Part shown: piece by piece, positions 1-64,000 of the stretch
Layout of the letters: every line of letters begins with the position of its first letter
Numbering within the stretch: the stretch's first letter is position 1
From: Vallitalea pronyensis
GTDB lineage: Bacteria > Bacillota > Clostridia > Lachnospirales > Vallitaleaceae
NCBI RefSeq assembly: GCF_018141445.1
Contig: NZ_CP058649.1
Location: forward strand, 3,801,001-3,865,000
Length of the DNA stretch: 64,000 nt
Reading direction: 5' to 3'
The notes under the pieces: model-generated
What the model saw: the letters and a program-made list of their open reading frames with translations, nothing else
Databases searched by the model: none
Told to the model about the DNA's origin: nothing
Translations under genes and position numbers: made by a program

Positions 1-1241
1 ACATGATCATGAATTGGAAAACCAATTCTAATAAGGGGTATGCCTAACTGCTCCTTAAGAAATTTACCATCTGAGTGACCAATTAATAGGTTTGCTTGTG
101 CTTGTTGCGTGAGTTTTCCAATGGTTTCAAAATCTGTATCTTCTATAATCACTGGATGGTAATGAAATGCCTCTAACTTATCTTGCAATACTTCTGATAA
201 GTGATTGTGGTCACTACCTGTAGCAATGACTTGAGGTTCAATCCCATTTTCAATGCATAGGTTTGTGACACCATAGACTAATTCCGGCGTCCCAAAAATG
301 ACAGCCTTCCCTTCCCGATTCCATTTATGAGAATCGATCATAGCATCAAGGATTCGGCCTCTCTCTTCTAGCAATAGGCGGGGTATTTTTTTATTGTATA
401 GTCGACCTACCAATTGCAACAAGGTATCTGTACCTTCAAGACCAATGGGTATGGGACATTTATAGTGTGGTACTTGATAATGATCTTCTAAGTATTTACC
501 TGCTGAAAGATGATCATCCGTCAACATACCTAATTCGATGGTTGCCTTTGAATTAGCCATATCCATGATGTCTTTTCTTTTTGTTCCGCCCTTGGGTATC
601 TTCTTATATTGTGCATCAAAAGAAGCATCTAATGTGTCTGAAATATCCGGTAACATAATGTAATCCACCTGAAACAAGTTCAGCATGCGCTTTAGCTCCC
701 TAACATCTCTTGGTGACATATCAGAGACAATCACATTCAACCTTTCTGTTTTTACACCGGATGGCCTTGCGTAATGTGCAACAAGACTTTTCACGGCAGC
801 AAGATAACCTCTGTATTGACTCGCTCCATACCCAGGCGTTTTGACGGATACAAAATCGATGCCGTCGTATCTATCCATTAATCCACTAGACTGAATCATA
901 TGATGGGTATCTTCTCCGATGGTTTCAGCTAAGCAAGTGGTTAAGACACCGATGATCTCCGGTTCATAGATGTTCACCACATTCTTCAAACCTTCAACCA
1001 GATTCGATGCACCACCATACACTGTTCCTTGTTCACTTAGAGAAGACGATGCAATATCTATGGGTTCATTATAATGGGTAGCAATATGTCTTCGAATATA
1101 GGTACTGCACCCTTGTGACCCGTGTATAAGCACCATGCTATTCTCAATACCTTTAAAAACAAGAGAAGCACCCATTGGCATACACATTTTACAAGGGTTC
1201 ACATGAAGATTCGTAAAATTCCTGTTTTCGCTATGACACAT
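1..1241 (-). CDS. nifN: NifN, nitrogenase FeMo-cofactor scaffold subunit (3' end beyond window)
   Basis: Reading the minus strand from the ATG at 1241 gives 413 codons with no stop before the left edge, so the C-terminus is missing. The N-terminus contains NPCKMCMPMGA, GSQGCSTY and TTCLAETIGED, the Cys-bearing motifs of the NifK/NifN family. It starts 53 nt downstream of nifE and lacks the conserved NifK C-terminal region seen in the adjacent gene. NifN pairs with NifE as the scaffold on which the NifB-co precursor becomes FeMo-co. An AGGTGA ribosome binding site lies about 7 nt before the start. In Clostridium pasteurianum nifN is fused to nifB, and this window cannot show whether that applies here. 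Assignment to NifN rather than a second NifK rests on gene order and is fairly secure. Confidence 0.88.
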   Translation of the reverse strand, partial: MCHSENRNFTNLHVNPCKMCMPMGASLVFKGIENSMVLIHGSQGCSTYIRRHIATHYNEPIDIASSSLSEQGTVYGGASNLVEGLKNVVNIYEPEIIGVLTTCLAETIGEDTHHMIQSSGLMDRYDGIDFVSVKTPGYGASQYRGYLAAVKSLVAHYARPSGVKTERLNVIVSDMSPRDVRELKRMLNLFQVDYIMLPDISDTLDASFDAQYKKIPKGGTKRKDIMDMANSKATIELGMLTDDHLSAGKYLEDHYQVPHYKCPIPIGLEGTDTLLQLVGRLYNKKIPRLLLEERGRILDAMIDSHKWNREGKAVIFGTPELVYGVTNLCIENGIEPQVIATGSDHNHLSEVLQDKLEAFHYHPVIIEDTDFETIGKLTQQAQANLLIGHSDGKFLKEQLGIPLIRIGFPIHDH

Positions 1242-1294
1242 CTTAGATCACCTACTTTTCTCTACTAACATCACTTCATTTATACACTGTCTTT

Positions 1295-2653
1295 TTATAT
1301 TGTTTTATTTTTATTTTTAACATAATGCCAAACTGGACTGTTAAGGGTCATATCCACTTCTTTAGCAAAATTGACAGCCCCTTCAAATCCTGATAAAGCA
1401 TGTTTTCTTTCGTGATTATGATCAATAAATGCCATGCCTAGTTTATAAGCAAGTGGTCTTTCCTTAACGCCACCAACCAATAAATCCGCTTGTTTATCCA
1501 TTGCAAACTTTTGAAGCTCACTGGGATTAGCATCATCCAAAATGACCGTTCCATCTTCTGTCAAACGTCTAATCATGGCGTATTCTTCACTGTCTCCTGT
1601 CTGTGTGCCAACAACCACGACATGCATACCTAAATTCCTAAACTGTTTGATAAGTGCAATGGCTTTAAAACCACCGCCCACATAGATGGCTGCTTTTTTC
1701 CCTGCCACTTTCTTCTTATACGTTTCTAACCTTTCATGGGTTTTTTTCATTTCTCTCTCTATGAGTGCATTGGTTCTTTCAATCACCTTGGTATCCCCCA
1801 CTAAATAGGCTATTTTTCTTAAAGCTTTAACGGTTTCATCCACTCCCAGAAAACGAACTTTTTCAAAAGGTATGCCATATGTTTTTTTCATCTGTTTCGC
1901 CAGATACGTCATGGAGCCAGCGCATTGAACCACATTATAGGAAGCTTTTGGAGCATTTATTAGGGTACTATAGCTGGCATCACCGGTTATGGTGCTTATG
2001 ACGCGAATACCCATCTCACGTAAATACTTCTGAATAATCCACGCTTCTGCTGCAAGATTAAAATCACCTAGATAATTGATGGTATACGGTATTTTTTCTT
2101 CATGTGGTTCATCACCCATAAGTTGCATTAAAGCCATGCATGCCATCTTATATCCTGTTCGCTTATTACCTGTGAAACCAGGTGACTTCACGGGAATAAC
2201 CCGAAGATTATATGTCTGTTCTGCCAGCTTACAAACCGCATCCACATCGTCTCCGATGACACCTACAACACATGTGGCATAGACAAATATAATTTTAGGG
2301 TGATAAGCGCTATACACTTCCTCAATAGCTTTTGCTAATTTGGTTTCCCCACCAAAAATAATATCCTTTTCTCTTAAGTCCGTGGAAAAACTGTTACGGT
2401 ACATCTCTGAATCGCTGGATAAACTTCCACGAATATCCCATGTATAGCTGGCACACCCAATGGGTCCATGCACAATGTGAACAGCATCGGTAATCGGATT
2501 TAGAACAACTCTAGCACCACAATAAACACAAGCCCTTTGACTCACTGCACCGGATAAACTCTCTTTATCGCAATCAATTGTTGCTCCTGCAGCAACACCT
2601 TTTTCTATAATAAAACTTTTTCGACTATCTAAAATAACATGTTCACTTGGCAT
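1295..2653 (-). CDS. nifE: NifE, nitrogenase FeMo-cofactor scaffold subunit
   Basis: This 452-aa protein resembles a NifD-family subunit: an ACVYCGARV motif near residue 40, HGPIGCASYTW, and a C-terminal DHNHERKHALSGFEGAVNF block typical of NifE rather than NifD. With NifN it forms the scaffold for FeMo-co maturation. The open frame extends 12 codons further upstream, but the ATG at 2653 is preferred because a GAAGGGG site sits 9 nt before it and nothing comparable precedes the longer start. It lies 148 nt downstream of nifK, separated by a terminator-like hairpin, and 53 nt upstream of nifN. Its expression may therefore be lower than that of nifHDK (inference). Confidence 0.93.
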   Translation of the reverse strand: MPSEHVILDSRKSFIIEKGVAAGATIDCDKESLSGAVSQRACVYCGARVVLNPITDAVHIVHGPIGCASYTWDIRGSLSSDSEMYRNSFSTDLREKDIIFGGETKLAKAIEEVYSAYHPKIIFVYATCVVGVIGDDVDAVCKLAEQTYNLRVIPVKSPGFTGNKRTGYKMACMALMQLMGDEPHEEKIPYTINYLGDFNLAAEAWIIQKYLREMGIRVISTITGDASYSTLINAPKASYNVVQCAGSMTYLAKQMKKTYGIPFEKVRFLGVDETVKALRKIAYLVGDTKVIERTNALIEREMKKTHERLETYKKKVAGKKAAIYVGGGFKAIALIKQFRNLGMHVVVVGTQTGDSEEYAMIRRLTEDGTVILDDANPSELQKFAMDKQADLLVGGVKERPLAYKLGMAFIDHNHERKHALSGFEGAVNFAKEVDMTLNSPVWHYVKNKNKTI

Positions 2654-2706
2654 TTTCTTCATCCCCTTCTTAAGGTTAATGAGCAACATAAAACCTTTTT
2701 AAAAAA

Positions 2707-2785
2707 GAAAGGCTGTCTTAATAAAAGCAAATGACCTTTTATATCCTAAAAAACTAACAGCAAAATCTACTTAAGACAGCCCTTC
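2707..2785 (-). terminator. Terminator-like hairpin between nifK and nifE
   Basis: The arms 2707-2720 and 2772-2785 pair over 14 bp (one G-U wobble) on the minus-strand RNA. They enclose a 51-nt loop and are followed by a run of six U. The core GGCTGTCTTA/TAAGACAGCC is the same as in the recJ-upstream terminator at 12673. It probably acts as a partial terminator or 3'-end stabiliser inside the nif operon. Confidence 0.7.
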
Positions 2786-2801
2786 ACATCAATACCTTTC
2801 G

Positions 2802-4172
2802 TTACATGACCAGTTCAAAATCTTCATCTGCACATTCTTGATCATACTTATCCAGAAAAGCCGTACTAATCTTTTCAATTAATCGCATAGCCCCCATATA
2901 ACCAACAACAGGAAAATAACTGTGTCCTACACGGTCCAGTATGGGAAAACCTACCCGTACAAGAGGAATATTTTCTGCACGTGCAATGTATTTACCGTAT
3001 GTATTGCCAATGATTAAATCAACGGGTTCATTTTTTATCCATTGATGTAATTCAAATAAATCACCTTCTGATTTGACACTGGAACCCTCTATGCCTGCAT
3101 TTTCTAACATATGATAGATATCCTTAGCAAATACTTTTCCTGGTGTACCTGTGAGGACATACTTGGGAATCATGCCTAAATCAATGACAAACTCGGTCAT
3201 AGCTGTTACAATATCTGGATCTCCAAAGATAGCCACCTTTTTTCCATGATAATGATGGTGGACGTCAACCATTAAATCAACTAATTGACCTCTTTCTTTT
3301 TCCAGTGCCTTGGGTACACTTTTGCCTGTAAGTTCAATAAATTTAAAGATCATCGCATCCGTTGCCTTTATACCAAGGGGTACTTTCAAAACATAGGGCG
3401 CAACTTTACATTTATGTTCCAACTTAAAAGCAGCTTCTTCCGATGTGTATTTTCCGAGAGCCACTGTAGCCATCGCATCGCCTGATTCTCTAATGGCTTC
3501 TACTGATGTACCGCCTTCTGGATACATGTCATATTTACCCGTATTGGGGGTATTGACAACATCACTTGTATCCGGATACATGGTATAATCCATACCTATC
3601 TCTTCTGCAATTCTCTTAATTTCTTTCATATCGCTGGGTTCAACAAAACCAGGCATGATGTTCACTTTACCATTATTACCCTCACCCATGGTTGATTCGG
3701 CAATTTGGGTAACCATTGACTTACACATATTTGAGAATCCCGTTACATGAGAACCTGCATAACTTGGTGTATTGGCATAGATAACCCTTTTTCCTTCAGG
3801 CACTTTAGAATCACGAATAAACTCGCCAACATCATCGCCTATGGTTTCAGAAAGACAAGTTGTATTTACAGCAATGATATCCGGGTTATAAATATTAAAA
3901 ACGTTTTGTATGCCTTTTACGAGATTGGATTTACCACCAAATACACATGCACCTTCCGTAAATGAACTGGTAGATGCAACAATAGGGTCTCTAAAATGCC
4001 TCGTTAAATGCATACGATGATACGAGCAACAGCCTTGTGAACCATGACTATGGGGTAAACATTTGTTAATACCAAGTGCAGCATACATGGCACCTATTGG
4101 CTGACAAGTTTTTGCTGGATTAACATTTAATGCTTTTCGTTCCGTGATTTCTTTTGGTGTATAATCTAACAT
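2802..4172 (-). CDS. nifK: NifK, nitrogenase MoFe protein beta subunit
   Basis: This is a 456-aa beta subunit of dinitrogenase. It carries the three P-cluster cysteines at residues 23 (KTCQPIGA), 48 (GSQGCCSYH) and 106 (NTTCLSETIGDD), and the ANTPSYAGSH segment with the Ser used by the oxidised P-cluster in Azotobacter. It is short because it lacks the roughly 50-residue N-terminal extension of proteobacterial NifK, as in the Clostridium pasteurianum protein. The start lies 2 nt after the nifD stop, with GGAG inside the end of nifD, so translation of the two subunits is probably coupled. With NifD it forms the alpha2beta2 MoFe protein that reduces N2. Confidence 0.97.
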   Translation of the reverse strand: MLDYTPKEITERKALNVNPAKTCQPIGAMYAALGINKCLPHSHGSQGCCSYHRMHLTRHFRDPIVASTSSFTEGACVFGGKSNLVKGIQNVFNIYNPDIIAVNTTCLSETIGDDVGEFIRDSKVPEGKRVIYANTPSYAGSHVTGFSNMCKSMVTQIAESTMGEGNNGKVNIMPGFVEPSDMKEIKRIAEEIGMDYTMYPDTSDVVNTPNTGKYDMYPEGGTSVEAIRESGDAMATVALGKYTSEEAAFKLEHKCKVAPYVLKVPLGIKATDAMIFKFIELTGKSVPKALEKERGQLVDLMVDVHHHYHGKKVAIFGDPDIVTAMTEFVIDLGMIPKYVLTGTPGKVFAKDIYHMLENAGIEGSSVKSEGDLFELHQWIKNEPVDLIIGNTYGKYIARAENIPLVRVGFPILDRVGHSYFPVVGYMGAMRLIEKISTAFLDKYDQECADEDFELVM

Positions 4173-4174
4173 AC

Positions 4175-5776
4175 CTATTCAACTCCTATCTTACCAGCTA
4201 ACGACGGTTCTTTTTTCCAAGGTGCTATGATATACTGCCAAGCTGATGTATTCACACCTGCTGCAACATCCCTGGCAAAGTTAACGGCACCTTTAAATCC
4301 TGCATAAGGTCCGGCATAATCATAAGAGTGCATTTGTTTGGAATAAACACCCATTTTTTGAATAATGTATTTATCTTTAATACCTGAACCAAAGAAATCT
4401 GGTTTCAATACTTTTACAAAAATTTCAGTTTCATAATGATTAATATCGTCAATAGCTATCATACCATCTGCCATTTCACTAATCATACCTTCATAATTGC
4501 TCAATGGAATTTCTTTTTTTAGTGCTTCATATTTTTCTTTGGATAGACGTAGTCTATACTTTTGTTCATCTTGGTCAACCTCTATTTCTTCAATGTTTCG
4601 GCTATCTGCATCAAGCTTAATATCGGGTATAATATCTCGACCTTCATAATCATCGCGATGGGCAAATTCATAACCGGCTAGAATGGTATCCATGCCAATT
4701 TCCTTTAACATACCTTGATAATGGTGTGCTCTTGAACCGCCAACAAATAACATGGCTGTTTTTCCATCACACATGGCTTTGTATTTGGCAATATCCTCTT
4801 TAATCTCACCCAGTTCTTGTTTTATGACTTCTTCTGTACGCTTTGTAAGCTGTGGGTTGTCAAAGTATTTTGCCATATCTCTAAGGGATTGTGTAAATGC
4901 CTTCACACCAATGAAGTTAACCTTTAACCATGGAATACCATATTTTTTCTCAATCATGTCACCTATATAGTTAATGGACCGGTGACATTGAATAAGGTTA
5001 AGATCTGCTTTATGTGCTGCTGCCATTTCATCAATAGCCGCATTACCAGTCATGGTTGTGATTACATGATAACCTATTTTATTGAGCACTCTGGTTATTT
5101 CCCACTCGTCTCCACCTATGTTGTATTCACCTAGAATATTAATAGAGAATTCTTTGGGTTCGTAATCATCATTGGTGCCAACCACATCGGTCATGAGTTT
5201 ATTGTTTGCGATGTGATGACCTGCCGATTGGCTAACCCCTTTATACCCTTCACAACTAAAAGACAGTACAGGTATACCTAGTTTCTGAGAAGCTTGTTTT
5301 GCAACCATATGGATATCGTCACCAATAAGACCGACTGGACATGTTGCGGATACCGAGATGGCTTTGGGTTTAAAGATGTCATAAGCTTCTTGAATAGCCT
5401 TTGCTAGCTTTTTATCACCACCAAAAACAATATCACTCTCCTGCATATCTGTGTTAAACGAATAAGCTAAGAAGTTTTTGCCACCTTCTCTTGCTTTTCC
5501 TTTATTTCTTCGTGTACCCCAACTGTAATAACCACAACCTATTGGACCATGGGTAATATGAACCATGTCGACGACTGGACCAATAACCACGCCTTTACAA
5601 CCTGCATAACAACAACCTCTATTGGTAATAATGCCGGGGATTGTTCTTGTATTGGCATCAATTTTTTGTTTTTCTTCTTGATGATCAACGACCAGCATAT
5701 GTTTTTTTCTATTTTTCATTACCTTTGCTGAGTAAGATTCTAGAATCTTATCCATTGTTTTAACACTTTCACTCAT
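4175..5776 (-). CDS. nifD: NifD, nitrogenase MoFe protein alpha subunit, clostridial type
   Basis: This 533-aa protein carries P-cluster cysteines at about 55 (NRGCCYAGCKG), 81 (HGPIGCGYYSW) and 146 (ATCPVGLIGDD), the FeMo-co ligand Cys near 264 (NLIQCHRSINYI) and the Mo ligand His near 483 (KQMHSYDYAGPYAG). It has a charged insertion of roughly 50 residues around 375-430 (DIIPDIKLDADSRN onward) that Azotobacter NifD lacks and Clostridium pasteurianum NifD has. The ATG at 5776 is chosen over the GTG at 5785 because AGGTG lies 6 nt upstream. Two extra cysteines next to the first P-cluster ligand are unusual. It sits between nifI2 and nifK in the operon. Confidence 0.97.
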   Translation of the reverse strand: MSESVKTMDKILESYSAKVMKNRKKHMLVVDHQEEKQKIDANTRTIPGIITNRGCCYAGCKGVVIGPVVDMVHITHGPIGCGYYSWGTRRNKGKAREGGKNFLAYSFNTDMQESDIVFGGDKKLAKAIQEAYDIFKPKAISVSATCPVGLIGDDIHMVAKQASQKLGIPVLSFSCEGYKGVSQSAGHHIANNKLMTDVVGTNDDYEPKEFSINILGEYNIGGDEWEITRVLNKIGYHVITTMTGNAAIDEMAAAHKADLNLIQCHRSINYIGDMIEKKYGIPWLKVNFIGVKAFTQSLRDMAKYFDNPQLTKRTEEVIKQELGEIKEDIAKYKAMCDGKTAMLFVGGSRAHHYQGMLKEIGMDTILAGYEFAHRDDYEGRDIIPDIKLDADSRNIEEIEVDQDEQKYRLRLSKEKYEALKKEIPLSNYEGMISEMADGMIAIDDINHYETEIFVKVLKPDFFGSGIKDKYIIQKMGVYSKQMHSYDYAGPYAGFKGAVNFARDVAAGVNTSAWQYIIAPWKKEPSLAGKIGVE

Positions 5777-5832
5777 GGGTATCACCTACTTTCTTGTTTC
5801 TTGAAGATCATAAAATCCTTCATTGTTATGGA

Positions 5833-6216
5833 CTACAATGCACATTCTCCTGTTTCTTGTGTTCTTACACGAATAGCATCTGAAACAGGACATACGAATA
5901 TTTTACCGTCACCCATATTACCTGTTGAATTAATGGCCATTATGGTATCAACAACTTTATCCACTTCATCATCGTGTACAACCATTAATAACAACCTTTT
6001 TGCAATCAGTCGATGGGCTTCAGAAATGGATTCCATAATGGGTTTTGACTTAATCATCTTCCCATCTATTAATTCTTCGATGAGCTCATAATCCACTTTC
6101 TTCTTGCCTCGACCATATACTCTTCTACAGGTAATAGCAGGGAATCCACTTTCAGATAAAGCTTTTTTGGTTTCATTAATTTTATTCATTCTAATAATGG
6201 CTAAAACTTCTTTCAT
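5833..6216 (-). CDS. nifI2: NifI2, PII-like regulator of nitrogenase
   Basis: This 127-aa GlnB-family protein lies between nifI1 and nifD. This position defines NifI2 in methanogens and anaerobic bacteria, where NifI1 and NifI2 bind dinitrogenase directly and switch it off when fixed nitrogen is plentiful, with 2-oxoglutarate and ATP relieving the block. Visible features are the MKEVLAIIRMNK first strand, a T-loop region (YGRGKKKVDYELIEE) and the GDGKIFVCPVSDAIRVRTQETG C-terminal PII segment. The ATG at 6216 has GGAG 8 nt upstream, which makes the GTG at 6225 less likely. The paralogue upstream has the same start arrangement. Confidence 0.93.
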   Translation of the reverse strand: MKEVLAIIRMNKINETKKALSESGFPAITCRRVYGRGKKKVDYELIEELIDGKMIKSKPIMESISEAHRLIAKRLLLMVVHDDEVDKVVDTIMAINSTGNMGDGKIFVCPVSDAIRVRTQETGECAL

Positions 6217-6237
6217 CTGATTCACTCCTATCTGTTT

Positions 6238-6561
6238 TTATAACTCTGCTTTACCTGTACTGATGGTATATGCGGCCTCAACTTCTGAAACAAAGATTTT
6301 ACCATCTCCAAAAGTACCTTCACCGGTCTTTGCATTTTTCATGATAATACTAACCACTTCTGATACAGCATCTTCTTCAACAACCATTAGCAATATTTCT
6401 TTTGGTATTTCATCATAATAAATATCGCCTACTTTAACACCTCTTTGTTTCCCTCTACCCACAACATCTATTTTTGTTACTGCAGGATAATTAGCATCTG
6501 CTAATTCACTTAATACAGTCGATACTTTTTCAGGTCGAATAATTGCTCTTATCATTTTCAT
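6238..6561 (-). CDS. nifI1: NifI1, PII-like regulator of nitrogenase
   Basis: This 107-aa PII-family protein is encoded directly after nifH and 21 nt before nifI2. MKMIRAIIRPEKVSTVL and the FGDGKIFVSEV segment match the GlnB/NifI fold, and the short T-loop (GRGKQRGVKVGDIYYDEIP) fits NifI1. It acts with NifI2 as a heteromeric inhibitor of the MoFe protein. The ATG at 6561 is preceded by GGAG with 8-nt spacing, while the in-frame GTG at 6570 is too close to that site. Tandem nifI genes between nifH and nifD argue for post-translational control in addition to leader control of transcription. Confidence 0.93.
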   Translation of the reverse strand: MKMIRAIIRPEKVSTVLSELADANYPAVTKIDVVGRGKQRGVKVGDIYYDEIPKEILLMVVEEDAVSEVVSIIMKNAKTGEGTFGDGKIFVSEVEAAYTISTGKAEL

Positions 6562-6698
6562 TGCATTCACTCCTATCCAATATCATCCAATATATTTGTT
6601 AATCTGCCATTAAGTTGTATTTTAATTGTTAAAATGTTATAATTTGATTATGGAATGCGGTAACTTAACAGCATATGCTCTCGCCAAAAAGACTTATG

Positions 6699-7553
<855 letters not shown>

Positions 7554-7564
7554 TTATTTTCAAC

Positions 7565-7666
7565 AAAATGAAAGATTACATATATCTTCTTTCATTTTTA
7601 CAAAAACAAAGGAGCCCTAACAACTCAACATACATGAAGCATGCAAAGCTATTAAGACTCCCTTGT
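7565..7666 (-). promoter_or_regulatory. nifH leader with terminator-like hairpin and a second hairpin (candidate attenuator)
   Basis: On the minus-strand transcript a 15-bp stem (arms 7652-7666 and 7606-7620, with G-U pairs) is followed by a U-rich run, as in an intrinsic terminator. A second stem of 11 perfect base pairs (7588-7598 with 7565-7575) follows before the nifH ribosome binding site. No gene lies upstream on this strand, so a terminator here can only act on the nif leader. Antitermination, for example by an ANTAR-type protein as proposed for clostridial nitrogen genes, is an inference. Confidence 0.65.
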
Positions 7667-7695
7667 CCTGAACAAATCAAAATAATATTTTTAAT

Positions 7696-7724
7696 AGTAT
7701 AGCACACAACAATCGATTAATCAA
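7696..7724 (-). promoter_or_regulatory. Predicted sigma-A promoter of the nif operon
   Basis: Minus strand TTGATT (7719-7724), 17-bp spacer, TATACT (7696-7701). Transcription would start near 7689, giving a leader of about 170 nt that includes both hairpins before nifH. No sigma-54 TGGCAC-N5-TTGC motif was seen. Confidence 0.7.
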
Positions 7725-8019
7725 CATCATATTTGCAAAAATAATATAATGTTCTTGCATTTCTATTGTTAAAATTACTATATTATTCTACACAGTACAG
7801 TCATTCATTGTTATGTTTTTCATTTGGTTAAGCTATAGGATTATCAATATGTTACAGGATTTGCTTTCGATATAGGTATTTTCATATAACTAATGAAAGA
7901 ATATGCTCACCTATTGATGGGCCAAGCTTTACTCACTATAACTATATGCCGTCTACTTAAGCTTAATTTGTTACTTTTTTCACTTTTAATGACTTCCTTT
8001 CTAATATGATGCAATTCAA
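7725..8019. other. Gene-free stretch between nif and GH29 promoters
   Basis: This AT-rich stretch separates the divergent nif and fucosidase transcription units. I see no open frame with a ribosome binding site, no long inverted repeat and no repeat shared with the rest of the window. Confidence 0.6.
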
Positions 8020-8048
8020 TTGACAACACCTATAATCTTTGATACGAT
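8020..8048 (+). promoter_or_regulatory. Predicted promoter of the GH29 gene
   Basis: TTGACA (8020-8025), 17-bp spacer, TACGAT (8043-8048), about 110 nt upstream of the start at 8157. Confidence 0.55.
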
Positions 8049-8156
8049 ACTTCTCATTAAATGAGTAGATTTCTTATAATGATTGCTTTAACTGCAAAGC
8101 TAATTAAGCAAATTTATCGTTTAGATAGTAATATTCTAGATAGGAGGCAATATTAG

Positions 8157-9653
8157 ATGACATGTCATAACATGAAAAAAGTTCATGACTATTTAGCCGT
8201 TATTGACAAAGTAATTGAGGATGGAAAGTACAAAGCAACTTGGGCATCATTGATGAATCATAAAGTTCCTCATTGGTATCAACATGCAAAATTTGGTATC
8301 TTCATACACTGGGGTGTCTATAGTGTACCTGCTTTTGGTGAGTGGTATCCGCGTTGGATGTATAAACCACATGAACAGAAATATGGCCAGTATTTTTATA
8401 AGTATCATATAGAAAATTATGGATCTCTTAAAGATTTTGGCTATAAAGACTTCGTTCCTATGTTCAAAGCTGAAAAGTATAACCCTGCTGGGTGGGCTGA
8501 TCTCTTCAAAGAAGCTGGTGCTAAATTTGTGATGCCCGTTGCGGAACATCATGATGGCTTTCAGATGTATGATAGTGACTTATCGGAATGGTGTGCTACC
8601 AAAAAAGGTCCTATGCGTGATTGTATTGGTGAGTTGAAAGAAGCCCTTGAAGAAAGAAATCTGGTATTCACCACATCTTCACATCGGGCTGAACACTATT
8701 GGTTTTCATGTGGAGGAAGAGATTTGGATAGTGATATACAAGGGGATATTCCTTATGGTCATTTATATTGGCCATCCTATAAAGAACCTTATGACACGCA
8801 AGCTGATTATAACTATGTGGAAGAACTTGACAAAGATTTTCTCGACGATTGGCTCGCAAGAACTTGTGAAATTGTAGATAAATACCAGCCCAAGATTGTA
8901 TACTTTGACGCATGGAACCAGACAACCGCATTTAAGCCTTATATGCAAAAATTTGCCGCTTACTACTATAATCGTGGTATTGAATGGGGAAAAGAAGTTA
9001 CCATCAACTATAAATTTGATACGATGATGCAGTCAACAGCAGTTCCTGATATTGAACGGGGTCAGCTTAGTGATATTTCACCGATGTTTTGGCAAAATGA
9101 TACGTCTATTGCAACCAATTCTTGGTGTTATAATAAAAATAATAACTACAAAAAAACCCATGACATTATCTGTGATTTAGTTGATGTGGTCAGTAAGAAT
9201 GGTTCCTTCTTGCTGAATATTGGCCCAAAGGCAGATGGTACAATTCCTGACAAAGAAGTGGCCATCTTAAAAGAAATTGGTAAATGGCTTCACCTTAATG
9301 GTGAAGGAATCTATCATTCCACCTACTGGAAAAAATATGGTGAAGGTCCAACGAAGACTGTTGAAGGTCATTTTACAGATACACTTCGTGAGCCTTATAC
9401 CAGTGAAGATTTCCGCTTTACATTCAAAGATGGTGTTTTATATGCCTTTGCATTGACGTGGCCTGAAGACGGATGCGTGCGTATTAAGACATTAGCAAGA
9501 AATTCCAGTCATTATTGTGGTACCATAAAAGATGTAGAAGTGCTGGGAGCTCCAGACGGCTGTCAATTCCAATTATGTTCTGACTATTTGTCTGTATGGG
9601 CGAAAGGTATTGTAACAAAAAATCCTGTTTGTATCAAAATACATATTGAATAA
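8157..9653 (+). CDS. Alpha-L-fucosidase, glycoside hydrolase family 29
   Basis: This 498-aa protein has the GH29 catalytic barrel. WYQHAKFGIFIHWGVYSVPAF (residues 40-60) and AEHHDGFQMYDS (129-140) are family signatures, and Asp251 in IVYFDAWNQ is the expected nucleophile. The enzyme removes terminal alpha-L-fucose by a retaining mechanism. There is no signal peptide, so it probably acts in the cytoplasm on imported oligosaccharides. AGGAGG lies 9 nt before the ATG. It is a single-gene unit with its own promoter and terminator, divergent from nif. The GH95 gene at 57930 and the sulfatases in the window suggest a shared diet of fucose-rich, possibly sulfated glycans. Confidence 0.92.
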   Translation: MTCHNMKKVHDYLAVIDKVIEDGKYKATWASLMNHKVPHWYQHAKFGIFIHWGVYSVPAFGEWYPRWMYKPHEQKYGQYFYKYHIENYGSLKDFGYKDFVPMFKAEKYNPAGWADLFKEAGAKFVMPVAEHHDGFQMYDSDLSEWCATKKGPMRDCIGELKEALEERNLVFTTSSHRAEHYWFSCGGRDLDSDIQGDIPYGHLYWPSYKEPYDTQADYNYVEELDKDFLDDWLARTCEIVDKYQPKIVYFDAWNQTTAFKPYMQKFAAYYYNRGIEWGKEVTINYKFDTMMQSTAVPDIERGQLSDISPMFWQNDTSIATNSWCYNKNNNYKKTHDIICDLVDVVSKNGSFLLNIGPKADGTIPDKEVAILKEIGKWLHLNGEGIYHSTYWKKYGEGPTKTVEGHFTDTLREPYTSEDFRFTFKDGVLYAFALTWPEDGCVRIKTLARNSSHYCGTIKDVEVLGAPDGCQFQLCSDYLSVWAKGIVTKNPVCIKIHIE

Positions 9654-9675
9654 TTAGCTTTTATTTTGATACATT

Positions 9676-9727
9676 TATATTATGGTAAATGTTTATAAAA
9701 GTATATTATGGTAAATGTTTATAAAAG
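9676..9727. repeat. Perfect 26-nt tandem duplication
   Basis: Units 9676-9701 and 9702-9727 are identical and lie between the GH29 stop and its terminator. It looks like a recent slippage or duplication event with no coding content. Confidence 0.9.
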
Positions 9728-9730
9728 TCA

Positions 9731-9766
9731 AAAGATGATTCCTATAGTAAATAGGAGTCATCTTTT
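9731..9766 (+). terminator. Intrinsic terminator of the GH29 gene
   Basis: A 15-bp stem (9731-9745 with 9751-9765, one wobble) is followed by a T run on the plus strand. Confidence 0.85.
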
Positions 9767-9863
9767 TTAATGCTACTAATAGCCATCTTGATTATAGTAA
9801 TCTGTATAGTCGTGTTTGTTTTAACTACCTTTTTAGATGTATTCCATTCAGTTAAAACACATT

Positions 9864-10376
9864 CTATTTTTGCATAATGGCATCCACCTGATAGCCTTCT
9901 AGTTTACCCCGACCGTCTAAAAATCCCAATTCAATGAGATATACCAATTGTACCACTTCACCACCAAGTTCTTCAATCAACTCAATGGTTGCTTTTGACG
10001 TTCCTCCTGTGGCTAATAAATCATCAATGATCACAACTTTGCTGCCAGGCTGAATGGCATCAATATGCATCTCAATGGTAGCTGTACCATATTCAAGTGC
10101 ATACTCTTTACTTTTCGTTTCATAGGGTAACTTACCCGCTTTTCTAACAGGTAAAAACCCTTTATTCATATTGTAGGCAACTGGTACACCAAAGATAAAA
10201 CCTCTTGATTCAGGTCCTACTATGTAATCAAAATCCAGGTCTTGCAGCTTGTCTTGAATCTGGTCAATTGCAGCTCTTAATCCCTCTGGGCTTTGTAAAA
10301 TTGTCGTAATGTCATAAAATACGATACCTTCTTTCGGAAAATCAGGCACTTCACGTAAGATTTTTTTAAGATCCAT
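9864..10376 (-). CDS. apt: Adenine phosphoribosyltransferase
   Basis: This 170-aa purine salvage enzyme converts adenine and PRPP to AMP. The PRPP-binding loop VVIIDDLLATGGTSKAT is intact, as are DFPKEGIVFYDITT at the N-terminus and VGPESRGFIFG in the middle. An open frame continues 11 codons upstream, but the ATG at 10376 (MDLKKILREVPDF) is the family start and has AGGAG 8 nt before it. It follows recJ, 200 nt away, in the same direction. This matches the recJ-apt order of many Clostridia, where relA usually comes next. Here a GH29 gene on the other strand follows instead. Confidence 0.96.
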   Translation of the reverse strand: MDLKKILREVPDFPKEGIVFYDITTILQSPEGLRAAIDQIQDKLQDLDFDYIVGPESRGFIFGVPVAYNMNKGFLPVRKAGKLPYETKSKEYALEYGTATIEMHIDAIQPGSKVVIIDDLLATGGTSKATIELIEELGGEVVQLVYLIELGFLDGRGKLEGYQVDAIMQK

Positions 10377-10576
10377 ATCTATTACTCCTTTTAGCAATAC
10401 CCTAGACATAAAGTTTTTTCTCTATTTATCCCTAATGATACTACTTTGTCAAATTTATATATTCACATGGTATATGGCCAGAATCAAAAGTCTTGTGAAC
10501 ATACAATAATAGTATACCAAATATAACCCATTCTAGCAAAAACTTTTTCATTTATTTTCTTAACCCTATGTATATA

Positions 10577-12655
10577 CTATGATAATTTTTTATACAACGT
10601 TGATTGCTCTAGTGTCACTTTTATACCTTTATGTAAATGAAAGTGAAGCTCCATATCCTCTATCTTATATTTCAGCAAACTTAATTCACCAAACACTTCT
10701 AAACAAAGAAGAAAGCGAATAAGGCTTTTCGGAGCTTCATATTGAAGTTGTTTTAAAAACTTATACAGAACAACCCTATGTTTTTCTTGTTTGTCTAGTG
10801 CAAGCAACGCTCGGTATATGTGTTCATATTCTTTTCTGTCGGGTATAGTCCGCTCCTGTATGATAGACGTTAAGTCACCTTCAGCAAATCCTTTGCTTTT
10901 TATGGACTTAAACCAGGTTAAGTCTTCTTGGACACTTTTGATATACGCATTATTCACGTTGATATCTTTTAGCATAATCTGAGGCTTTTTGGTACCGTTC
11001 CATTCATTAATATTCAATGTTCCCAGTAACGCAATGTTACCTGATGGCTCAATGTAATCATAGAATTCAGCCATACCAAAACCAATGCCATCTAAAAAAT
11101 ATTGTTGGTCGTCAAGACGCATCTTAAGATGATTGTTCTCTTTGCCTATTGTGCGTACATCATGGACTCTGCCTTTACATATAAACTTGGGCTCAGGATT
11201 ACCCATACCATAGGGTTCAAGCTTTAGAATATCTTCAATTAAAGGAATGTTGATATCATCTAATGAAATTTCCATATCGGCATGCATCTTAGGCATGAGG
11301 GTATCTTCTTGCATATGTATATGGGCATAACTGTTGACACGGTCCCTTAGGGCATCAACCAGTTCTTCATCCAAGGACATACCCGCTGCCATCTCATGTC
11401 CACCAAATTTAGTAAGTATGTCTTTTGCTGAATACAAGGCTTCAAAAATACTAAAACCGTCTACGCTTCGAGCTGACCCAGATGCTACCCCATCTTCTAT
11501 ACTGAGCAGTATGGTAGGGCGATAATATTTTTCTGTAATACGGGAAGCAACAATACCAATGACACCATGGTGCCAATTCTTAGACGCTACCACAATGATT
11601 TTTGTATTGGCCACATCAATGGTCTCTTCAATGATTTCTATGGCTTCTTCTGTTATCTTCTGTTCTAATTCTTGGCGGTTTTTATTCTCTTCATTAAGGG
11701 TTTCTGCTATTGCAGCAGCTTCCTGTTGGTCCTGTGTGGTGAATAAAGCAATACCTCGCTTAGCATCACCTAATCGACCTGCCGCATTTAATCTTGGAGC
11801 AATACGAAATCCAATGATACCTGCGGATATTTTATCCCCTTTTTTGGTACCTGATACATCAATCAGTGCTTTTAAACCGACATTCCATGTATCCATCATG
11901 GTCTCAAATGCCAATTTTGTAATGACTCTGTTTTCATCAACCAATGGTACAATATCAGCAACCGTTCCAACAGCAACAATATCAAGATACTTCCAAATTA
12001 AGTCCGTATTATCCAGCTTAATGGATAAAGCATGCATCAGCTTAAAAGCGACGCCACACCCTGCCAGCATATCGAAAGGATAATCACAATCTTCCCGCTT
12101 AGGGTCAATAACAGCAATGGCTTCAGGTATTTCTTCTTGGCATTCATGATGATCGGTAATAATCATGTCAAGACCAATGTCCCTTGCATATGCAGCTTGA
12201 GATATTGCTGTTATACCTGTATCCACTGTAATAACGAGGGAAGTTCCTCCATCATGGATATGCTTTAGAGCTTCATCATTCACACCATAGCCTTCTTCTA
12301 AACGATCTGGTATATAATAATCTACCTGTACATTATTTTCTTTTAAATACATGTAGAGAATGGATGTGCTGGTCATACCATCCACATCATAATCACCATA
12401 AATGGTTATTTTTTCTCCATTGGCTATAGCTTTTAGGATACGCTTCGTTGCTAAATCCATATCTTTCATGGCATAGGGGTCGTGAAATTTGTCTCTATCC
12501 ACATGAAGAAATCGTTTAATCTCTTCATCCCGTACAATGTTTCGATTGGCTAATATGGTTGCCATGATGGTTGATAGTTGATGATGATTAGCTATAGTGG
12601 ATACCAGTTCTTCTTTACTTTCTTTCAAACGCCATATGTACTTGGACTCCAACAT
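10577..12655 (-). CDS. recJ: Single-stranded-DNA-specific exonuclease RecJ
   Basis: This 692-aa DHH-family 5'-3' exonuclease acts in recombination and mismatch or base-excision repair. Motifs include DYDVDG (residues 88-93), DHH (168-170), the DHHA1 segment with GRLGDAKRG and SGSARS, and the C-terminal OB-fold region. It is longer than E. coli RecJ because of a C-terminal domain of the kind found in Firmicutes. The start has GGAGGT with 5-nt spacing. That ribosome binding site directly abuts the U-tract of a terminator-like palindrome (12673-12692), so transcription coming from secDF must pass it. Confidence 0.95.
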   Translation of the reverse strand: MLESKYIWRLKESKEELVSTIANHHQLSTIMATILANRNIVRDEEIKRFLHVDRDKFHDPYAMKDMDLATKRILKAIANGEKITIYGDYDVDGMTSTSILYMYLKENNVQVDYYIPDRLEEGYGVNDEALKHIHDGGTSLVITVDTGITAISQAAYARDIGLDMIITDHHECQEEIPEAIAVIDPKREDCDYPFDMLAGCGVAFKLMHALSIKLDNTDLIWKYLDIVAVGTVADIVPLVDENRVITKLAFETMMDTWNVGLKALIDVSGTKKGDKISAGIIGFRIAPRLNAAGRLGDAKRGIALFTTQDQQEAAAIAETLNEENKNRQELEQKITEEAIEIIEETIDVANTKIIVVASKNWHHGVIGIVASRITEKYYRPTILLSIEDGVASGSARSVDGFSIFEALYSAKDILTKFGGHEMAAGMSLDEELVDALRDRVNSYAHIHMQEDTLMPKMHADMEISLDDINIPLIEDILKLEPYGMGNPEPKFICKGRVHDVRTIGKENNHLKMRLDDQQYFLDGIGFGMAEFYDYIEPSGNIALLGTLNINEWNGTKKPQIMLKDINVNNAYIKSVQEDLTWFKSIKSKGFAEGDLTSIIQERTIPDRKEYEHIYRALLALDKQEKHRVVLYKFLKQLQYEAPKSLIRFLLCLEVFGELSLLKYKIEDMELHFHLHKGIKVTLEQSTLYKKLS

Positions 12656-12666
12656 TATCTACCTCC

Positions 12667-12692
12667 AAAAAAGGGCTGTCTTAAGACAGCCC
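12667..12692 (-). terminator. Terminator palindrome directly upstream of the recJ ribosome binding site
   Basis: The perfect 20-nt palindrome GGGCTGTCTTAAGACAGCCC (12673-12692) is followed on the minus strand by six T (12667-12672) and then at once by the recJ GGAGGT (12661-12666). It terminates secDF transcription at least in part. Confidence 0.85.
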
Positions 12693-12728
12693 CATTTAAT
12701 CATGTTAACATCTTGTGGTTCTATTTTT

Positions 12729-14879
12729 TTAGTTTTGATGTGCACGCTGAATTCTTGCTTCTTCTTTTCGCTTAAACACATACCATAATGGGCTGGCTAC
12801 GAAGATAGAAGAATACGTACCACTTAAGATACCTACCATTAACGGCAATGCAAATTCACGAATGGATGCAACACCAAGTATATAGAGTACCGCAACCATG
12901 ATAAAGGTTGTTAATGATGTATTAATGGAACGGGATAAGGTTTGGCTGATGGACGTATCCACAACACCTTTAAAGTCTCCACGTTTCATATACTTCTGAT
13001 TCTCACGTACACGGTCAAAAAGTACAATGGTATCATTAATGGAGTAACCCACAATGGTCAGCATGGCTGCAATAAATGAATTATTGATGGGTATTCTAAA
13101 CACAGAATATACAGCCAGTACTACAAGTACATCATGGATAAGCGCTACAACGGCACTTATACCAAAGCGATAATCTTTGAATCGTAGTGTCACATAGATT
13201 AAAATACACACAGCTGCAAAAAAGATAGACAATAATGCACTGTTTCTCATTTCTTCACTAATGGTTGCACTAATGCTTTCGCTTTCGATATCTTCTGCTG
13301 TAATACCATATTTCTCAATGAGTTGATCACGAAGAGCTGAACGTTGGTCATTCTCTAAATTACTTGTCTTAATAATGACTTGACCTTTATCATTAACCGA
13401 TTGGAATTGGGGACTTGCGTCACCAGTAGCTTCCTTTACAAGGGGTGTTAGCTCTGCATCCATTTCATCCCTGTCCATGACTTTACCTATATTTACAAGT
13501 GTTGAAGAACCACCACTGAACTCGATATCATAGTTAAGAACAGAGCCTTTTGCACTTTGGTAAACTGGCATTGCTAATAAACCAATGGCAATAATAACAA
13601 TGGAGATTCCAAACCATATTTTTCGCTTAGCAATGACTTGAATGGTACGAGTCTTATGCGCAATACCGTATAATTTCTTATTACGGAATCCTAATCCTTC
13701 AAATGTCCATAAAATAAGTCTTGTCACAACTAAAGCCGTAAACATGGAAATAATAATACCGATTGCTAATGTTTGTGCAAAACCTTTGATAGGTCCAGTT
13801 CCCATAAGGTATAGGATAACAGCAGCAATTAATGTTGTGACATTACCATCTAAAATAGCTGATGTGGCTTTTTTAAATCCTGCTTTTAAGGACGCTCGCA
13901 ATGTTTTCTCCAGAGCTAATTCTTCTTTAATCCTGGAGAAAATAATAATGTTCGCATCCACCGCCATACCAATGGATAAGATAATACCTGCAATACCTGG
14001 TAAGGTTAATGTAATCTTACCTAAACTTAAGATGACAACCACCAGACTGGCATAGAATACTAATGCTACATCTGCTGCAAACCCAGGTATTTTGTATAAA
14101 ATGATCATAAATAATAAGATAATGGCTAAACCAATAATACCCGCTTTTACACTTGTATCCACCGCTTCGGCACCTAGTTTGGCACCCACAACATTCGAAC
14201 GTAACTCTTCTAATTCAAGTGGTAAGGCACCAATACGAATGTTGGAAGCTAATTGTTCTGCCCTCTCAGCAGAACCTAGATTACTAATTTGAGCATTACC
14301 GTCACGAATAACTGAAGAAACTTTAGGATCCATGATGGTTATCCCATTATACTTGATAGCAATTGTTTGATAGAGAAACTTCTCTGTAGCTTCTGCAAAC
14401 TTCTCTTTTCCACTATCATTAAGCGTTAGTGAAATAACATGAGGATCAATTTCTCCTGCAATCATTTGTGCTGTTGCATCTTTAACGTCTTCACCTGTTA
14501 ACACAACAACACCATCTGGTCCAACGAATTCAAGTTGACCTGGTTTACCCAGTTCCTCCAATACCTTCTCAGCATCTTTGGCATCTGGTATATCCACATT
14601 AATACGTTTTGAACCTTCTAAATAAATCTCAGCTTCTGTATATCCTAAACTGTCTGTTCTTTTTTGCAGTTTGAATTTCGTATCATTTAAATCCTTTTTT
14701 GTTGGATTATCTTTAACCGTTGTATAGGTGATGCTTACACCACCAGCTAAATCAAGCCCCAACCTTACATTATTAGCTCCACCTACTTCATCTTTTCCTA
14801 CTCCTTTAACTGCTACAAATACGGTTCCTGCGATTATAACAATTAACAGCAATAGGGTAATAAATCTTTTCCCCTTCAT
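12729..14879 (-). CDS. secDF: Protein translocase SecDF (fused SecD and SecF)
   Basis: This 716-aa membrane protein has a first transmembrane helix at residues 7-25 and the SecD P1 region beginning LGLDLAGGVSITY. SecD membrane helices with GMAVDANIIIFSRIKEEL follow, then a SecF half with FSGGSSTLVNIG and GYSINDTIVLFDRVREN. Twelve transmembrane segments are expected. It uses the proton gradient to help SecYEG release exported proteins. Many Clostridia encode separate secD and secF, so the fused form is notable but not rare. AGGAGG precedes the ATG. It lies 238 nt downstream of the SCIFF maturase, in the conserved Clostridia neighbourhood. Confidence 0.95.
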   Translation of the reverse strand: MKGKRFITLLLLIVIIAGTVFVAVKGVGKDEVGGANNVRLGLDLAGGVSITYTTVKDNPTKKDLNDTKFKLQKRTDSLGYTEAEIYLEGSKRINVDIPDAKDAEKVLEELGKPGQLEFVGPDGVVVLTGEDVKDATAQMIAGEIDPHVISLTLNDSGKEKFAEATEKFLYQTIAIKYNGITIMDPKVSSVIRDGNAQISNLGSAERAEQLASNIRIGALPLELEELRSNVVGAKLGAEAVDTSVKAGIIGLAIILLFMIILYKIPGFAADVALVFYASLVVVILSLGKITLTLPGIAGIILSIGMAVDANIIIFSRIKEELALEKTLRASLKAGFKKATSAILDGNVTTLIAAVILYLMGTGPIKGFAQTLAIGIIISMFTALVVTRLILWTFEGLGFRNKKLYGIAHKTRTIQVIAKRKIWFGISIVIIAIGLLAMPVYQSAKGSVLNYDIEFSGGSSTLVNIGKVMDRDEMDAELTPLVKEATGDASPQFQSVNDKGQVIIKTSNLENDQRSALRDQLIEKYGITAEDIESESISATISEEMRNSALLSIFFAAVCILIYVTLRFKDYRFGISAVVALIHDVLVVLAVYSVFRIPINNSFIAAMLTIVGYSINDTIVLFDRVRENQKYMKRGDFKGVVDTSISQTLSRSINTSLTTFIMVAVLYILGVASIREFALPLMVGILSGTYSSIFVASPLWYVFKRKEEARIQRAHQN

Positions 14880-15117
14880 TGCAAAAAGTTCCTCCTTCGT
14901 ACACGTTTTTTCTTTTTTTATTTCATGACGTAAATGATGAGTTGGTGCTTATGTTTTTAAAAGTCTCAATTCATATATGACACATACGACAATAAACCAT
15001 ATGGTTCAATATATAATCACCATCATTTTATAAGATGAATGCCTAAATAATTACTCATTTTTAGCAATTGTGACACATCTCATATAAGATAAATTATAAT
15101 TACATTCATGCATTTAG

Positions 15118-16491
15118 TCAAGACAACATTTCTTTTGCTTTTAAATAGATGGCACATTCCACACGTTTTTTCTCAAGGGTGCATCCCATGTCATAAACAT
15201 CATGTATGTTACCATGGAATTGATAAGCATTAGCACTGCATCCACCACTGCAATAGAACTTGGCCCAACAGGATTGACATTTCTGTTTAGAGTATACACT
15301 ACAACCTTTAAAATCATTCTGCTTAACTACATTTGTTACACCTGTATCCACATCCCCCATCTTAAAATCTTCCATACCGACGAACTGGTGACATGGATAG
15401 AGGTCACCCCATGGCGTGACTGCAAGATATTCTGTTCCTGAACCACATCCTGACAACCTTTTAACCACACAAGGACCTTGGGATAAATCAATCATAAAGT
15501 GGAAAAAGTTAAATGCCTTACCTGCTTTTTTACGCTGCAGCATTTCTTTGGCTAAGATATCATACTGTTCACATAATGTATCCATATCTGCTTCTTGAAG
15601 CGCATAGGGCATATTGGGTGGGGCAACAACTGGTTCAACAGATATCTGCTTGAACCCACAATCGGCAAGATGCAAGACGTCTTGTGAAAAATCCAGATTG
15701 TGATGTGTAAATGTCCCTCTAACATAATAGTTTTCTTGGTTACGGCTTTCAGCCATTTGAATGAATTTGGGAAGAATCAAATCATAACTTCCTTTACCAT
15801 TACTTGCAGGGCGCATTTGATCATGAATGGCTTTTCGACCATCAATACTTAATACGACGTTGTACATGTTGTTATTAATATAGTCCATATTCTCATCATT
15901 CAATAACACCCCATTGGTGGTGATTGTAAACCGAAAGTTCTTGTGATGCTTTTCTTCTTTTGTCTTAGCATATTCTACAATCTCTTTTACCACATCAAAA
16001 TTCATTAATGGTTCGCCACCAAAAAAGTCGATTTCCAGATTTTTTCGATGACCAGAATGTTGGATTAAGAAGTCAATTGCTTTTTTGCCCACCTCACTGG
16101 ACATCATGGAACGGTCACCATGATATTCCCCTTCGCCAGCAAAGCAATAGCGGCAAACTAAATTACAATCATGTGCAATATGTAAACATAAAGCTTTTAC
16201 CACAGGCTGTCGATTCTTAAAATCAAGAATGGTTTCTTTATAGGTGTCTTCTGTAAACAATAGACCCTCACTGACAAGACCTGCAACTTCCTCAAAGGCT
16301 TCTTGGATTGCATCCTCCCCATAATTGCGTCGCAGCTTGTCTTGTATTTCTGCTTTGGATAATGTAGGATAGTTCTCTATGATATCATATACGATATCAT
16401 CCACAACGTGGACTGCGCCACTGTATATGTCAAGAACGATGTTCAAATCATCCATCTTATATTGATGTATCACCGTCATACTTCCTTTCAT
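15118..16491 (-). CDS. scfB: SCIFF (ranthipeptide) maturase, radical SAM/SPASM enzyme
   Basis: This 457-aa enzyme installs thioether crosslinks in the six-Cys peptide encoded just upstream. It has an N-terminal peptide-recognition region (residues 1-95, NIVLDIYSGAVHVVDDIVYDI). The radical SAM motif CX3CX2C is at 109-116 (HDCNLVCRYCFAGEGEYHG), followed by the GGEP motif. A Cys-rich SPASM domain forms the C-terminus (CGSGTEYLAVTPWGDLYPC, then CSVYSKQKCQSCWAKFYCSGGC) and binds two further [4Fe-4S] clusters. The start could also be the ATG at 16479 (MTVIHQYK). A stable hairpin at 16514-16537 separates it from the precursor gene. Confidence 0.95.
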   Translation of the reverse strand: MKGSMTVIHQYKMDDLNIVLDIYSGAVHVVDDIVYDIIENYPTLSKAEIQDKLRRNYGEDAIQEAFEEVAGLVSEGLLFTEDTYKETILDFKNRQPVVKALCLHIAHDCNLVCRYCFAGEGEYHGDRSMMSSEVGKKAIDFLIQHSGHRKNLEIDFFGGEPLMNFDVVKEIVEYAKTKEEKHHKNFRFTITTNGVLLNDENMDYINNNMYNVVLSIDGRKAIHDQMRPASNGKGSYDLILPKFIQMAESRNQENYYVRGTFTHHNLDFSQDVLHLADCGFKQISVEPVVAPPNMPYALQEADMDTLCEQYDILAKEMLQRKKAGKAFNFFHFMIDLSQGPCVVKRLSGCGSGTEYLAVTPWGDLYPCHQFVGMEDFKMGDVDTGVTNVVKQNDFKGCSVYSKQKCQSCWAKFYCSGGCSANAYQFHGNIHDVYDMGCTLEKKRVECAIYLKAKEMLS

Positions 16492-16513
16492 TTGCTTTCC
16501 TATAAGATAACAT

Positions 16514-16537
16514 AAGCAGCGACTTGCGTCACTGCTT
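16514..16537 (-). promoter_or_regulatory. Hairpin between SCIFF precursor and maturase genes
   Basis: A 10-bp stem (16514-16523 with 16528-16537, one U-G pair) closes a GCAA tetraloop on the minus strand. There is no U-tract after it, so it is more likely a 3' stabiliser or processing block than a full terminator. It would favour excess precursor over enzyme. Confidence 0.6.
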
Positions 16538-16548
16538 TTAACCTATCA

Positions 16549-16689
16549 TTATTTGTTTTCACATGTTTGGTTTCCAACTGTACATGAAGTCTTACATGCT
16601 GATTGGCATGATGTTTGACATTCACCACATCCACCTTTTTTTAAACTCTTCTTAAGAGTAGCAGAATTTAATGTTGTAATATGTTTCAT
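16549..16689 (-). CDS. scfA: SCIFF ranthipeptide precursor (six cysteines in forty-five residues)
   Basis: This 46-aa gene is easy to miss by length. It begins MKHITTLNSATLKKSL and contains Cys at residues 21, 24, 28, 32, 36 and 43 in the GCGECQTSCQSACKTSC pattern that defines the SCIFF family. SCIFF peptides are near-universal in Clostridia and are crosslinked from Cys sulfur to carbon positions of nearby residues, typically Thr, by the adjacent radical SAM enzyme. AAGGAGG lies 7 nt before the ATG. The biological role of the mature peptide is not settled, and a quorum or redox signalling role has been proposed in some Clostridium species. Confidence 0.96.
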   Translation of the reverse strand: MKHITTLNSATLKKSLKKGGCGECQTSCQSACKTSCTVGNQTCENK

Positions 16690-16787
16690 GGGTTTTCCTC
16701 CTTATATGTACCTGGTGCATTAACCTAAGATATTATATCATAAGATACGCATAAAGAAAAGTAGTTTTCCATAAGTTCCTGAGCCAA

Positions 16788-17186
16788 TTAACCCAGCATA
16801 CCTCCTAAAGTGCCTCCACCTAAGCACATAAAAAACAAGCTGACAGCATCTCCAGATATAGCACTGTTTTTATTAATGAGCAAGGACACAACCACAAAAA
16901 TAATAAAGTAAATGATGCCACCAATTGCCCCATGCATCCATTTCGTCTTACCAATGGACCGCCCTATCCGCAACCCTATAATAATGGTAGCTAAAATAAT
17001 GACAGCTATTCTTCCTATATTGATTTGACTATCGGCTAAATCAAATTTATATACAACGAAAGTAAGTAATAGCACACCAATAGCGGTAATGATATAACCA
17101 ATCATAACGGATTTTAAAATACTCATCGTTACATGCTTCGTGTCCATATCGGGCTTTTTATTAAATCGAGATGTTCTGTTCATCAT
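16788..17186 (-). CDS. TIGR04086 family membrane protein
   Basis: This 132-aa protein has four predicted transmembrane segments (about residues 25-48, 56-74, 84-102 and 112-131) and a Gly-rich end (MCLGGGTLGGMLG). Proteins of this family recur next to the SCIFF genes, yajC and secDF in Clostridia, which is the basis for the assignment. Its function is unknown. The SCIFF precursor starts 98 nt downstream. AGGAGG precedes two adjacent ATG codons, so the start may be 17186 or 17183. It may help export or sense the SCIFF peptide, but nothing in the sequence proves that. Confidence 0.8.
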   Translation of the reverse strand: MMNRTSRFNKKPDMDTKHVTMSILKSVMIGYIITAIGVLLLTFVVYKFDLADSQINIGRIAVIILATIIIGLRIGRSIGKTKWMHGAIGGIIYFIIFVVVSLLINKNSAISGDAVSLFFMCLGGGTLGGMLG

Positions 17187-17257
17187 ACGCCTCCTTATTA
17201 TTCCATATACTATTATACTGTGCTATAATCTAAAATATGCCATGCTTTTAGAAGGGA

Positions 17258-18115
17258 ATGAAGGATTTGAATCGATATATCGACTTACATACACATACCA
17301 CCATATCCGATGGTACCATGACGCCCAGGGAATTGATTGAATATGCTGCTAAAAAAAAGTTGGCGGCTATTGCTATAACCGATCATGATAGTATCGATGG
17401 TATATGGGAAGCAAAACAATCTGGGAAAAAGAACCATGTAGAAGTGATTAGCGGTATTGAATTCTCTACTTATTATAAGCACACAGAAATTCACATTATC
17501 GGTTTATTAATCGATGAAAAGGATAAACGCTTTATTAAGGGTTTACATGAAATCATTGAAGCCCGTGACAATAGAAACAAAGTCATGGTAGATAAGTTGC
17601 AAGCCCATGGTTTTAATATTAACCTTGACGATATTTTTGCAACAGCTGATTCAAAAGTCTATACCCGTGCACATATGGCTCGTGCCATGCTCAATAAAGG
17701 ATACGTGTCTTCTATGAAAGAAGCTTTTGATTTGTATATTGGTAATGATGGTCCTTGTTATGTTTCTAGAGAAAAAGTAAACCCCCAAATGGCCATTCAA
17801 TTAATTCGCTCTTGTGGCGGTGTATCTATTTTGGCTCACCCAACCTTGTATGATATGAATCTAAGGGAGTTAGATGCCCTTATTAAAGAACTAAAAGCCA
17901 TTGGGTTACAAGGTATAGAAGGTGAATATGCCCTCTATACAAAATCAGAAGAAAGGTATATAAAAGAATTGGCAAAAGCCCATGATTTAGTCCTATCTGG
18001 TGGTTCTGATTTTCATGGAGACAATAAGCCCTATATTGATTTAGGTGTTGGAAAAGGCAACCTAAAAATCAATTATCATCTATTAGAGAGAATGAGAGAA
18101 ATCAAGAACCATTAA
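17258..18115 (+). CDS. PHP-domain phosphoesterase (TrpH/YciV-like)
   Basis: This 285-aa PHP-domain protein has metal-binding motifs DLHTHTTISDGT (near residue 9), ITDHDSIDG (near 40), GIEFST, ILAHPTLYD and GSDFHGDNKP near the end. Relatives hydrolyse nucleoside 3',5'-bisphosphates or act as 5'-3' RNA exonucleases (RNase AM). The ATG at 17258 has GAAGGG only 1 nt upstream, so the in-frame TTG at 17267 (9-10 nt from that site) may be the true start. Its stop codon overlaps the stop of the convergent flavoprotein gene by 4 nt, which leaves no room for a terminator between them. Confidence 0.85.
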   Translation: MKDLNRYIDLHTHTTISDGTMTPRELIEYAAKKKLAAIAITDHDSIDGIWEAKQSGKKNHVEVISGIEFSTYYKHTEIHIIGLLIDEKDKRFIKGLHEIIEARDNRNKVMVDKLQAHGFNINLDDIFATADSKVYTRAHMARAMLNKGYVSSMKEAFDLYIGNDGPCYVSREKVNPQMAIQLIRSCGGVSILAHPTLYDMNLRELDALIKELKAIGLQGIEGEYALYTKSEERYIKELAKAHDLVLSGGSDFHGDNKPYIDLGVGKGNLKINYHLLERMREIKNH

Positions 18116-18900
18116 GCTTGCTGCATCCTCTTCCATACCATTTTTATCATTTGGTTAATGGTATATCCAAATATTTTCTTGCCAATACTTAATTGTGTTG
18201 GATAGTAATAGTTTGCTTTAAGCCACCCCTTTTTTTTCCAATAATCATGGTCCGCTTCTGACATATACGTCTTACTTTTCAAACCATTAAATAGGAAAAT
18301 ATCATAATAACTGGGGCGAGGAGGTGTTGTGTCATGAAGTGCTTTTTGAAAATGCTTAATCAAGCGATCCATTTTCTTTAATATCTTTTGATGATATTTC
18401 TCATTATAGAGGCTGTTCTTGTCGTCATCAAAAAACATGGTCGATATAACGGGTAATGTTCCTACATAGTGACATCCAAAGGCTATACCCATCATCTTCA
18501 TGTATTGACCTGTTGGCTTTTTCCCACCACCTGCAGTGGTTACGATGTTGATAAAAGGTTTACCAACCATGGCTGGTCGATGACATAAATATGCCATACG
18601 ATCAATGGCTTTTTTTAAGGTCCCTGTAATCTGACAAGCATATACAGGTGAAGCCAATAGGATACCATCTGCTTGAATCATACGCTTAACGATACCTTGT
18701 ATATCATCTTTCAAAGGACAGTACATTTCACCTTTACTAAAACACAGACCACATCCTTTACATTCATGTATGGTCATATCTGACAGCTGAATGTAATCAA
18801 ATCGTATATCCCCTTCATGTCCCATTTTCTTTTCTATAAGTTGCGCCACATGATAACTGTCCTTTTTTCTTGGACTTCCTAATAAAACGACGATGTTCAT
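18112..18900 (-). CDS. Iron-sulfur flavoprotein, NADPH-dependent FMN reductase family
   Basis: This 262-aa protein has an N-terminal flavodoxin-like fold (VVLLGSPRKKDSYHV phosphate-binding loop; ILLASPVYACQITGTLKKAIDRM). A compact cysteine cluster at residues 47, 50, 53 and 61 (CKGCGLCF plus a later Cys) should bind one [4Fe-4S] cluster, as in archaeal and clostridial iron-sulfur flavoproteins. It probably shuttles electrons or reduces O2, peroxide or quinone-like compounds. A perfect 18-bp palindrome sits just upstream of the AGGAGG site and matches the two copies in front of padR, so repression by the neighbouring PadR protein is likely. Confidence 0.85.
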   Translation of the reverse strand: MNIVVLLGSPRKKDSYHVAQLIEKKMGHEGDIRFDYIQLSDMTIHECKGCGLCFSKGEMYCPLKDDIQGIVKRMIQADGILLASPVYACQITGTLKKAIDRMAYLCHRPAMVGKPFINIVTTAGGGKKPTGQYMKMMGIAFGCHYVGTLPVISTMFFDDDKNSLYNEKYHQKILKKMDRLIKHFQKALHDTTPPRPSYYDIFLFNGLKSKTYMSEADHDYWKKKGWLKANYYYPTQLSIGKKIFGYTINQMIKMVWKRMQQA

Positions 18901-18917
18901 GATATAATCCTCCTATT

Positions 18918-18935
18918 ATATCCAAGCTTGGATAT
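18918..18935 (-). promoter_or_regulatory. PadR-type operator upstream of the flavoprotein gene
   Basis: ATATCCAAGCTTGGATAT is a perfect 18-bp palindrome. Its CCAA-N3-TTGG core is shared with the two sites in front of padR. Confidence 0.7.
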
Positions 18936-19008
18936 GTAATGTTATTTTTTTGGACTATCCCTTTCATGTATTATCATTTCTTACTCTATAAATAGGATAG
19001 TCCTGCTA

Positions 19009-19722
19009 CTATTTTCTTTTTAATACCTGGATTAAATGTTCCAGTTTCTCTGCAGCCATATCTGGATTATTAAGAATTTCTTTTTTAAGGGTCTCAATAT
19101 CATCTTCTCCTGAAACCTGTCCATGGACTTCATGTTCATTCACATGAGAAAAATCAATTTTTTTAATAAGCTTAGCCGCTTGCGATTCTAGTGCTATGCA
19201 AGCATCAATCTCCACCAAAAGCGCTTCATGCCATTTAATCTGATAATCCATATTAGCAATCATCATATCAAAGCATATCTTTTCTACTTGTAGAGTTTGA
19301 TTATTCACTTTTATGGCTTGCCACTTCTCTGTGTCACTTTTTTTCTGCCTTAATGTGTCAATATGCTTCTCTATATGTTGCACAAGCACATCTCTATCCA
19401 TCATACCTACAAATGGAAAAAGAATAAATTTGTCAGACCCTATATCATAGATCATCTTATCTAATTCTTCCTTAAAATATGTTTCTAATGCCTGCTGACC
19501 ACTAGGCGTTATACCATAGATTTTCCTGATTTTCTTCCCTATTTTTTCTTGACGATTCAACACAATCAATCCTTCTTTTTCAAGCTTACCAAGGGCATAA
19601 TAGATAGAACCCGATTGTATTTTCGTCCAACTTTCTAAATGATTAATCTGTATATACTTCTGAATTTCATACCCATGGGTAGGTTTTATATTCAAAAAAT
19701 ATAAAATAAATGCCTTTACCAT
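19009..19722 (-). CDS. PadR family transcriptional regulator
   Basis: This 237-aa regulator has an N-terminal winged helix: AFILYFLNIKPTHGYEIQKYI, then WTKIQSGSIYYALGKLEKEGLIV, the classic PadR DNA-recognition region. A long helical C-terminal part (residues 120-237) is predicted to dimerise and is longer than in PadR-s1 proteins, as in the AphA/Vir-like class. AGGAGGTGG precedes the ATG. Two copies of the CCAA-N3-TTG operator lie at 19735 and 19765, consistent with autoregulation, and a third copy precedes the flavoprotein gene downstream. The inducer is unknown. Members of the family often sense phenolics, flavins or toxic small molecules. Confidence 0.88.
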   Translation of the reverse strand: MVKAFILYFLNIKPTHGYEIQKYIQINHLESWTKIQSGSIYYALGKLEKEGLIVLNRQEKIGKKIRKIYGITPSGQQALETYFKEELDKMIYDIGSDKFILFPFVGMMDRDVLVQHIEKHIDTLRQKKSDTEKWQAIKVNNQTLQVEKICFDMMIANMDYQIKWHEALLVEIDACIALESQAAKLIKKIDFSHVNEHEVHGQVSGEDDIETLKKEILNNPDMAAEKLEHLIQVLKRK

Positions 19723-19734
19723 ACTCCACCTCCT

Positions 19735-19782
19735 ATAACCAACATTGGATATTAATCACATTATATACCCAACATTGTATAT
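19735..19782 (-). promoter_or_regulatory. Two PadR-type operators upstream of padR
   Basis: ATAACCAACATTGGATAT (19735-19752) and ATACCCAACATTGTATAT (19765-19782) are near-palindromes with the same core as the site at 18918. Their centres are 30 bp apart, about three helical turns, so dimers would sit on the same face. Confidence 0.65.
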
Positions 19783-19925
19783 TTGTCAAGCTTGATTCTA
19801 AATAAAAAAACAAATCATCTTTCAATGACATAGAGCATTACAGAAGTTACATCCACATACCCATCATTATCCAATGGGTTAAAGTAACTATTTTTTACAC
19901 TGGCAAAAAAGTGGCACACATATAA

Positions 19926-20039
19926 AAACCCTATATCATGATAATAAACGATCTTTGCGGCTTGTTGCCCTCCTTTAATTAGATAAAGGCAACAAACGCA
20001 ACGTGAGTATATTATCATGATATAGGGTTTAACTTCATA
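19926..20039 (-). repeat. Complex hairpin element downstream of yajC
   Basis: The outer arms 19926-19946 and 20010-20030 pair perfectly over 21 bp. An inner stem of 8 bp (19962-19969 with 19988-19995) tops the structure. On the minus strand the element ends in U5, so it can terminate tgt-yajC transcription, but it is far larger than needed. Sequence and layout resemble the element at 54860-54961, including the TATGAAGT flank. The gene-free stretch 19723-20085 holds this element and the padR operators, and I see nothing else in it. Confidence 0.75.
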
Positions 20040-20085
20040 ACCGTTAGCGGTTTTTTTAACGAATGACTTACATTAACAATGTTAC

Positions 20086-20451
20086 TTATTTTTCCTCTTC
20101 TTTAACTTCCTTAACCTCTTCAATTTCCTCATCTCGATTAATTGTTAAATCCGGCTCCTTAATAGCTGCAATAGCGTTTCTCTGAATAGGTACACGCACA
20201 CTCTTATTAGTCCCAAGTTCAACAATCACAACATCATTAATAGAATCTACCACTCTACCAAAAATACCACCATTGGTCATAACTGAGTCACCAATTTTGA
20301 CATTGGACTGCATGCTGTCCACTTCTCTTTGACGTTTCTTTTGAGGACGTATGAGAATAAAATACATAAAACCAAATAATACAACTACATAAATAATCAA
20401 TGTCATCATACTACCTTGTGTACCTTCATTTAATAAAAATAAGTTTGACAT
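20086..20451 (-). CDS. yajC: Preprotein translocase subunit YajC
   Basis: This 121-aa single-pass membrane protein has a helix at residues 17-35 (LIIYVVVLFGFMYFILIRPQ) followed by the family motif RPQKKRQREVDSMQSNVKIGDSVMTNGGIFGRVV. The C-terminus is very acidic (EEIEEVKEVKEEEK). It is an accessory subunit of the SecDF-YajC complex, although secDF itself lies about 5 kb downstream here. AAGGAGG lies before the ATG, and tgt is 123 nt upstream in the same direction, the usual tgt-yajC pair. Confidence 0.95.
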   Translation of the reverse strand: MSNLFLLNEGTQGSMMTLIIYVVVLFGFMYFILIRPQKKRQREVDSMQSNVKIGDSVMTNGGIFGRVVDSINDVVIVELGTNKSVRVPIQRNAIAAIKEPDLTINRDEEIEEVKEVKEEEK

Positions 20452-20574
20452 GTTTTTCCTCCTTGGATTAAAATCATTTTCTAATATTTACCTCTTTTTC
20501 TATAATTTACACGTAATGGGCCATCATGTCAACTATTTTTCCATTCGTGTTTATAGATACATTTACTTAACCTC

Positions 20575-21702
20575 TCAGCCAGCCAACATCTTTTCAATTT
20601 TCTCCTCTTTAAATGCAGAATAACGATTGGCATCAATGGCATCTCGTATTTCTTCCATGAGTGTGTTGTAGAAATATAAATTATGCAACACACATAATCG
20701 CATCCCCAACATTTCCTTGGCCTTTAATAAGTGTCGGATATAAGCTCGACTGTATTGCCTGCATGTTGGACACTGACACGCTTCATCAATGGGCCGACCA
20801 TCTAATTGAAACTTGGCATTCAATAAGTTTAACTTACCTGCATTGGTATACACATGTCCATGTCTTCCATTACGTGCAGGATAAACACAATCAAAAAAGT
20901 CAATACCACGTTCAACAGACTCCAAAATATTAATGGGTGTTCCAACGCCCATTAAATAAGTTGGTTTATTTTGTGGCAAATGGGGCACCACCTCTTCAAG
21001 TATACGATACATCTCATCATGGCTTTCTCCAACTGCAAGACCACCTATAGCATAACCATCCAGGTCTAACTCGGATATAACCTTGGCATGTTCAATCCGA
21101 ATATCCCCATAAGTTCCCCCTTGGTTAATACCAAACAACATCTGTTCTTTATTAATGGTGTCTTCTAAACCATTCAGTCTCTTCATCTCTACTTGACAAC
21201 GCTTCAACCATCTTGTCGTACGATCAACAGAGTCCTGCATGTACTGTCGTGTAGCTGGATATGGTGGGCATTCATCAAAAGCCATGGCTATTGTTGATGC
21301 TATATTCGACTGAATCTGCATGCTCTCCTCAGGACCCATAAAAATCTTACGTCCATCCACATGAGAAGAAAAATGTACACCCTCTTCTTTTATCTTACGA
21401 AGTCCAGATAATGAAAAGACTTGAAATCCACCTGAATCTGTTAATATGGGCCGATCCCAAACCATAAATTTATGAAGACCACCCATCTTTTTAATCACAT
21501 CATCCCCTGGTCTAACATGCAGGTGATAGGTATTGGATAGTTCTACTTGACACTTTATTTCTTTTAAATCCTGACTTGATACAGCACCTTTTATAGCTCC
21601 AGCAGTCCCCACGTTCATAAATACAGGGGTTTGAATCTTACCATGTACCGTACTAACCTCTGCTCTTTTTGCTCTTCCATCTACATTTAATAATTGATAC
21701 AT
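20575..21702 (-). CDS. tgt: tRNA-guanine transglycosylase
   Basis: This 375-aa enzyme exchanges guanine 34 in tRNAs with GUN anticodons for the queuosine precursor preQ1. Motifs include LTDSGGFQVFSLSGLRK (first catalytic Asp), GGLAVGES, the nucleophile region FDCVYPARNGRHG and the zinc site CQCPTCRQYSRAYIRHLL followed by LHNLYFY. Length is normal for bacterial Tgt. queA and ruvAB, often upstream in Clostridia, are absent; a 204-bp palindrome and a cyclic-di-GMP gene lie there instead. Confidence 0.97.
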   Translation of the reverse strand: MYQLLNVDGRAKRAEVSTVHGKIQTPVFMNVGTAGAIKGAVSSQDLKEIKCQVELSNTYHLHVRPGDDVIKKMGGLHKFMVWDRPILTDSGGFQVFSLSGLRKIKEEGVHFSSHVDGRKIFMGPEESMQIQSNIASTIAMAFDECPPYPATRQYMQDSVDRTTRWLKRCQVEMKRLNGLEDTINKEQMLFGINQGGTYGDIRIEHAKVISELDLDGYAIGGLAVGESHDEMYRILEEVVPHLPQNKPTYLMGVGTPINILESVERGIDFFDCVYPARNGRHGHVYTNAGKLNLLNAKFQLDGRPIDEACQCPTCRQYSRAYIRHLLKAKEMLGMRLCVLHNLYFYNTLMEEIRDAIDANRYSAFKEEKIEKMLAG

Positions 21703-21930
21703 CTAATCACCATTCATTCATTATTTTTACCTAACTTACCATTTATCTCTATTACTATTATTTCCCTATTTAACGCAAGAACTATACAAGTATACAATGA
21801 TTCCTACTACATTTCAAGGCTTATCCCTAATATTTCCTATTCCTATCCAATTCCCTTCCCCCTACAATCATCCCCTATATAAACTTGCCATTTGCCTTCA
21901 TCCTTAACTATAAAATTAACCTCTAGCCCA
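21703..21930. other. Gene-free stretch upstream of tgt
   Basis: This C/T-rich, AT-rich sequence has no convincing promoter or open frame. A short plus-strand frame here has no ribosome binding site. The rest of the gap up to 22174 is the long palindrome. Confidence 0.5.
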
Positions 21931-22134
21931 GTAGATGGGGATGAACACCCTAAAATCGTGACTTTTAAAAGAATCTTAGAAAATCTTGGTGAGCGAAAGA
22001 GGTATTTCCGTTAAAAAGCTTACTTGTCTGACCAAAGGGAGTTAGTAAGCTTTAGGAAATACCTCTTTCGCAAACCATAGTTTTTCTTAGAATCTTTTAA
22101 CTAAAACGACTTTAGGGTGTTCATCCCCATCTAC
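21931..22134. repeat. 204-bp imperfect palindrome (MITE-like or large structured RNA)
   Basis: The ends pair perfectly over 24 bp (21931-21954 with 22111-22134). A further perfect 17-bp block (21993-22009 with 22055-22071) and a 9-bp apical block (22015-22023 with 22045-22053) follow, with imperfect pairing between. It encodes no protein. No clear target-site duplication flanks it. It lies 40 nt beyond the 3' end of the GGDEF/EAL gene. Confidence 0.85.
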
Positions 22135-22174
22135 GAACGTCTTGCACTCTATTATATGTTAAATCTATATCTTA

Positions 22175-24499
22175 CTAAAAGTCATCCCTATGCATATACT
22201 GCTCAAAATCCACCTTACCTTTCTTTATAATATAAGCAACTTCATCCGCAGGCTTCGGTCGACCCGTTAAAAAACCCTGAACATTATCACATAACGCATG
22301 ATACAGAAAATCAATTTGCTGAGGATCTTCTACCCCTTCTGCAATGGTCTCTAAACCTATCTTTCTAACCAGTTCAATGACCGAGCTGGTTATTTCCTGT
22401 TCCACACCTTTCACACTGGTGTTTTGAATAAATGATTTGTCAATCTTTAATGTATCAATAGGCAAAGATTTTAAATAACTCAAAGATGAATACCCTGTCC
22501 CAAAGTCATCTAATGAGATTTTAACACCTATTGCAATAAGTTCATTCAGTAATTCCTTGGTGGAATCTAACGCATCTATAAAAAGGTTTTCTGTAATTTC
22601 AAGCTCTAAACATCCTGGAGGAATACCTGTCTCTTCTAATATTTTTAAAACTAGATGATAAAAATCCTGCTTTTTTAACTGAGTTGGTGATATGTTAACC
22701 GATATAATACCGTTAAAATGATATTGCTCTTGCCATTGTTTGTATTGGGAGCATGCTTCTCGAAGGACCCATTCTCCTATGTCATTAATAATACCTGTTT
22801 CTTCAGCAATGGGAATAAAGACCACTGGGCTAACAAAACCTAGTGATGGATTAAACCAACGCAATAACGCCTCAAAACCACGAATTTTACCCGTCTTCAT
22901 TTCAAATTGTGGCTGATATAACAACTTGAATTCTTGATGTTTCAAAGCTCTTTTTAATTGCTTCTCTATGTTAATTCGTCTTAAAAATTCTTCTTTCATT
23001 TCCTGGGTGAAAAAGGAAATACTATTTTTACCCATATTCTTCACTTTAAACATGGCTGTATCTGCATTCTTAATCAATTCTTTTGGATCAACGCCATCGT
23101 CAGGGTATACAGCTATACCAATACTGACGCCCAATTGATGACTGTTATTATCAATCATTACAGGCTCATCAAAACACGATTTTATACATCGCGTTCTATC
23201 TAATACTTCTTCATCATCTTGAACATCGTATAATATTGCAGCAAATTCATCACCACTTAAACGTGCAATAAAATCAGTACCTTTAACTGTATTTTCTAAT
23301 CGGTGACCTATTATCTTCAACATGGTATCACCAATGGTAAAACCAAGACTATCATTGATTTGTTTAAAATTATCCACATCCATAAAGATGATGGCCACCC
23401 GTTTATGTTCGGCACATAAACATTCATTTATTTTTTCTAACAAATGTGCTCGATTTGGAAGTCCCGTAAGGCTGTCATAGTAGGCCAGCGTGTATATTTT
23501 TTCTTCTCTTATCTTACGGTATGTAATATCAATATGGGCTCCTGCCATAATATAGGGTTCGCCTTGGTCATTAAACAAGGCTTTACCTCTTGATACAATC
23601 CATTTATAATCACCGTCAACTGTGCGGATCCGATAGGTACTTTCATAACGTTCACTCTTACCTGCTAGGTATTGGTCAAACTCTGCTCTGGCTTCCTCCA
23701 CATCATCAGGATGAAGTAACTCATACCACTTATTCATGTCTGAGAACTCATCCAAACTGATACCAATATCTGAATACCAGTTAACAGACACTTCCCTTTT
23801 TCCTTTTTGCAGTTCCCAATACCAAATGCCATCATCTGAGGCTTCTGATATTAAACGGTAAATTTGCTCTTTCTCTCGAATGATATCATTACTTTTTGAT
23901 AATAACTGATTTTGCATGCTGAGTTCTTCCTCTGAAGCTGCTAACTCCTCATATAAACCGCTAACATGATCATTCTGCTGTCGTAACTCTTCTTCTGATG
24001 CTGTTATTTCTTCATATAATTGTGTAAGCTGCTCATTTTGTTGGCGAAGCTCTTCTTCTGATGCAGACACTTCTTCATATAGTCCGCCTAACTCTTCATT
24101 TTTCTGCTGTAACTCCAGTTCTTTCATCTTAATTTCTGTCACATCATTAAATACTTCAACAAAATACCCCTTACTAGGACTATATGCATTTACTTGATAC
24201 CATCTATTGAAAGGTTTGAAAAATTGAATGGTAGAATCAGAACCTCCTTCCAAAGCTACCTTACCGAAAAAGCTAACCCAATCAAAAGATTCTTCCAGCA
24301 ATCCAGGTAGAACTTCTGATACACGTTTACCAATGATTTTATCTCGATGAAGTCCAATTAACTTTGCATATATATCATTAATTTCCAAATATTCATAATC
24401 CACAGGTTGTCCATTCTGGTCTGTCATTATTTTTTGGTATGCATATCCACTAAACAAATTATTAATCAAGGTGTGGTAAAAATTTTCTGATACCTCCAC
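22175..24499 (-). CDS. PAS-coiled coil-PAS-GGDEF-EAL cyclic-di-GMP protein
   Basis: This 774-aa protein has a PAS domain (about 5-122), a coiled coil (123-207) made of three 21-residue repeats, and a PAS/PAC domain (208-325, with WYSDIGISLDEFSDMNKWYELLHPDD). A GGDEF domain (330-490) carries ARLSGDEFAAIL and an EAL domain (505-755) carries GFEALLRW, LEITENLF and DDFGTGYSSLSYL. SGDEF replaces GGDEF, a variant seen in some active cyclases, and the EAL metal residues look intact. There are no transmembrane segments, so it should sense cytosolic signals. The GTG at 24499 has GGGGTG 6 nt upstream; an alternative GTG lies at 24508. Confidence 0.93.
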   Translation of the reverse strand: MEVSENFYHTLINNLFSGYAYQKIMTDQNGQPVDYEYLEINDIYAKLIGLHRDKIIGKRVSEVLPGLLEESFDWVSFFGKVALEGGSDSTIQFFKPFNRWYQVNAYSPSKGYFVEVFNDVTEIKMKELELQQKNEELGGLYEEVSASEEELRQQNEQLTQLYEEITASEEELRQQNDHVSGLYEELAASEEELSMQNQLLSKSNDIIREKEQIYRLISEASDDGIWYWELQKGKREVSVNWYSDIGISLDEFSDMNKWYELLHPDDVEEARAEFDQYLAGKSERYESTYRIRTVDGDYKWIVSRGKALFNDQGEPYIMAGAHIDITYRKIREEKIYTLAYYDSLTGLPNRAHLLEKINECLCAEHKRVAIIFMDVDNFKQINDSLGFTIGDTMLKIIGHRLENTVKGTDFIARLSGDEFAAILYDVQDDEEVLDRTRCIKSCFDEPVMIDNNSHQLGVSIGIAVYPDDGVDPKELIKNADTAMFKVKNMGKNSISFFTQEMKEEFLRRINIEKQLKRALKHQEFKLLYQPQFEMKTGKIRGFEALLRWFNPSLGFVSPVVFIPIAEETGIINDIGEWVLREACSQYKQWQEQYHFNGIISVNISPTQLKKQDFYHLVLKILEETGIPPGCLELEITENLFIDALDSTKELLNELIAIGVKISLDDFGTGYSSLSYLKSLPIDTLKIDKSFIQNTSVKGVEQEITSSVIELVRKIGLETIAEGVEDPQQIDFLYHALCDNVQGFLTGRPKPADEVAYIIKKGKVDFEQYMHRDDF
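23912..24100 (-). repeat. Three 63-nt in-frame repeats encoding a coiled coil
   Basis: Three tandem units of 21 residues, with consensus NEQLxxLYEExxASEEELRQQ, lie inside the cyclic-di-GMP gene. Each equals three heptads, so loss or gain of a unit would keep the coiled-coil register. Confidence 0.9.
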
Positions 24500-24754
24500 A
24501 AATAACACCCCTTTTTCTTGTAATTTTTGTTGACTAATGCATATATTACGTTAATTATAGAAAATATTTACAATCCTATTGTTGTGCTTAATCCTATTGT
24601 AATATAAAATACCAAGTTTTAACAGTCTTTTTTTATAATTTTGTCAAAAAATGTAATTTATGTTAAGTATACCACTATAATCAAATCATACGTTCAATTT
24701 GACCTTATAATTATTTCCCAATTAATGAATAAAAAAAGTAATCCTCATAAAAGC

Positions 24755-24783
24755 TTGTTTAAATAGGCAACATTGTATATAAT
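24755..24783 (+). promoter_or_regulatory. Predicted aroC promoter
   Basis: TTGTTT (24755-24760), 17-bp spacer, TATAAT (24778-24783), giving a leader of about 125 nt before aroC. The rest of the 24500-24913 gap is AT-rich with no hairpin, T-box or riboswitch that I can recognise. Confidence 0.5.
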
Positions 24784-24913
24784 ATTGAACAGGTATTACC
24801 CCACTTTTTCCAACAATCAAGAGACAATTTTACAAATCAAGTAATCCAGTTACATAAATTATATAGGATGAATTAGTAAGAACGTCCTAATTAAATTATA
24901 ATGAGGTGAATTT

Positions 24914-26017
24914 ATGGCAGGCTCTAGTTTTGGTACTTTATTCAAACTGTCAACTTGGGGTGAATCCCATGGTAAGGCAGTAGGTGTTGTAATTGATGGC
25001 TGCCCTGCAGGCATTCCATTAACAACCGAAGATATTCAACAAGATTTAGATAAACGTAAACCTGGTCAATCTGCATTTGCTACACCCAGAAAAGAGGCTG
25101 ACCAAGTGGATATTTTATCCGGTGTTTTTGAAGGCAAGACCACTGGTACTCCTCTGTCATTACTGGTATACAATCAAAATCAGCGTTCTAAAGACTATAC
25201 TAAAATTGCTGATTATTATCGACCTGGACATGCTGACCTAACTTATGACCTAAAATATGGTTTCCGTGATTACCGAGGCGGTGGACGCTCTTCAGGACGT
25301 GAAACCATTGGTCGGGTGGCAGCAGGTGCTGTGGCGAAGAAAATACTTAAAGCATTAGGTATTTCCATTACCACATATACAAAAAGTATAGGAAAAATCC
25401 ATATTGATTTGGATCGATTCAATAAAGAGCAGATTTGGCAAAATCCCCTTTGTATGCCAGACAGTCATGCTGTTGAAGCAGCCGCAACTTATGTAAAGTC
25501 TCTTATGAAAGCAGGTAATTCATGTGGTGGTATCATAGAATCTTATGTGGAACATCTTCCTGCAGGATTAGGTGAGCCTGTCTTTGACCGACTTGATGCT
25601 GAACTGGCAAAAGCAATCATGTCCATTGGCAGTGTAAAAGGTTTTGAAATTGGAAACGGATTCGAAGCTTCCTCCCTAACAGGGCTTGAGAACAATGATT
25701 TCTATGGCTATAAACAAGGTTTAATCGTCAAGGAATCCAATCATGCAGGTGGTATCTATGGTGGCATAAGTGATGGCTCTAAGCTGGTACTTCGAGCAGC
25801 TATCAAACCCACTCCATCAATTCATGCAACACAAAAAACCATCAATCAATCCGGTGAGGAAATAAACATAAGCATCCAAGGTCGTCATGACCCTATTATT
25901 GTTCCTCGGGCTGTTATTGTTGTTGAATCCATGGTAGCAGTCACCATTGTGGATATGTTATTACGAAACATGGGAAGCCAGATTTCACATATAAAGAAAA
26001 TATACACAAAACAGTAA
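24914..26017 (+). CDS. aroC: Chorismate synthase
   Basis: This 367-aa FMN-dependent enzyme makes chorismate from EPSP, the last step of the shikimate pathway. The three family signatures are visible: GESHGKAVGVVIDGCPAG near the start, the segment PGHADLTYDLKYGFRDYRGGGRSSGRET (residues 108-135), and the C-terminal block RHDPIIVPRAVIVVESM. Gly-rich GGIYGGISDG lies between. AGGTG precedes the ATG with normal spacing. It stands alone, without other aro genes, between the cyclic-di-GMP gene and the zinc importer. Confidence 0.97.
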   Translation: MAGSSFGTLFKLSTWGESHGKAVGVVIDGCPAGIPLTTEDIQQDLDKRKPGQSAFATPRKEADQVDILSGVFEGKTTGTPLSLLVYNQNQRSKDYTKIADYYRPGHADLTYDLKYGFRDYRGGGRSSGRETIGRVAAGAVAKKILKALGISITTYTKSIGKIHIDLDRFNKEQIWQNPLCMPDSHAVEAAATYVKSLMKAGNSCGGIIESYVEHLPAGLGEPVFDRLDAELAKAIMSIGSVKGFEIGNGFEASSLTGLENNDFYGYKQGLIVKESNHAGGIYGGISDGSKLVLRAAIKPTPSIHATQKTINQSGEEINISIQGRHDPIIVPRAVIVVESMVAVTIVDMLLRNMGSQISHIKKIYTKQ

Positions 26018-26100
26018 TCAGTCTCTATTATCTAATAATAATAATGCGATACATTATTTACGCTGATACATCTTACTATTATGTTGTATTTTTCATTAAC

Positions 26101-26119
26101 GATTTATAAATTATAAATC
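26101..26119 (+). promoter_or_regulatory. Perfect 9-1-9 palindrome, candidate Zur/Fur-family box
   Basis: GATTTATAA-A-TTATAAATC lies 22 bp upstream of the -35 box of the zinc importer operon. The 9-1-9 shape fits Fur-family operators, but the base content is pure AT apart from the ends and the position is upstream of the promoter, so the assignment is tentative. Confidence 0.4.
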
Positions 26120-26140
26120 AAAGTTAACAATTGGGTAATC

Positions 26141-26169
26141 TTGTCAATACTCTTATTAAATGTTATAAT
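26141..26169 (+). promoter_or_regulatory. Promoter of the zinc-type ABC importer operon
   Basis: TTGTCA (26141-26146), 17-bp spacer, TATAAT (26164-26169), 47 nt upstream of the start codon at 26216. Confidence 0.75.
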
Positions 26170-26215
26170 TTCTTTTTTCAGAGATACGACTAAGGTTTAA
26201 AAAGGAGGTATTCAT

Positions 26216-27325
26216 ATGAAAAAAATGATATACGTACTTATTTTGATGTTAACATTATCAGGATGTACGTCTAATGAGAAAGCTACAGAAAAACTAAATG
26301 TTGCTGTAACCATACAACCTGAAATAGGTTTTGTTGAAGCCGTTATGGGTGATCTTGGTACAGTAACAGCTGTGATTCCACCTGGAAATAGTCCAGCTAA
26401 TTACCAACCATCCCCCAAAGAATTAACAGCCATTAGTGATGCAGATGTCTATTTCTCAATTGGCGTACCTGCTGAGCACAATATTCTACCAAAAATCATC
26501 AGTAATAAAACAGATGTTGTTTCCCTTCTTGAGACAGTAGAGGAAGTATATCCCTTGCGTCAAATAGAAAAGCATGTTCATAAAACATCTGATGAACACC
26601 ATGAAGATGAAGCGCATCATGATCACGAGGATGAAGGCGATCATGACCACGAAAATGCAGCAGATCATGACCATGAGAATGAAGAAGACCATGACCACGA
26701 AGATGCAGCGGGTCATGACCATGAGAATGAAGGCGACCATGACCATGAAGATGCAGCGGATCATGACCATGAGAATGAAGGCGATCATGACCATAAAGAT
26801 GCAGTAGATCATGAAAATGAAGCTGACCATGACCATGATCATGAAGGTGTTGACCCCCATATATGGATGTCACCTAAACGTGTTATCGTGATGATTGAAA
26901 AAATTGCTGAAACATTGTCTAACATTGACCCTCAAAATAAAGAACACTATGATGCTAATGCCAAATCCTTCATCACTGAATTAGAAGCATTGGATCAAGA
27001 AATCAAGGATGCTTTAGCGGATTCTAACCTTGAAAGTTTTATTATTTATCACCCATCCATGGGCTATTTTGCAGATGATTATAACCTTGAGATGCATGTT
27101 ATTGAAGAAGGTGGAAAAGAAGCCACCATTAATACCATGACAAATATCATCGAACTAGCAAAAGAAAAGAATATACAAGTGGTTTTCTACCAAGAAGAGT
27201 TCGATAGTAAACAAGCTAAGATTATTGCTAGTGAAGTTAATGGACGTGCTATTCCCTTAGATATTTTATCAAAAGACTATGTTGAAAATATGAAGAAACT
27301 ATTAAATCTATTATTATCCAATTAG
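26216..27325 (+). CDS. znuA: Zinc ABC transporter substrate-binding lipoprotein with His-rich loop
   Basis: This 369-aa cluster A-I solute-binding protein has a signal peptide ending in the lipobox LSGC (Cys17) and the usual domains LNVAVTIQPEIGFVEAVMGD and VDPHIWMSPKRV. Metal-ligand His residues lie in VPAEHNILP, DPHIW and the IIYHPSMGYFADDY segment, followed by YQEEF. Residues about 119-215 form an exceptionally long His/Asp/Glu loop made of 8-residue units (DHDHENEG, DHDHEDAA). Such loops in ZnuA proteins are thought to buffer or capture zinc. The first gene of a three-gene operon, it has AAGGAGG before the ATG. The symbol assumes zinc rather than manganese, based on the His loop. Confidence 0.88.
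   Translation: MKKMIYVLILMLTLSGCTSNEKATEKLNVAVTIQPEIGFVEAVMGDLGTVTAVIPPGNSPANYQPSPKELTAISDADVYFSIGVPAEHNILPKIISNKTDVVSLLETVEEVYPLRQIEKHVHKTSDEHHEDEAHHDHEDEGDHDHENAADHDHENEEDHDHEDAAGHDHENEGDHDHEDAADHDHENEGDHDHKDAVDHENEADHDHDHEGVDPHIWMSPKRVIVMIEKIAETLSNIDPQNKEHYDANAKSFITELEALDQEIKDALADSNLESFIIYHPSMGYFADDYNLEMHVIEEGGKEATINTMTNIIELAKEKNIQVVFYQEEFDSKQAKIIASEVNGRAIPLDILSKDYVENMKKLLNLLLSN
26639..26848 (+). repeat. 24-nt tandem repeat array in the zinc-binding loop
   Basis: Seven 24-nt units, one 18-nt unit and a final 24-nt unit encode DHDHExxx octapeptides. The units alternate between EN and ED types. All changes are multiples of 3, so the frame is kept. Confidence 0.9.
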
Positions 27326-27338
27326 CCAGGTGATTAAA

Positions 27339-28016
27339 TTGTCATTAATAGACATTCGTGATTTAACCATATATTATAAAAGCTATTGTGCCCTTGATCA
27401 TGTGAATTTACGTATTGAATCGGGTGATTTCGTGGGTATTGTTGGACCTAATGGGAGTGGTAAAACCACTTTGGTTAAGTCTATATTTGGCTACATACAA
27501 CCTCATGAGGGCAGTGTTACCGTTAAGCCGAATACAGTCATTGGTTATGTACCCCAGTTTTCAACCTTCAATCCCCACTTTCCCATTAACGTTTTTGAAG
27601 TTGTTTTAAACGGTACGCTTCCCTCACCTATCAGGTACTTCTATCATTATACTGAGAAAAACAAGGCAGATGTTAAGGCCATTCTTAACCAATTAAAAAT
27701 AACGCATTTAACTAAAAAACCAATTAACCAGCTATCAGGAGGGCAATTACAAAAAGTGCTCATTGCCAGAGCGCTTGTAACACATCCTGATCTATTGATA
27801 CTTGATGAGCCTACTGCTAGTTTAGACGTTGATGCCAAAGAAGATATCTATCGGTTATTAGCTAAACTCAATAAAGAAATGACCATTTTATTAGTTAGTC
27901 ATGACATCAGTATGATGAAGCATTATGTTAAAACATTTGCATGTGTCAATCAGTCGTTGCATATACATGATAATAACGACCAACTGGATTTTGCTCATTT
28001 TGAAGATTTATATTAG
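27339..28016 (+). CDS. znuC: Metal ABC transporter ATP-binding protein
   Basis: This 225-aa ATPase has Walker A GPNGSGKTTLVKS (around residue 37), the signature LSGGQLQKVLIARAL and Walker B LLILDEPTASLD with the H-loop LLVSHD. It energises the importer made with the lipoprotein upstream and the permease downstream. The open frame begins at a GTG (27330) that overlaps the AGGTGA ribosome binding site. The TTG at 27339, 5 nt after that site, is the better start. It follows the lipoprotein gene by 13 nt and precedes the permease gene by 12 nt. Confidence 0.92.
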   Translation: MSLIDIRDLTIYYKSYCALDHVNLRIESGDFVGIVGPNGSGKTTLVKSIFGYIQPHEGSVTVKPNTVIGYVPQFSTFNPHFPINVFEVVLNGTLPSPIRYFYHYTEKNKADVKAILNQLKITHLTKKPINQLSGGQLQKVLIARALVTHPDLLILDEPTASLDVDAKEDIYRLLAKLNKEMTILLVSHDISMMKHYVKTFACVNQSLHIHDNNDQLDFAHFEDLY

Positions 28017-28028
28017 AGAGGATTAACT

Positions 28029-28832
28029 ATGTTAGAAGCAATTATAAAATATGGATTTATGCAACATGCAATCATAAGTATTTTATTAGCAAGTATCGTA
28101 TGTGGTATCATCGGCACCATTATTGTAGAAAAAAAATTAGTTATGATGAGTGGTGGCATAGCTCATGCTTCTTTTGGGGGTATTGGGCTTGGTTTTTTGT
28201 TAGGGATTGAACCCATTATTGGTGGACTTGCTTTTGCTATAGTATCTGCCATATTAATTGTGTTCATTAAACGCAAAACCGATACATCTTCCGATACCAT
28301 AATCGGTATGCTGTGGTCACTGGGAATGGCTCTTGGTATTCTATTTATATCCCTTATGCCTGGATATCCGCCTGATATGACCACTTATTTATTTGGTGAT
28401 ATATTAACTGTATCCCGTACCGATATCTATTTTATGCTTTCATTAACAGTTATTATTGTGATGAGCTGTTTAACCTTTTATAATTACATCAAGAGTTTCC
28501 TTTTCGATGAAACTTTTTTGAACAGTCAAGGTATTAATACGCTCTTTCTAGAATATTATTTATTCATTCTCATTGCATTTAGTATTGTCATCTTAATTAA
28601 AGTTGTTGGTATTATCTTAGTGATTACACTGTTGACTGTACCACCAGCAATTGCAAAACGTGTTACCTATCGTTTTAACAGTATCATCTTATTGGCATGG
28701 ATTATTGGTATGATCCTATGTTTCTTAGGGTTAACATTTTCCTTTTATTTCAATGTATCGTCTGGAGCAACTATCATTATTCTATCCAGTATTTTCTATT
28801 TTATTAGCATGTTATTACCTTCTAAAGAATAG
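28029..28832 (+). CDS. znuB: Metal ABC transporter permease
   Basis: This 267-aa ABC-3 family permease has eight or nine predicted membrane helices. The motif KLVMMSGGIAHASFGGIGLGFLLG (residues 36-59) is the family coupling and translocation segment, and KVVGIILVITLLTVPPAIA near residue 195 is the second conserved block. GAGAGGA precedes the ATG. It is the last gene of the operon. I see no strong terminator before the GntR promoter 30 nt downstream. Confidence 0.92.
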   Translation: MLEAIIKYGFMQHAIISILLASIVCGIIGTIIVEKKLVMMSGGIAHASFGGIGLGFLLGIEPIIGGLAFAIVSAILIVFIKRKTDTSSDTIIGMLWSLGMALGILFISLMPGYPPDMTTYLFGDILTVSRTDIYFMLSLTVIIVMSCLTFYNYIKSFLFDETFLNSQGINTLFLEYYLFILIAFSIVILIKVVGIILVITLLTVPPAIAKRVTYRFNSIILLAWIIGMILCFLGLTFSFYFNVSSGATIIILSSIFYFISMLLPSKE

Positions 28833-28861
28833 CTAATAAGCCTTATATCAAGAATAATCAC

Positions 28862-28890
28862 TTGACAAAACGATCAAAACTGTTTATTGT
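28862..28890 (+). promoter_or_regulatory. Promoter of the GntR/ABC locus
   Basis: TTGACA (28862-28867), 17-bp spacer, TATTGT (28885-28890). A small inverted repeat, GTGC-N5-GCAC, just downstream could be the GntR operator, but it is short. Confidence 0.6.
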
Positions 28891-28935
28891 GTATATGTGC
28901 CTTATGCACGGTATTTACGGATAGGAGGTCCTAAG

Positions 28936-29304
28936 TTGAATATTATTATATCGAACGCCAGTTCAGATCCAATATATTTACAAATAACCAACCAAATTAA
29001 AAAATATATTATAACAGGCGACTTAGTAGAAAGCGAACCCCTACCATCTATACGAAAATTGGCTAAGGAACTTCAGATTAGTGTCATTACAACAAAACGA
29101 GCCTATGAAGAGTTAGAAAAAGAAGGTCTCGTTGAATCTGTTAGAGGAAAAGGTTTCTTTGTTGCGTTGCGTAACAAAGAACTTTTGCGTGAAAAAAAGA
29201 TGCAGTTAATTGAAGATCATCTCAGTAAAATTATAGATGAAAGTAAAATGCTTGGTATCAGCTTAGAAGAGTTTATTGAAATCATTACCTTACTCTATGA
29301 GTAA
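28936..29304 (+). CDS. GntR family regulator, YtrA-like
   Basis: This 122-aa protein consists of one GntR winged helix (DPIYLQITNQIKKYIITGDL, then LPSIRKLAKELQISVITTKRAYEELEKEGLVESVRGKGFFVA) plus a short helical tail. The absence of a ligand domain is typical of the YtrA subfamily, which represses adjacent ABC transporters until cell-envelope stress. The open frame starts at an ATG at 28897, but AGGAGG at 28923-28928 points to the TTG at 28936 and the upstream part lies over the promoter region. It is the first gene of a four-gene set with one ATPase and two membrane subunits. Confidence 0.88.
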   Translation: MNIIISNASSDPIYLQITNQIKKYIITGDLVESEPLPSIRKLAKELQISVITTKRAYEELEKEGLVESVRGKGFFVALRNKELLREKKMQLIEDHLSKIIDESKMLGISLEEFIEIITLLYE

Positions 29305-29343
29305 TCAACATTCACCCTATTCAAAGATACAGGAGGCACATGA

Positions 29344-30195
29344 ATGGAAAATATTATTGAGGTACGTCAGGTTTCAAAAAGTTACACAGATTTTAAACTT
29401 GATCAAATAGATTTAGATGTGAAAAAGGGATTTATAACAGGTTTTATTGGTCCTAATGGTGCCGGTAAAACAACAACCATTAAATTACTCATGAATCTGA
29501 TTAAAAAAGACGCTGGTGAAATTACTATATTTGGGTCAGATAATGTCTCACATGATAAAGCTATCAAACAACGCATAGGTTTTGTATACGACGAGTGCTG
29601 CTTTTTTGATCATCTATCCATTGAAAAAAATGCTCGATTAATAGCCCCTTTTTATCAGGATTGGGATCAACAGCTATTTAACGATTACTTAAAACGCTTT
29701 CATCTCAGCCCAAAGAAAAAGTTGAAGAATTTATCAAAAGGTATGAAAACAAAGTTTTCATTAGCTACTGCTCTATCCCATCATGCAGAATTACTGATTA
29801 TGGATGAGCCTACTGCCGGCCTTGATCCCATATTCCGTCGAGAACTACTGGATATTCTCTATGAGTTATTAGAAGATGAGAAAAAAAGCATATTTTTTTC
29901 AACGCACATTACGTCGGACTTGGATAAAATAGCTGATTACATTACCTTTATTAACAATGGGAAGATTATTTTTTCCAGTTCTATGAATACCATACAAGAA
30001 TCCTATAAACTGGTTAAAGGTACTAAGGAAATATTAGAGACCATGGACACCTCTTTATTTATTAGTTATCAGCGAAATAATTTCGGTTTTCAAGGACTAA
30101 CCAATAAATTATCAGAGGTGGTTGCCAGTGCACCAAATGTTCTCATTGAACCTGCCAATCTAGAAGACATTATGTTTTATCATGCTAGACAATAA
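29344..30195 (+). CDS. ABC transporter ATP-binding protein
   Basis: This 283-aa exporter-type ATPase has Walker A GPNGAGKTTTIKLL (about residues 37-50), a signature region LKNLSKGMKTKFSLATALSH, Walker B LLIMDEPTAGLDP and the H-loop FFSTHITSDLD. A C-terminal extension of about 60 residues follows, as in YtrB/BcrA-type proteins. AGGAGG is 7-9 nt upstream. It is encoded directly after the GntR regulator and before two membrane proteins, and probably exports a lipid or antimicrobial compound (inference from family). Confidence 0.92.
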   Translation: MENIIEVRQVSKSYTDFKLDQIDLDVKKGFITGFIGPNGAGKTTTIKLLMNLIKKDAGEITIFGSDNVSHDKAIKQRIGFVYDECCFFDHLSIEKNARLIAPFYQDWDQQLFNDYLKRFHLSPKKKLKNLSKGMKTKFSLATALSHHAELLIMDEPTAGLDPIFRRELLDILYELLEDEKKSIFFSTHITSDLDKIADYITFINNGKIIFSSSMNTIQESYKLVKGTKEILETMDTSLFISYQRNNFGFQGLTNKLSEVVASAPNVLIEPANLEDIMFYHARQ

Positions 30196-30227
30196 AGCAA
30201 ACAGCTACTATATAAAAGAAGGTGTAT

Positions 30228-30887
30228 ATGATGTTCAACACTCTAAAAGCTAATATATACTATACACTGCAAAATAAATTTTATCTCGCTTTTCAACTAT
30301 TGGGTTTTGTTTACGTTGCTATTGTTTCTTTTTTATTCGCACCAAAATATTGCAGTGCATCAGACTTGAGAGGTTTTCAAGAAATGCCACTTGGGATATT
30401 TCTCTTTGTGATGACGTTCATGTTTATTAGTACACCCCTATTAAAAAGTAAATCAAACCAGTTACCTTTTAGCCATTTTATGTTAAGCTTTCCTGTAAAA
30501 AAATGCCAACTTGTAACCAGTCATTTTTTAAAAATATTGCTATTAAAGGGCTTAATTTTCTTGGATATTGTCCTTTTTTCTTGGATTGCCTTAAGCATCA
30601 AAGGCATATCTTTCACCATGGACTATATCCTATTGATAGGTATGTTTATTATCTATGCAATCGGGGTTACAGGTTCCCTTTACATTCTGATGTTTTTTAT
30701 GTCAAAATGGTTTGATGTGTTAGTCTATGTCTTATATTTTGGTATTTTTTTTGCTTTAACCTTACCCATGAAGTTTAATGCGCTGGCACTATCTGAATAC
30801 CGTCATTACCTACTTATGGGAGGTTTTTTGTTTATGCTTGTTACCTATTTTATTTCTCTTGTTATGAGTTCTTATAAAGAATTTTAG
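30228..30887 (+). CDS. ABC transporter membrane subunit (ABC-2-like)
   Basis: This 219-aa protein has six predicted hydrophobic segments and no other recognisable motif. The segment SNQLPFSHFMLSFPVKKCQLVTSHFLK resembles the cytoplasmic elbow of ABC-2 permeases that face a YtrB-like ATPase. Starts at 30222 (GTG), 30228 or 30231 are possible; AAGG at 30219 favours 30228 or 30231. Its function follows from position between the ATPase and a second similar membrane protein. Confidence 0.75.
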   Translation: MMFNTLKANIYYTLQNKFYLAFQLLGFVYVAIVSFLFAPKYCSASDLRGFQEMPLGIFLFVMTFMFISTPLLKSKSNQLPFSHFMLSFPVKKCQLVTSHFLKILLLKGLIFLDIVLFSWIALSIKGISFTMDYILLIGMFIIYAIGVTGSLYILMFFMSKWFDVLVYVLYFGIFFALTLPMKFNALALSEYRHYLLMGGFLFMLVTYFISLVMSSYKEF

Positions 30888-30922
30888 CACCATAAAAATA
30901 TAAATGATTAAGGATGAGTGCG

Positions 30923-31549
30923 ATGTGGCGTTTACTGCAATTCAATATACGTATAAGTATAGGTACTTCATTATATTTTCTTTTGATTATCGTTGTTTAT
31001 GAAACCATTCTCATTGTAAATAAATTAGCCTCTTTATATACCGTTATACCCTATCTAACCATGATTACATTTATATTCCTTTACAGAAGTGCTTTTTATG
31101 GGAATCATAACTTTTTTGATAACGCTATGATTCTGCAAAGCAGCTTACCTGTTCGTAAACTGGATATTATTAGAAGCAATTATATTTTTAATTATTTGCA
31201 AACCATCACCATTGTAGTTCTTAACTATATACCCGGTATTGTGTTTAGAAATGAGGTTTTTCAGAATATGGAAACCCTTGGTAATTTTATCATGATTATC
31301 TTACTAACCATCTTATCATACAATGTTGCTGCACCTTCTGTGATTCATACCACATCTTTTAAGAATATTATCATTACCACAAGTATGGTTATTATTTTTT
31401 TAATATTATGTAATATATCTATGCTAATTATTAAACATTCACCATTACCTGTTATCTATCTTAATGGTATACTGGTGCTGCTTATTATCATCACCTACTC
31501 TCCATCTGTTAAAAAGTCTATGGAACGTCTTGACTTAAAATTCGAATAA
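30923..31549 (+). CDS. Second membrane subunit of the ABC transporter
   Basis: This 208-aa protein has about six hydrophobic segments. An internal FFDNAMILQSSLPVRKLDIIRSNYIF segment parallels the LPFSHFMLSFPVKKCQLVTSHF segment of the preceding protein, so the two are probably distant paralogues forming a heterodimeric channel. The ATG at 30914 overlaps the AAGGA site; the ATG at 30923, 8 nt after it, is the likely start. Confidence 0.75.
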   Translation: MWRLLQFNIRISIGTSLYFLLIIVVYETILIVNKLASLYTVIPYLTMITFIFLYRSAFYGNHNFFDNAMILQSSLPVRKLDIIRSNYIFNYLQTITIVVLNYIPGIVFRNEVFQNMETLGNFIMIILLTILSYNVAAPSVIHTTSFKNIIITTSMVIIFLILCNISMLIIKHSPLPVIYLNGILVLLIIITYSPSVKKSMERLDLKFE

Positions 31550-31622
31550 TAAGGACCTGCTTGCTATGATACATGTCTTAGGTTATAATTAATCTAAATA
31601 TACATAACAAGGAGGTTATCAG

Positions 31623-32507
31623 GTGTCAATTATCAGAAATAAACATCATAAAATATACTCAGGTATTAAGATTTCTTTCTATCTCTTTTTTTATTTACTG
31701 ATTTTAGGTTCCACCTCATACATTGACCTACCTTTTAATTATTATCTTGAGATATTTGTTTTAAGAAGCTGTATGCTAATCTATAGTGCTATTGCTTTTT
31801 TTGTCATCTTCCATCTAGAAAAACGACCACCTAAAGATTTCGGTATTATATGCCGTATGACAACCATGAAACATTTAGTATATGGGCTGTGTATGGGCGC
31901 TATATCCATCCTATTTATTACAGGCATACTCTTCCTATCTCAGCAAGCTAAGTTGGAATTTTCTTGGCAGCAACCCATTTTTTCCACGAATATACTCTAT
32001 ATTTTACTTCTTTTTATTGTCGTTGGTATTGATGAAGAACTCTTAATACGTGGTTATATGATACATACACTAGGCCGCTATAACACAACTTATGTTGTTT
32101 ATTTAGTACCAGCCATTATTTTTGGTGCTCTTCATTTATCAAATCCCCACGTCAGTGTTGTGGGCTTTATTAACATTATTGTGATTGGTATTTTATTTAC
32201 TTACATGACATTAAAAACTAGAAACATTATGATGGCTATTGGTTTTCACATCACTTGGAACTTTTTTCAAGGAGGTTTCTTTGGTTTTAACGTAAGTGGT
32301 ACAACAACAGAAGCTGTTTACCCTATTATTCTACTGAAAGATAACTTATGGACCGGTGGAGATTTCGGTTTAGAAGGGGGCGTATTGACGACTCTAACCG
32401 TTTTATTGGTTGGTTTACTTGTTTATTACTTGCCTCTACAAAAAACAAACGTTCAAAGACATCATAATACACTGTCTCACGATACAACTTATAAACGTGC
32501 CACATAG
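31623..32507 (+). CDS. CPBP family intramembrane metalloprotease
   Basis: This 294-aa membrane protein has about eight helices. The CPBP (CAAX protease/bacteriocin-processing) motifs are present: EEL LIRG at residues 138-144 with the two Glu, an FGALHLSNPH motif near 175, and a HITWNFFQG motif near 215. Relatives cleave prenylated proteins, process or protect against bacteriocins, or act on anti-sigma factors; the substrate here is unknown. The start is a GTG with AGGAGG 7 nt before it. It stands downstream of the GntR/ABC locus with its own leader, so it may or may not belong to it. Confidence 0.88.
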   Translation: MSIIRNKHHKIYSGIKISFYLFFYLLILGSTSYIDLPFNYYLEIFVLRSCMLIYSAIAFFVIFHLEKRPPKDFGIICRMTTMKHLVYGLCMGAISILFITGILFLSQQAKLEFSWQQPIFSTNILYILLLFIVVGIDEELLIRGYMIHTLGRYNTTYVVYLVPAIIFGALHLSNPHVSVVGFINIIVIGILFTYMTLKTRNIMMAIGFHITWNFFQGGFFGFNVSGTTTEAVYPIILLKDNLWTGGDFGLEGGVLTTLTVLLVGLLVYYLPLQKTNVQRHHNTLSHDTTYKRAT

Positions 32508-32532
32508 AACACAAAATAACGTCAATGTCGTA

Positions 32533-32639
32533 GGCAATTATAAGAGGTTAAGCGTAAAGCGCAGCCATGGACGGCGAAGTGCAGACCCTCTAAATATGGA
32601 CGTTTAGGGGTCTGAAAAGCTTAACCTCTTATAGTTGCC
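32533..32639. repeat. 107-bp structured inverted repeat
   Basis: The outer arms 32533-32553 and 32619-32639 pair over 21 bp with one mismatch. An inner stem pairs 32582-32594 with 32603-32614, with one bulged base. The region between the left arm and the inner stem is GC-richer than its surroundings. It lies between convergent genes and could act as a terminator both ways, but its size and shape suggest a mobile palindromic repeat or structured RNA. Confidence 0.8.
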
Positions 32640-32696
32640 AAAAACTTCTAGCCAACAAAATTGCTTTTTATGAGACAGCCCCTTTTTAGTGTATTC

Positions 32697-32918
32697 TTAT
32701 ACATCTTTTCCAGCTTGATCATCTAAAAATTCTTCTCCATTAAGATCATTTTGAACCATATCGCTTTGTTGCAGCAGATCTTTTTCAACATCTGTATTGG
32801 TAACTAAGAAATCATCCGGCATCATAATACCAATTTCATAATTATAGGTATTCATAAGTATGCTCCTTGTCGGGTCTGCATTATAATGATCATAATTCTT
32901 GTTTTCAATTTTTTTCAT
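32697..32918 (-). CDS. Small acidic protein of unknown function
   Basis: This 73-aa orphan begins MKKIENKNYDHYN, with no signal peptide, membrane helix or Cys. It has a central hydrophobic patch (YNYEIGIMMPDDFLV) and an acidic tail. The ATG at 32918 has AAGGTGG at good spacing; a longer frame to 32936 does not. I do not recognise a family. Its neighbours are a structured repeat and a divergent gene for another unknown protein. Confidence 0.5.
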   Translation of the reverse strand: MKKIENKNYDHYNADPTRSILMNTYNYEIGIMMPDDFLVTNTDVEKDLLQQSDMVQNDLNGEEFLDDQAGKDV

Positions 32919-33088
32919 TTTTACCCACCTTATCAAAGATTTATAAACTTGATTATTTAATTATTCTACCTCACCTTATGTTTTATTTTTCCTCGTGCTT
33001 CATGGATTTATTCTTTATGGCTTCATGTAATAATTACCGTTATATGCGTCCAGTTTTATTTTTTAAACTAATTTTTTTCAACAGGACA

Positions 33089-33115
33089 TAATGATTTTTT
33101 GTATGGTGTCGATAT
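33089..33115 (+). promoter_or_regulatory. Sigma-D (sigma-28, motility) type promoter
   Basis: TAAT (33089-33092), 15-nt spacer, GTCGATAT (33108-33115) against the consensus TAAA-N15-GCCGATAT, which is 10 of 12 positions matched. It lies 90 nt before the start at 33205. Confidence 0.55.
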
Positions 33116-33204
33116 ATTAAATAGGCATAACAAATCGGATGCTAACATGCGATAACGTTATTATAAATGTAACATGAGGAAAGTATAACGAAAGGGGCAT
33201 ACTT

Positions 33205-34305
33205 ATGCGAATCAACGTCAATAACACAACCTTACAATCATTTCAAAATAACGCTTTAACCAGGAATGCTAACCAACCATTCAAAGCAAATGGGGCAATG
33301 AATCAAAACACATTCCTGAATATTTCTTCTGAATCTGTCAACCAATATTTTAATAGTGTGTTCAAACCGCCTATTAATCCTGTCAATATGGCATCTTACG
33401 ATTATGCTATTTCTAAAGGAAATACCAATGAGGCTATTAATCATTATGCTGAAACCTTTGCAGACATATTTGACAATATCCATTATCATGCATCAGATGT
33501 AAATCGCGACGAATACATCACAAGTTTATCCCGTGCCTTTGCCAAAGCAGTGGATGAAGAAGCTGACGATATGATAGATGATATGGAAGCATTATTTGAG
33601 AAATTTGATATGGAAATACCTTTAGATAAAAAGAAATTTAAAGAGCTTTTTAAAGAAGTTTCTGAAGCCATCAAAAGTTATCATTTAGAAAACAAGCCTG
33701 GTGATATGGGCGAGTACATTGAAAAACATGTTGACTTTAGTAAGAACCCTGATATAAAATCCTATGACGCTTTTAAGACAGTTATGGATTTGGTAGATGT
33801 GTCCACGACCATGATTCATCAAGCCAATGCTACAAAGGGTATGATTGTGAACAACTCACCAGATAAACTCATCAGCGATGATGCCCTTGCCATACTTGGG
33901 ATGCATACTAATGGCTTAAGTAATGGTCTTAATCTATTATCCGAACTAAAAGATAAACTTAATCTTGACGAACTTGGTGAAGCATTTGGTAAAGGCTTTC
34001 GTCAAGTCATGGATAAGCAATCCCATAATTTAACGGATTTCAGTGGTAAAGCCCAAAGATATCAGGAATATCTTGAAAAATATGACAAGCTGCAAGATGA
34101 CATTGCTAAAGCTGAAGCTAAACGTGAAGCTTACAATGAGAAATTGGATCGAGCTAATCAGGTGAAAGATGAAAATCTCGTTAAGATTTATCTGAAACAA
34201 GTTGCTTCTATGGATGCACAGATTGGTGCCCTTAAGGCTCAATGTGCTGAAATTGAAGCTGAGATGGCAGCTCTTCGTAAAGATATAGCCTCTACTTCCA
34301 TTTAA
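33205..34305 (+). CDS. Unknown 366-aa protein, possibly flagellum-associated
   Basis: I do not recognise a family. The first 50 residues are Asn/Gln-rich and look unstructured (MRINVNNTTLQSFQNN onward). The middle (75-290) is helical and acidic. Residues 285-360 form a clear coiled coil (YDKLQDDIAKAEAKREAY onward). There is no signal peptide, Cys cluster or membrane helix. A sigma-D-like promoter upstream suggests expression with flagellar genes, and the N-terminal MRIN start with a disordered leader is like that of proteins exported by the flagellar system. Both points are inference. It has a strong AAAGGGG ribosome binding site and a strong terminator, and stands as a single-gene unit. Confidence 0.7.
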   Translation: MRINVNNTTLQSFQNNALTRNANQPFKANGAMNQNTFLNISSESVNQYFNSVFKPPINPVNMASYDYAISKGNTNEAINHYAETFADIFDNIHYHASDVNRDEYITSLSRAFAKAVDEEADDMIDDMEALFEKFDMEIPLDKKKFKELFKEVSEAIKSYHLENKPGDMGEYIEKHVDFSKNPDIKSYDAFKTVMDLVDVSTTMIHQANATKGMIVNNSPDKLISDDALAILGMHTNGLSNGLNLLSELKDKLNLDELGEAFGKGFRQVMDKQSHNLTDFSGKAQRYQEYLEKYDKLQDDIAKAEAKREAYNEKLDRANQVKDENLVKIYLKQVASMDAQIGALKAQCAEIEAEMAALRKDIASTSI

Positions 34306-34360
34306 ATTTATCTGCTAGTTTTCTTAATCATCTAGAATTGCATAGGGACATGACGACAAC

Positions 34361-34403
34361 AAGAGCTGTTGTAGGATAAGCTAGTTATCCTACAGCAGCT
34401 CTT
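34361..34403. terminator. Bidirectional terminator
   Basis: A 19-bp stem (34361-34379 with 34385-34403) with a 5-nt loop lies between the convergent 366-aa gene and lspA, with T-rich ends. Confidence 0.88.
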
Positions 34404-34463
34404 ATTTAAGCTATACCACATAGCTTCAAATCATCAACATACCGTACGAATACTTATTATCTA

Positions 34464-34907
34464 TTAATTGTTTTTTTGTTCACTAATCACAATAAGCAGT
34501 GCACCAATAAAAACAAACATATCCGCTAGATTAAAAATTAAGTCTGGTTTCCATTTAAATGCAAAGTAATCCACAACTTTTTTAAGACGTAATCGATCCC
34601 ATATATTGCTAAGGGCACCACCTGTCATAAACCCTATTCCTATCTTTAGACAGGTATGCCCTTTAATCCATATGTAACTCATACTTAGTCCGATTAATAC
34701 CACAATGGATATGATATTAACGACAAATAATAAGCCTTGTTGTTTACTCAAAAAGCCAAGAAAAGCACCATGATTATAATATAATTTTAATCGAATAGTT
34801 TCTTTCAAAATGGGTTGATCCGTGTGATGGTCCATCTCTTTTACAGCTTTCATTTTACATATCTGATCAATTAGAAAACATATTGGTGCAATCAATAAAT
34901 AACCCAT
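34464..34907 (-). CDS. lspA: Lipoprotein signal peptidase LspA
   Basis: This 147-aa membrane aspartic protease cleaves prolipoproteins before the lipidated Cys. It has four transmembrane helices. The catalytic Asp residues are Asp113 (RLRLKKVVDYF) and Asp129 (FNLADMFVF). The conserved N-x-GAAFG motif reads YYNHGAFLGF, and GGALSNIWDR replaces the more usual GGALGNLIDR, so this is a somewhat divergent copy. At 147 residues it is slightly short. A second, standard lspA elsewhere in the genome is possible. Confidence 0.88.
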   Translation of the reverse strand: MGYLLIAPICFLIDQICKMKAVKEMDHHTDQPILKETIRLKLYYNHGAFLGFLSKQQGLLFVVNIISIVVLIGLSMSYIWIKGHTCLKIGIGFMTGGALSNIWDRLRLKKVVDYFAFKWKPDLIFNLADMFVFIGALLIVISEQKNN

Positions 34908-35078
34908 TGTCTATGATCTCTCCTTACTTCTCTATGATATAAAACTCTTCTCTATTATACCAAATAAAACGAATATGGAAAAGCTCTTAAGAATATATTA
35001 CTTTAGGCTATAAATTGGATAAGTCATCTAAGACAATCATAGATTGGTTATAAAATTGCAATGAAAGGACTTAAAAAT

Positions 35079-36620
35079 ATGAAAAAAAGTTCTGTTATAA
35101 AAGGTACCATTATTTTAACAATAGCGGCTCTCATTACACGTACATTGGGCTTTGCCAATAGAATATACCTGTCTCATTTAATTGGTGCTGAAGGTATGGG
35201 ACTCTTTCAATTAGTGTTTCCTATTTATATGATTAGTTATACCATTTGTTGCTCTGGTATCTTTACAGCTGTATCAAAGCTTATCGCTGAAGAAAAAGCG
35301 AAACACAACCATGCTAATCTAAAACGTATTGTACGTCTATCAACGACCATATCCCTTTTGCTTGCAATCATTATTATGGTTTTAATAGCAACTAATTCGG
35401 ATCTAATTGCTCGGCGACTCCTTAATGAACCACGAACAGGATTAGCCATTAAACTCATGGCATTCTCCATGCCTTTTACCGCAATTGTCTCGTGCATAAA
35501 GGCTTACTTCTACGGTTTAAAGTACCCAACTGTACCTGCGATTACACAAGTTTTAGAGCAGATTACCCGTATTGCCATTATCTATTTCTTATCTGCCATG
35601 TTTATACCCATGGGGCTTACATATGCTTGTGCTATGGCTGTTATAGGCATGATTGGTGGCGAAATCATATCATTACTTATTGCAGGAGCTGCCTATAAGT
35701 GGAATCAAAACCCTAAAACAGCCAAACGTCCTGAAAGGCGTCGCATTATCATAAAAAAAATTGGAGCCATAGCCATACCTATCACTTCTAATCGACTCAT
35801 TACTACTTTGCTGGTTAGTATAGAGACTATCCTTATTCCAACCCAATTACAGGTATCCGGTCTATCCCACTCGGATGCTTTAGGTACTTATGGTATATTA
35901 ACAGGTATGGCCCTTCCACTCATTATGTTTCCTACCGTTTTTACTAACTCCATATCCCTGATGTTACTACCCACTGTATCAGCAGCATCTGCTAGCAAAA
36001 ATAAACGCATGATTAATTTTACCACTTCCAAAACCATGAAATTCACCATTCTTATTGGTATTATTAGTACGTTTTTATTCCTATCCTTTGGTAAAACCCT
36101 TGGGGTCATGGTTTATAATGAAGCTTATGTGGGTGTGCTGTTAACCATCTTAGCTTGGATTTGCCCTTTTATTTACCTTCAAACAACCTTAGGTAGCATA
36201 CTAAATGGTTTAAATAAGCAGCTGATTGTATTTCGGAATAATGTTATTGGATTGACGATTCGTATTGCCTTTATCTTCTTACTTATCCCTTTATATGGGT
36301 TAAAGGGCTATCTATGGGGTTTTTTATGTAGTTTTATGATTGTAGCACTCCTTAATATTATCCATCTTATCCGTATTACATCCATTAATTTTCAAATCGG
36401 TGATTGGATCATTAAGCCCATTATCGTATGTTTAGGCAGTGTATCAACCATTCAACTCATCAATCATTATTTTACAATACCCTTTTCGGTTTTTTCGACG
36501 ACCCTCATTAATATAGGCTTATTCATGGTCCTCCTTATCCCCTTATTATTATTAACGGGTACCATTAAGATAAGTGAAATTATGTTTGTTTTTAAAGGCA
36601 AAAAAAGTCCTAAGCCATAA
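35079..36620 (+). CDS. SpoVB-like polysaccharide/lipid II flippase
   Basis: This 513-aa MOP-superfamily protein has about fourteen transmembrane helices. The N-terminus (ITRTLGFANRIYLSHLIGAEGMGLFQLVFPIYM) is characteristic of SpoVB/MurJ-like proteins of endospore formers. SpoVB takes part in spore cortex synthesis, probably by flipping a peptidoglycan precursor, and paralogues act in vegetative wall synthesis. The ATG at 35079 lies 9 nt from AAAGGA; the frame's earlier ATG at 35061 has no such site. It is a single-gene unit. Confidence 0.88.
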   Translation: MKKSSVIKGTIILTIAALITRTLGFANRIYLSHLIGAEGMGLFQLVFPIYMISYTICCSGIFTAVSKLIAEEKAKHNHANLKRIVRLSTTISLLLAIIIMVLIATNSDLIARRLLNEPRTGLAIKLMAFSMPFTAIVSCIKAYFYGLKYPTVPAITQVLEQITRIAIIYFLSAMFIPMGLTYACAMAVIGMIGGEIISLLIAGAAYKWNQNPKTAKRPERRRIIIKKIGAIAIPITSNRLITTLLVSIETILIPTQLQVSGLSHSDALGTYGILTGMALPLIMFPTVFTNSISLMLLPTVSAASASKNKRMINFTTSKTMKFTILIGIISTFLFLSFGKTLGVMVYNEAYVGVLLTILAWICPFIYLQTTLGSILNGLNKQLIVFRNNVIGLTIRIAFIFLLIPLYGLKGYLWGFLCSFMIVALLNIIHLIRITSINFQIGDWIIKPIIVCLGSVSTIQLINHYFTIPFSVFSTTLINIGLFMVLLIPLLLLTGTIKISEIMFVFKGKKSPKP

Positions 36621-36812
36621 AAGTATATCTTGTTTGGTTTATCCTCATACTTACCATAACTGGAAAAATATATTGCAAATATCATCAACCGTGTTATAAT
36701 AATAGCAAGTCATCACATGTAATCCATTACATGACATAAAAATCAACTATTACCTACAACTTAATTTAAGAAATGAAATCCATTACAGACGAAATTAGAG
36801 GAGGATTCAACA

Positions 36813-37601
36813 ATGCAATTAGGTATTATTGCAAGCTCTACTGAAGAGAGTTTTATTATGGCTCAAAATAAAAACTTATCATTTATTGAACTCTGTGTTA
36901 ATGTGGATCAGGATGTTCATACATTTACACAAACAGTTAATCAAATAAATGATTGGGTATCACTATATGATGTACAGATTGGCTCCATTGGTCGTTGGGG
37001 TGCTGACCGTATCGACGAGAAAGGTCAACCTATAGAAGAAGAACTGCAAAGAGAATACCAGTTAATCAATGCCTGTCAAACACTTGGCTGCCCTGTATAT
37101 ATAACAGGTTGCAATGCACAAGAATCCCTTAGTTACTTGGATAACTGTCAAGCAGCACTCCATTATTTTCAGAAACTCATCACCTATGGACAAGAACGAG
37201 GCATTAAAATTGCCACATATAATTGCCGTTGGAATAATTTTGTTTGTGAAGAAAGGGCTTGGCAGATTATACATGGCCAATTAAAAGATTTGGGGATTAA
37301 GTACGATGCATCGCATAGTTATTATGCCAATAATGATAATTACTTAAGTGAAATTGCTAACTGGGGACATCGCTTCTACCATGTGCACATCAAAGGTGCG
37401 CTGAAGGTAGATGGTCAGCGATACGATGACCCACCTGCTGGTATGGACCAGCTAGACTGGCGTTCCATCATGGCTATATTATACAAAGTTGGGTATAACG
37501 GTTCGTTAAGTATTGAACCTCACTCCACGACTTGGCGGGGCACATTAGGTGATAAAGGTGTTGACTTTACCATTGAATTCATAAAGAACTATATTTTATA
37601 A
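36813..37601 (+). CDS. Sugar phosphate isomerase/epimerase family protein
   Basis: This 262-aa TIM-barrel protein is of the xylose isomerase-like/AP endonuclease 2 family. Motifs fitting metal-binding positions are FIELCVN near the N-terminus, YDASHSYYANND near residue 170, FYHVHIKGA near 195 and GSLSIEPHS near the C-terminus. The substrate cannot be told from the sequence; relatives act on tagatose, inosose or hydroxypyruvate. It is a single gene with AGGAGG and a strong terminator, adjacent to the sugar importer and sulfatase cluster, so a role in handling an unusual sugar is plausible. Confidence 0.8.
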   Translation: MQLGIIASSTEESFIMAQNKNLSFIELCVNVDQDVHTFTQTVNQINDWVSLYDVQIGSIGRWGADRIDEKGQPIEEELQREYQLINACQTLGCPVYITGCNAQESLSYLDNCQAALHYFQKLITYGQERGIKIATYNCRWNNFVCEERAWQIIHGQLKDLGIKYDASHSYYANNDNYLSEIANWGHRFYHVHIKGALKVDGQRYDDPPAGMDQLDWRSIMAILYKVGYNGSLSIEPHSTTWRGTLGDKGVDFTIEFIKNYIL

Positions 37602-37628
37602 ATAACATACCCAGTGTATAGAGGAATG

Positions 37629-37679
37629 CTCCCCTGATGGTAAACATTTTATTATTTCAAATGTCTACCATCAGGGGAG
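37629..37679. terminator. Bidirectional terminator
   Basis: A 21-bp stem (37629-37649 with 37659-37679, one wobble) with a 9-nt loop lies between the convergent isomerase and MFS genes. Confidence 0.9.
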
Positions 37680-37685
37680 TATATT

Positions 37686-38885
37686 TTAGCACTTAGGAAA
37701 ACATTGTGCCTCATTCTTCCCTTTATCTACTTTCACAATTTGCATCATACCAAAACCAATCCCCAAAATCTGAAGACATGCAGCCATATAAAACACAGCC
37801 ATATATCCTGATAAAGATGCTATAACTCCCCAGATAAATGATCCTAGACCATAGCCAATATCCAGTGTACTGAAATATACTGCATTAGCCAGCCCCTTTT
37901 TATGATTAGGCATGACTTCAATCAGTAAGGTGTTGATAACAGGTCCAATAGAGCCTATAGCAAATCCTGCAGGAAAAGCAAGAAATAACATCTGTCCCAT
38001 GGTCCTTACCTGAGTCAAGAAAATTAAAGATATAAAATATACAAAAGTGGACATAAATATAATCTGAAACTTACCAAACTTTTTAACTAAAGGATTGACA
38101 ACAAATCTTGATGCAATCATACCTATAGCATTTATTGTAAAGAATGAACCTATGCTAGTGAATCCTAAGCTGATTGCATAAAGTGCAAGAAAAGACACAA
38201 TGGCACTTTGTGACAATGCATTCAAGAAAAGAATGATGATGGGTAACCGTAAATACGCCCAACTAAATGCATCCTTACAGCCATGACTCTGATGAACAAT
38301 TTTTTCCTCATTCCCATGTCCCTTTCCAAAAAGCATGAGCAGCAATGTCAACAGCCCTATACCCATCATAACGAGAAAAAGTAGTGTGAATCCACGATAA
38401 TCAGGCCCAACCAACCAAAAACCGACAACAGGACCAATCACTGCTGATAAAGACTGGGCTATAGCTGTAAACCCGATACCTTCAAGCAACCTAGACGGAT
38501 GGCAAATCACTGAAATATACGTACTGGTTGCTGTTGTTGACAAGCCAAAGCCTACACCCTGCAAAGTTCTTCCAATAAACACAACTCCGATTGTATCTGC
38601 TAAAAGGAACATGCCTGTAGCCCCAATCATTAGAATAATTCCTATCAAAATGACACGTTTGTTACCTAAGCGCTCAGTCAAACTTCCGGATACAAAACGC
38701 ATGGCTAAAGCACCAACGGTAAATATGGACGTCATAATGCCTGCATAGGTGTCAACTCCCGTTAAATTCTTGGCATAGATTGTCAACAAGGACAAAGAAA
38801 TACTAATAACGATAAACAAGCCAAACATAACGATAAGAGCTATAATGTATCCACGGCTCCACAATTTTTCCTTCCTGTTATTCAT
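37686..38885 (-). CDS. Major facilitator superfamily transporter
   Basis: This 399-aa protein has twelve predicted transmembrane helices. It shows the MFS A-like motif RFVSGSLTERLGNKRVILIG between helices 2 and 3 and a second loop motif, VNPLVKKFGKFQIIFMS, in the C-terminal half. The substrate is unknown; in this setting a sugar or desulfated glycan product is possible, as is drug efflux. The ATG overlaps the stop of a 43-aa ORF (ATGAATAA), and GGTGA inside that ORF serves as ribosome binding site, so translation is probably coupled. It is the last gene of the sulfatase operon. Confidence 0.88.
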   Translation of the reverse strand: MNNRKEKLWSRGYIIALIVMFGLFIVISISLSLLTIYAKNLTGVDTYAGIMTSIFTVGALAMRFVSGSLTERLGNKRVILIGIILMIGATGMFLLADTIGVVFIGRTLQGVGFGLSTTATSTYISVICHPSRLLEGIGFTAIAQSLSAVIGPVVGFWLVGPDYRGFTLLFLVMMGIGLLTLLLMLFGKGHGNEEKIVHQSHGCKDAFSWAYLRLPIIILFLNALSQSAIVSFLALYAISLGFTSIGSFFTINAIGMIASRFVVNPLVKKFGKFQIIFMSTFVYFISLIFLTQVRTMGQMLFLAFPAGFAIGSIGPVINTLLIEVMPNHKKGLANAVYFSTLDIGYGLGSFIWGVIASLSGYMAVFYMAACLQILGIGFGMMQIVKVDKGKNEAQCFPKC

Positions 38886-39009
38886 CAGATATCACCATAT
38901 CTGATGCAGCAATATCCTTATCTTCCCTAAATAACCTAAATTGGATAGATTCAACATCCAGCGAATCACTACCTAGGATATATTCATTCAGTGGAAATAT
39001 TGGATTCAT
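38878..39009 (-). CDS. 43-aa ORF translationally coupled to the MFS gene
   Basis: Minus-strand ATG at 39009, MNPIFPLNEYILGSDSLDVE onward, ending in a stop that overlaps the MFS start codon by 8 nt. AAAGGGG lies 11 nt before the start. The peptide is acidic with no Cys, membrane helix or known domain. The overlap and ribosome binding site argue that it is translated. It could be a true small protein, an N-terminal remnant of a lost enzyme, or a leader that sets MFS translation. Confidence 0.5.
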   Translation of the reverse strand: MNPIFPLNEYILGSDSLDVESIQFRLFREDKDIAASDMVISDE

Positions 39010-39105
39010 ATTTTATACAGCCCCTTTCATTAACTGAAGACCTTATTAGTGTTTTATATGACGCATTCATTATCAAGAAGCTTAATCTGACGGTTATTGT
39101 GTTGT

Positions 39106-40902
39106 TTATTTTGTTCTTCCTGCTACGCCAATGAAGTACTTTCTCATGAACTTGCTTTCATCATCAAGTTCCATATCATCCACAGTATGAAGAACCATCT
39201 CCTTTGTAATGATTGAATGCTCCCCTGCTGCTGTTATAATTCGACTAAATACTTCATCTCGTTTTACTTCTTTTGTCAGATTTAGCAAGGTGATGACCTG
39301 TTTATACGCTCCTGGTTCATAGTCAAATGAACTTAATTCCTTAAAATTATCAAATGACTTGGCGTAAGCTTTCATGGCTTTAAGGTCTTCCACAGTCATT
39401 TCACGGTCCTTAAATAACCCCATGCGTTCATATTGCTCAATGGGTGCATCATTTGCAATCATCTGCGCTCGTATACCATTAATCATCTCAACTTCAACAT
39501 CGTCATCTTCATACACATTCAGTTGAGCAGGGTCTTTGGTTACGTCAAAAAGCATGGTCCCATATTGAGTCGGGTCATTAAAACCTGCTGCACTTACTGG
39601 TATTTTCATAAGCTTACAGCCTTTCGTAAAATCAAATCCATCATGAATCTCTGTCTCTTGAAGTTCTGCAGGCTTAAACATACTTCGCATATGCGTCGGC
39701 ATCAATGTATATTCATTCAGTGGTTTATTGTCTTTCTTGGCAGGTGCCAATAAGTATACATGTTGACCATCTGTTATATTAATATGACTACCATGATAAC
39801 CAAACAATGCTGTTTTTCTAACGGGTTTATCTTCCTGAAGTACTGGTGCTAAAGGCTTACCCATCATCGTAGTCGGAATGTCCACATTGAAGTATTCAAG
39901 AAGGGTTGGCGCAATATCAATGGTTTGTGCCAACGCATCCGTATGTACATTTTTCCTACCACTACGGGGATCCCATATAAACAATGGTATATGGGCAACT
40001 TCATTATACGTGGGCATGATCGACTTAGACCACCAGCCATGTTCCCCTAACATATAACCATGGTCGGTATTGACTATAAGCATGGTGTCTTCCCACATAT
40101 TATACTTATCCATCATATCAAGGACTTTACCAAGATACTTATCACACATGCTGAGTAGAGCTGCATAACGTTTTATACCATGCTGTACCACTGCGTCACT
40201 TTCCATAACCGGTCCATAAGGCGGCCAGTCAAACTCTTCTTCACCATAGTCATTATCAGGATAGAGGTTATAATACTCTTCAGGTGCAAAAAAAGGTTCG
40301 TGAGGGTCAAAGGTTTCAATTTGCAAAAACCAATTATCCTCATTTTTATTCTCCTCCATAAAATTCAAACCATTCTTGAAGGTTACAGCTTGTGGAAAAT
40401 CCTGTTCCTCTTTCAAATACTGTCGATTGACAATATCATGCTTAAGTATGTGAAAACCATAATGCTTCTGCATATACTCCGTCACTTTAAAGGGTGTTTC
40501 AGGAAATTCTACCTTACCGACATAGCCTTTCCACGGGTCACCTTCTTGTCCACGACTGATTTCCCATGAACTATACCTTGTATGATAGGTACACCCACCA
40601 TCTTCCCAGTAGTGTTGATGATCGGAGGTTATATGTGTATAGATGCCGTTATTCTTAAGAATTTCAGGCATGGCATCATCAAAAGGTTCCATGGGACCCC
40701 AACTTCTGTGTAAAAAATTATATCGACCAGTTTGAAGTTCCCTTCTTGCTGGCATACATGGTAAACTACCTACATAACAAGTATCAAAAGTCACGGTCTT
40801 TTCTCCGAGCCTTTTAAAATTAGGTGCTTGGATCCATTCACATCCATAATTTGGTAACATACGTCTGTTTAATGAATCAAACATAACCATAATCGCTTTC
40901 AT
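39106..40902 (-). CDS. Type I sulfatase (formylglycine-dependent)
   Basis: This 598-aa sulfatase has the Cys-type activation motif C-M-P-A-R at residues 49-53 (SLPCMPARRELQTGR), where Cys is converted to formylglycine. Metal ligands are in MVMFDSLNRR near the start and LIVNTDHGYMLGEHGWWSK near residue 290. There is no signal peptide, so it probably works on imported sulfated sugars. In anaerobes the radical SAM enzyme anSME performs the activation, and no anSME gene is in this window. The gene lies 17 nt after the ABC permease gene, so sugar import and desulfation are co-expressed. The second of two ATGs (40902) has the better spacing to AGGAGG. Confidence 0.93.
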   Translation of the reverse strand: MKAIMVMFDSLNRRMLPNYGCEWIQAPNFKRLGEKTVTFDTCYVGSLPCMPARRELQTGRYNFLHRSWGPMEPFDDAMPEILKNNGIYTHITSDHQHYWEDGGCTYHTRYSSWEISRGQEGDPWKGYVGKVEFPETPFKVTEYMQKHYGFHILKHDIVNRQYLKEEQDFPQAVTFKNGLNFMEENKNEDNWFLQIETFDPHEPFFAPEEYYNLYPDNDYGEEEFDWPPYGPVMESDAVVQHGIKRYAALLSMCDKYLGKVLDMMDKYNMWEDTMLIVNTDHGYMLGEHGWWSKSIMPTYNEVAHIPLFIWDPRSGRKNVHTDALAQTIDIAPTLLEYFNVDIPTTMMGKPLAPVLQEDKPVRKTALFGYHGSHINITDGQHVYLLAPAKKDNKPLNEYTLMPTHMRSMFKPAELQETEIHDGFDFTKGCKLMKIPVSAAGFNDPTQYGTMLFDVTKDPAQLNVYEDDDVEVEMINGIRAQMIANDAPIEQYERMGLFKDREMTVEDLKAMKAYAKSFDNFKELSSFDYEPGAYKQVITLLNLTKEVKRDEVFSRIITAAGEHSIITKEMVLHTVDDMELDDESKFMRKYFIGVAGRTK

Positions 40903-40919
40903 CATATTCCTCCTTTGCG

Positions 40920-41858
40920 TTAATTCTTCATCCCTGATGAAACAACACCTTGAACAAAGTACTTCTGTGCAAATATATAAACAATAATCGTCGGAATAAC
41001 CGAGATTAATGTAGCTGCCATCAACCAGTTATAGTGAGTTGCTGCACTTCCTTTAAACATCTGCAACCCTAGCTGAACAGTTTTCATTTTCTCTGAAGTC
41101 GTAAATATCAAAGGATAGAAAAAATCATTCCATGTTGCCACTGTTTTAAAGATAGTCAATGTTGCCAATATCGTCTTTGATAGTGGCACATAGATGTATA
41201 CATACGTTTTTATAGGTCCACAACCATCAATTTTCGCTGCATCATCCAGCGATCTTGGAAATGTGGAATAGAACTGCTTACACAAAAACACACCAAATGA
41301 TCCTGCCATAAAAGGAACAATTAAAGACCAATAGGTATCTAAAAGCCCTGTACCACCTTGTCCCAGGATGTTATTACCACCCACTAAGGGAACCATTCTC
41401 ATAATCATATACTGTGGGATGATGACGGACTGTGGTGAAATCATCAGACCTGTTAAGATCATCACAAAAAGAATATCTCTCCCCTTAAACTTTAACCTGG
41501 CAAAGGCAAATCCACCAATTGAATTAAAAAGAAGACTGCCTCCAACAACAATAGTTGTTACAAATAAACTGTTGGCAAAATATCTTGACCAGTTCCCCAT
41601 TTGCATGGCCTGTCTAAAGGCTTCAATATTAGTAAAGCTTTTTGGAAGCCATCTAAAATTAATCAATGATATTTCTTGGTCGGTTTTAAATGCAGTTAAT
41701 ATCACAAAAATAACTGGTATCAGAACGACAACAACCCACGCTGTTAAAATAATATAGGTTAAAATCAGCTGAAATTGCTCTTTACGCTTCTTGCCAAGCT
41801 TGTTTTTTTTAGTACGCTCTTTATTCTTTTTTTCCTGATTGATTGTATTAGTTTGCAT
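40920..41858 (-). CDS. Carbohydrate ABC transporter permease (MalG/UgpE type)
   Basis: This 312-aa protein has six transmembrane helices and the EAA-type loop DDAAKIDGCGPIKTYVYIYVPLSK that contacts the ATPase. A Lys-rich N-terminus precedes the first helix. The start at 41858 is chosen because AAGGTGGGG lies about 6 nt before it; the longer frame to 41894 overlaps the upstream gene needlessly. It overlaps the MalF-type permease gene by 11 nt. No ATPase is encoded here, so a shared MsmK-type ATPase elsewhere is expected. Confidence 0.93.
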   Translation of the reverse strand: MQTNTINQEKKNKERTKKNKLGKKRKEQFQLILTYIILTAWVVVVLIPVIFVILTAFKTDQEISLINFRWLPKSFTNIEAFRQAMQMGNWSRYFANSLFVTTIVVGGSLLFNSIGGFAFARLKFKGRDILFVMILTGLMISPQSVIIPQYMIMRMVPLVGGNNILGQGGTGLLDTYWSLIVPFMAGSFGVFLCKQFYSTFPRSLDDAAKIDGCGPIKTYVYIYVPLSKTILATLTIFKTVATWNDFFYPLIFTTSEKMKTVQLGLQMFKGSAATHYNWLMAATLISVIPTIIVYIFAQKYFVQGVVSSGMKN

Positions 41859-42738
41859 CTGTTTCCCCACCTTTTCCATAGCGCATATTAACAAGGGTAA
41901 TCGTCAATATAACAACCAGTAATACAACTGCTTGTGATGAAGCATATCCCATTTTATAATACTCAAAACCATTCAAGTAAATCTGATGAGCCAATGTTGT
42001 TGTTGAATTAACCGGACCACCATTGGTGACAATCAACACCTGACCAAATACCTGGAATGAACGTATGCAAGCCATAACAAATATGAAAAATGTTGTTGGG
42101 GCAAGCATGGGTATCGTTATATAAATGAACTTTTGCCAACCATGAGCACCATCAATACTAGCTGCTTCATAAAGGTACTCAGGAATACTCTGCAAACCAG
42201 CCAGATTGAGGACCATGTTATACCCTACTCCAATCCAAATACTCATGATTGCAATGGAAATCATAGCCATTCCTGGGCTACTGACCCATTGAACCGGACC
42301 AATACCAAATTTTCTTAGGGCCATATTTAAAATACCTGCCCTTGTGTCATACAAATATATCCAGGCCATTGATATAGCTACCATAGAAAAGATATTGGGA
42401 AGATAAAACCAGGTTCTATACAATCCCTTACCTTTTAGCTTTTTGTTCAGTAACATGGCCAATCCTAATCCTAGAGCCATTGTTGGAACAATGGTCATTG
42501 CACTATACCTGAGGGTATTCATGAAACCTTTAACAAACAAATCATCTTGAAAAAGGTTGATGTAATTTTTAAAACCAACAAAATTGGCTTCAACCAAGTT
42601 GTAGTCAGTAAAGGACATGGCCACTGACCAAACAACGGGTATCATAATAAATAACAAATATATGAGAAAACTGGGTGCCACAAGCAAATAACCAATGTTT
42701 TGTTTTTCCAGATTTTTTTTCTTTTTCGTCTTCACCAC
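41848..42738 (-). CDS. Carbohydrate ABC transporter permease (MalF/UgpA type)
   Basis: This 296-aa protein has six transmembrane helices. The EAA loop reads YEAASIDGAHGWQKFIYITIPMLAPT near residue 200. It is the partner of the downstream MalG-type permease. The start is one of two adjacent GTG codons (42738 or 42735) after AGGAGG. A 17-bp hairpin separates it from the binding-protein gene upstream, the usual arrangement for making binding protein in excess. Confidence 0.93.
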   Translation of the reverse strand: MVKTKKKKNLEKQNIGYLLVAPSFLIYLLFIMIPVVWSVAMSFTDYNLVEANFVGFKNYINLFQDDLFVKGFMNTLRYSAMTIVPTMALGLGLAMLLNKKLKGKGLYRTWFYLPNIFSMVAISMAWIYLYDTRAGILNMALRKFGIGPVQWVSSPGMAMISIAIMSIWIGVGYNMVLNLAGLQSIPEYLYEAASIDGAHGWQKFIYITIPMLAPTTFFIFVMACIRSFQVFGQVLIVTNGGPVNSTTTLAHQIYLNGFEYYKMGYASSQAVVLLVVILTITLVNMRYGKGGETDAN

Positions 42739-42750
42739 ATCGCCTCCTAA

Positions 42751-42785
42751 AACAACTTGAAGAACCTAAGGTTCTTCAAGTTGTT
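42751..42785 (-). terminator. Intercistronic hairpin between binding-protein and permease genes
   Basis: Perfect 17-bp arms (42751-42767 and 42769-42785) flank a single base and are followed by TTTT on the minus strand. It is likely a partial terminator or mRNA stabiliser. Confidence 0.8.
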
Positions 42786-42799
42786 ATGATTTTACCCAA

Positions 42800-44134
42800 T
42801 TACTCGCTAATAACTTTGTTCCATTGTTCTTCAGCAAAATCGAGTCCCTGTTGTAAACCACCGCCTTGGAATGCTGCGTCCATGGAGGTTCTTAATTCTC
42901 TAACTGCTGCAGTATATTTCGCATTGGGAACAGTTGAATACAAGTGCGAACGTTCATATGCGTGTACAACCTTTTCAAATTCAGGATTCATACCAATGTA
43001 ACTTTCATCCAATGATTTTCTTCCTGAGTAAAAAGAAGCCACATCTTGTGAAATCTTCAATGACTCTTTGGAGAACATATGAATCAACAAGTCTGCTGCC
43101 ACGTCTTTATGAGGTGAGTTTTTGTTTGCTGCCATATAATTACCAATAAGTAACGTATTCATATCACTTTTAATAATACCGATTTGACCTGGGAATGCAT
43201 CATCAAGAACTGCATAAAAGCTATCAGCCATTAACGCCATGGAAGCTGTACCAAGCTGCAGTCCACTACCTGAAGTACCAGGATCCTGAAGCATAATGGC
43301 ATCACTTTTAGATGCTTCAATTAACTTATTCATTGCTGAATAGACACCTGGTGTATTAAATGCTGCCTTTAAGTCATCATTCCAAAGTTTCAAGTTTTTA
43401 TCTTCCATTGAACCAAAAGTAAATACCGTTTGCTCTTGGTCAGGATCAATTTCAAGACCTGAAATAAGTACCATATCATTGTCATCATAAACAGTCATCT
43501 TATCTGCCAAAGTCAAAATATCTTCAAGTGATTTCACATGCATATCTGCTTCTGTAAGTCCAGCTTGTTCAGCAATATCTTTACGATACATAAAAACTCT
43601 TGTTGACGGATAAAACATAGCGTATTGTTGTCCATCATCTTGTCCAGCTAATAATATATTCTCGTGAAAGTCATCATAACCGTCCCAATCTTCAGGCAAA
43701 TAATCATTTAATGGAAGTAAAGCATCCATTGCTTTGATGGTTCCGAATTGTCCATAACCCGTCATAAATACATCGGGTCCTGAACCGCCGATTAAACCAG
43801 TGTTCAATTTTGTAAAATACTCGCTCCAAGCAATATAGCTTAGTTCGTAACTTACATTTGGGTGCTTTTCAACATAATTGTCAAAAATTGTGCGATAAGC
43901 TTTGTCATAAGCAGGATCACCAGAACCAGCCACCCAAATTGAAATCTTTACAGGCTTCTCAGTTTTTTCAGAATCTGATTGACTTTTGTTGCTTTGACTC
44001 GTTGAACTATCACTACCTGTTGAACTTTCTTTATCTTTTGCACTGTCATTACTCTGTCCCCCACATGCAGATAACAATAACGCAAGAATAAGTATTAAGG
44101 ATACCACTGACATTTTTTGTTTCCACTTTTTCAT
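42800..44134 (-). CDS. Carbohydrate ABC transporter substrate-binding lipoprotein
   Basis: This 444-aa family 1 extracellular solute-binding protein has a lipoprotein signal ending LLSACGGQS (Cys24) followed by a Ser/Lys/Asp-rich linker to about residue 60. The body has the typical WVAGSGDPAYDKAYRTIFDNYVEKHPN start and GTASMALMADSFY hinge region. It is the first gene of the operon, with GGGAGG before the ATG, and is directly controlled by a promoter that has a LacI-type operator at its start point. The ligand is unknown; the sulfatase in the operon suggests a sulfated oligosaccharide. Confidence 0.93.
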   Translation of the reverse strand: MKKWKQKMSVVSLILILALLLSACGGQSNDSAKDKESSTGSDSSTSQSNKSQSDSEKTEKPVKISIWVAGSGDPAYDKAYRTIFDNYVEKHPNVSYELSYIAWSEYFTKLNTGLIGGSGPDVFMTGYGQFGTIKAMDALLPLNDYLPEDWDGYDDFHENILLAGQDDGQQYAMFYPSTRVFMYRKDIAEQAGLTEADMHVKSLEDILTLADKMTVYDDNDMVLISGLEIDPDQEQTVFTFGSMEDKNLKLWNDDLKAAFNTPGVYSAMNKLIEASKSDAIMLQDPGTSGSGLQLGTASMALMADSFYAVLDDAFPGQIGIIKSDMNTLLIGNYMAANKNSPHKDVAADLLIHMFSKESLKISQDVASFYSGRKSLDESYIGMNPEFEKVVHAYERSHLYSTVPNAKYTAAVRELRTSMDAAFQGGGLQQGLDFAEEQWNKVISE

Positions 44135-44162
44135 TGTAAAACCTCCCGAAGTTCAATTTAGT

Positions 44163-44209
44163 TAAGCGCTTACGTATAGATTTTATCATAATTTACATTT
44201 ATATGTCAA
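44163..44209 (-). promoter_or_regulatory. Promoter and LacI-type operator of the sugar importer operon
   Basis: Minus strand TTGACA (44204-44209), 18-bp spacer, TAAAAT (44180-44185). The palindrome TAAGCGCTTA (44163-44172) lies at the expected start of transcription, a standard position for repression. Confidence 0.75.
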
Positions 44210-44305
44210 TAAATTAATTATTTAAGTTATATTTTTTATGATATATGCATAATACTATATTGTCTAATATACGTTTACGACATTATTTAATGTCATATTA
44301 AACAA

Positions 44306-44315
44306 AAAGCGCTTA
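44306..44315. promoter_or_regulatory. Second LacI-type operator
   Basis: AAAGCGCTTA shares the AAGCGCTT palindrome with the site at 44163, 143 bp away and 39 bp upstream of the regulator's -35 box. Two sites at this distance could be bridged by a tetramer. Confidence 0.65.
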
Positions 44316-44353
44316 CTTAATAGTTACAAAAAAACACCTATCAAATAGACCAG

Positions 44354-44381
44354 TTGACAAAGGTATTTACATGGGTATAAA
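44354..44381 (+). promoter_or_regulatory. Promoter of the LacI regulator gene
   Basis: TTGACA (44354-44359), 16-bp spacer, TATAAA (44376-44381). It overlaps the ATG at 44371, which rules that codon out as the translation start. Confidence 0.65.
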
Positions 44382-44424
44382 ATATATAAGAAACCAAATG
44401 ATTAACTTACGAAAGTGTGAAAAT

Positions 44425-45471
44425 ATGATTCCAACAAAAAAAGTAACCATATATGACGTAGCAGAAACCACCGGACTTTCCATTGCGACGATATCAAGAG
44501 TACTCAACAATAAAGGCGGCTATTCAGAAAAAACAAAAACACGTGTACTGGATGCCTGCAACAAGCTTGGGTTTGTTCCAAACAATACGGCTATTAATTT
44601 AGCATCAAAGAAGACAAAAACCATTGGGTTATCATTAACTACAAATGATTACTATGATAACATTGAAGATACATATACACTTCGATTTCTTAAAGGAGCA
44701 ATAAGTTCTGCTGCCAGATACGGCTATGATATCCTTATTGAAAGCCATATTGCCAGTGATGATTCGCAAAAGCAATTAAAACTTCCACAAAAATATGATG
44801 GAGCTGTTTTCCCCCATCTAAGTAACTCAAATATTCAGTATGTAGAGTTTTTATTAAAATCTGGATTTCCTACCGTTTATGCAGGTTCTCTATTGCCCGA
44901 TGATCCTAAACACCACAATATTTATGCCGGCTACAAAGAATATAAACGCACGGTATTAGATATGCTTTTGGAATCTGGTCATAAAAATATCATTGTACTG
45001 GAAAACTATTCTTATTCACTAGGAAACACGAATGTCCCTTTGCTACAAGAAGTAATCAAAGCTTTCATCTATGATAACAATCTTCCTTATACAGCTTGTC
45101 AACTGGTCCTTTATGATATAACCATGCCAAATCATTTAACCAAGCAGCTGAGCAATATTCTGTCATCACCAAACCGACCTGATGCCATATATGCGCCCAG
45201 CACAGCTAGTGCTAATATGGTTTACACGATCATAAATAAAATGGGTTATCATATTCCAAAGGATATTTCTGTTATAGGAACCGTTCATAGCCCCAATGAT
45301 GGCGAGTCCTTTTTACCTCCTCTCTCCACAGTCTTTATCGATGCTTACGAAATGGGTAAAGATGCTGCTAAACTCATTATTCATTATATAGAGGAAAACG
45401 ACGAACATCCGATTCAGAAAATCGCTTATGAAATCAAGCAAAGGGAAAGCATACAAAATCGGAATGAATAA
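44425..45471 (+). CDS. LacI family transcriptional regulator
   Basis: This 348-aa regulator has an N-terminal LacI helix-turn-helix (VTIYDVAETTGLSIATISRVLNNKGG, about residues 6-31) and the hinge helix region KLGFVPNN. A periplasmic-binding-protein-like effector domain follows, with KTKTIGLSLT, GAVFPHLSNS and DISVIGTVHSPND. It is divergent from the sugar importer, sulfatase and MFS operon, and CGCTT-type operators typical of the family lie between them. The inducer is probably the imported sugar or its phosphate. The start is set by the promoter position. Confidence 0.92.
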   Translation: MIPTKKVTIYDVAETTGLSIATISRVLNNKGGYSEKTKTRVLDACNKLGFVPNNTAINLASKKTKTIGLSLTTNDYYDNIEDTYTLRFLKGAISSAARYGYDILIESHIASDDSQKQLKLPQKYDGAVFPHLSNSNIQYVEFLLKSGFPTVYAGSLLPDDPKHHNIYAGYKEYKRTVLDMLLESGHKNIIVLENYSYSLGNTNVPLLQEVIKAFIYDNNLPYTACQLVLYDITMPNHLTKQLSNILSSPNRPDAIYAPSTASANMVYTIINKMGYHIPKDISVIGTVHSPNDGESFLPPLSTVFIDAYEMGKDAAKLIIHYIEENDEHPIQKIAYEIKQRESIQNRNE

Positions 45472-45482
45472 CAAACTAAATA

Positions 45483-45518
45483 AAAAGCAGCTATAAACGT
45501 ATTGTCATAGCTGCTTTT
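45483..45518 (+). terminator. Terminator of the LacI gene
   Basis: A 12-bp stem (45483-45494 with 45507-45518) ends in TTTT. Confidence 0.85.
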
Positions 45519-45623
45519 GTCATTTCAATTGATTACACCATTTTTACTTACTGTTGGTTTACCATTATGCCAGTATTTATAATACATTATGCCATGTTGA
45601 AGGCTTCACAAGACATGTAAAAT

Positions 45624-46550
45624 TTATTGTTTATCACCAATCTGGTCAATTAGATAAGGCGTCTGTTGATATACATAATAATTAAGCCAATTGGAATAGA
45701 TAAGATGTGCGTGTCCTCGCCATGTTGCATGAGGGTATTGATTTTCATCATCATAGGGAAAATAATTCTTAGGCATCTTAATATCTAAGCCCTTATTTTT
45801 ATCCCGTATAAACTCCTGTTTAAGCGTTAATGTATCATACTCCGAATGTCCTGTAACAAAAATCTGCTTTTCATCTTTTGACATGGCAATGTAAACACCT
45901 GCTTCGGGTGATTCAGATAACAAATCCAGCTCAGGGTGATTTTTGATATCTTCCACGCTTACCCCCGTATGTCTTGAGTGTGGAACTAAAAATTGATCAT
46001 CAAATCCTCTTAATAACTTGCATTGAGGCTTTAATACGTCATGATTAAAAATGCCAAACATCTTATGAGGTAGTGCATGTTTATTAATACCATAATGATA
46101 GTATAAACCCGCTTGAGCCCCCCAACAAATATGAAAAGTAGATGTGACATTATACTTGGTCCACTCCATAATCTCTTTTAGTTCGTCCCAATAACCAACG
46201 TCTTCAAAGTCCATTAACTCAACTGGAGCACCTGTTATAATCATACCATCATACTTTTTCTCTTTAATCTCACGATAAGTAGTATAAAAACTTAACAGAT
46301 GATCTTTGGATGTATTCTTAGACTTATGAGTTTCTGGATGTAATAGTGTGATTTCAACTTGTAAAGGTGTGTTACTTAATAAACGTAATAATTGGGTCTC
46401 TGTTGCCTGCTTAAGAGGCATGAGATTCAATATGGCAATCTGCAAGGGTCGAATATCCTGTTGTATTGCTCTATTTTCACCCATGACAAATATGTTTTCT
46501 TGTTGTAGTACTTGTTTAGCTGGCAGATTATTATCTACTTTTATTGGCAT
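45624..46550 (-). CDS. metA: Homoserine O-acyltransferase MetA
   Basis: This 308-aa class I glutamine amidotransferase-like enzyme acylates homoserine in methionine synthesis. The nucleophile Cys is in [16 protein letters not shown] (near residue 142) and the catalytic His lies in [17 protein letters not shown] (near 235). [17 protein letters not shown] is the family start. Firmicute MetA enzymes are often acetyltransferases despite the succinyltransferase name; the sequence does not settle which acyl donor is used. AAGGTGATAAG precedes the ATG. I find no S-box (SAM) riboswitch or T-box in the 100 nt upstream. Confidence 0.95.
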
Positions 46551-46668
46551 CTTATCACCTTTTCTATATCCTATCTATATTTTGTAGTCATTTTACTAAT
46601 TTATTATTATACACTATTATCATAGATAATAAAAGTTATAAATACCATTCCATACTCTTCTAAATCCC

Positions 46669-46848
46669 TTATACCTTACGTTCTAAAATCACTTCATAAT
46701 GTGTCGGCTTTCCATGCCCATTATAATTGGTGGGTAACACCTGTACTAAACGCCAACCCTGTTTAGCATATTTATCAATAACCTCTTGGTGTTTTGCCTC
46801 TGTAAAAAAACCTCCAAGTGTTGTTTGTACATATTTATATTCATACAT
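46669..46848 (-). CDS. DUF4177 domain protein
   Basis: This 59-aa protein of unknown function matches the DUF4177 pattern: YEYKYVQT first strand, then a helix ending YAKQGWRLVQVLP and a final strand THYEVILERK. The frame continues to a TTG at 46857, but the ATG at 46848 has AAGGGA at 10-nt spacing. It lies between an acetyltransferase gene and metA on the same strand, 27 nt from the former. Confidence 0.8.
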   Translation of the reverse strand: MYEYKYVQTTLGGFFTEAKHQEVIDKYAKQGWRLVQVLPTNYNGHGKPTHYEVILERKV

Positions 46849-46875
46849 GTCATTCAATTCCCTTCATTTTACATG

Positions 46876-47430
46876 TTATAAATCTTCTCGTATGATACCA
46901 TATAACGCACAGTCATAATAGTGTCCTTCTTCATGCTTATGAAAATGCCGCATACATCCTTCATAGGTCAAACCTGCCTTTTCCATGACCCTTCCTGAAG
47001 CAGCATTTTCCACATAATGTATGGCCTGTATCCTCTCATAGCCAACAGTATGCATCAGATATTGAATAACTGCCTGAAACGCTTCTGTGGTTATGCCTTG
47101 CCCCCAGTACGCCTTACTAATGCAATAACCGATTTCACAATGATCATTCCCATCCGATTGATTACCTACGGATATGCTGCCAATCACTTTCCCATAATCC
47201 TTAGGAACAATCGCCCACATATAATAGTTTTCTTCTGTATAACCTTGAGTCCAGGTATCTAAAATTGTCTCTGTTACCTCAATTGTTTTGTGAGGTTCCC
47301 ATGTTAGAAATCGTGTCACATCTTCATCATTGGCCCAGTTATGAAACATATCGTGGGCATCTGATTTGGAAAACCGTCTCAGTATTAATCGGTTTGTTTC
47401 AATCCTTTGAGTACCTTTATGTACTACCAT
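46876..47430 (-). CDS. GNAT family N-acetyltransferase (RimJ/RimL type)
   Basis: This 184-aa acetyltransferase begins with IETNRLILRRFSKSDAHDMF, the standard RimJ/RimL opening. The acetyl-CoA binding segment IGYCISKAYWGQGITTEAFQAVI is near residues 97-119, and NAASGRVMEKAGLTYEG near 144-160. Such proteins acetylate N-termini or small molecules, sometimes antibiotics. AAAGGAG precedes the ATG. The following DUF4177 gene is close enough to be co-transcribed. Confidence 0.92.
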   Translation of the reverse strand: MVVHKGTQRIETNRLILRRFSKSDAHDMFHNWANDEDVTRFLTWEPHKTIEVTETILDTWTQGYTEENYYMWAIVPKDYGKVIGSISVGNQSDGNDHCEIGYCISKAYWGQGITTEAFQAVIQYLMHTVGYERIQAIHYVENAASGRVMEKAGLTYEGCMRHFHKHEEGHYYDCALYGIIREDL

Positions 47431-47642
47431 ATAATTGCTCCTTTCTTATTTTTACAATGTCCGTCATGATTGTGAACACCGTCTCGATATAAGATAATTT
47501 TAACTATTATATAGTGATTACTGCCTGATGTCAACCCAATATTTTTAATGTTCATTCTCAATGCTCAACCTACCACACTACCTAGTGTAATTCTATCATC
47601 AGGCTTTTTAACCATAATATTTAATATAAATCCTTGAAATAC

Positions 47643-47692
47643 TTGACAAACACAACCCATTATATTATACTACATTACATCAGTAATGCAGT
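47643..47692 (+). promoter_or_regulatory. Promoter and palindromic operator of the second GntR/ABC locus
   Basis: TTGACA (47643-47648), 17-bp spacer, TATACT (47666-47671). The palindrome ACT-N-CATTAC-N4-GTAATG-N-AGT (47669-47692) overlaps the -10 box and start point, as expected for autorepression by a GntR protein. Confidence 0.75.
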
Positions 47693-47726
47693 ATTGATGT
47701 ATGCTGAAAAGGAGGTGTGTCATTAC

Positions 47727-48098
47727 ATGAAGTTATCACACGATAGCATAAAGCCAATCTACATTCAAATTGCAGAAGGTATTGAAGATGATATCCTCGA
47801 TGATATCCTATTGGAAAATAAACAAGCTTACTCACAATATCATATTGCGAAGCAATTTAACATTAATCCAGCTACTGCTGCAAAGGGTATTAATATGCTT
47901 GTTCATGAGGGAATTTTATATAAGAAAAGAGGGATGGGTATGCATGTATCAGAAGGCGCAAAAGAAATGATACAGGTAAAAAGAAAAGAAAATTTTTATT
48001 CCACCATGTTAAAAAGTCTGCTGATTGAAGCTAAGAAAATAGGCATTAGTAAAGAAGAAATCTTAGATCGTATTAATCAAATGATAGATGCTCAATAA
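47727..48098 (+). CDS. GntR family regulator, YtrA-like (second copy)
   Basis: This 123-aa single-domain GntR protein (PIYIQIAEGIEDDILDDILLENK, then FNINPATAAKGINMLVHEGILYKKRGMGMHVSEGA) has a short C-terminal helix. The open frame extends 31 codons upstream over the promoter, so the ATG at 47727 after AGGAGG is the start. It is a distant paralogue of the regulator at 28936 and heads a similar ABC locus. A perfect inverted repeat covers its own promoter. Confidence 0.9.
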   Translation: MKLSHDSIKPIYIQIAEGIEDDILDDILLENKQAYSQYHIAKQFNINPATAAKGINMLVHEGILYKKRGMGMHVSEGAKEMIQVKRKENFYSTMLKSLLIEAKKIGISKEEILDRINQMIDAQ

Positions 48099-48135
48099 TG
48101 GCTCTGTCTAAACACATATAAAAGGAGGTTATATC

Positions 48136-49029
48136 ATGACAGTTATTACGAGCCATAACTTAACAAAACAATATGGTGATAAAAAAGCACTTGATCAACT
48201 CACATTAACCATAAATGAAAACAAAATCATTGGTATTATTGGTAGAAATGGCGCCGGCAAAACTACTTTATTAAAAACATGTGCTGGTTACATAAAACCT
48301 ACTAGTGGCGAGCTTCATGTATGGGGACAGCAACCTTTTGATAATCTACAAGTACTTTCAAATGTCATTTTTATAGACGAAGAAGTAACCTATGACGAAA
48401 CATTAAAATTAAAGGATATATTAGCACTTGGTAAAATCTATTATGCCAGGTGGGACGAAGCTTTTGCTAAAAAGCTCCTTCACTACTTTGATTTAAATGT
48501 TAAACAAAAATATGATAAACTTTCACGAGGGATGAAAACACAGTTTAACATTATCATGGGTCTAAGCAGCCGTTCACCACTGACGATTTTTGATGAACCT
48601 ACACTTGGGCTAGATGCAGCCTTTCGTAAAGAATTCTATCACATATTGCTGAATGATTATATGAAACACCCTCGGACCATGATGATTTCTAGTCATATGC
48701 TTCATGAAATGGAGAATCTATTAGAGGAAATCGTATTAATCCATGATGGTAAACTGGTTATGCACGACCCCATTGATGTTTTTCAAAATTATGGCGTTAT
48801 GCTTAATGGCAAAAATGATCAACTGCTACCCTTTGTTGAAAACCGGCAGGTACTTCACCAACAACCATTAGGATTAAGCTCCATTGTGGGTATCAAAAAT
48901 GACCTAACGGAAGAAGACCTACACTATTTGAATGAACACCATATTGATATCAGTCCCATGCATTCAGAAGATGTATGCGTTTATCTCACTGCAAATGGAA
49001 AGGTAGGTGGTTTTGATGGTTATCAGTAA
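48136..49029 (+). CDS. ABC transporter ATP-binding protein (second locus)
   Basis: This 297-aa ATPase has Walker A GRNGAGKTTLLKT (around residue 37), signature region DKLSRGMKTQFNIIMGLS, Walker B LTIFDEPTLGLD and H-loop MISSHMLHEME. The C-terminal third (residues 220-297) is a YtrB-like extension. AGGAGG precedes the ATG. The 3' end overlaps the permease gene by 14 nt. Confidence 0.92.
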   Translation: MTVITSHNLTKQYGDKKALDQLTLTINENKIIGIIGRNGAGKTTLLKTCAGYIKPTSGELHVWGQQPFDNLQVLSNVIFIDEEVTYDETLKLKDILALGKIYYARWDEAFAKKLLHYFDLNVKQKYDKLSRGMKTQFNIIMGLSSRSPLTIFDEPTLGLDAAFRKEFYHILLNDYMKHPRTMMISSHMLHEMENLLEEIVLIHDGKLVMHDPIDVFQNYGVMLNGKNDQLLPFVENRQVLHQQPLGLSSIVGIKNDLTEEDLHYLNEHHIDISPMHSEDVCVYLTANGKVGGFDGYQ

Positions 49030-49759
49030 TCTGCAAAAACGTTCATTAAAAGGTTTATTACTCAATCTATTTATTGATTTTAAGAAAGTTATCATGATTG
49101 GGCTTGCGATTACCTCCAGTATTGCAGTCGTCAACTTTATTTTGTTTATTGAAAAGTTCTTTCCATCGGCTTATGAAACCATCAATGTTCGGAATTCAGG
49201 TCTTGTTTTGGATATTGGTTTTATAACAGCTATCATTACTTTTTGTATCACCATTGGTATATCAACCAGCAAAAATGAGTTTCAATCAAAATTTGTTTTT
49301 CCACTAACTCGGCAGATATATGCTGTTGGTAATTTTATCTATGTAGTTGTTGGTTCTTATTTATTTATGGTTATGGTATGCGGTTTAGAACTGATTGAAA
49401 CAATTATATATATGGCTTTAGATAGATTCTCTGATGATTTTTATTTTATTAATACCATGACACCTAGCTCATATATCATAGGTTTTATATTATCCACAAG
49501 TATCTTGATATTTATTGTGTCCCTTGTTTATATCGTGACTATGTATATTCGAAAATACCTTTTTCCTTCCATCATAACCCTAGCTGTACTATTTGGTTTG
49601 TTCCTTACCTCTGAATGGTTTCAGAAGCTACTTATGGATGGGTTCAATGGTTTATGGCGCATGGCTTTTATACAACAATTAGGTGTGTTCTGGGGGCTAA
49701 CGATACTCTTTCATCTCATTGCTTACATTCCCTTTAGAAATATGGAGGTGGCATCATGA
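49016..49759 (+). CDS. ABC transporter membrane subunit (second locus)
   Basis: This 247-aa protein has six predicted membrane helices and a SKNEFQSKFVFPLTRQIYAVGNF loop like the elbow segment of the first locus. It starts inside the ATPase gene; the ATG at 49016 lies 5 nt after AGGTGG, while the GTG at 49007 overlaps it. No second permease follows, so the transporter may use this subunit as a homodimer. The stop overlaps the next start as ATGA. Confidence 0.8.
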   Translation: MVISNLQKRSLKGLLLNLFIDFKKVIMIGLAITSSIAVVNFILFIEKFFPSAYETINVRNSGLVLDIGFITAIITFCITIGISTSKNEFQSKFVFPLTRQIYAVGNFIYVVVGSYLFMVMVCGLELIETIIYMALDRFSDDFYFINTMTPSSYIIGFILSTSILIFIVSLVYIVTMYIRKYLFPSIITLAVLFGLFLTSEWFQKLLMDGFNGLWRMAFIQQLGVFWGLTILFHLIAYIPFRNMEVAS

Positions 49760-50247
49760 AAAAGAAACTATTCGTATTATTTCTATTATCCTTAGGTATT
49801 GTTGTTGCTCTTGGTCTGGTTGTCTTTCTTTATAGCCCTTCTAACAATGAAGGATTTGTGACTCAATATGAGCTTGAAGGTCAAGATACATTTCAATTAA
49901 ATGCGGAGGGAAGTAGTTTTAAAATCTTTACATGGGATAAAGATTATGTAGAACTTCGTGGCAGTAAGCTGTTCAGTGATGTTCACAAAACCCATCCTTA
50001 CAGCTTCAGCTATGAGAATCAAGAACTGACCATTACCCGCCCACAAAAAAAGCGGATACTGACATTTACACTAACCCGTTGGGTAACCACCAATACATTA
50101 CCTCGTTATGAGAAGGGTTCTCCTGAGCAAGTAATTAATTTCGTAGATTTTATACTTTTTGTTCCAGAAGGTATTAACGTACAGTATAGAGGAGAAAACG
50201 TTAGTCAGATTAACTCATCTTCAAGGGAATCTCATAGCATTAGCTAG
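49756..50247 (+). CDS. Membrane-anchored protein of unknown function
   Basis: This 163-aa protein has one N-terminal transmembrane helix (residues 4-26) and an extracytoplasmic beta-rich domain, with repeated short strands such as SSFKIFTWDKDYVELRGSK. The strand pattern is reminiscent of DUF4097-type beta-helix proteins, but the match is weak. It is translationally coupled to the ABC permease by an ATGA overlap, so it probably works with the transporter, perhaps as an envelope-stress sensor. Confidence 0.65.
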   Translation: MKKKLFVLFLLSLGIVVALGLVVFLYSPSNNEGFVTQYELEGQDTFQLNAEGSSFKIFTWDKDYVELRGSKLFSDVHKTHPYSFSYENQELTITRPQKKRILTFTLTRWVTTNTLPRYEKGSPEQVINFVDFILFVPEGINVQYRGENVSQINSSSRESHSIS

Positions 50248-50263
50248 GATTCATGAAAAAATA

Positions 50264-50307
50264 AACCATATGGAGTGAACATGTATGTCTGTTCACTCCA
50301 TATGGTT
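50264..50307. terminator. Bidirectional terminator
   Basis: A perfect 18-bp stem (50264-50281 with 50290-50307) with an 8-nt loop lies between convergent genes. Confidence 0.92.
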
Positions 50308-50340
50308 CAACACTTTGATGCTATCAAATAGGATACATCC

Positions 50341-50847
50341 TTATAGCTTATTGTCCATCATATTCATGATATACCATATAAAAGCACTAACAAGGGGAAT
50401 ACCAATAAAAAGGATGAATATGATGTAGAGCATTAATCGATTTCTTTGTTTAACGTTTGTATCCAATGCATTCAATTGAACAGCTTCCATATCTGCTTCT
50501 ACATTCTCTACATCTTCCATTGGTATATCTTCATCCGCTTTCGTCATAATTTCTCTAGCTTCATTCAGGGAGCTGACAGGAACATAAATATCAAAACCTT
50601 GGTAGTTGGCACCTGCTATTATTTGAAGGTACTCACCTGAACCTTTGCTTTTAAAGAGTACTGGAATATTTGATGCACCTAGTAATGATTTAATCATATG
50701 TGCGTCTTGTAAGGATGCAACATTACATAACTTGGTAATATCTTCACCTTTTTCTGTTTCAGGATTATTCACAAGCTTCCCTTGGCATGATGGGCATTTC
50801 TTTACATGATCCTCATATCCAATATTACATTTCAAACACCAACTCAT
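50341..50847 (-). CDS. Zinc-ribbon and DUF2007-like membrane protein
   Basis: This 168-aa protein starts MSWCLKCNIGYEDHVKKCPSCQGKL, a four-Cys zinc ribbon. A DUF2007-like domain follows (VASLQDAHMIKSLLGASNIPVLFKSKGSGEY, a signal-transducing fold related to PII-like ferredoxin folds), then an acidic linker and one C-terminal helix (about 143-163). The frame extends upstream into the amidase gene, but the ATG at 50847 with AGGAG is more credible. Its function is unknown. It lies 37 nt downstream of the amidase stop. Confidence 0.78.
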   Translation of the reverse strand: MSWCLKCNIGYEDHVKKCPSCQGKLVNNPETEKGEDITKLCNVASLQDAHMIKSLLGASNIPVLFKSKGSGEYLQIIAGANYQGFDIYVPVSSLNEAREIMTKADEDIPMEDVENVEADMEAVQLNALDTNVKQRNRLMLYIIFILFIGIPLVSAFIWYIMNMMDNKL

Positions 50848-50884
50848 TATACGCACCACTCCTTTATCATAATAAACCTGCTTA

Positions 50885-52468
50885 CTAAATATCCATATGT
50901 GGCTCCTGCCGATATTTTGTTCCCTGTTCATAGGCATAAGCGGCTTTTATTAGGCTGTCTTCTCTGAACTTAGAGCTGACCAAACATAAGCCTACCGGTT
51001 CCCCATCTTCTCGATAACCAGCAGGTACTGTAATAGCTGGATACCTGGCTGGAGCATAAATACCTGACAGATTCACATAGAGTGACATGAGTAAATCAAG
51101 ATCATGGTCTTCCAGTGATTGATCGATAGCTGTACTGGCAAGGCGAACATTCTTAGCTACACATTCTAGATGCTCATGCTCTTTAATAGTGGTATCTCTG
51201 GACCTTACAATTAATTCTTGACCAAATCTTGCTCGATTCAACATGTCTTTTTGATTAAAATCCGTAATGTCTTTCATTGTTCTAATGGAAGCGTTATCTC
51301 CAATATCTTTTAAATATTGTTCAACACCTTCCTTAAATTCATAGGTTAATACATCAAGCCTTTCTAAATGAAGGGCTTGGTCATCCAATGTAACTTCTAT
51401 TACAATTGCGCCCAAAGCTTCTAATTCTTTCATTACACGATGGATTATATTCTGTTCTCCTGTACGATAATAATCAGTTATCACATCATTGGTAACCACA
51501 CCAATACGCATACCCTGAAGACCATCTTCTTTTAAGAATGATGTGTAATCTTTGATTAGGGAAGTACCAACCTTGGTAAAAGCGTCTCGTTCATCTTCAC
51601 CAGCCAGTTCACCTAATAAGAGCGCTGCATCTTCTACGGTTCGCGTTATTGGACCAGCTGTATCTAAATCATATGCAATGGGAATAATACGGTCTCTACT
51701 CCATAGACCAACGGTGGGCTTGATACCCACTACATTATTTTGACTAGCGGGTGATATAATGGAGCCCGTTGTTTCTGTACCTATGGCAAGGGTAGCAAAA
51801 TTACATGCCACTGCAACCGCAGAACCTGAGCTGGACCCACCTACGTCATAATTGCCATATGGGTTATGGGTTTGCCCGCCTAGTGTGGAAAAACCGTTTA
51901 GAGATACCTCGCTCATGTAGTTAGCCCATTCACTCATATTGGCCTTACCTAGAATAACTGCACCAGCGGCTCTTAATTTCTTAACCAGAAAGCTATCCCT
52001 ATCACATGCCGTTGTGGCTAATACCTTTGCACCTGCTGTATTATACATGGTATCTCCCGTCCCAATATTACCCTTTATCATGATGGGTATGCCTTGTAAG
52101 GGACCAAGTAGATGTCCTTGTGTTCTTTGTTCATCCTGTTTTCTTGCTATCAAAATAGCATCTGGATTCAGCTGCATGACAGCATTTAACTTTTGATCAT
52201 CATATGCTCGTATGCGGTTTAAGTAAAATAATGTTAATTCTTCATAGGTTAATGCACCTTGTTGAACATAGGCTTGAATGGCTGTTACACTTTTCTCCAT
52301 GACCATGTGACCAATGGCTGTATACCTGTCTTTTTTTAATGATGCTAAGCTATTATTAAATATGGAGAAATCAAGGTATTGTCTCGCTTCTGTTTTATAA
52401 TCTTTTCCTTGTCCTTCAACCTGATGTTGTACATATTCGTCTGCTTCTGTTAACGTTTTCTTTGGCAT
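50885..52468 (-). CDS. Amidase (amidase signature family)
   Basis: This 527-aa enzyme has the Ser-cisSer-Lys triad: Lys in GIPIMIKGNIGTGD (near 132), cis-Ser in the segment VGGSSSGSAVAVACNFA (near 210), and the nucleophile Ser in GTETTGSIISPASQ (near 233). The N-terminal helices include ATWLNRIRAYDD-like FYLNRIRAYDDQKLNAV. Relatives hydrolyse many amides, and some Clostridia copies act on peptide amides or antibiotics. There are no gatB or gatC genes nearby, so it is unlikely to be GatA. AGGTGATAAC precedes the ATG. Confidence 0.92.
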   Translation of the reverse strand: MPKKTLTEADEYVQHQVEGQGKDYKTEARQYLDFSIFNNSLASLKKDRYTAIGHMVMEKSVTAIQAYVQQGALTYEELTLFYLNRIRAYDDQKLNAVMQLNPDAILIARKQDEQRTQGHLLGPLQGIPIMIKGNIGTGDTMYNTAGAKVLATTACDRDSFLVKKLRAAGAVILGKANMSEWANYMSEVSLNGFSTLGGQTHNPYGNYDVGGSSSGSAVAVACNFATLAIGTETTGSIISPASQNNVVGIKPTVGLWSRDRIIPIAYDLDTAGPITRTVEDAALLLGELAGEDERDAFTKVGTSLIKDYTSFLKEDGLQGMRIGVVTNDVITDYYRTGEQNIIHRVMKELEALGAIVIEVTLDDQALHLERLDVLTYEFKEGVEQYLKDIGDNASIRTMKDITDFNQKDMLNRARFGQELIVRSRDTTIKEHEHLECVAKNVRLASTAIDQSLEDHDLDLLMSLYVNLSGIYAPARYPAITVPAGYREDGEPVGLCLVSSKFREDSLIKAAYAYEQGTKYRQEPHMDI

Positions 52469-52585
52469 GTTATCACCTCGCCTAATCGCTCCTTTATGCT
52501 CTCATTGTTGCTGTTTTTTATTCCATTATACCTGGTAGCTTTGCTTTTAAGTACTGCTTTATTACTAACTATAGCTTATCTGCCC

Positions 52586-53140
52586 TTAATCCTCTTGAAA
52601 ATACTTATAGAAATTAATGGTTTCCTTGAGATCTTCTTCGTTTTCATATACATCTAACACTTTACCTATTTCAATAGCAAAGTCTACGTAGCTGGAGCCT
52701 TTTGCTGTAATCATATGGTTATCCACAACCACACCTTGCTTCATATAGTGACCTGCCTCAAACCCATCATAAGCTTTTATATCTGCACTTGTTGTGTAGT
52801 TTCTATCCTTGAGTATCCCCGCTTTGGCAAATTGGACTGGACCTGCACATATAGCAGCAATTGGTGTTTTCTTTTTATCTAAATAACGTAGACACGTGTA
52901 TAATGCTTCTTGGTCACCTAATACATGAGGGTCACCACCAGGAATAACAAAGAGATCAACTTGGTCTAAATCCACTTCTGATAGAACCACATGAGGTACC
53001 GTTTGGAATCCTTCTATGGAAGTAACCATCTTATGGTCTAACCCTACGGTTATAATCTCACTTGCTGACTTCTGTATAAGCGAAGTTATTACCACTTCAA
53101 AATGTGCAAAGCCCTCATAGATAAATATGTATGTTTTCAT
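52586..53140 (-). CDS. DJ-1/PfpI family protein
   Basis: This 184-aa class I glutamine amidotransferase-like protein has the nucleophile-elbow Cys98 in AAICAGPVQFAKAG and the conserved Glu near residue 15 (FAHFEV). VIPGGDPHVLGD precedes the elbow. Members act as chaperones, glyoxalase-like deglycases or proteases; nothing here decides between them. AAAGGTGG precedes the ATG. It probably forms its own unit between the amidase and DUF2785 genes. Confidence 0.88.
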   Translation of the reverse strand: MKTYIFIYEGFAHFEVVITSLIQKSASEIITVGLDHKMVTSIEGFQTVPHVVLSEVDLDQVDLFVIPGGDPHVLGDQEALYTCLRYLDKKKTPIAAICAGPVQFAKAGILKDRNYTTSADIKAYDGFEAGHYMKQGVVVDNHMITAKGSSYVDFAIEIGKVLDVYENEEDLKETINFYKYFQED

Positions 53141-53239
53141 TGTGTACCACCTTTCATTATCTTATTCTTAAGTCTTTATCAAACTTCTTATTATTAGATG
53201 AGTAAAATATAACCAGCCATGTTGCATAACTTTTATGAC

Positions 53240-54076
53240 CTAATCATGAAAAGGTGTAATGGCATTCAGTACTTGAAGAATACTGTCCGTTATCTTCTTA
53301 TAGCCATTACGGGCTAGTAGCCTGAAATATAAACTTCGAAGAAAATGCTTGACATTACACATAAGGTACATATCGTCTGGGAAAATCCCCTTTTGATCCA
53401 ATGGTTCATAAGATAGGATATACCCATTGAATGCATCAAGGGATACCCTATTCCTATCCAAAATATTTAATAGGGCTGCAACCATTCTCTCATCTTCTTG
53501 GTGGATGTATTGATAAGAGCCAATACATACTTTGTCACGTATTAAATCCAGGATATGCATCATACGTTCATGGGTTATATTCGGTAATAAAACCATGGCA
53601 CTCATGGCATCTGCTGTATGGGCCGCTGTATGTGCCCATCCTTTTCCTTCAACATAACCTCTTACATCCTGTTCCTCTTTGCAATAACGTATGACTTGGT
53701 AATAGATTTCATCTAATTCATCGTCTTTTAGAAATGAATCTTTCATATGCTGTTCAATAATAAGGGGAATCAGTAATATCGAAAAAGAACGTGTGAATAC
53801 TGTATCGGAGTGGTTTTCACCTATTCTATAAAACAAGTGTTGATCATTTAACAACAGTTGAAGAATTTTTCGTAATTCTTCATGTGAGAATATGCCTTCA
53901 GATATCCATGTAGCCATAACCATGTAGACCAAATCATCTCGAATATGGGCGTCTTCAATACCTATGATGTCAAGCATTTTTAGAGCGAGACTAAATGGTT
54001 TAACATCTTTTGGCACTTTATATTCGTGACGTACAATTCTTTCCATTTGTTCTACTAATGGTTGCATCGTATTCAT
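53240..54076 (-). CDS. DUF2785 domain protein
   Basis: This 278-aa all-helical cytoplasmic protein has the DUF2785 segment around residues 140-165 (VRGYVEGKGWAHTAAHTADAMSAM), with a conserved WAHTAAH His pair. Its function is unknown. There is no signal peptide or membrane helix. GGGGGATG precedes the ATG. It is followed after 99 nt by the DJ-1 gene on the same strand. Confidence 0.82.
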   Translation of the reverse strand: MNTMQPLVEQMERIVRHEYKVPKDVKPFSLALKMLDIIGIEDAHIRDDLVYMVMATWISEGIFSHEELRKILQLLLNDQHLFYRIGENHSDTVFTRSFSILLIPLIIEQHMKDSFLKDDELDEIYYQVIRYCKEEQDVRGYVEGKGWAHTAAHTADAMSAMVLLPNITHERMMHILDLIRDKVCIGSYQYIHQEDERMVAALLNILDRNRVSLDAFNGYILSYEPLDQKGIFPDDMYLMCNVKHFLRSLYFRLLARNGYKKITDSILQVLNAITPFHD

Positions 54077-54265
54077 GTCATCATCCCCCTAACAATTGAT
54101 ATTACTCTTATTATAGCATATATATGTCCATCCCCAACAGATGTTTTCATTTTATTTAGGCCATAACCGAAAAAGAAGATGATCCTTTTACTTGACAACA
54201 CATAAACTGTATTTTATATTATCTATACGTACATACTTTTAAATAAATGAAGGAGATTCATCGTC

Positions 54266-54850
54266 ATGCCAAGTATAGCTAATTTTTTATCTTATGTATT
54301 TTTGACTACCTTCACACCAGGTCCCAATAATATCATGTCCATGTCCAATGCCAGTCGATATGGTCTTAAAAGGAGCATACGCTTTAATTTGGGCATTTTT
54401 ACTGGTTTTTTTATCATCATCGTGATGTGCAATATTTTTAGCGTTACTCTCTATCAAGTTATCCCCTCTGTAAAGCCTCTTATGACGTATATTGGAGCAG
54501 GCTATATCCTCATGTTAGCTTGGAAGACTTTTAAAAGTAAACCAGGTAAGAAAGGCACCATTAATACATATACCGATACATTTCAATCTGGATTACTCCT
54601 ACAATTTGTCAACCCAAAAGTTATTCTTTATGGGATTACCATTGTGTCAACTTTTATTGCACCTTATTATCATGCACCTATGATACTGGGTGGGTTTTCA
54701 CTCTTCTTAGCTTTTATAAGCTTTGTATCCACATGTTCTTGGGCGTTGTTTGGCTCCCTCTTTCAAAGTTTTCTCTCCCATCATTACAAAATCATCAACC
54801 TTGTTATGGCTTTACTTTTAGTGTATTGTGCTGTATCCCTCTTTTTTTAA
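54266..54850 (+). CDS. LysE family translocator
   Basis: This 194-aa membrane protein has six predicted helices. FTPGPNNIMSMSNASRYGLKRSIRFNLGIFTGF is the LysE/RhtB signature region, and LLQFVNPKVILYGITIVSTF the second conserved block. The family exports amino acids or their analogues. GGAGA precedes the ATG. It is a single gene that ends just before a large hairpin element shared with the convergent response regulator gene. Confidence 0.92.
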   Translation: MPSIANFLSYVFLTTFTPGPNNIMSMSNASRYGLKRSIRFNLGIFTGFFIIIVMCNIFSVTLYQVIPSVKPLMTYIGAGYILMLAWKTFKSKPGKKGTINTYTDTFQSGLLLQFVNPKVILYGITIVSTFIAPYYHAPMILGGFSLFLAFISFVSTCSWALFGSLFQSFLSHHYKIINLVMALLLVYCAVSLFF

Positions 54851-54859
54851 GTACTAAAA

Positions 54860-54961
54860 AAACACCCTGTATCTTAATCATACATGTTCTCTGGCTGCTT
54901 CCCTTCCTTTAGGTAACAAACACAAAGTACGTGCATGATAATGCAGGGTGTTTACTTCATA
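54860..54961 (-). repeat. Complex hairpin element downstream of the response regulator gene
   Basis: The outer arms include 54860-54869 and 54944-54953, with imperfect pairing inward. The interior shares GGTAACAAAC (54912-54921) and CCCTTCCTTTA (54901-54911) with the corresponding parts of the element at 19926, and both have the same ACTTCATA flank. It ends in a T run on the minus strand and serves at least as a terminator between convergent genes. Confidence 0.7.
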
Positions 54962-54973
54962 CCCAGTGACACG

Positions 54974-55624
54974 TTAATCATACTCTAAATGCATAGCATT
55001 GATGGCTAACTTTACTCTATTTTTTACATTGAACTTATGTAACAGGCGGGAAACAATGTTCCTCACCGTTCCTTCTGATAGAATAATTTCTTTCGCAATT
55101 TCTTTATTACTCAAGCCTTCAATAATGAGTTTAATCACACTTAATTCTCTTTCTGTTAGTTTAACACGAAGCTGATTGTTACGGTCACTTTTATTTTTCA
55201 ACTTTAATCGCATAGGACTAAACATTTTATTATCCATTAGTTTCATACCGATTGCCACACTTTTAATGCAAGGTATGAGGTCTTCTGGATAGATTGTTTT
55301 TGATAGAAACGCATCCACATTATTTTTTATGGCGGACTCGATATAGGGCACTTGGTCATAACTGCTTAGTATAAATATTTTTACATGAGCATGACGGGCT
55401 TTAATCATTGTTGTTGCTTCGATTACAGATATATCCGATACCTGTAAATCGAATAAAATAATATCAGGTACTGTCTTTTCACAAAATAATAGGGCTTCAT
55501 GAATGCTTTGCCTGCACCCAATTACGTGGATATCATCATCTTGTTCAATAATTTGCTTTAAGCTATGGGCCGATACATTTTCATTATTAATTATTAAAAT
55601 CTTAATCATCTTATTAAAGTACAT
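54974..55624 (-). CDS. Orphan NarL/LuxR-type response regulator with atypical receiver
   Basis: This 216-aa protein has a receiver domain (residues 6-125) and a LuxR-type helix-turn-helix (LTERELSVIKLIIEGLSNKEIAKEIILSEGTVRNIVSRLL, 152-192). The phosphoacceptor Asp59 (PDIILFDLQVSD) and the conserved Lys in FLSKT are present. The acidic pair that binds Mg2+ is replaced by Asn-Asn at residues 13-14 (ILIINNEN). Such changes usually weaken or abolish phosphorylation. No histidine kinase is nearby. The start may be 55624 or 55609; neither has a strong ribosome binding site, which implies low expression. Possible targets are the two lipoprotein genes upstream. Confidence 0.88.
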   Translation of the reverse strand: MYFNKMIKILIINNENVSAHSLKQIIEQDDDIHVIGCRQSIHEALLFCEKTVPDIILFDLQVSDISVIEATTMIKARHAHVKIFILSSYDQVPYIESAIKNNVDAFLSKTIYPEDLIPCIKSVAIGMKLMDNKMFSPMRLKLKNKSDRNNQLRVKLTERELSVIKLIIEGLSNKEIAKEIILSEGTVRNIVSRLLHKFNVKNRVKLAINAMHLEYD

Positions 55625-55863
55625 ATTTTATATAAATATTAATGTACTTTCCACCTCCATCTATACTTCCCAACTTGATACACCTTATTTTATCAAATAT
55701 TGTTTGAATATTAAATACTATTAGGCTATATTTATCATTATTTAAGTAGGTAAAAAAACCCATTTCTTTTATAGAATTAAGCCAAACAATAAGGATTCTA
55801 TTTTTATGTATATGATAGAGGGATGTGCTTTAATACTTAATTCAATGATTAGGTATGAAAAAA

Positions 55864-55892
55864 CAGACCCAAAACATACTGTTTTGAGTCTG
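55864..55892 (-). terminator. Terminator of the first lipoprotein gene
   Basis: A 13-bp stem (55864-55876 with 55880-55892, one wobble) with a 3-nt loop is followed by six T on the minus strand. Confidence 0.85.
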
Positions 55893-55912
55893 CTCACTAT
55901 AATGTGTATCAC

Positions 55913-56638
55913 CTATTGTTGAAAAGTAACACTATCAATAATACTTTGTATAATTGCAGGTGATTCTTCATCATCGTCATAGTAGCTTCCTTCAATTATT
56001 ATTGCATAATCGTTCATAATGGCTACATATGATGTCATGATACAATTATCTTCATCTATTGACATTACTGCTGTGTAAGTAAGGAATTTTTGACCACCTA
56101 ATTCTACTTCTGTTAATTCAGTGGTTTTTTCTTCATCACATAATAAATTGGTAGTTGCACGATCAAACTCTGCATAACCCTGAAGTGATTTATAAAATTC
56201 TTTATCAAATTGTTCAACTGTACATGTTACATTTGCTAAACCAGTTGCATCTGTAAAACAAAAAATATCGACACTTTCAGCTGTTGCTACTTCACTTACA
56301 TCAGATAATAATGATTTATCAATTAATTCCTCTTCCGTATATTGATACCAATCTTCAGGTATTTCAGCTTGAAGGTTAAAAAAGTCATTCTTATAAATAT
56401 TACCTTCTGTCACACCTAAAGTAAGTACACCTGCACTGGCAGATTCTGTTGGATCATCTGTACTATCTGTATTTCCCTCAGTTTCATCATCTGCATCATT
56501 ATTTTGATCATCGGCTGAGTCCACTGAACTATCAGGTTTACCGGTTTCAGCAGAATCACCATCTTTGCTTTGACAACCTACAAAAGCCATCATTGTGAAT
56601 ACAAGTATTAAACATAATAAAATTTTAATCTTTTTCAT
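55913..56638 (-). CDS. Secreted lipoprotein of unknown function (paralogue 1)
   Basis: This 241-aa lipoprotein has a signal peptide ending in the lipobox FVGC (Cys22) followed by an Asp/Ser/Thr-rich linker to about residue 70. A domain beginning LGVTEGNIYKNDFFNLQAEIPEDWYQYTEEE is shared with the next gene. The domain resembles those of clostridial lipoproteins with a PsbP-like fold, but I cannot name a family with certainty. GGAG lies 7 nt before the ATG at 56638. The tandem paralogue upstream and the near-identical three-box promoter arrays indicate duplication with regulation preserved. Confidence 0.75.
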   Translation of the reverse strand: MKKIKILLCLILVFTMMAFVGCQSKDGDSAETGKPDSSVDSADDQNNDADDETEGNTDSTDDPTESASAGVLTLGVTEGNIYKNDFFNLQAEIPEDWYQYTEEELIDKSLLSDVSEVATAESVDIFCFTDATGLANVTCTVEQFDKEFYKSLQGYAEFDRATTNLLCDEEKTTELTEVELGGQKFLTYTAVMSIDEDNCIMTSYVAIMNDYAIIIEGSYYDDDEESPAIIQSIIDSVTFQQ

Positions 56639-56775
56639 TGTTATCTCCATTTCATTTTTAATTGTGCCACATATATACTCTTTTAACGCGTTAAATCATT
56701 CATCCTTTGTTTCAACATACAGCTATAGCATTATTTGAGCACTACATATTTTGCATGCTCTTTCAGCACATAACG

Positions 56776-56868
56776 ATTATAATATGTTTATAAAAAAATT
56801 GTCAGATGTCGATTGGCTATTTTTTTTAGTCAAATGTCATGTATCTTTTCATAAAAATGACAAATGTC
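56776..56868 (-). promoter_or_regulatory. Promoter with three-box operator array, lipoprotein 1
   Basis: TATAAT on the minus strand (56776-56781) with CTGACA 18 bp upstream. Three 10-nt boxes of the form GTCARATGTC lie at 56801, 56829 and 56859, 28 and 30 bp apart. The outermost is part of a TGACA-AA-TGTCA palindrome. Confidence 0.65.
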
Positions 56869-56888
56869 ACTGAGTCTGTTTTACTTTT

Positions 56889-57479
56889 TTATTTTTCATT
56901 ATTAAACGTAACACTATCAAAAATATCTTGTACCCCTTTTGTATTTGCTTCATTTTCTATATAGGAAGCTTCAATTTCTACAATGTAATCATCAACCATT
57001 ACAGAATAATTTTGATATTTTAAACTTTGCTTGTTTGCCTTTAATGAAGCACACTTAAGGTCTGCAAAAGTGCCTTCCTCTACTTCACCAACATGATCGT
57101 CGTATATTGTTTCAATTAGATCACAGATAGATTCCACATATTCTTTTTCTGTTGTATACAAATCTTTTTTCATGGGATGCACCTTACATAAAACAGTACC
57201 CATTTGATCTTCACTGGTTAACTTCATAATACATACATCTTCTTGTGCTGTAATATCACTCATTTCTGACAAAAATGTCTCTTGAAGTCTTTCTTCTTCA
57301 CTTGCTTGAGACCATCCCTCTGGAATGTCAACTGTTAGGTTAATAAAATCATTGGTATAGGTATTACCTTCTGTTACACCCATCGTCGGTAATTTTTTTT
57401 CTTCTTTTTTTTGGCACCCTATAGCAGCCATCATGATAAATACCAGTAAGAAACATACTATAATTCTATTCTTTTTCAT
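56889..57479 (-). CDS. Secreted lipoprotein of unknown function (paralogue 2)
   Basis: This 196-aa lipoprotein has a signal peptide ending AAIGC (Cys22). It lacks the long linker of paralogue 1 and passes directly into MGVTEGNTYTNDFINLTVDIPEGWSQASEEE, which aligns along its whole length with the paralogue. The C-terminal VQDIFDSVTFNNE matches IIQSIIDSVTFQQ. Its function is unknown. GGAG precedes the ATG. It is transcribed towards paralogue 1, but each gene has its own promoter region. Confidence 0.75.
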   Translation of the reverse strand: MKKNRIIVCFLLVFIMMAAIGCQKKEEKKLPTMGVTEGNTYTNDFINLTVDIPEGWSQASEEERLQETFLSEMSDITAQEDVCIMKLTSEDQMGTVLCKVHPMKKDLYTTEKEYVESICDLIETIYDDHVGEVEEGTFADLKCASLKANKQSLKYQNYSVMVDDYIVEIEASYIENEANTKGVQDIFDSVTFNNEK

Positions 57480-57613
57480 TTTCTTTCTCCATTCTATTTT
57501 TTAGATGTGCTCACATCACTCAATTTCTTAACAATGTCTACTATTAACTTTCATGATAACTGACATGTGTATCATTCAATCAAGTATATGCTCCCCTTTT
57601 TGAGCACCTAGAG

Positions 57614-57706
57614 ATTATACAACTTTTTCTCAGAAAATATTAGATGTCAATTGACTAAATATTATGGTCATAAGTCATCTAATTTTTACTATCTATGACA
57701 AATGTC
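57614..57706 (-). promoter_or_regulatory. Promoter with three-box operator array, lipoprotein 2
   Basis: TATAAT on the minus strand (57614-57619), with boxes at 57639, 57667 and 57697. Distances from the -10 box (20 bp) and between boxes (28 and 30 bp) are identical to those upstream of paralogue 1, although the sequences between have diverged. The rest of the 57480-57929 gap holds no other gene that I can support. Confidence 0.65.
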
Positions 57707-57929
57707 ATCCTAGCTATGGTTGATTATGCATTTATAGAAGTATCATTTGACTTGCAGTTTAAACACCATTTTTCTTAACCTGTTAGAAGTAACCATTAGG
57801 CTCTATAAGTAACAATTTGGTCCTACTAAAAAACATATCTGTATACTATAATTTAGTCAAGTAAACTGAGAATAGCCATTTATTTATGGCATCATTGTAT
57901 CTACAAAAAGTTATATGGAGGACAAGAAG

Positions 57930-60218
57930 ATGAATATGTGGTATAACAAACCTGCAAATGCATGGTTGGAATACTTGCCAGTTGGTAATGGAAGACTCGG
58001 TGCCATGATCTCTGGAGGCGTTTCAAAGGAAATACTTCAACTCAATGAGGATTCAATCTGGTATGGCGGACCTGCGGAAAGAGTTAACCCTGATGCAAAG
58101 GAAACCATAAAAAAACTACAGACCATGATCATGGATGGAAAAGTATGGGAAGCGGAACAACTGGCTTTCATGGGTATGACAAGTACACCAGACAGTCAAC
58201 GGCATTATCAAACAGCTGGAGAATTATTAATTGAGTACCCTAATCTAAGTGAGGATTTTTCTGCGTACAAAAGAGAACTTGACCTTTCTCAGAGTCTGGT
58301 TCGTTCATCCTTTGTATGCAATGGTGTCCAATATGAAAAAGAATGTTTTGCCAGCTTCCCTGATCAATTGATTGCCTATAAAATAAAGGCTGACAAAAAG
58401 AGAAGTGTGTCTCTAAAAATAAGATTAGCTAGAGGCAGGTATCTGGACTACTGTGACAGGGATGGACAGAATACCATTATCATCGGCGGAACAAATGGCG
58501 GAAAAGGCGCTATTGACTTTACTGTTGCAGCAAAAGCCAAAGCGAAAGGCGGTAAAGTATATGTCCTTGGGCAATTTCTATTTGTTGAAGATGCCGATGA
58601 AGCCGAAATCTATCTTTCCATGGCAACCACATTCTACAACAGCCATGCAAAAGAAGCTGCTCTAAGAGCATACAATGTCTTACAGACAAAATCATATGAA
58701 ACGATAAAAAAAGATCATATAAATGATTACAAAAACATCTATGATCACATGCATTTTACCTTAGGCTCTCAAGAAGAAATGGATTCATTGGGTTCTAAAC
58801 CTACTGATGAACGGCTCCAATCTATCTTGAATGGCAGTGAAGATGTTCCTTTTAATGCCTTGTATTTTCAATATGGAAGATATTTACTGATATCATCCAG
58901 CAGAAAAAATTCTCTCCCTGCTAATTTAAGAGGTATATGGAATAATGAATTCGATCCACCATGGGACAGTAAATTTACCATTAATATCAATATAGAAATG
59001 ATTTATTGGGCAGCTGAAATCTGCAACATGCAGGCATGTATAGAACCTTTATTTGACCTGATAGAACGGATGCGGGTAAGAGGTAGAAAAGTAGCTAAAG
59101 ACATGTATGGCTGCAAAGGTTTTGTTGCCCATCACAATACGGACTTGTGGGCGGACTGTGCACCACAAGACATCCATCGGGCTGCATTTTGGAGTTTGGG
59201 TGCTGTATGGATATGTTTCCACCTATGGGATTATTATGATTATAGCAGAGACGTGGCATTCTTGAAAAAAGCCTATCCTACCATGAAAGAAGCTGCAGCG
59301 TTTGTCTTAGATTATCTTATGGAAGACAAAGACGGTTTTCTAGTGACTTGCCCTTCCCATTCACCTGAAAATAGCTACTACTTAGAAGGTAGACGGGATG
59401 TAAAACCCAGTATGACTTATGGACCTACATCGGATAATATGATTATTTCATATTATTTTAAAAGGATTCTGGAGTCTGCGGACATATTAGGGATTCAAGA
59501 TGATTTTGTTGAAGATATAAAAGCTGCGTTAAAAAGAATCCATCCTATAAGGATAGGTAAACACGGACAGATACAGGAATGGGTTAAAGATTATGATGAA
59601 CCCGAACCTGGTCATCGTCATACGACGCAGCTCATTGCTTTTCATCCTGCAAATGATATTACATTAAGAGGAACACCTGAGCTTGCTACAGCTGTAAAAC
59701 GCACCCTTGAAAGAAAAATTGAGTTTGGGGAAACAGCTTCTGAAGGATGGGCAATTGCTTGGAAAGCTATTTATGGTGCAAGGCTTGAAGACATCCCTAT
59801 GGCTGAGGAATTCTTAAACATGAATTATGTCAGAGCCACTGCACCAAACCTTTTTGGACTATGTGTAACCAAGGATTTATTTGTGATGGATGGCAACCTA
59901 GGCGTTGTTACTGCTATAGCAGAAATGCTCTTACAATCTCATGCTGACGAATTATCATTACTGCCCTGCTTAATTCCAAGTTGGAAAGAAGGAGACATAA
60001 AAGGGTTAAGAGCCAGAGGAAAATATACAGTAGATATGAAGTGGCATGACGCCAAACTGGATAAAGCTATTATTTATGCAGGTAAAGACGGACTCTGCCG
60101 AGTTAGAGGCAAACATCCTATCATGGTTCAAGATGTGGTATATCGACAATTAGAAGCATGTGTTATTGAGTTTACTGTTCAAAAAGGTAAAACATATACC
60201 ATTGTCCATAAGAGATAA
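57930..60218 (+). CDS. Glycoside hydrolase family 95 (alpha-L-fucosidase or galactosidase)
   Basis: This 762-aa GH95 enzyme has an N-terminal beta-sandwich (WYNKPANAWLEYLPVGNGRLGAMISGG) and a catalytic alpha/alpha barrel. The barrel carries LPANLRGIWNNEFDPPWDSKFTININIEM and the signature HHNTDLWADCAPQD, where GH95 places its catalytic Asn/Asp residues. The final domain is a beta-sandwich. Family members cleave alpha-1,2-fucose or alpha-galactose by inversion. There is no signal peptide. The ATG at 57930 lies 8 nt from GGAGG; the ATG at 57915 overlaps it. It is single, next to an unassigned large enzyme and a sulfatase on the other strand. Confidence 0.93.
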   Translation: MNMWYNKPANAWLEYLPVGNGRLGAMISGGVSKEILQLNEDSIWYGGPAERVNPDAKETIKKLQTMIMDGKVWEAEQLAFMGMTSTPDSQRHYQTAGELLIEYPNLSEDFSAYKRELDLSQSLVRSSFVCNGVQYEKECFASFPDQLIAYKIKADKKRSVSLKIRLARGRYLDYCDRDGQNTIIIGGTNGGKGAIDFTVAAKAKAKGGKVYVLGQFLFVEDADEAEIYLSMATTFYNSHAKEAALRAYNVLQTKSYETIKKDHINDYKNIYDHMHFTLGSQEEMDSLGSKPTDERLQSILNGSEDVPFNALYFQYGRYLLISSSRKNSLPANLRGIWNNEFDPPWDSKFTININIEMIYWAAEICNMQACIEPLFDLIERMRVRGRKVAKDMYGCKGFVAHHNTDLWADCAPQDIHRAAFWSLGAVWICFHLWDYYDYSRDVAFLKKAYPTMKEAAAFVLDYLMEDKDGFLVTCPSHSPENSYYLEGRRDVKPSMTYGPTSDNMIISYYFKRILESADILGIQDDFVEDIKAALKRIHPIRIGKHGQIQEWVKDYDEPEPGHRHTTQLIAFHPANDITLRGTPELATAVKRTLERKIEFGETASEGWAIAWKAIYGARLEDIPMAEEFLNMNYVRATAPNLFGLCVTKDLFVMDGNLGVVTAIAEMLLQSHADELSLLPCLIPSWKEGDIKGLRARGKYTVDMKWHDAKLDKAIIYAGKDGLCRVRGKHPIMVQDVVYRQLEACVIEFTVQKGKTYTIVHKR

Positions 60219-60269
60219 GAATGGTATCCAAAAAGTTGAACCATACATATATTAAGTGAAGATATAAGT

Positions 60270-60296
60270 AAGGGGCTGTTTTAGACGCAGCCCCTT
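60270..60296. terminator. Bidirectional terminator
   Basis: A 9-bp GC-rich stem, AAGGGGCTG (60270-60278) with CAGCCCCTT (60288-60296), and a 9-nt loop lie between the convergent GH95 and 785-aa genes. Confidence 0.85.
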
Positions 60297-60330
60297 TATT
60301 CTAATCCCATTTTTCTATTTTTTCATTATC

Positions 60331-62688
60331 CTAATAACTTTTTTTCAGCCAACCCATTCCCTTCTTACATGTGGTGGACAGTTCATCATCATCAAAGTGT
60401 ATCTGAATATCATACAGATGTTTTATATTGATATGGACAGCTGTGACAATGGGTTCATAGGGTTCAATGATTAATTGTTGATGGTTTCTTTGAACGGCAC
60501 AATTAAATGCGTGAATATGACCTTGATCATCTTCAAAAATATAGGCCGATGTTAAGGCTACTTCCTCAAGACATTTAAAATGTTCATGTACATCGTTATC
60601 ACAACACCAACCATCATCAGGTAAAGTGATGTCTCCTGCTTCTCCAACCACATTGGCTTCTTGGTGCATGGACACTTTACCTTTAGGCCTTTTATACCAT
60701 CCACTTATCATATCCACATATTGTTCTGAAATAACTTTATCTCGTCTATGGTATTTACCAGTATCTTGTTCAGTTTCCTCCCAAGCATGTACGGGTACAT
60801 GTGGGTCAACAATGAAAGCCCATCTTAACTTACCTGTTTCGCCATCAATTAACTGCATACATGCACCTAAGGTATCCATGGTCTGATATAAGTAATCGAT
60901 GTTGCCTGTTAGCTGATACAGATACCATGTGGCATAGGTTTTCCAGGAAGTCCATCCATGGGGACTGTTGATCATGTTCTTATTAAGTAACACATCATAT
61001 TGAGCCTCCCAGAAACGAATGGTTCCTCCATTCATGCGACAATCGGGGATAATCATCTGTTCCAAGCACCGATGTTTCTTTATCATGTATTCCGCCACTT
61101 GGGTATATTTCTTTTTGTCCTTCTCATCTTCTTGCACTAGAGCAAACATGGCTAACTGTAAAGTTGAACAAGATAGCATACCATCTTCAAAAGTATGTTC
61201 ACCTTCCGTTCCAATGTTGTCTTTTCTTACAGCCAGATCATCAACAGCTTTTTGTACAGAGCTATAATGTCTTTCATAGCAATCATGCCATTGGGCATCA
61301 AGCTTTCCTAGTTCTTTTTCCACAAGAACCAGTTCAAGCATTGATTTCGCCATATAGATAACACTGGTATAGTGCTCACCCATGGCATCTTCTCTTCCTG
61401 AACCCCAGCCTGTTTCTGTTCTGTAAGCACCATCTTCGCCCTGTTGTAAAATCAGCCAATCGGCTAATTTACTGGCTAAATGAAGGTAATGAATGTCTTT
61501 TTTTGCTTCATATGCATCAACTAATAGACTAACCATGGAGGCTGTATTGCAAATCCGCTTGGCCATGATGATGGGTTCGCCTTTATCAACATCGTACATT
61601 AATGGCAGAATTTCTTTGAAATTGTCTTCAACCTGGGCATCCAGATTCTTATCTGGAAAATGTTTTGCAGCTAAAAAACCTGAAAAACATCCATACCAAC
61701 TCTCTAAGTGGGTTGATGCTTTTTGCTCCATGGAAATGGATGCTTTTCGCGCTTGTTTTAAATACCAAGACCATTGATGGCGTACATATATCTTTGCTTC
61801 TGTTTCATAGCCATTTGAACTAATGGCAAACAGGTTATACACACCTGGTTCATCCAATCCATCATAATGCATAACACATGGGCTACCATGGGTCCTGCCA
61901 ATAAGTATCCTATGATCTTTTGTATTAGGCTTCTCAATATATAATGCTGTTTCACAATCTGATAGTACCTTAATGGTCAATGTTTCATTTTTCGTTAAGG
62001 TATAACGCTCCGCTTGTATCATGGGCACATGACAAGCTCTTATCATATATTCTTGAACAGATGCTACACCATCTATGGGCATCAAATAGAATGTCCAGAC
62101 TTTCTCTTCTCCTGGCATAAGGTGTTGTAAGTTTTGGGGATGCCTTTCTGGAAGAGGTCCTCCATGAAGCAAATCCATGTTAACTGTATGAATGCGATGC
62201 CCGCCGTAGCCATTGACACGATTATAATGCATGTGCCATGATGCTACTGGTTGGGGTGAACAGATACCTATTATTTTATTAAGCGGCGACATAAAATAGC
62301 CCCAAAAAAAGTTCTTTTCACAGCGTAACATAGTGGGAAAGTATTTATCATTCCATTGGGGATAGCTATCCATATAGGTATCAATACCCAGCTTCAAACC
62401 AACTTTTTCAGGCTTAAATACGCTAAGGCCGTTATTTTTTAGGGTTGCTGTGATGGTTACTTTCTCTTCTTCCCACAGATACCTTAACCCATAGTGAATA
62501 CTGTCCTTTTCACCTTCAAACGCATAGGGACTTAGTTTGCGCATATCCACGTTATATTCCTTATGGTTGGCCACACCATACCATTGAGGTCCTATATAAT
62601 TCACGTCCTCTGTAAAAGGCACGTGTATATCTTCTTCTTGATTCTGAAAAAGAATATATGCCAAGGTACCGTCTTCTCTAATTTTCAT
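60331..62688 (-). CDS. Large unassigned protein, probable glycan-active enzyme
   Basis: This 785-aa cytoplasmic-type protein has no signal peptide. The first 310 residues look beta-rich (galactose-mutarotase-like sandwich). Residues 320-690 look like an alpha/alpha toroid, with repeated helix pairs and motifs such as CFSGFLAAKHFPDKN, ASKLADWLILQQGEDGAYRTETGWGSGRED and NSPHGWTSWKTYATWYLYQLTG. A C-terminal beta region ends the protein. This layout recurs in polysaccharide lyases and in six-hairpin glycosidases such as GH88, GH105 and GH127, but I cannot match it to one. The neighbours, GH95 and a sulfatase, support action on a sulfated or uronic-acid glycan. AAGGTGA precedes the ATG. Confidence 0.7.
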   Translation of the reverse strand: MKIREDGTLAYILFQNQEEDIHVPFTEDVNYIGPQWYGVANHKEYNVDMRKLSPYAFEGEKDSIHYGLRYLWEEEKVTITATLKNNGLSVFKPEKVGLKLGIDTYMDSYPQWNDKYFPTMLRCEKNFFWGYFMSPLNKIIGICSPQPVASWHMHYNRVNGYGGHRIHTVNMDLLHGGPLPERHPQNLQHLMPGEEKVWTFYLMPIDGVASVQEYMIRACHVPMIQAERYTLTKNETLTIKVLSDCETALYIEKPNTKDHRILIGRTHGSPCVMHYDGLDEPGVYNLFAISSNGYETEAKIYVRHQWSWYLKQARKASISMEQKASTHLESWYGCFSGFLAAKHFPDKNLDAQVEDNFKEILPLMYDVDKGEPIIMAKRICNTASMVSLLVDAYEAKKDIHYLHLASKLADWLILQQGEDGAYRTETGWGSGREDAMGEHYTSVIYMAKSMLELVLVEKELGKLDAQWHDCYERHYSSVQKAVDDLAVRKDNIGTEGEHTFEDGMLSCSTLQLAMFALVQEDEKDKKKYTQVAEYMIKKHRCLEQMIIPDCRMNGGTIRFWEAQYDVLLNKNMINSPHGWTSWKTYATWYLYQLTGNIDYLYQTMDTLGACMQLIDGETGKLRWAFIVDPHVPVHAWEETEQDTGKYHRRDKVISEQYVDMISGWYKRPKGKVSMHQEANVVGEAGDITLPDDGWCCDNDVHEHFKCLEEVALTSAYIFEDDQGHIHAFNCAVQRNHQQLIIEPYEPIVTAVHINIKHLYDIQIHFDDDELSTTCKKGMGWLKKSY

Positions 62689-62769
62689 CTATTCACCTTC
62701 ATTTCCACTTATCTATTTGTAGATGGTCCAATCTACCTGATGATTCATGTACGTCGCTGCACCCTTTAT

Positions 62770-64000
62770 TTATCGCGTCTCAATCAATCTTTTTACCAAT
62801 TCAGGATAACGGTCATCTTCATCCCCAACTTCTTTCTTCATATGAAGAAGTTGAGCCTTCAGATCTTTCACTACTTCTTGATACTCTTGGTCATGGTACA
62901 CATTCTTTAACTCAAATGGATCATTTCTTAAATCATAGAGTTCCCACCCTGGTGGTGTAGGTTCTTGTAATGCATGCTTTGCATCCAAGGGTAAACCGTA
63001 AAAGAAGATTAATTTATAATCTTTGGTCCGAATACCATAATGGGCAGGGTTGTCATGGTGGGTGAGATGCATCCAGTATCGATAATAGATTTTGTTGGGC
63101 CAATCCGCAGGCGTGTTCCCTTTTATATTCTCCCGAAATGACCTTCCCTGCATAACGTCTGTTTTCTGTAAGCCTGCATAATCAAGTAAAGTGGGCGCAA
63201 AATCCACATTGGATATCACATCTTCAAGAACCGTTCCTGCTGCAATTTCTTTAGGATATCGCACTAAAAATGGCATCTGAAGAGCTTCTTCATAGATCCA
63301 CCGTTTATCAATATAATCATGTTCCCCAAGAAACATGCCTTGGTCAGATGTGTAGATAATGATGGTGTCATCCAGGATACCTTCTTGTTCAAGGTAGTCA
63401 AGCAGCTCCCCTACACTATCATCTATGCCTTTTACCGTTCTTAAATAATCTTTTAAATACTTTTGATAGGCAGCCTTTGTTCTCTCTGTCTCATTGAGCC
63501 CTGTAATGTCTAATTGCCCTGTTTGATAATTCGGATCACTCATCAATGTGACAGCATTACGTACAGGATTTCTTTCGGATACGGAAGTGCCGTATGTCCT
63601 TGTGGCTATAGAACGATGACTCTTGTCTTCCCACAAACTATCCGGCTCAGGTATGTCTACACCATCAAGAATATGCTCATAGCGAGGATGGTATTCAAAA
63701 TTATCATGAGGTGCTTTATGATGACACATGAGCATAAATGGTTTATCTCTATCACGTTTTTTAAGCCAATTAAGGCATTTATCGGTAATAATGTCCGTGA
63801 CATAACCTGTGTGTTGTTTTCCTTGATCTTTATGATGTATGTTTTCGATGGCATCCCAGTCTGTTTCCTTATCCCAAAAATAAGGATTAAAATAGTATCC
63901 CTGACCAGGAAGCACATCGTAATAATCAAACCCTTTTACTTCGCAGTGAACATGCCACTTACCCACAACTGCCGTTTGATAGCCGTCCTCTTGCATCATA
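62770..64000 (-). CDS. Type I sulfatase (5' end beyond window)
   Basis: The 410 codons visible lack the N-terminal formylglycine motif, which would lie to the right of the window. Visible sulfatase features are AVVGKWHVH near the left of the visible part, MLMCHHKAPHDNFEYHPRYEH, YTSDQGMFLGEHDYIDKRW (metal-binding Asp and neighbouring residues) and a C-terminal WELYDLRNDPFELKNVYHD block typical of heparan- or fucan-type arylsulfatases. It lies 81 nt upstream of the 785-aa gene, in the same direction, so they probably form an operon. It is not a close copy of the sulfatase at 39106. Confidence 0.92.
   Translation of the reverse strand, partial: MMQEDGYQTAVVGKWHVHCEVKGFDYYDVLPGQGYYFNPYFWDKETDWDAIENIHHKDQGKQHTGYVTDIITDKCLNWLKKRDRDKPFMLMCHHKAPHDNFEYHPRYEHILDGVDIPEPDSLWEDKSHRSIATRTYGTSVSERNPVRNAVTLMSDPNYQTGQLDITGLNETERTKAAYQKYLKDYLRTVKGIDDSVGELLDYLEQEGILDDTIIIYTSDQGMFLGEHDYIDKRWIYEEALQMPFLVRYPKEIAAGTVLEDVISNVDFAPTLLDYAGLQKTDVMQGRSFRENIKGNTPADWPNKIYYRYWMHLTHHDNPAHYGIRTKDYKLIFFYGLPLDAKHALQEPTPPGWELYDLRNDPFELKNVYHDQEYQEVVKDLKAQLLHMKKEVGDEDDRYPELVKRLIETR

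Follow-up and report, generated by a model that had tools for sequence, protein, structure and literature searches.

Two paralogous lipoprotein genes of the anaerobe Vallitalea pronyensis are each preceded by three similar boxes, and the locus raises the question of what kind of operator these boxes form and which regulator reads them. In the 64,000-bp stretch of DNA analyzed here (the window), lipoB (57479-56889), lipoA (56638 or 56650-55913, depending on the start ATG) and the gene of a NarL-family response regulator (55609 or 55624-54974) follow one another in the order of transcription on the minus strand, array B lying upstream of lipoB and array A upstream of lipoA. Our preferred reading, to which we give a probability of about 0.7 from sequence comparison, is that the boxes are DesR-type operators and that the adjacent regulator binds both promoters, probably activating lipoB and lipoA.

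Two three-box arrays and their promoters

Both arrays read on the minus strand, and in both the boxes start 88, 58 and 30 bp before the -10 element, boxes 2 and 3 thus standing at +30 and +58 from the start of the palindrome that forms box 1. This first box (56858-56869 in array A, 57696-57707 in array B) has the same letters in both copies and is the perfect, DesR-type palindrome TGACATTTGTCA. In array A, box 2 (56828-56839; TGACATTTGACT) keeps the left half of the palindrome, has a non-palindromic right half and includes a TGAC-N3-TGAC direct repeat, and box 3 (56800-56811; CGACATCTGACA) overlaps the -35-like CTGACA (56805-56800). Their counterparts in array B are TGACTTATGACC (box 2, 57666-57677) and TGACATCTAATA (box 3, 57638-57649), the latter with the left half only; across the arrays, the left halves of boxes 2 and 3 read TGACAT, TGACTT, CGACAT and TGACAT. 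The preliminary description of this sequence had recognized three boxes per array, as 10-mers at 56801/56829/56859 and 57639/57667/57697, and their distances from TATAAT, measured to the near side, are indeed exactly 20, 48 and 78 bp. Its view of the boxes as exactly conserved fits box 1, identical in both arrays as a full palindrome, but not boxes 2 and 3, in which the left half alone is kept. The box form that it proposed, GTCARATGTC, finds four of the six boxes with at most one mismatch but misses boxes 2 and 3 of array B, which have two mismatches each, and at this tolerance it is not enriched across the whole window (10 found versus 7.5 expected).

The arrays can be aligned without gaps, with 71 of 110 positions identical, compared with 26 to 40 when the register is shifted by 1 to 3 bp, and lipoA and lipoB are themselves 37-38% identical. 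Common descent of this kind would explain the exact spacing, and the likeness could then be a remnant of the duplication of the promoters, with no regulator at work. Spacing alone does not prove selection, because an ungapped duplicate of shared ancestry gives exact spacing too. However, the boxes are better conserved than the sequence between them, with matches in 32 of 39 box columns versus 27 of 50 interbox columns (one-sided Fisher p = 0.005, with the extent of the boxes set by our own definition), and both copies keep the full palindrome of a known regulator family, which makes paralogy without a regulator very improbable. In the 50 bp upstream of box 1, 16 positions match between the arrays.

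Palindromes of the TGACATTTGTCA type correspond to the published DesR site (ATGACA-N2-TGTCAT) and to the site of pneumococcal RR11, whose motif is given as ATGACATTTGTCAT-N7-AGTGACA, with a half-site at +22 (PMC11034029). The core TGACANNTGTCA is exact in both arrays, and in both, extra TGAC half-sites lie between the palindrome and the promoter. According to PMC7726353, DesR and related ABC-transporter operons have an inverted plus a direct repeat, with three regulator-binding regions. The arrangement is therefore not unknown, and the earlier statement that no described system has it is, in its broad form, wrong: by palindrome and layout, both arrays are real operators of the DesR type, a class already known. 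DegU, whose site GNCATTTA (PMC2245950) resembles the left half GACATTTG, was rejected as the binder; its sites are 8-mers in other arrangements, and the palindrome would go unexplained.

The two promoters differ in quality. The -10 element of lipoA (TATAAT, 56776-56781) belongs to a CTGACA-18-TATAAT promoter that matches the consensus at 11 of 12 positions, ranks first among the 24 promoter-like matches of the region (shuffled sequences give 19.4) and has its near-consensus -35 element in the overlap with box 3. The -10 element of lipoB (TATAAT, 57614-57619) has no good -35 element, the letters at the 18-bp place reading CTAATA, and the promoter scan of the region listed no promoter-like match there; since it has no good -35 element, this promoter more likely needs an activator. 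An activator of the Crp/Fnr family could be considered, since box 1 shares the 5-2-5 geometry of the PrfA box (TTAACANNTGTTAA). In class II Crp/Fnr promoters the site is centered at -41.5, whereas the proximal box is centered about 36 bp before the likely start (as estimated from the -10 element) and is non-palindromic, and no Crp/Fnr gene was found among the 35 window proteins scanned with Pfam, so that a PrfA-like activator is scarcely credible here. Between lipoA and the regulator gene lies a terminator-like hairpin on the minus strand, followed by six T residues (55853-55897; -20 kcal/mol, z -5.8), which a separate pattern scan did not list. Since hairpin and T run follow lipoA, the regulator gene is probably transcribed separately from it; its own upstream region has no TGACANNTGTCA-type box, even when one mismatch is allowed.

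Array B sits in the intergenic region common to lipoB and a divergent GH95 gene. The window also includes genes for an alpha-L-fucosidase, two sulfatases, an SBP/permease transporter and the GH95 enzyme (8157-9653, 39106-44134, 57915-60218 and 62770-63999), a set that looks like one for the use of sulfated fucan. An open reading frame of 785 aa (60331-62688) beside the GH95 and sulfatase genes has no Pfam match at E 0.001. At the other end of the window (1295-7523), a NifH-type gene forms a row with three genes of the nitrogenase component 1 type, and two small open reading frames lie between them.

LipoA and LipoB resemble PsbP-like surface lipoproteins. In a Foldseek search with the predicted model of LipoB (pLDDT 71), the best matches were PsbP proteins (E 2.5e-5, TM 0.45-0.48); neither protein matches PsbP_2 (PF18933) at E 0.1, and three of six members of the lipoprotein family do, with a best E value of 8.5e-5. 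The family is sporadic: at E 0.001, a five-member profile had matches, many of them weak, in 47 of 295 genomes from the order. None of the 37 lipoprotein-homologue loci outside the source genome (33 distinct places, most with 1.5-kb flanks) has the exact box, so that, as far as seen, the link between box and lipoprotein is particular to the source genome. A one-mismatch box near the homologues of one related genus (L072 and L074-L076) was not counted because it is on the side of the neighboring gene, alone and without an array.

The palindrome follows the recognition helix of the regulator

The palindrome is rare in the source genome. Exact TGACANNTGTCA occurs at 7 sites in 6.33 Mb (3 for the reversed-pattern control), of which two are the box 1 copies, four lie inside genes and one is intergenic. 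This last site stands 167 bp before an ABC-transporter gene and 4.4 kb from the regulator gene of the same operon, which also holds a HisKA_3 kinase gene and the genome's second-best match to the window regulator. When the region 55625-57915 was shuffled 2000 times with preserved dinucleotides, two exact copies never arose and a single copy arose in 12 shuffles. The genome search for box arrays that had been suggested earlier yielded little beyond the locus itself: a paired-box pattern with an 18- to 24-bp gap has 6 matches genome-wide (control, 1), of which these arrays account for 3, and a sequence profile of both arrays, run against 23 genomes, recovered no site at E < 0.01 other than the arrays themselves. 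A genome-wide regulon was rejected on these counts.

As box 1, which contains GACATTTGTC, matches the RR11/DesR motif, the relatives of the window regulator were examined for the palindrome, in neighborhoods of about 7 kb on either side of each regulator gene. Among the 20 neighborhoods of the best regulator matches, exact TGACANNTGTCA was found 8 times in 303 kb, at five loci (reversed control, 0), and at all five the recognition helix of the regulator reads GTVRN; a sixth GTVRN locus, L151, has one-mismatch sites only. Because all five box loci had this helix, a link between helix and box was taken as a hypothesis and tested on 60 further loci, the strongest of 81 new places (96 candidates, 15 of them already covered); one more of the 81 was added later. 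Here, the exact box was present at 31 of 41 GT[VI]RN loci versus 1 of 19 others (Fisher p 3.8e-7), and the regulator at the sole exception proved to be GTVRN, giving corrected counts of 32 of 42 versus 0 of 18. With both sets combined, exact TGACANNTGTCA lies near 37 of 48 GT[VI]RN regulators and near none of 31 others, that is, in 79 neighborhoods of the same order, one of the 80 loci (L196) being left out for a regulator that could not be parsed; 11 of the 48 GT[VI]RN loci are without an exact box. The loci are related to one another, and independent contrasts number only two pairs on supported branches and five on all branches, too few for a sign test to reach significance. No exact site was found in 166 kb of 52 other loci; since these had been fetched for other patterns and are not a random sample, loci of the GTVKN type are the preferred control. 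Across the loci L136, L142, L144, L152, L153 and L156-L215, what lies next to the GT[VI]RN regulators includes ABC exporters accompanied by HisKA_3 kinases, operons for sugar ABC transporters, and PTS genes, and a palindrome followed by downstream TGAC sites recurs in relatives.

The window regulator carries this helix. Its open reading frame begins at 55624, and the second ATG, at 55609, fits the family better; the protein matches PF00072 and PF00196 over the Pfam cutoff, as expected of a NarL-family receiver with a GerE/LuxR helix-turn-helix, and its nearest solved relatives by sequence are DevR, VraR, DesR and NarL. The recognition helix reads EGTVRNIVS, with GTVRN as in DesR and Ile185 in place of the Tyr that follows RN in all 37 box-linked regulators. 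The positions of NarL matching R183, N184 and S187 touch bases, and all three residues are kept. The comparison thus favors the candidate binder named in the preliminary description, the adjacent regulator, as far as a shared helix can point to one.

Other regulators of the source genome deserve the same scrutiny. Among the 12 of 125 candidates that were scored, six match at E 1e-60 or better, and three of these are GT[VI]RN regulators: that of the window and C1:2872164, both with exact boxes, and C1:4888512, with TGACATTTATCA, one mismatch away, before an ABC gene. The other three have no exact box, although one of them, of the GTVKN type, has two one-mismatch boxes at its locus, which makes such boxes weak evidence. 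It might then be that the boxes are indeed DesR-type but are bound by the C1:2872164 or the C1:4888512 regulator, with the window regulator silent, a decoy or a heterodimer partner. Both have a GT[VI]RN helix and an acidic pair in the receiver, each adjoins a HisKA_3 kinase gene and an ABC transporter gene, and at both a box precedes the transporter gene (exact in one, with one mismatch in the other), whereas in the window regulator the acidic pair is altered and the helix has Ile where Tyr is usual. We nevertheless consider a distant binder unlikely: the gene of the window regulator is 1.2-2.1 kb away from the arrays, and C1:2872164 and C1:4888512 are about 1 Mb distant. The 33 sites of the 60-locus set, found in flanks of about 7 kb, are 0.1-6.1 kb from the regulator gene of their own locus, and for 32 the distance is at most 4.5 kb.

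Repressors of the BlaI/MecI/CopY family provide another reading of the boxes, in which a protein with the core KACANNTGTM would repress from the box over the -35 element. The CopR/CopY operator is given as TACANNTGTA in PMC7253601, the core is present in box 1 with its GACATTTGTC, and one of the 10 PF03965 matches of the source genome (two of them weak) is preceded by GACAAATGTA and TACATTTGTC. Box 1 is, however, the only one to fit KACANNTGTM, as boxes 2 and 3 have lost the palindrome's right half; the window has no PF03965 match, the nearest being about 0.46 Mb away; and the outer bases TGACA..TGTCA go with NarL-type regulators. We therefore hold such a repressor to be quite improbable. The pair before the BlaI-type repressor gene (L110:1432-1466, 25 bp apart) resembles the DesR-type core in sequence, and this likeness could be a source of false assignment between the two families.

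An altered receiver and wider steps

With the adjacent regulator retained as the probable binder, its receiver domain stands out. At the metal-binding acidic pair it has N8 and N9, where 79 of 79 relatives are acidic; it keeps D54, the phosphorylated Asp, and K104, and has S82 where 79 of 79 relatives have Thr. The intact phosphorylation pocket (DD, D, T/S, K) is thus absent, the domain is a pseudo-receiver under the definition of PMC12632262, and, judged by these residues, part of the regulator's usual on/off site seems to be missing. As the pair that should hold the metal is Asn-Asn, we infer that phosphorylation has little or no part in control. No histidine kinase, and so no cognate DesK-type kinase, was found with Pfam among 25 open reading frames between 35.0 and 64.0 kb (32 of at least 90 aa, the other 7 lying inside or across larger ones), and the earlier portrayal of the regulator as atypical and orphan agrees with both observations. 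In a tree, it is on a very long branch (3.73 changes per column) and has no supported placement, its similarity to the GTVRN group over the whole protein is no greater than that to other regulators, and among the 41 genomes searched no match in another genome exceeded 38% identity. The leader of the gene (55600-55662) has a good Shine-Dalgarno sequence, GGAGGTGG, and behind it a perfect 9-bp hairpin, AAAGUACAU/AUGUACUUU. The first ATG falls within this hairpin, and the likelier start, the second ATG, lies just beyond it; the fold has a z of only -1.8. This hairpin could bring the Shine-Dalgarno sequence and the start together or work as a translation switch.

The second departure from the class is in the spacing of the half-sites. 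The step from the palindrome to the next half-site is +30 in the window, whereas 23 of the 37 boxes of relatives that could be oriented are followed by a TGAC at +20 to +24; 10 have no TGAC, the near-identical L157 and L158 have it at +28, and two have it only at +46 or +51. These oriented boxes come from 33 of the 37 box loci, L161, L188, L194 and L215 being dropped because no target gene was recognized. The sugar and PTS types, and one ABC type, have an additional TGAC at +43 to +46. Across 116 genomes of the order, the palindrome is paired with a TGAC 73 times, and 24 of these pairs have an offset of +20 to +24, versus 12 expected from a flat distribution; since the control with the reversed pattern yields 43 matches, many of the 73 may be due to chance. 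An offset of +30 was seen in the two window arrays and otherwise only in a tandem repeat of a single genome, and a few pairs fall at +28, +29 and +31. The window arrays therefore do not have the spacing of about 22 bp seen in most relatives and in RR11, and steps of 30 and 28 bp are rare rather than proven unique. The earlier description of a geometry of about 29 bp survives as an unusual feature within the DesR class, tempered by the near-identical pair at +28. In the literature on DesR-type sites consulted here, which did not include the original work on the des promoter (Najle 2009, Cybulski 2004), no description of 28- to 30-bp steps was found.

Comparison with known systems helps to place the module. 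The cold-sensing DesK-DesR two-component system acting on the des promoter of Bacillus subtilis also relies on a NarL-family regulator with a GTVRN helix, but the window regulator has no adjacent kinase and has an NN receiver, its presumed targets are lipoproteins rather than a desaturase, and its array is duplicated, with half-sites at +30 and +58 from the start of the palindrome. The DesR-type ABC systems (YvfTU-YvfRS in Bacillus, SA1313/1314 in Staphylococcus, pneumococcal RR11 and relatives in the order) share the palindrome of the window; in the relatives L136, L142 and L191, a HisKA_3 kinase gene is next to the regulator gene and an ABC gene next to the box. Unlike the window, these systems mostly have a spacing near 22 bp, a kinase-regulator pair, a kept acidic pair and a transporter as the likely target. 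The GTVRN regulators beside sugar ABC or PTS genes (L144, L152, L153, L156, L160, L162, L163, L165, L166 and L179) come with two or three TGAC sites, and the L144 group has three boxes, like the window. The helix-turn-helix domains of L144, L152 and L153 are narrowly the most similar to that of the window regulator among those compared (48-50%; next, 47%), whereas the steps are 20/23 bp in the L144 group or 24/22 bp in L179, the acidic pair is kept and the neighbors serve sugar uptake.

By analogy with DesR, we infer binding by the window regulator, cooperativity, and activation over repression. A dimer of the regulator (54974-55609) would bind the distal palindrome TGACATTTGTCA through its GTVRN helix, after which additional subunits would fill the two TGAC sites that lie 30 and 58 bp closer to the promoter and are weaker and only half conserved. 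The subunit at the site overlapping the -35 region could contact RNA polymerase, and the outcome would most likely be strong activation of lipoB, with its weak -35 element, and lesser activation of lipoA, with its near-consensus one. Half-sites 2 and 3 may possibly be bound by a heterodimer with another DesR-type regulator, in the manner of BldM-WhiI, a pair with atypical receivers in which, according to PMC4125116, the BldM homodimer binds a palindrome and the heterodimer a half-palindromic site. These two proteins differ from the window module in motif and lineage, and a heterodimer is only a possibility here.

A derived member of the DesR class

What had appeared as an unknown operator becomes a member of the DesR class with a candidate protein partner, and the new part is a derived DesR-type version: re-spaced, duplicated, kinase-less, equipped with a pseudo-receiver and directed at lipoproteins. 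A possible history, which we advance tentatively and regard as doubtful, is that a regulator of the DesR lineage lost both its control by phosphorylation and its kinase, kept its DNA code (GTVRN and TGACANNTGTCA) and now drives a lipoprotein pair through a re-spaced three-site operator, with steps of 30 and 28 bp instead of about 22 bp. If this is true, the switch would assemble in a different geometry and would respond to protein level, to a ligand or to a heterodimer partner, and not to the state of the membrane. The module also bears on how far DesR-type assembly tolerates a changed phasing of its sites, and it offers a natural case for control through a pseudo-receiver, which is called a mystery in PMC12632262.

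For this order of Clostridia, the comparison provides a rule: a NarL-type regulator with a GT[VI]RN helix usually has TGACANNTGTCA nearby. The likely targets of many unstudied regulators may therefore be readable from the genome.
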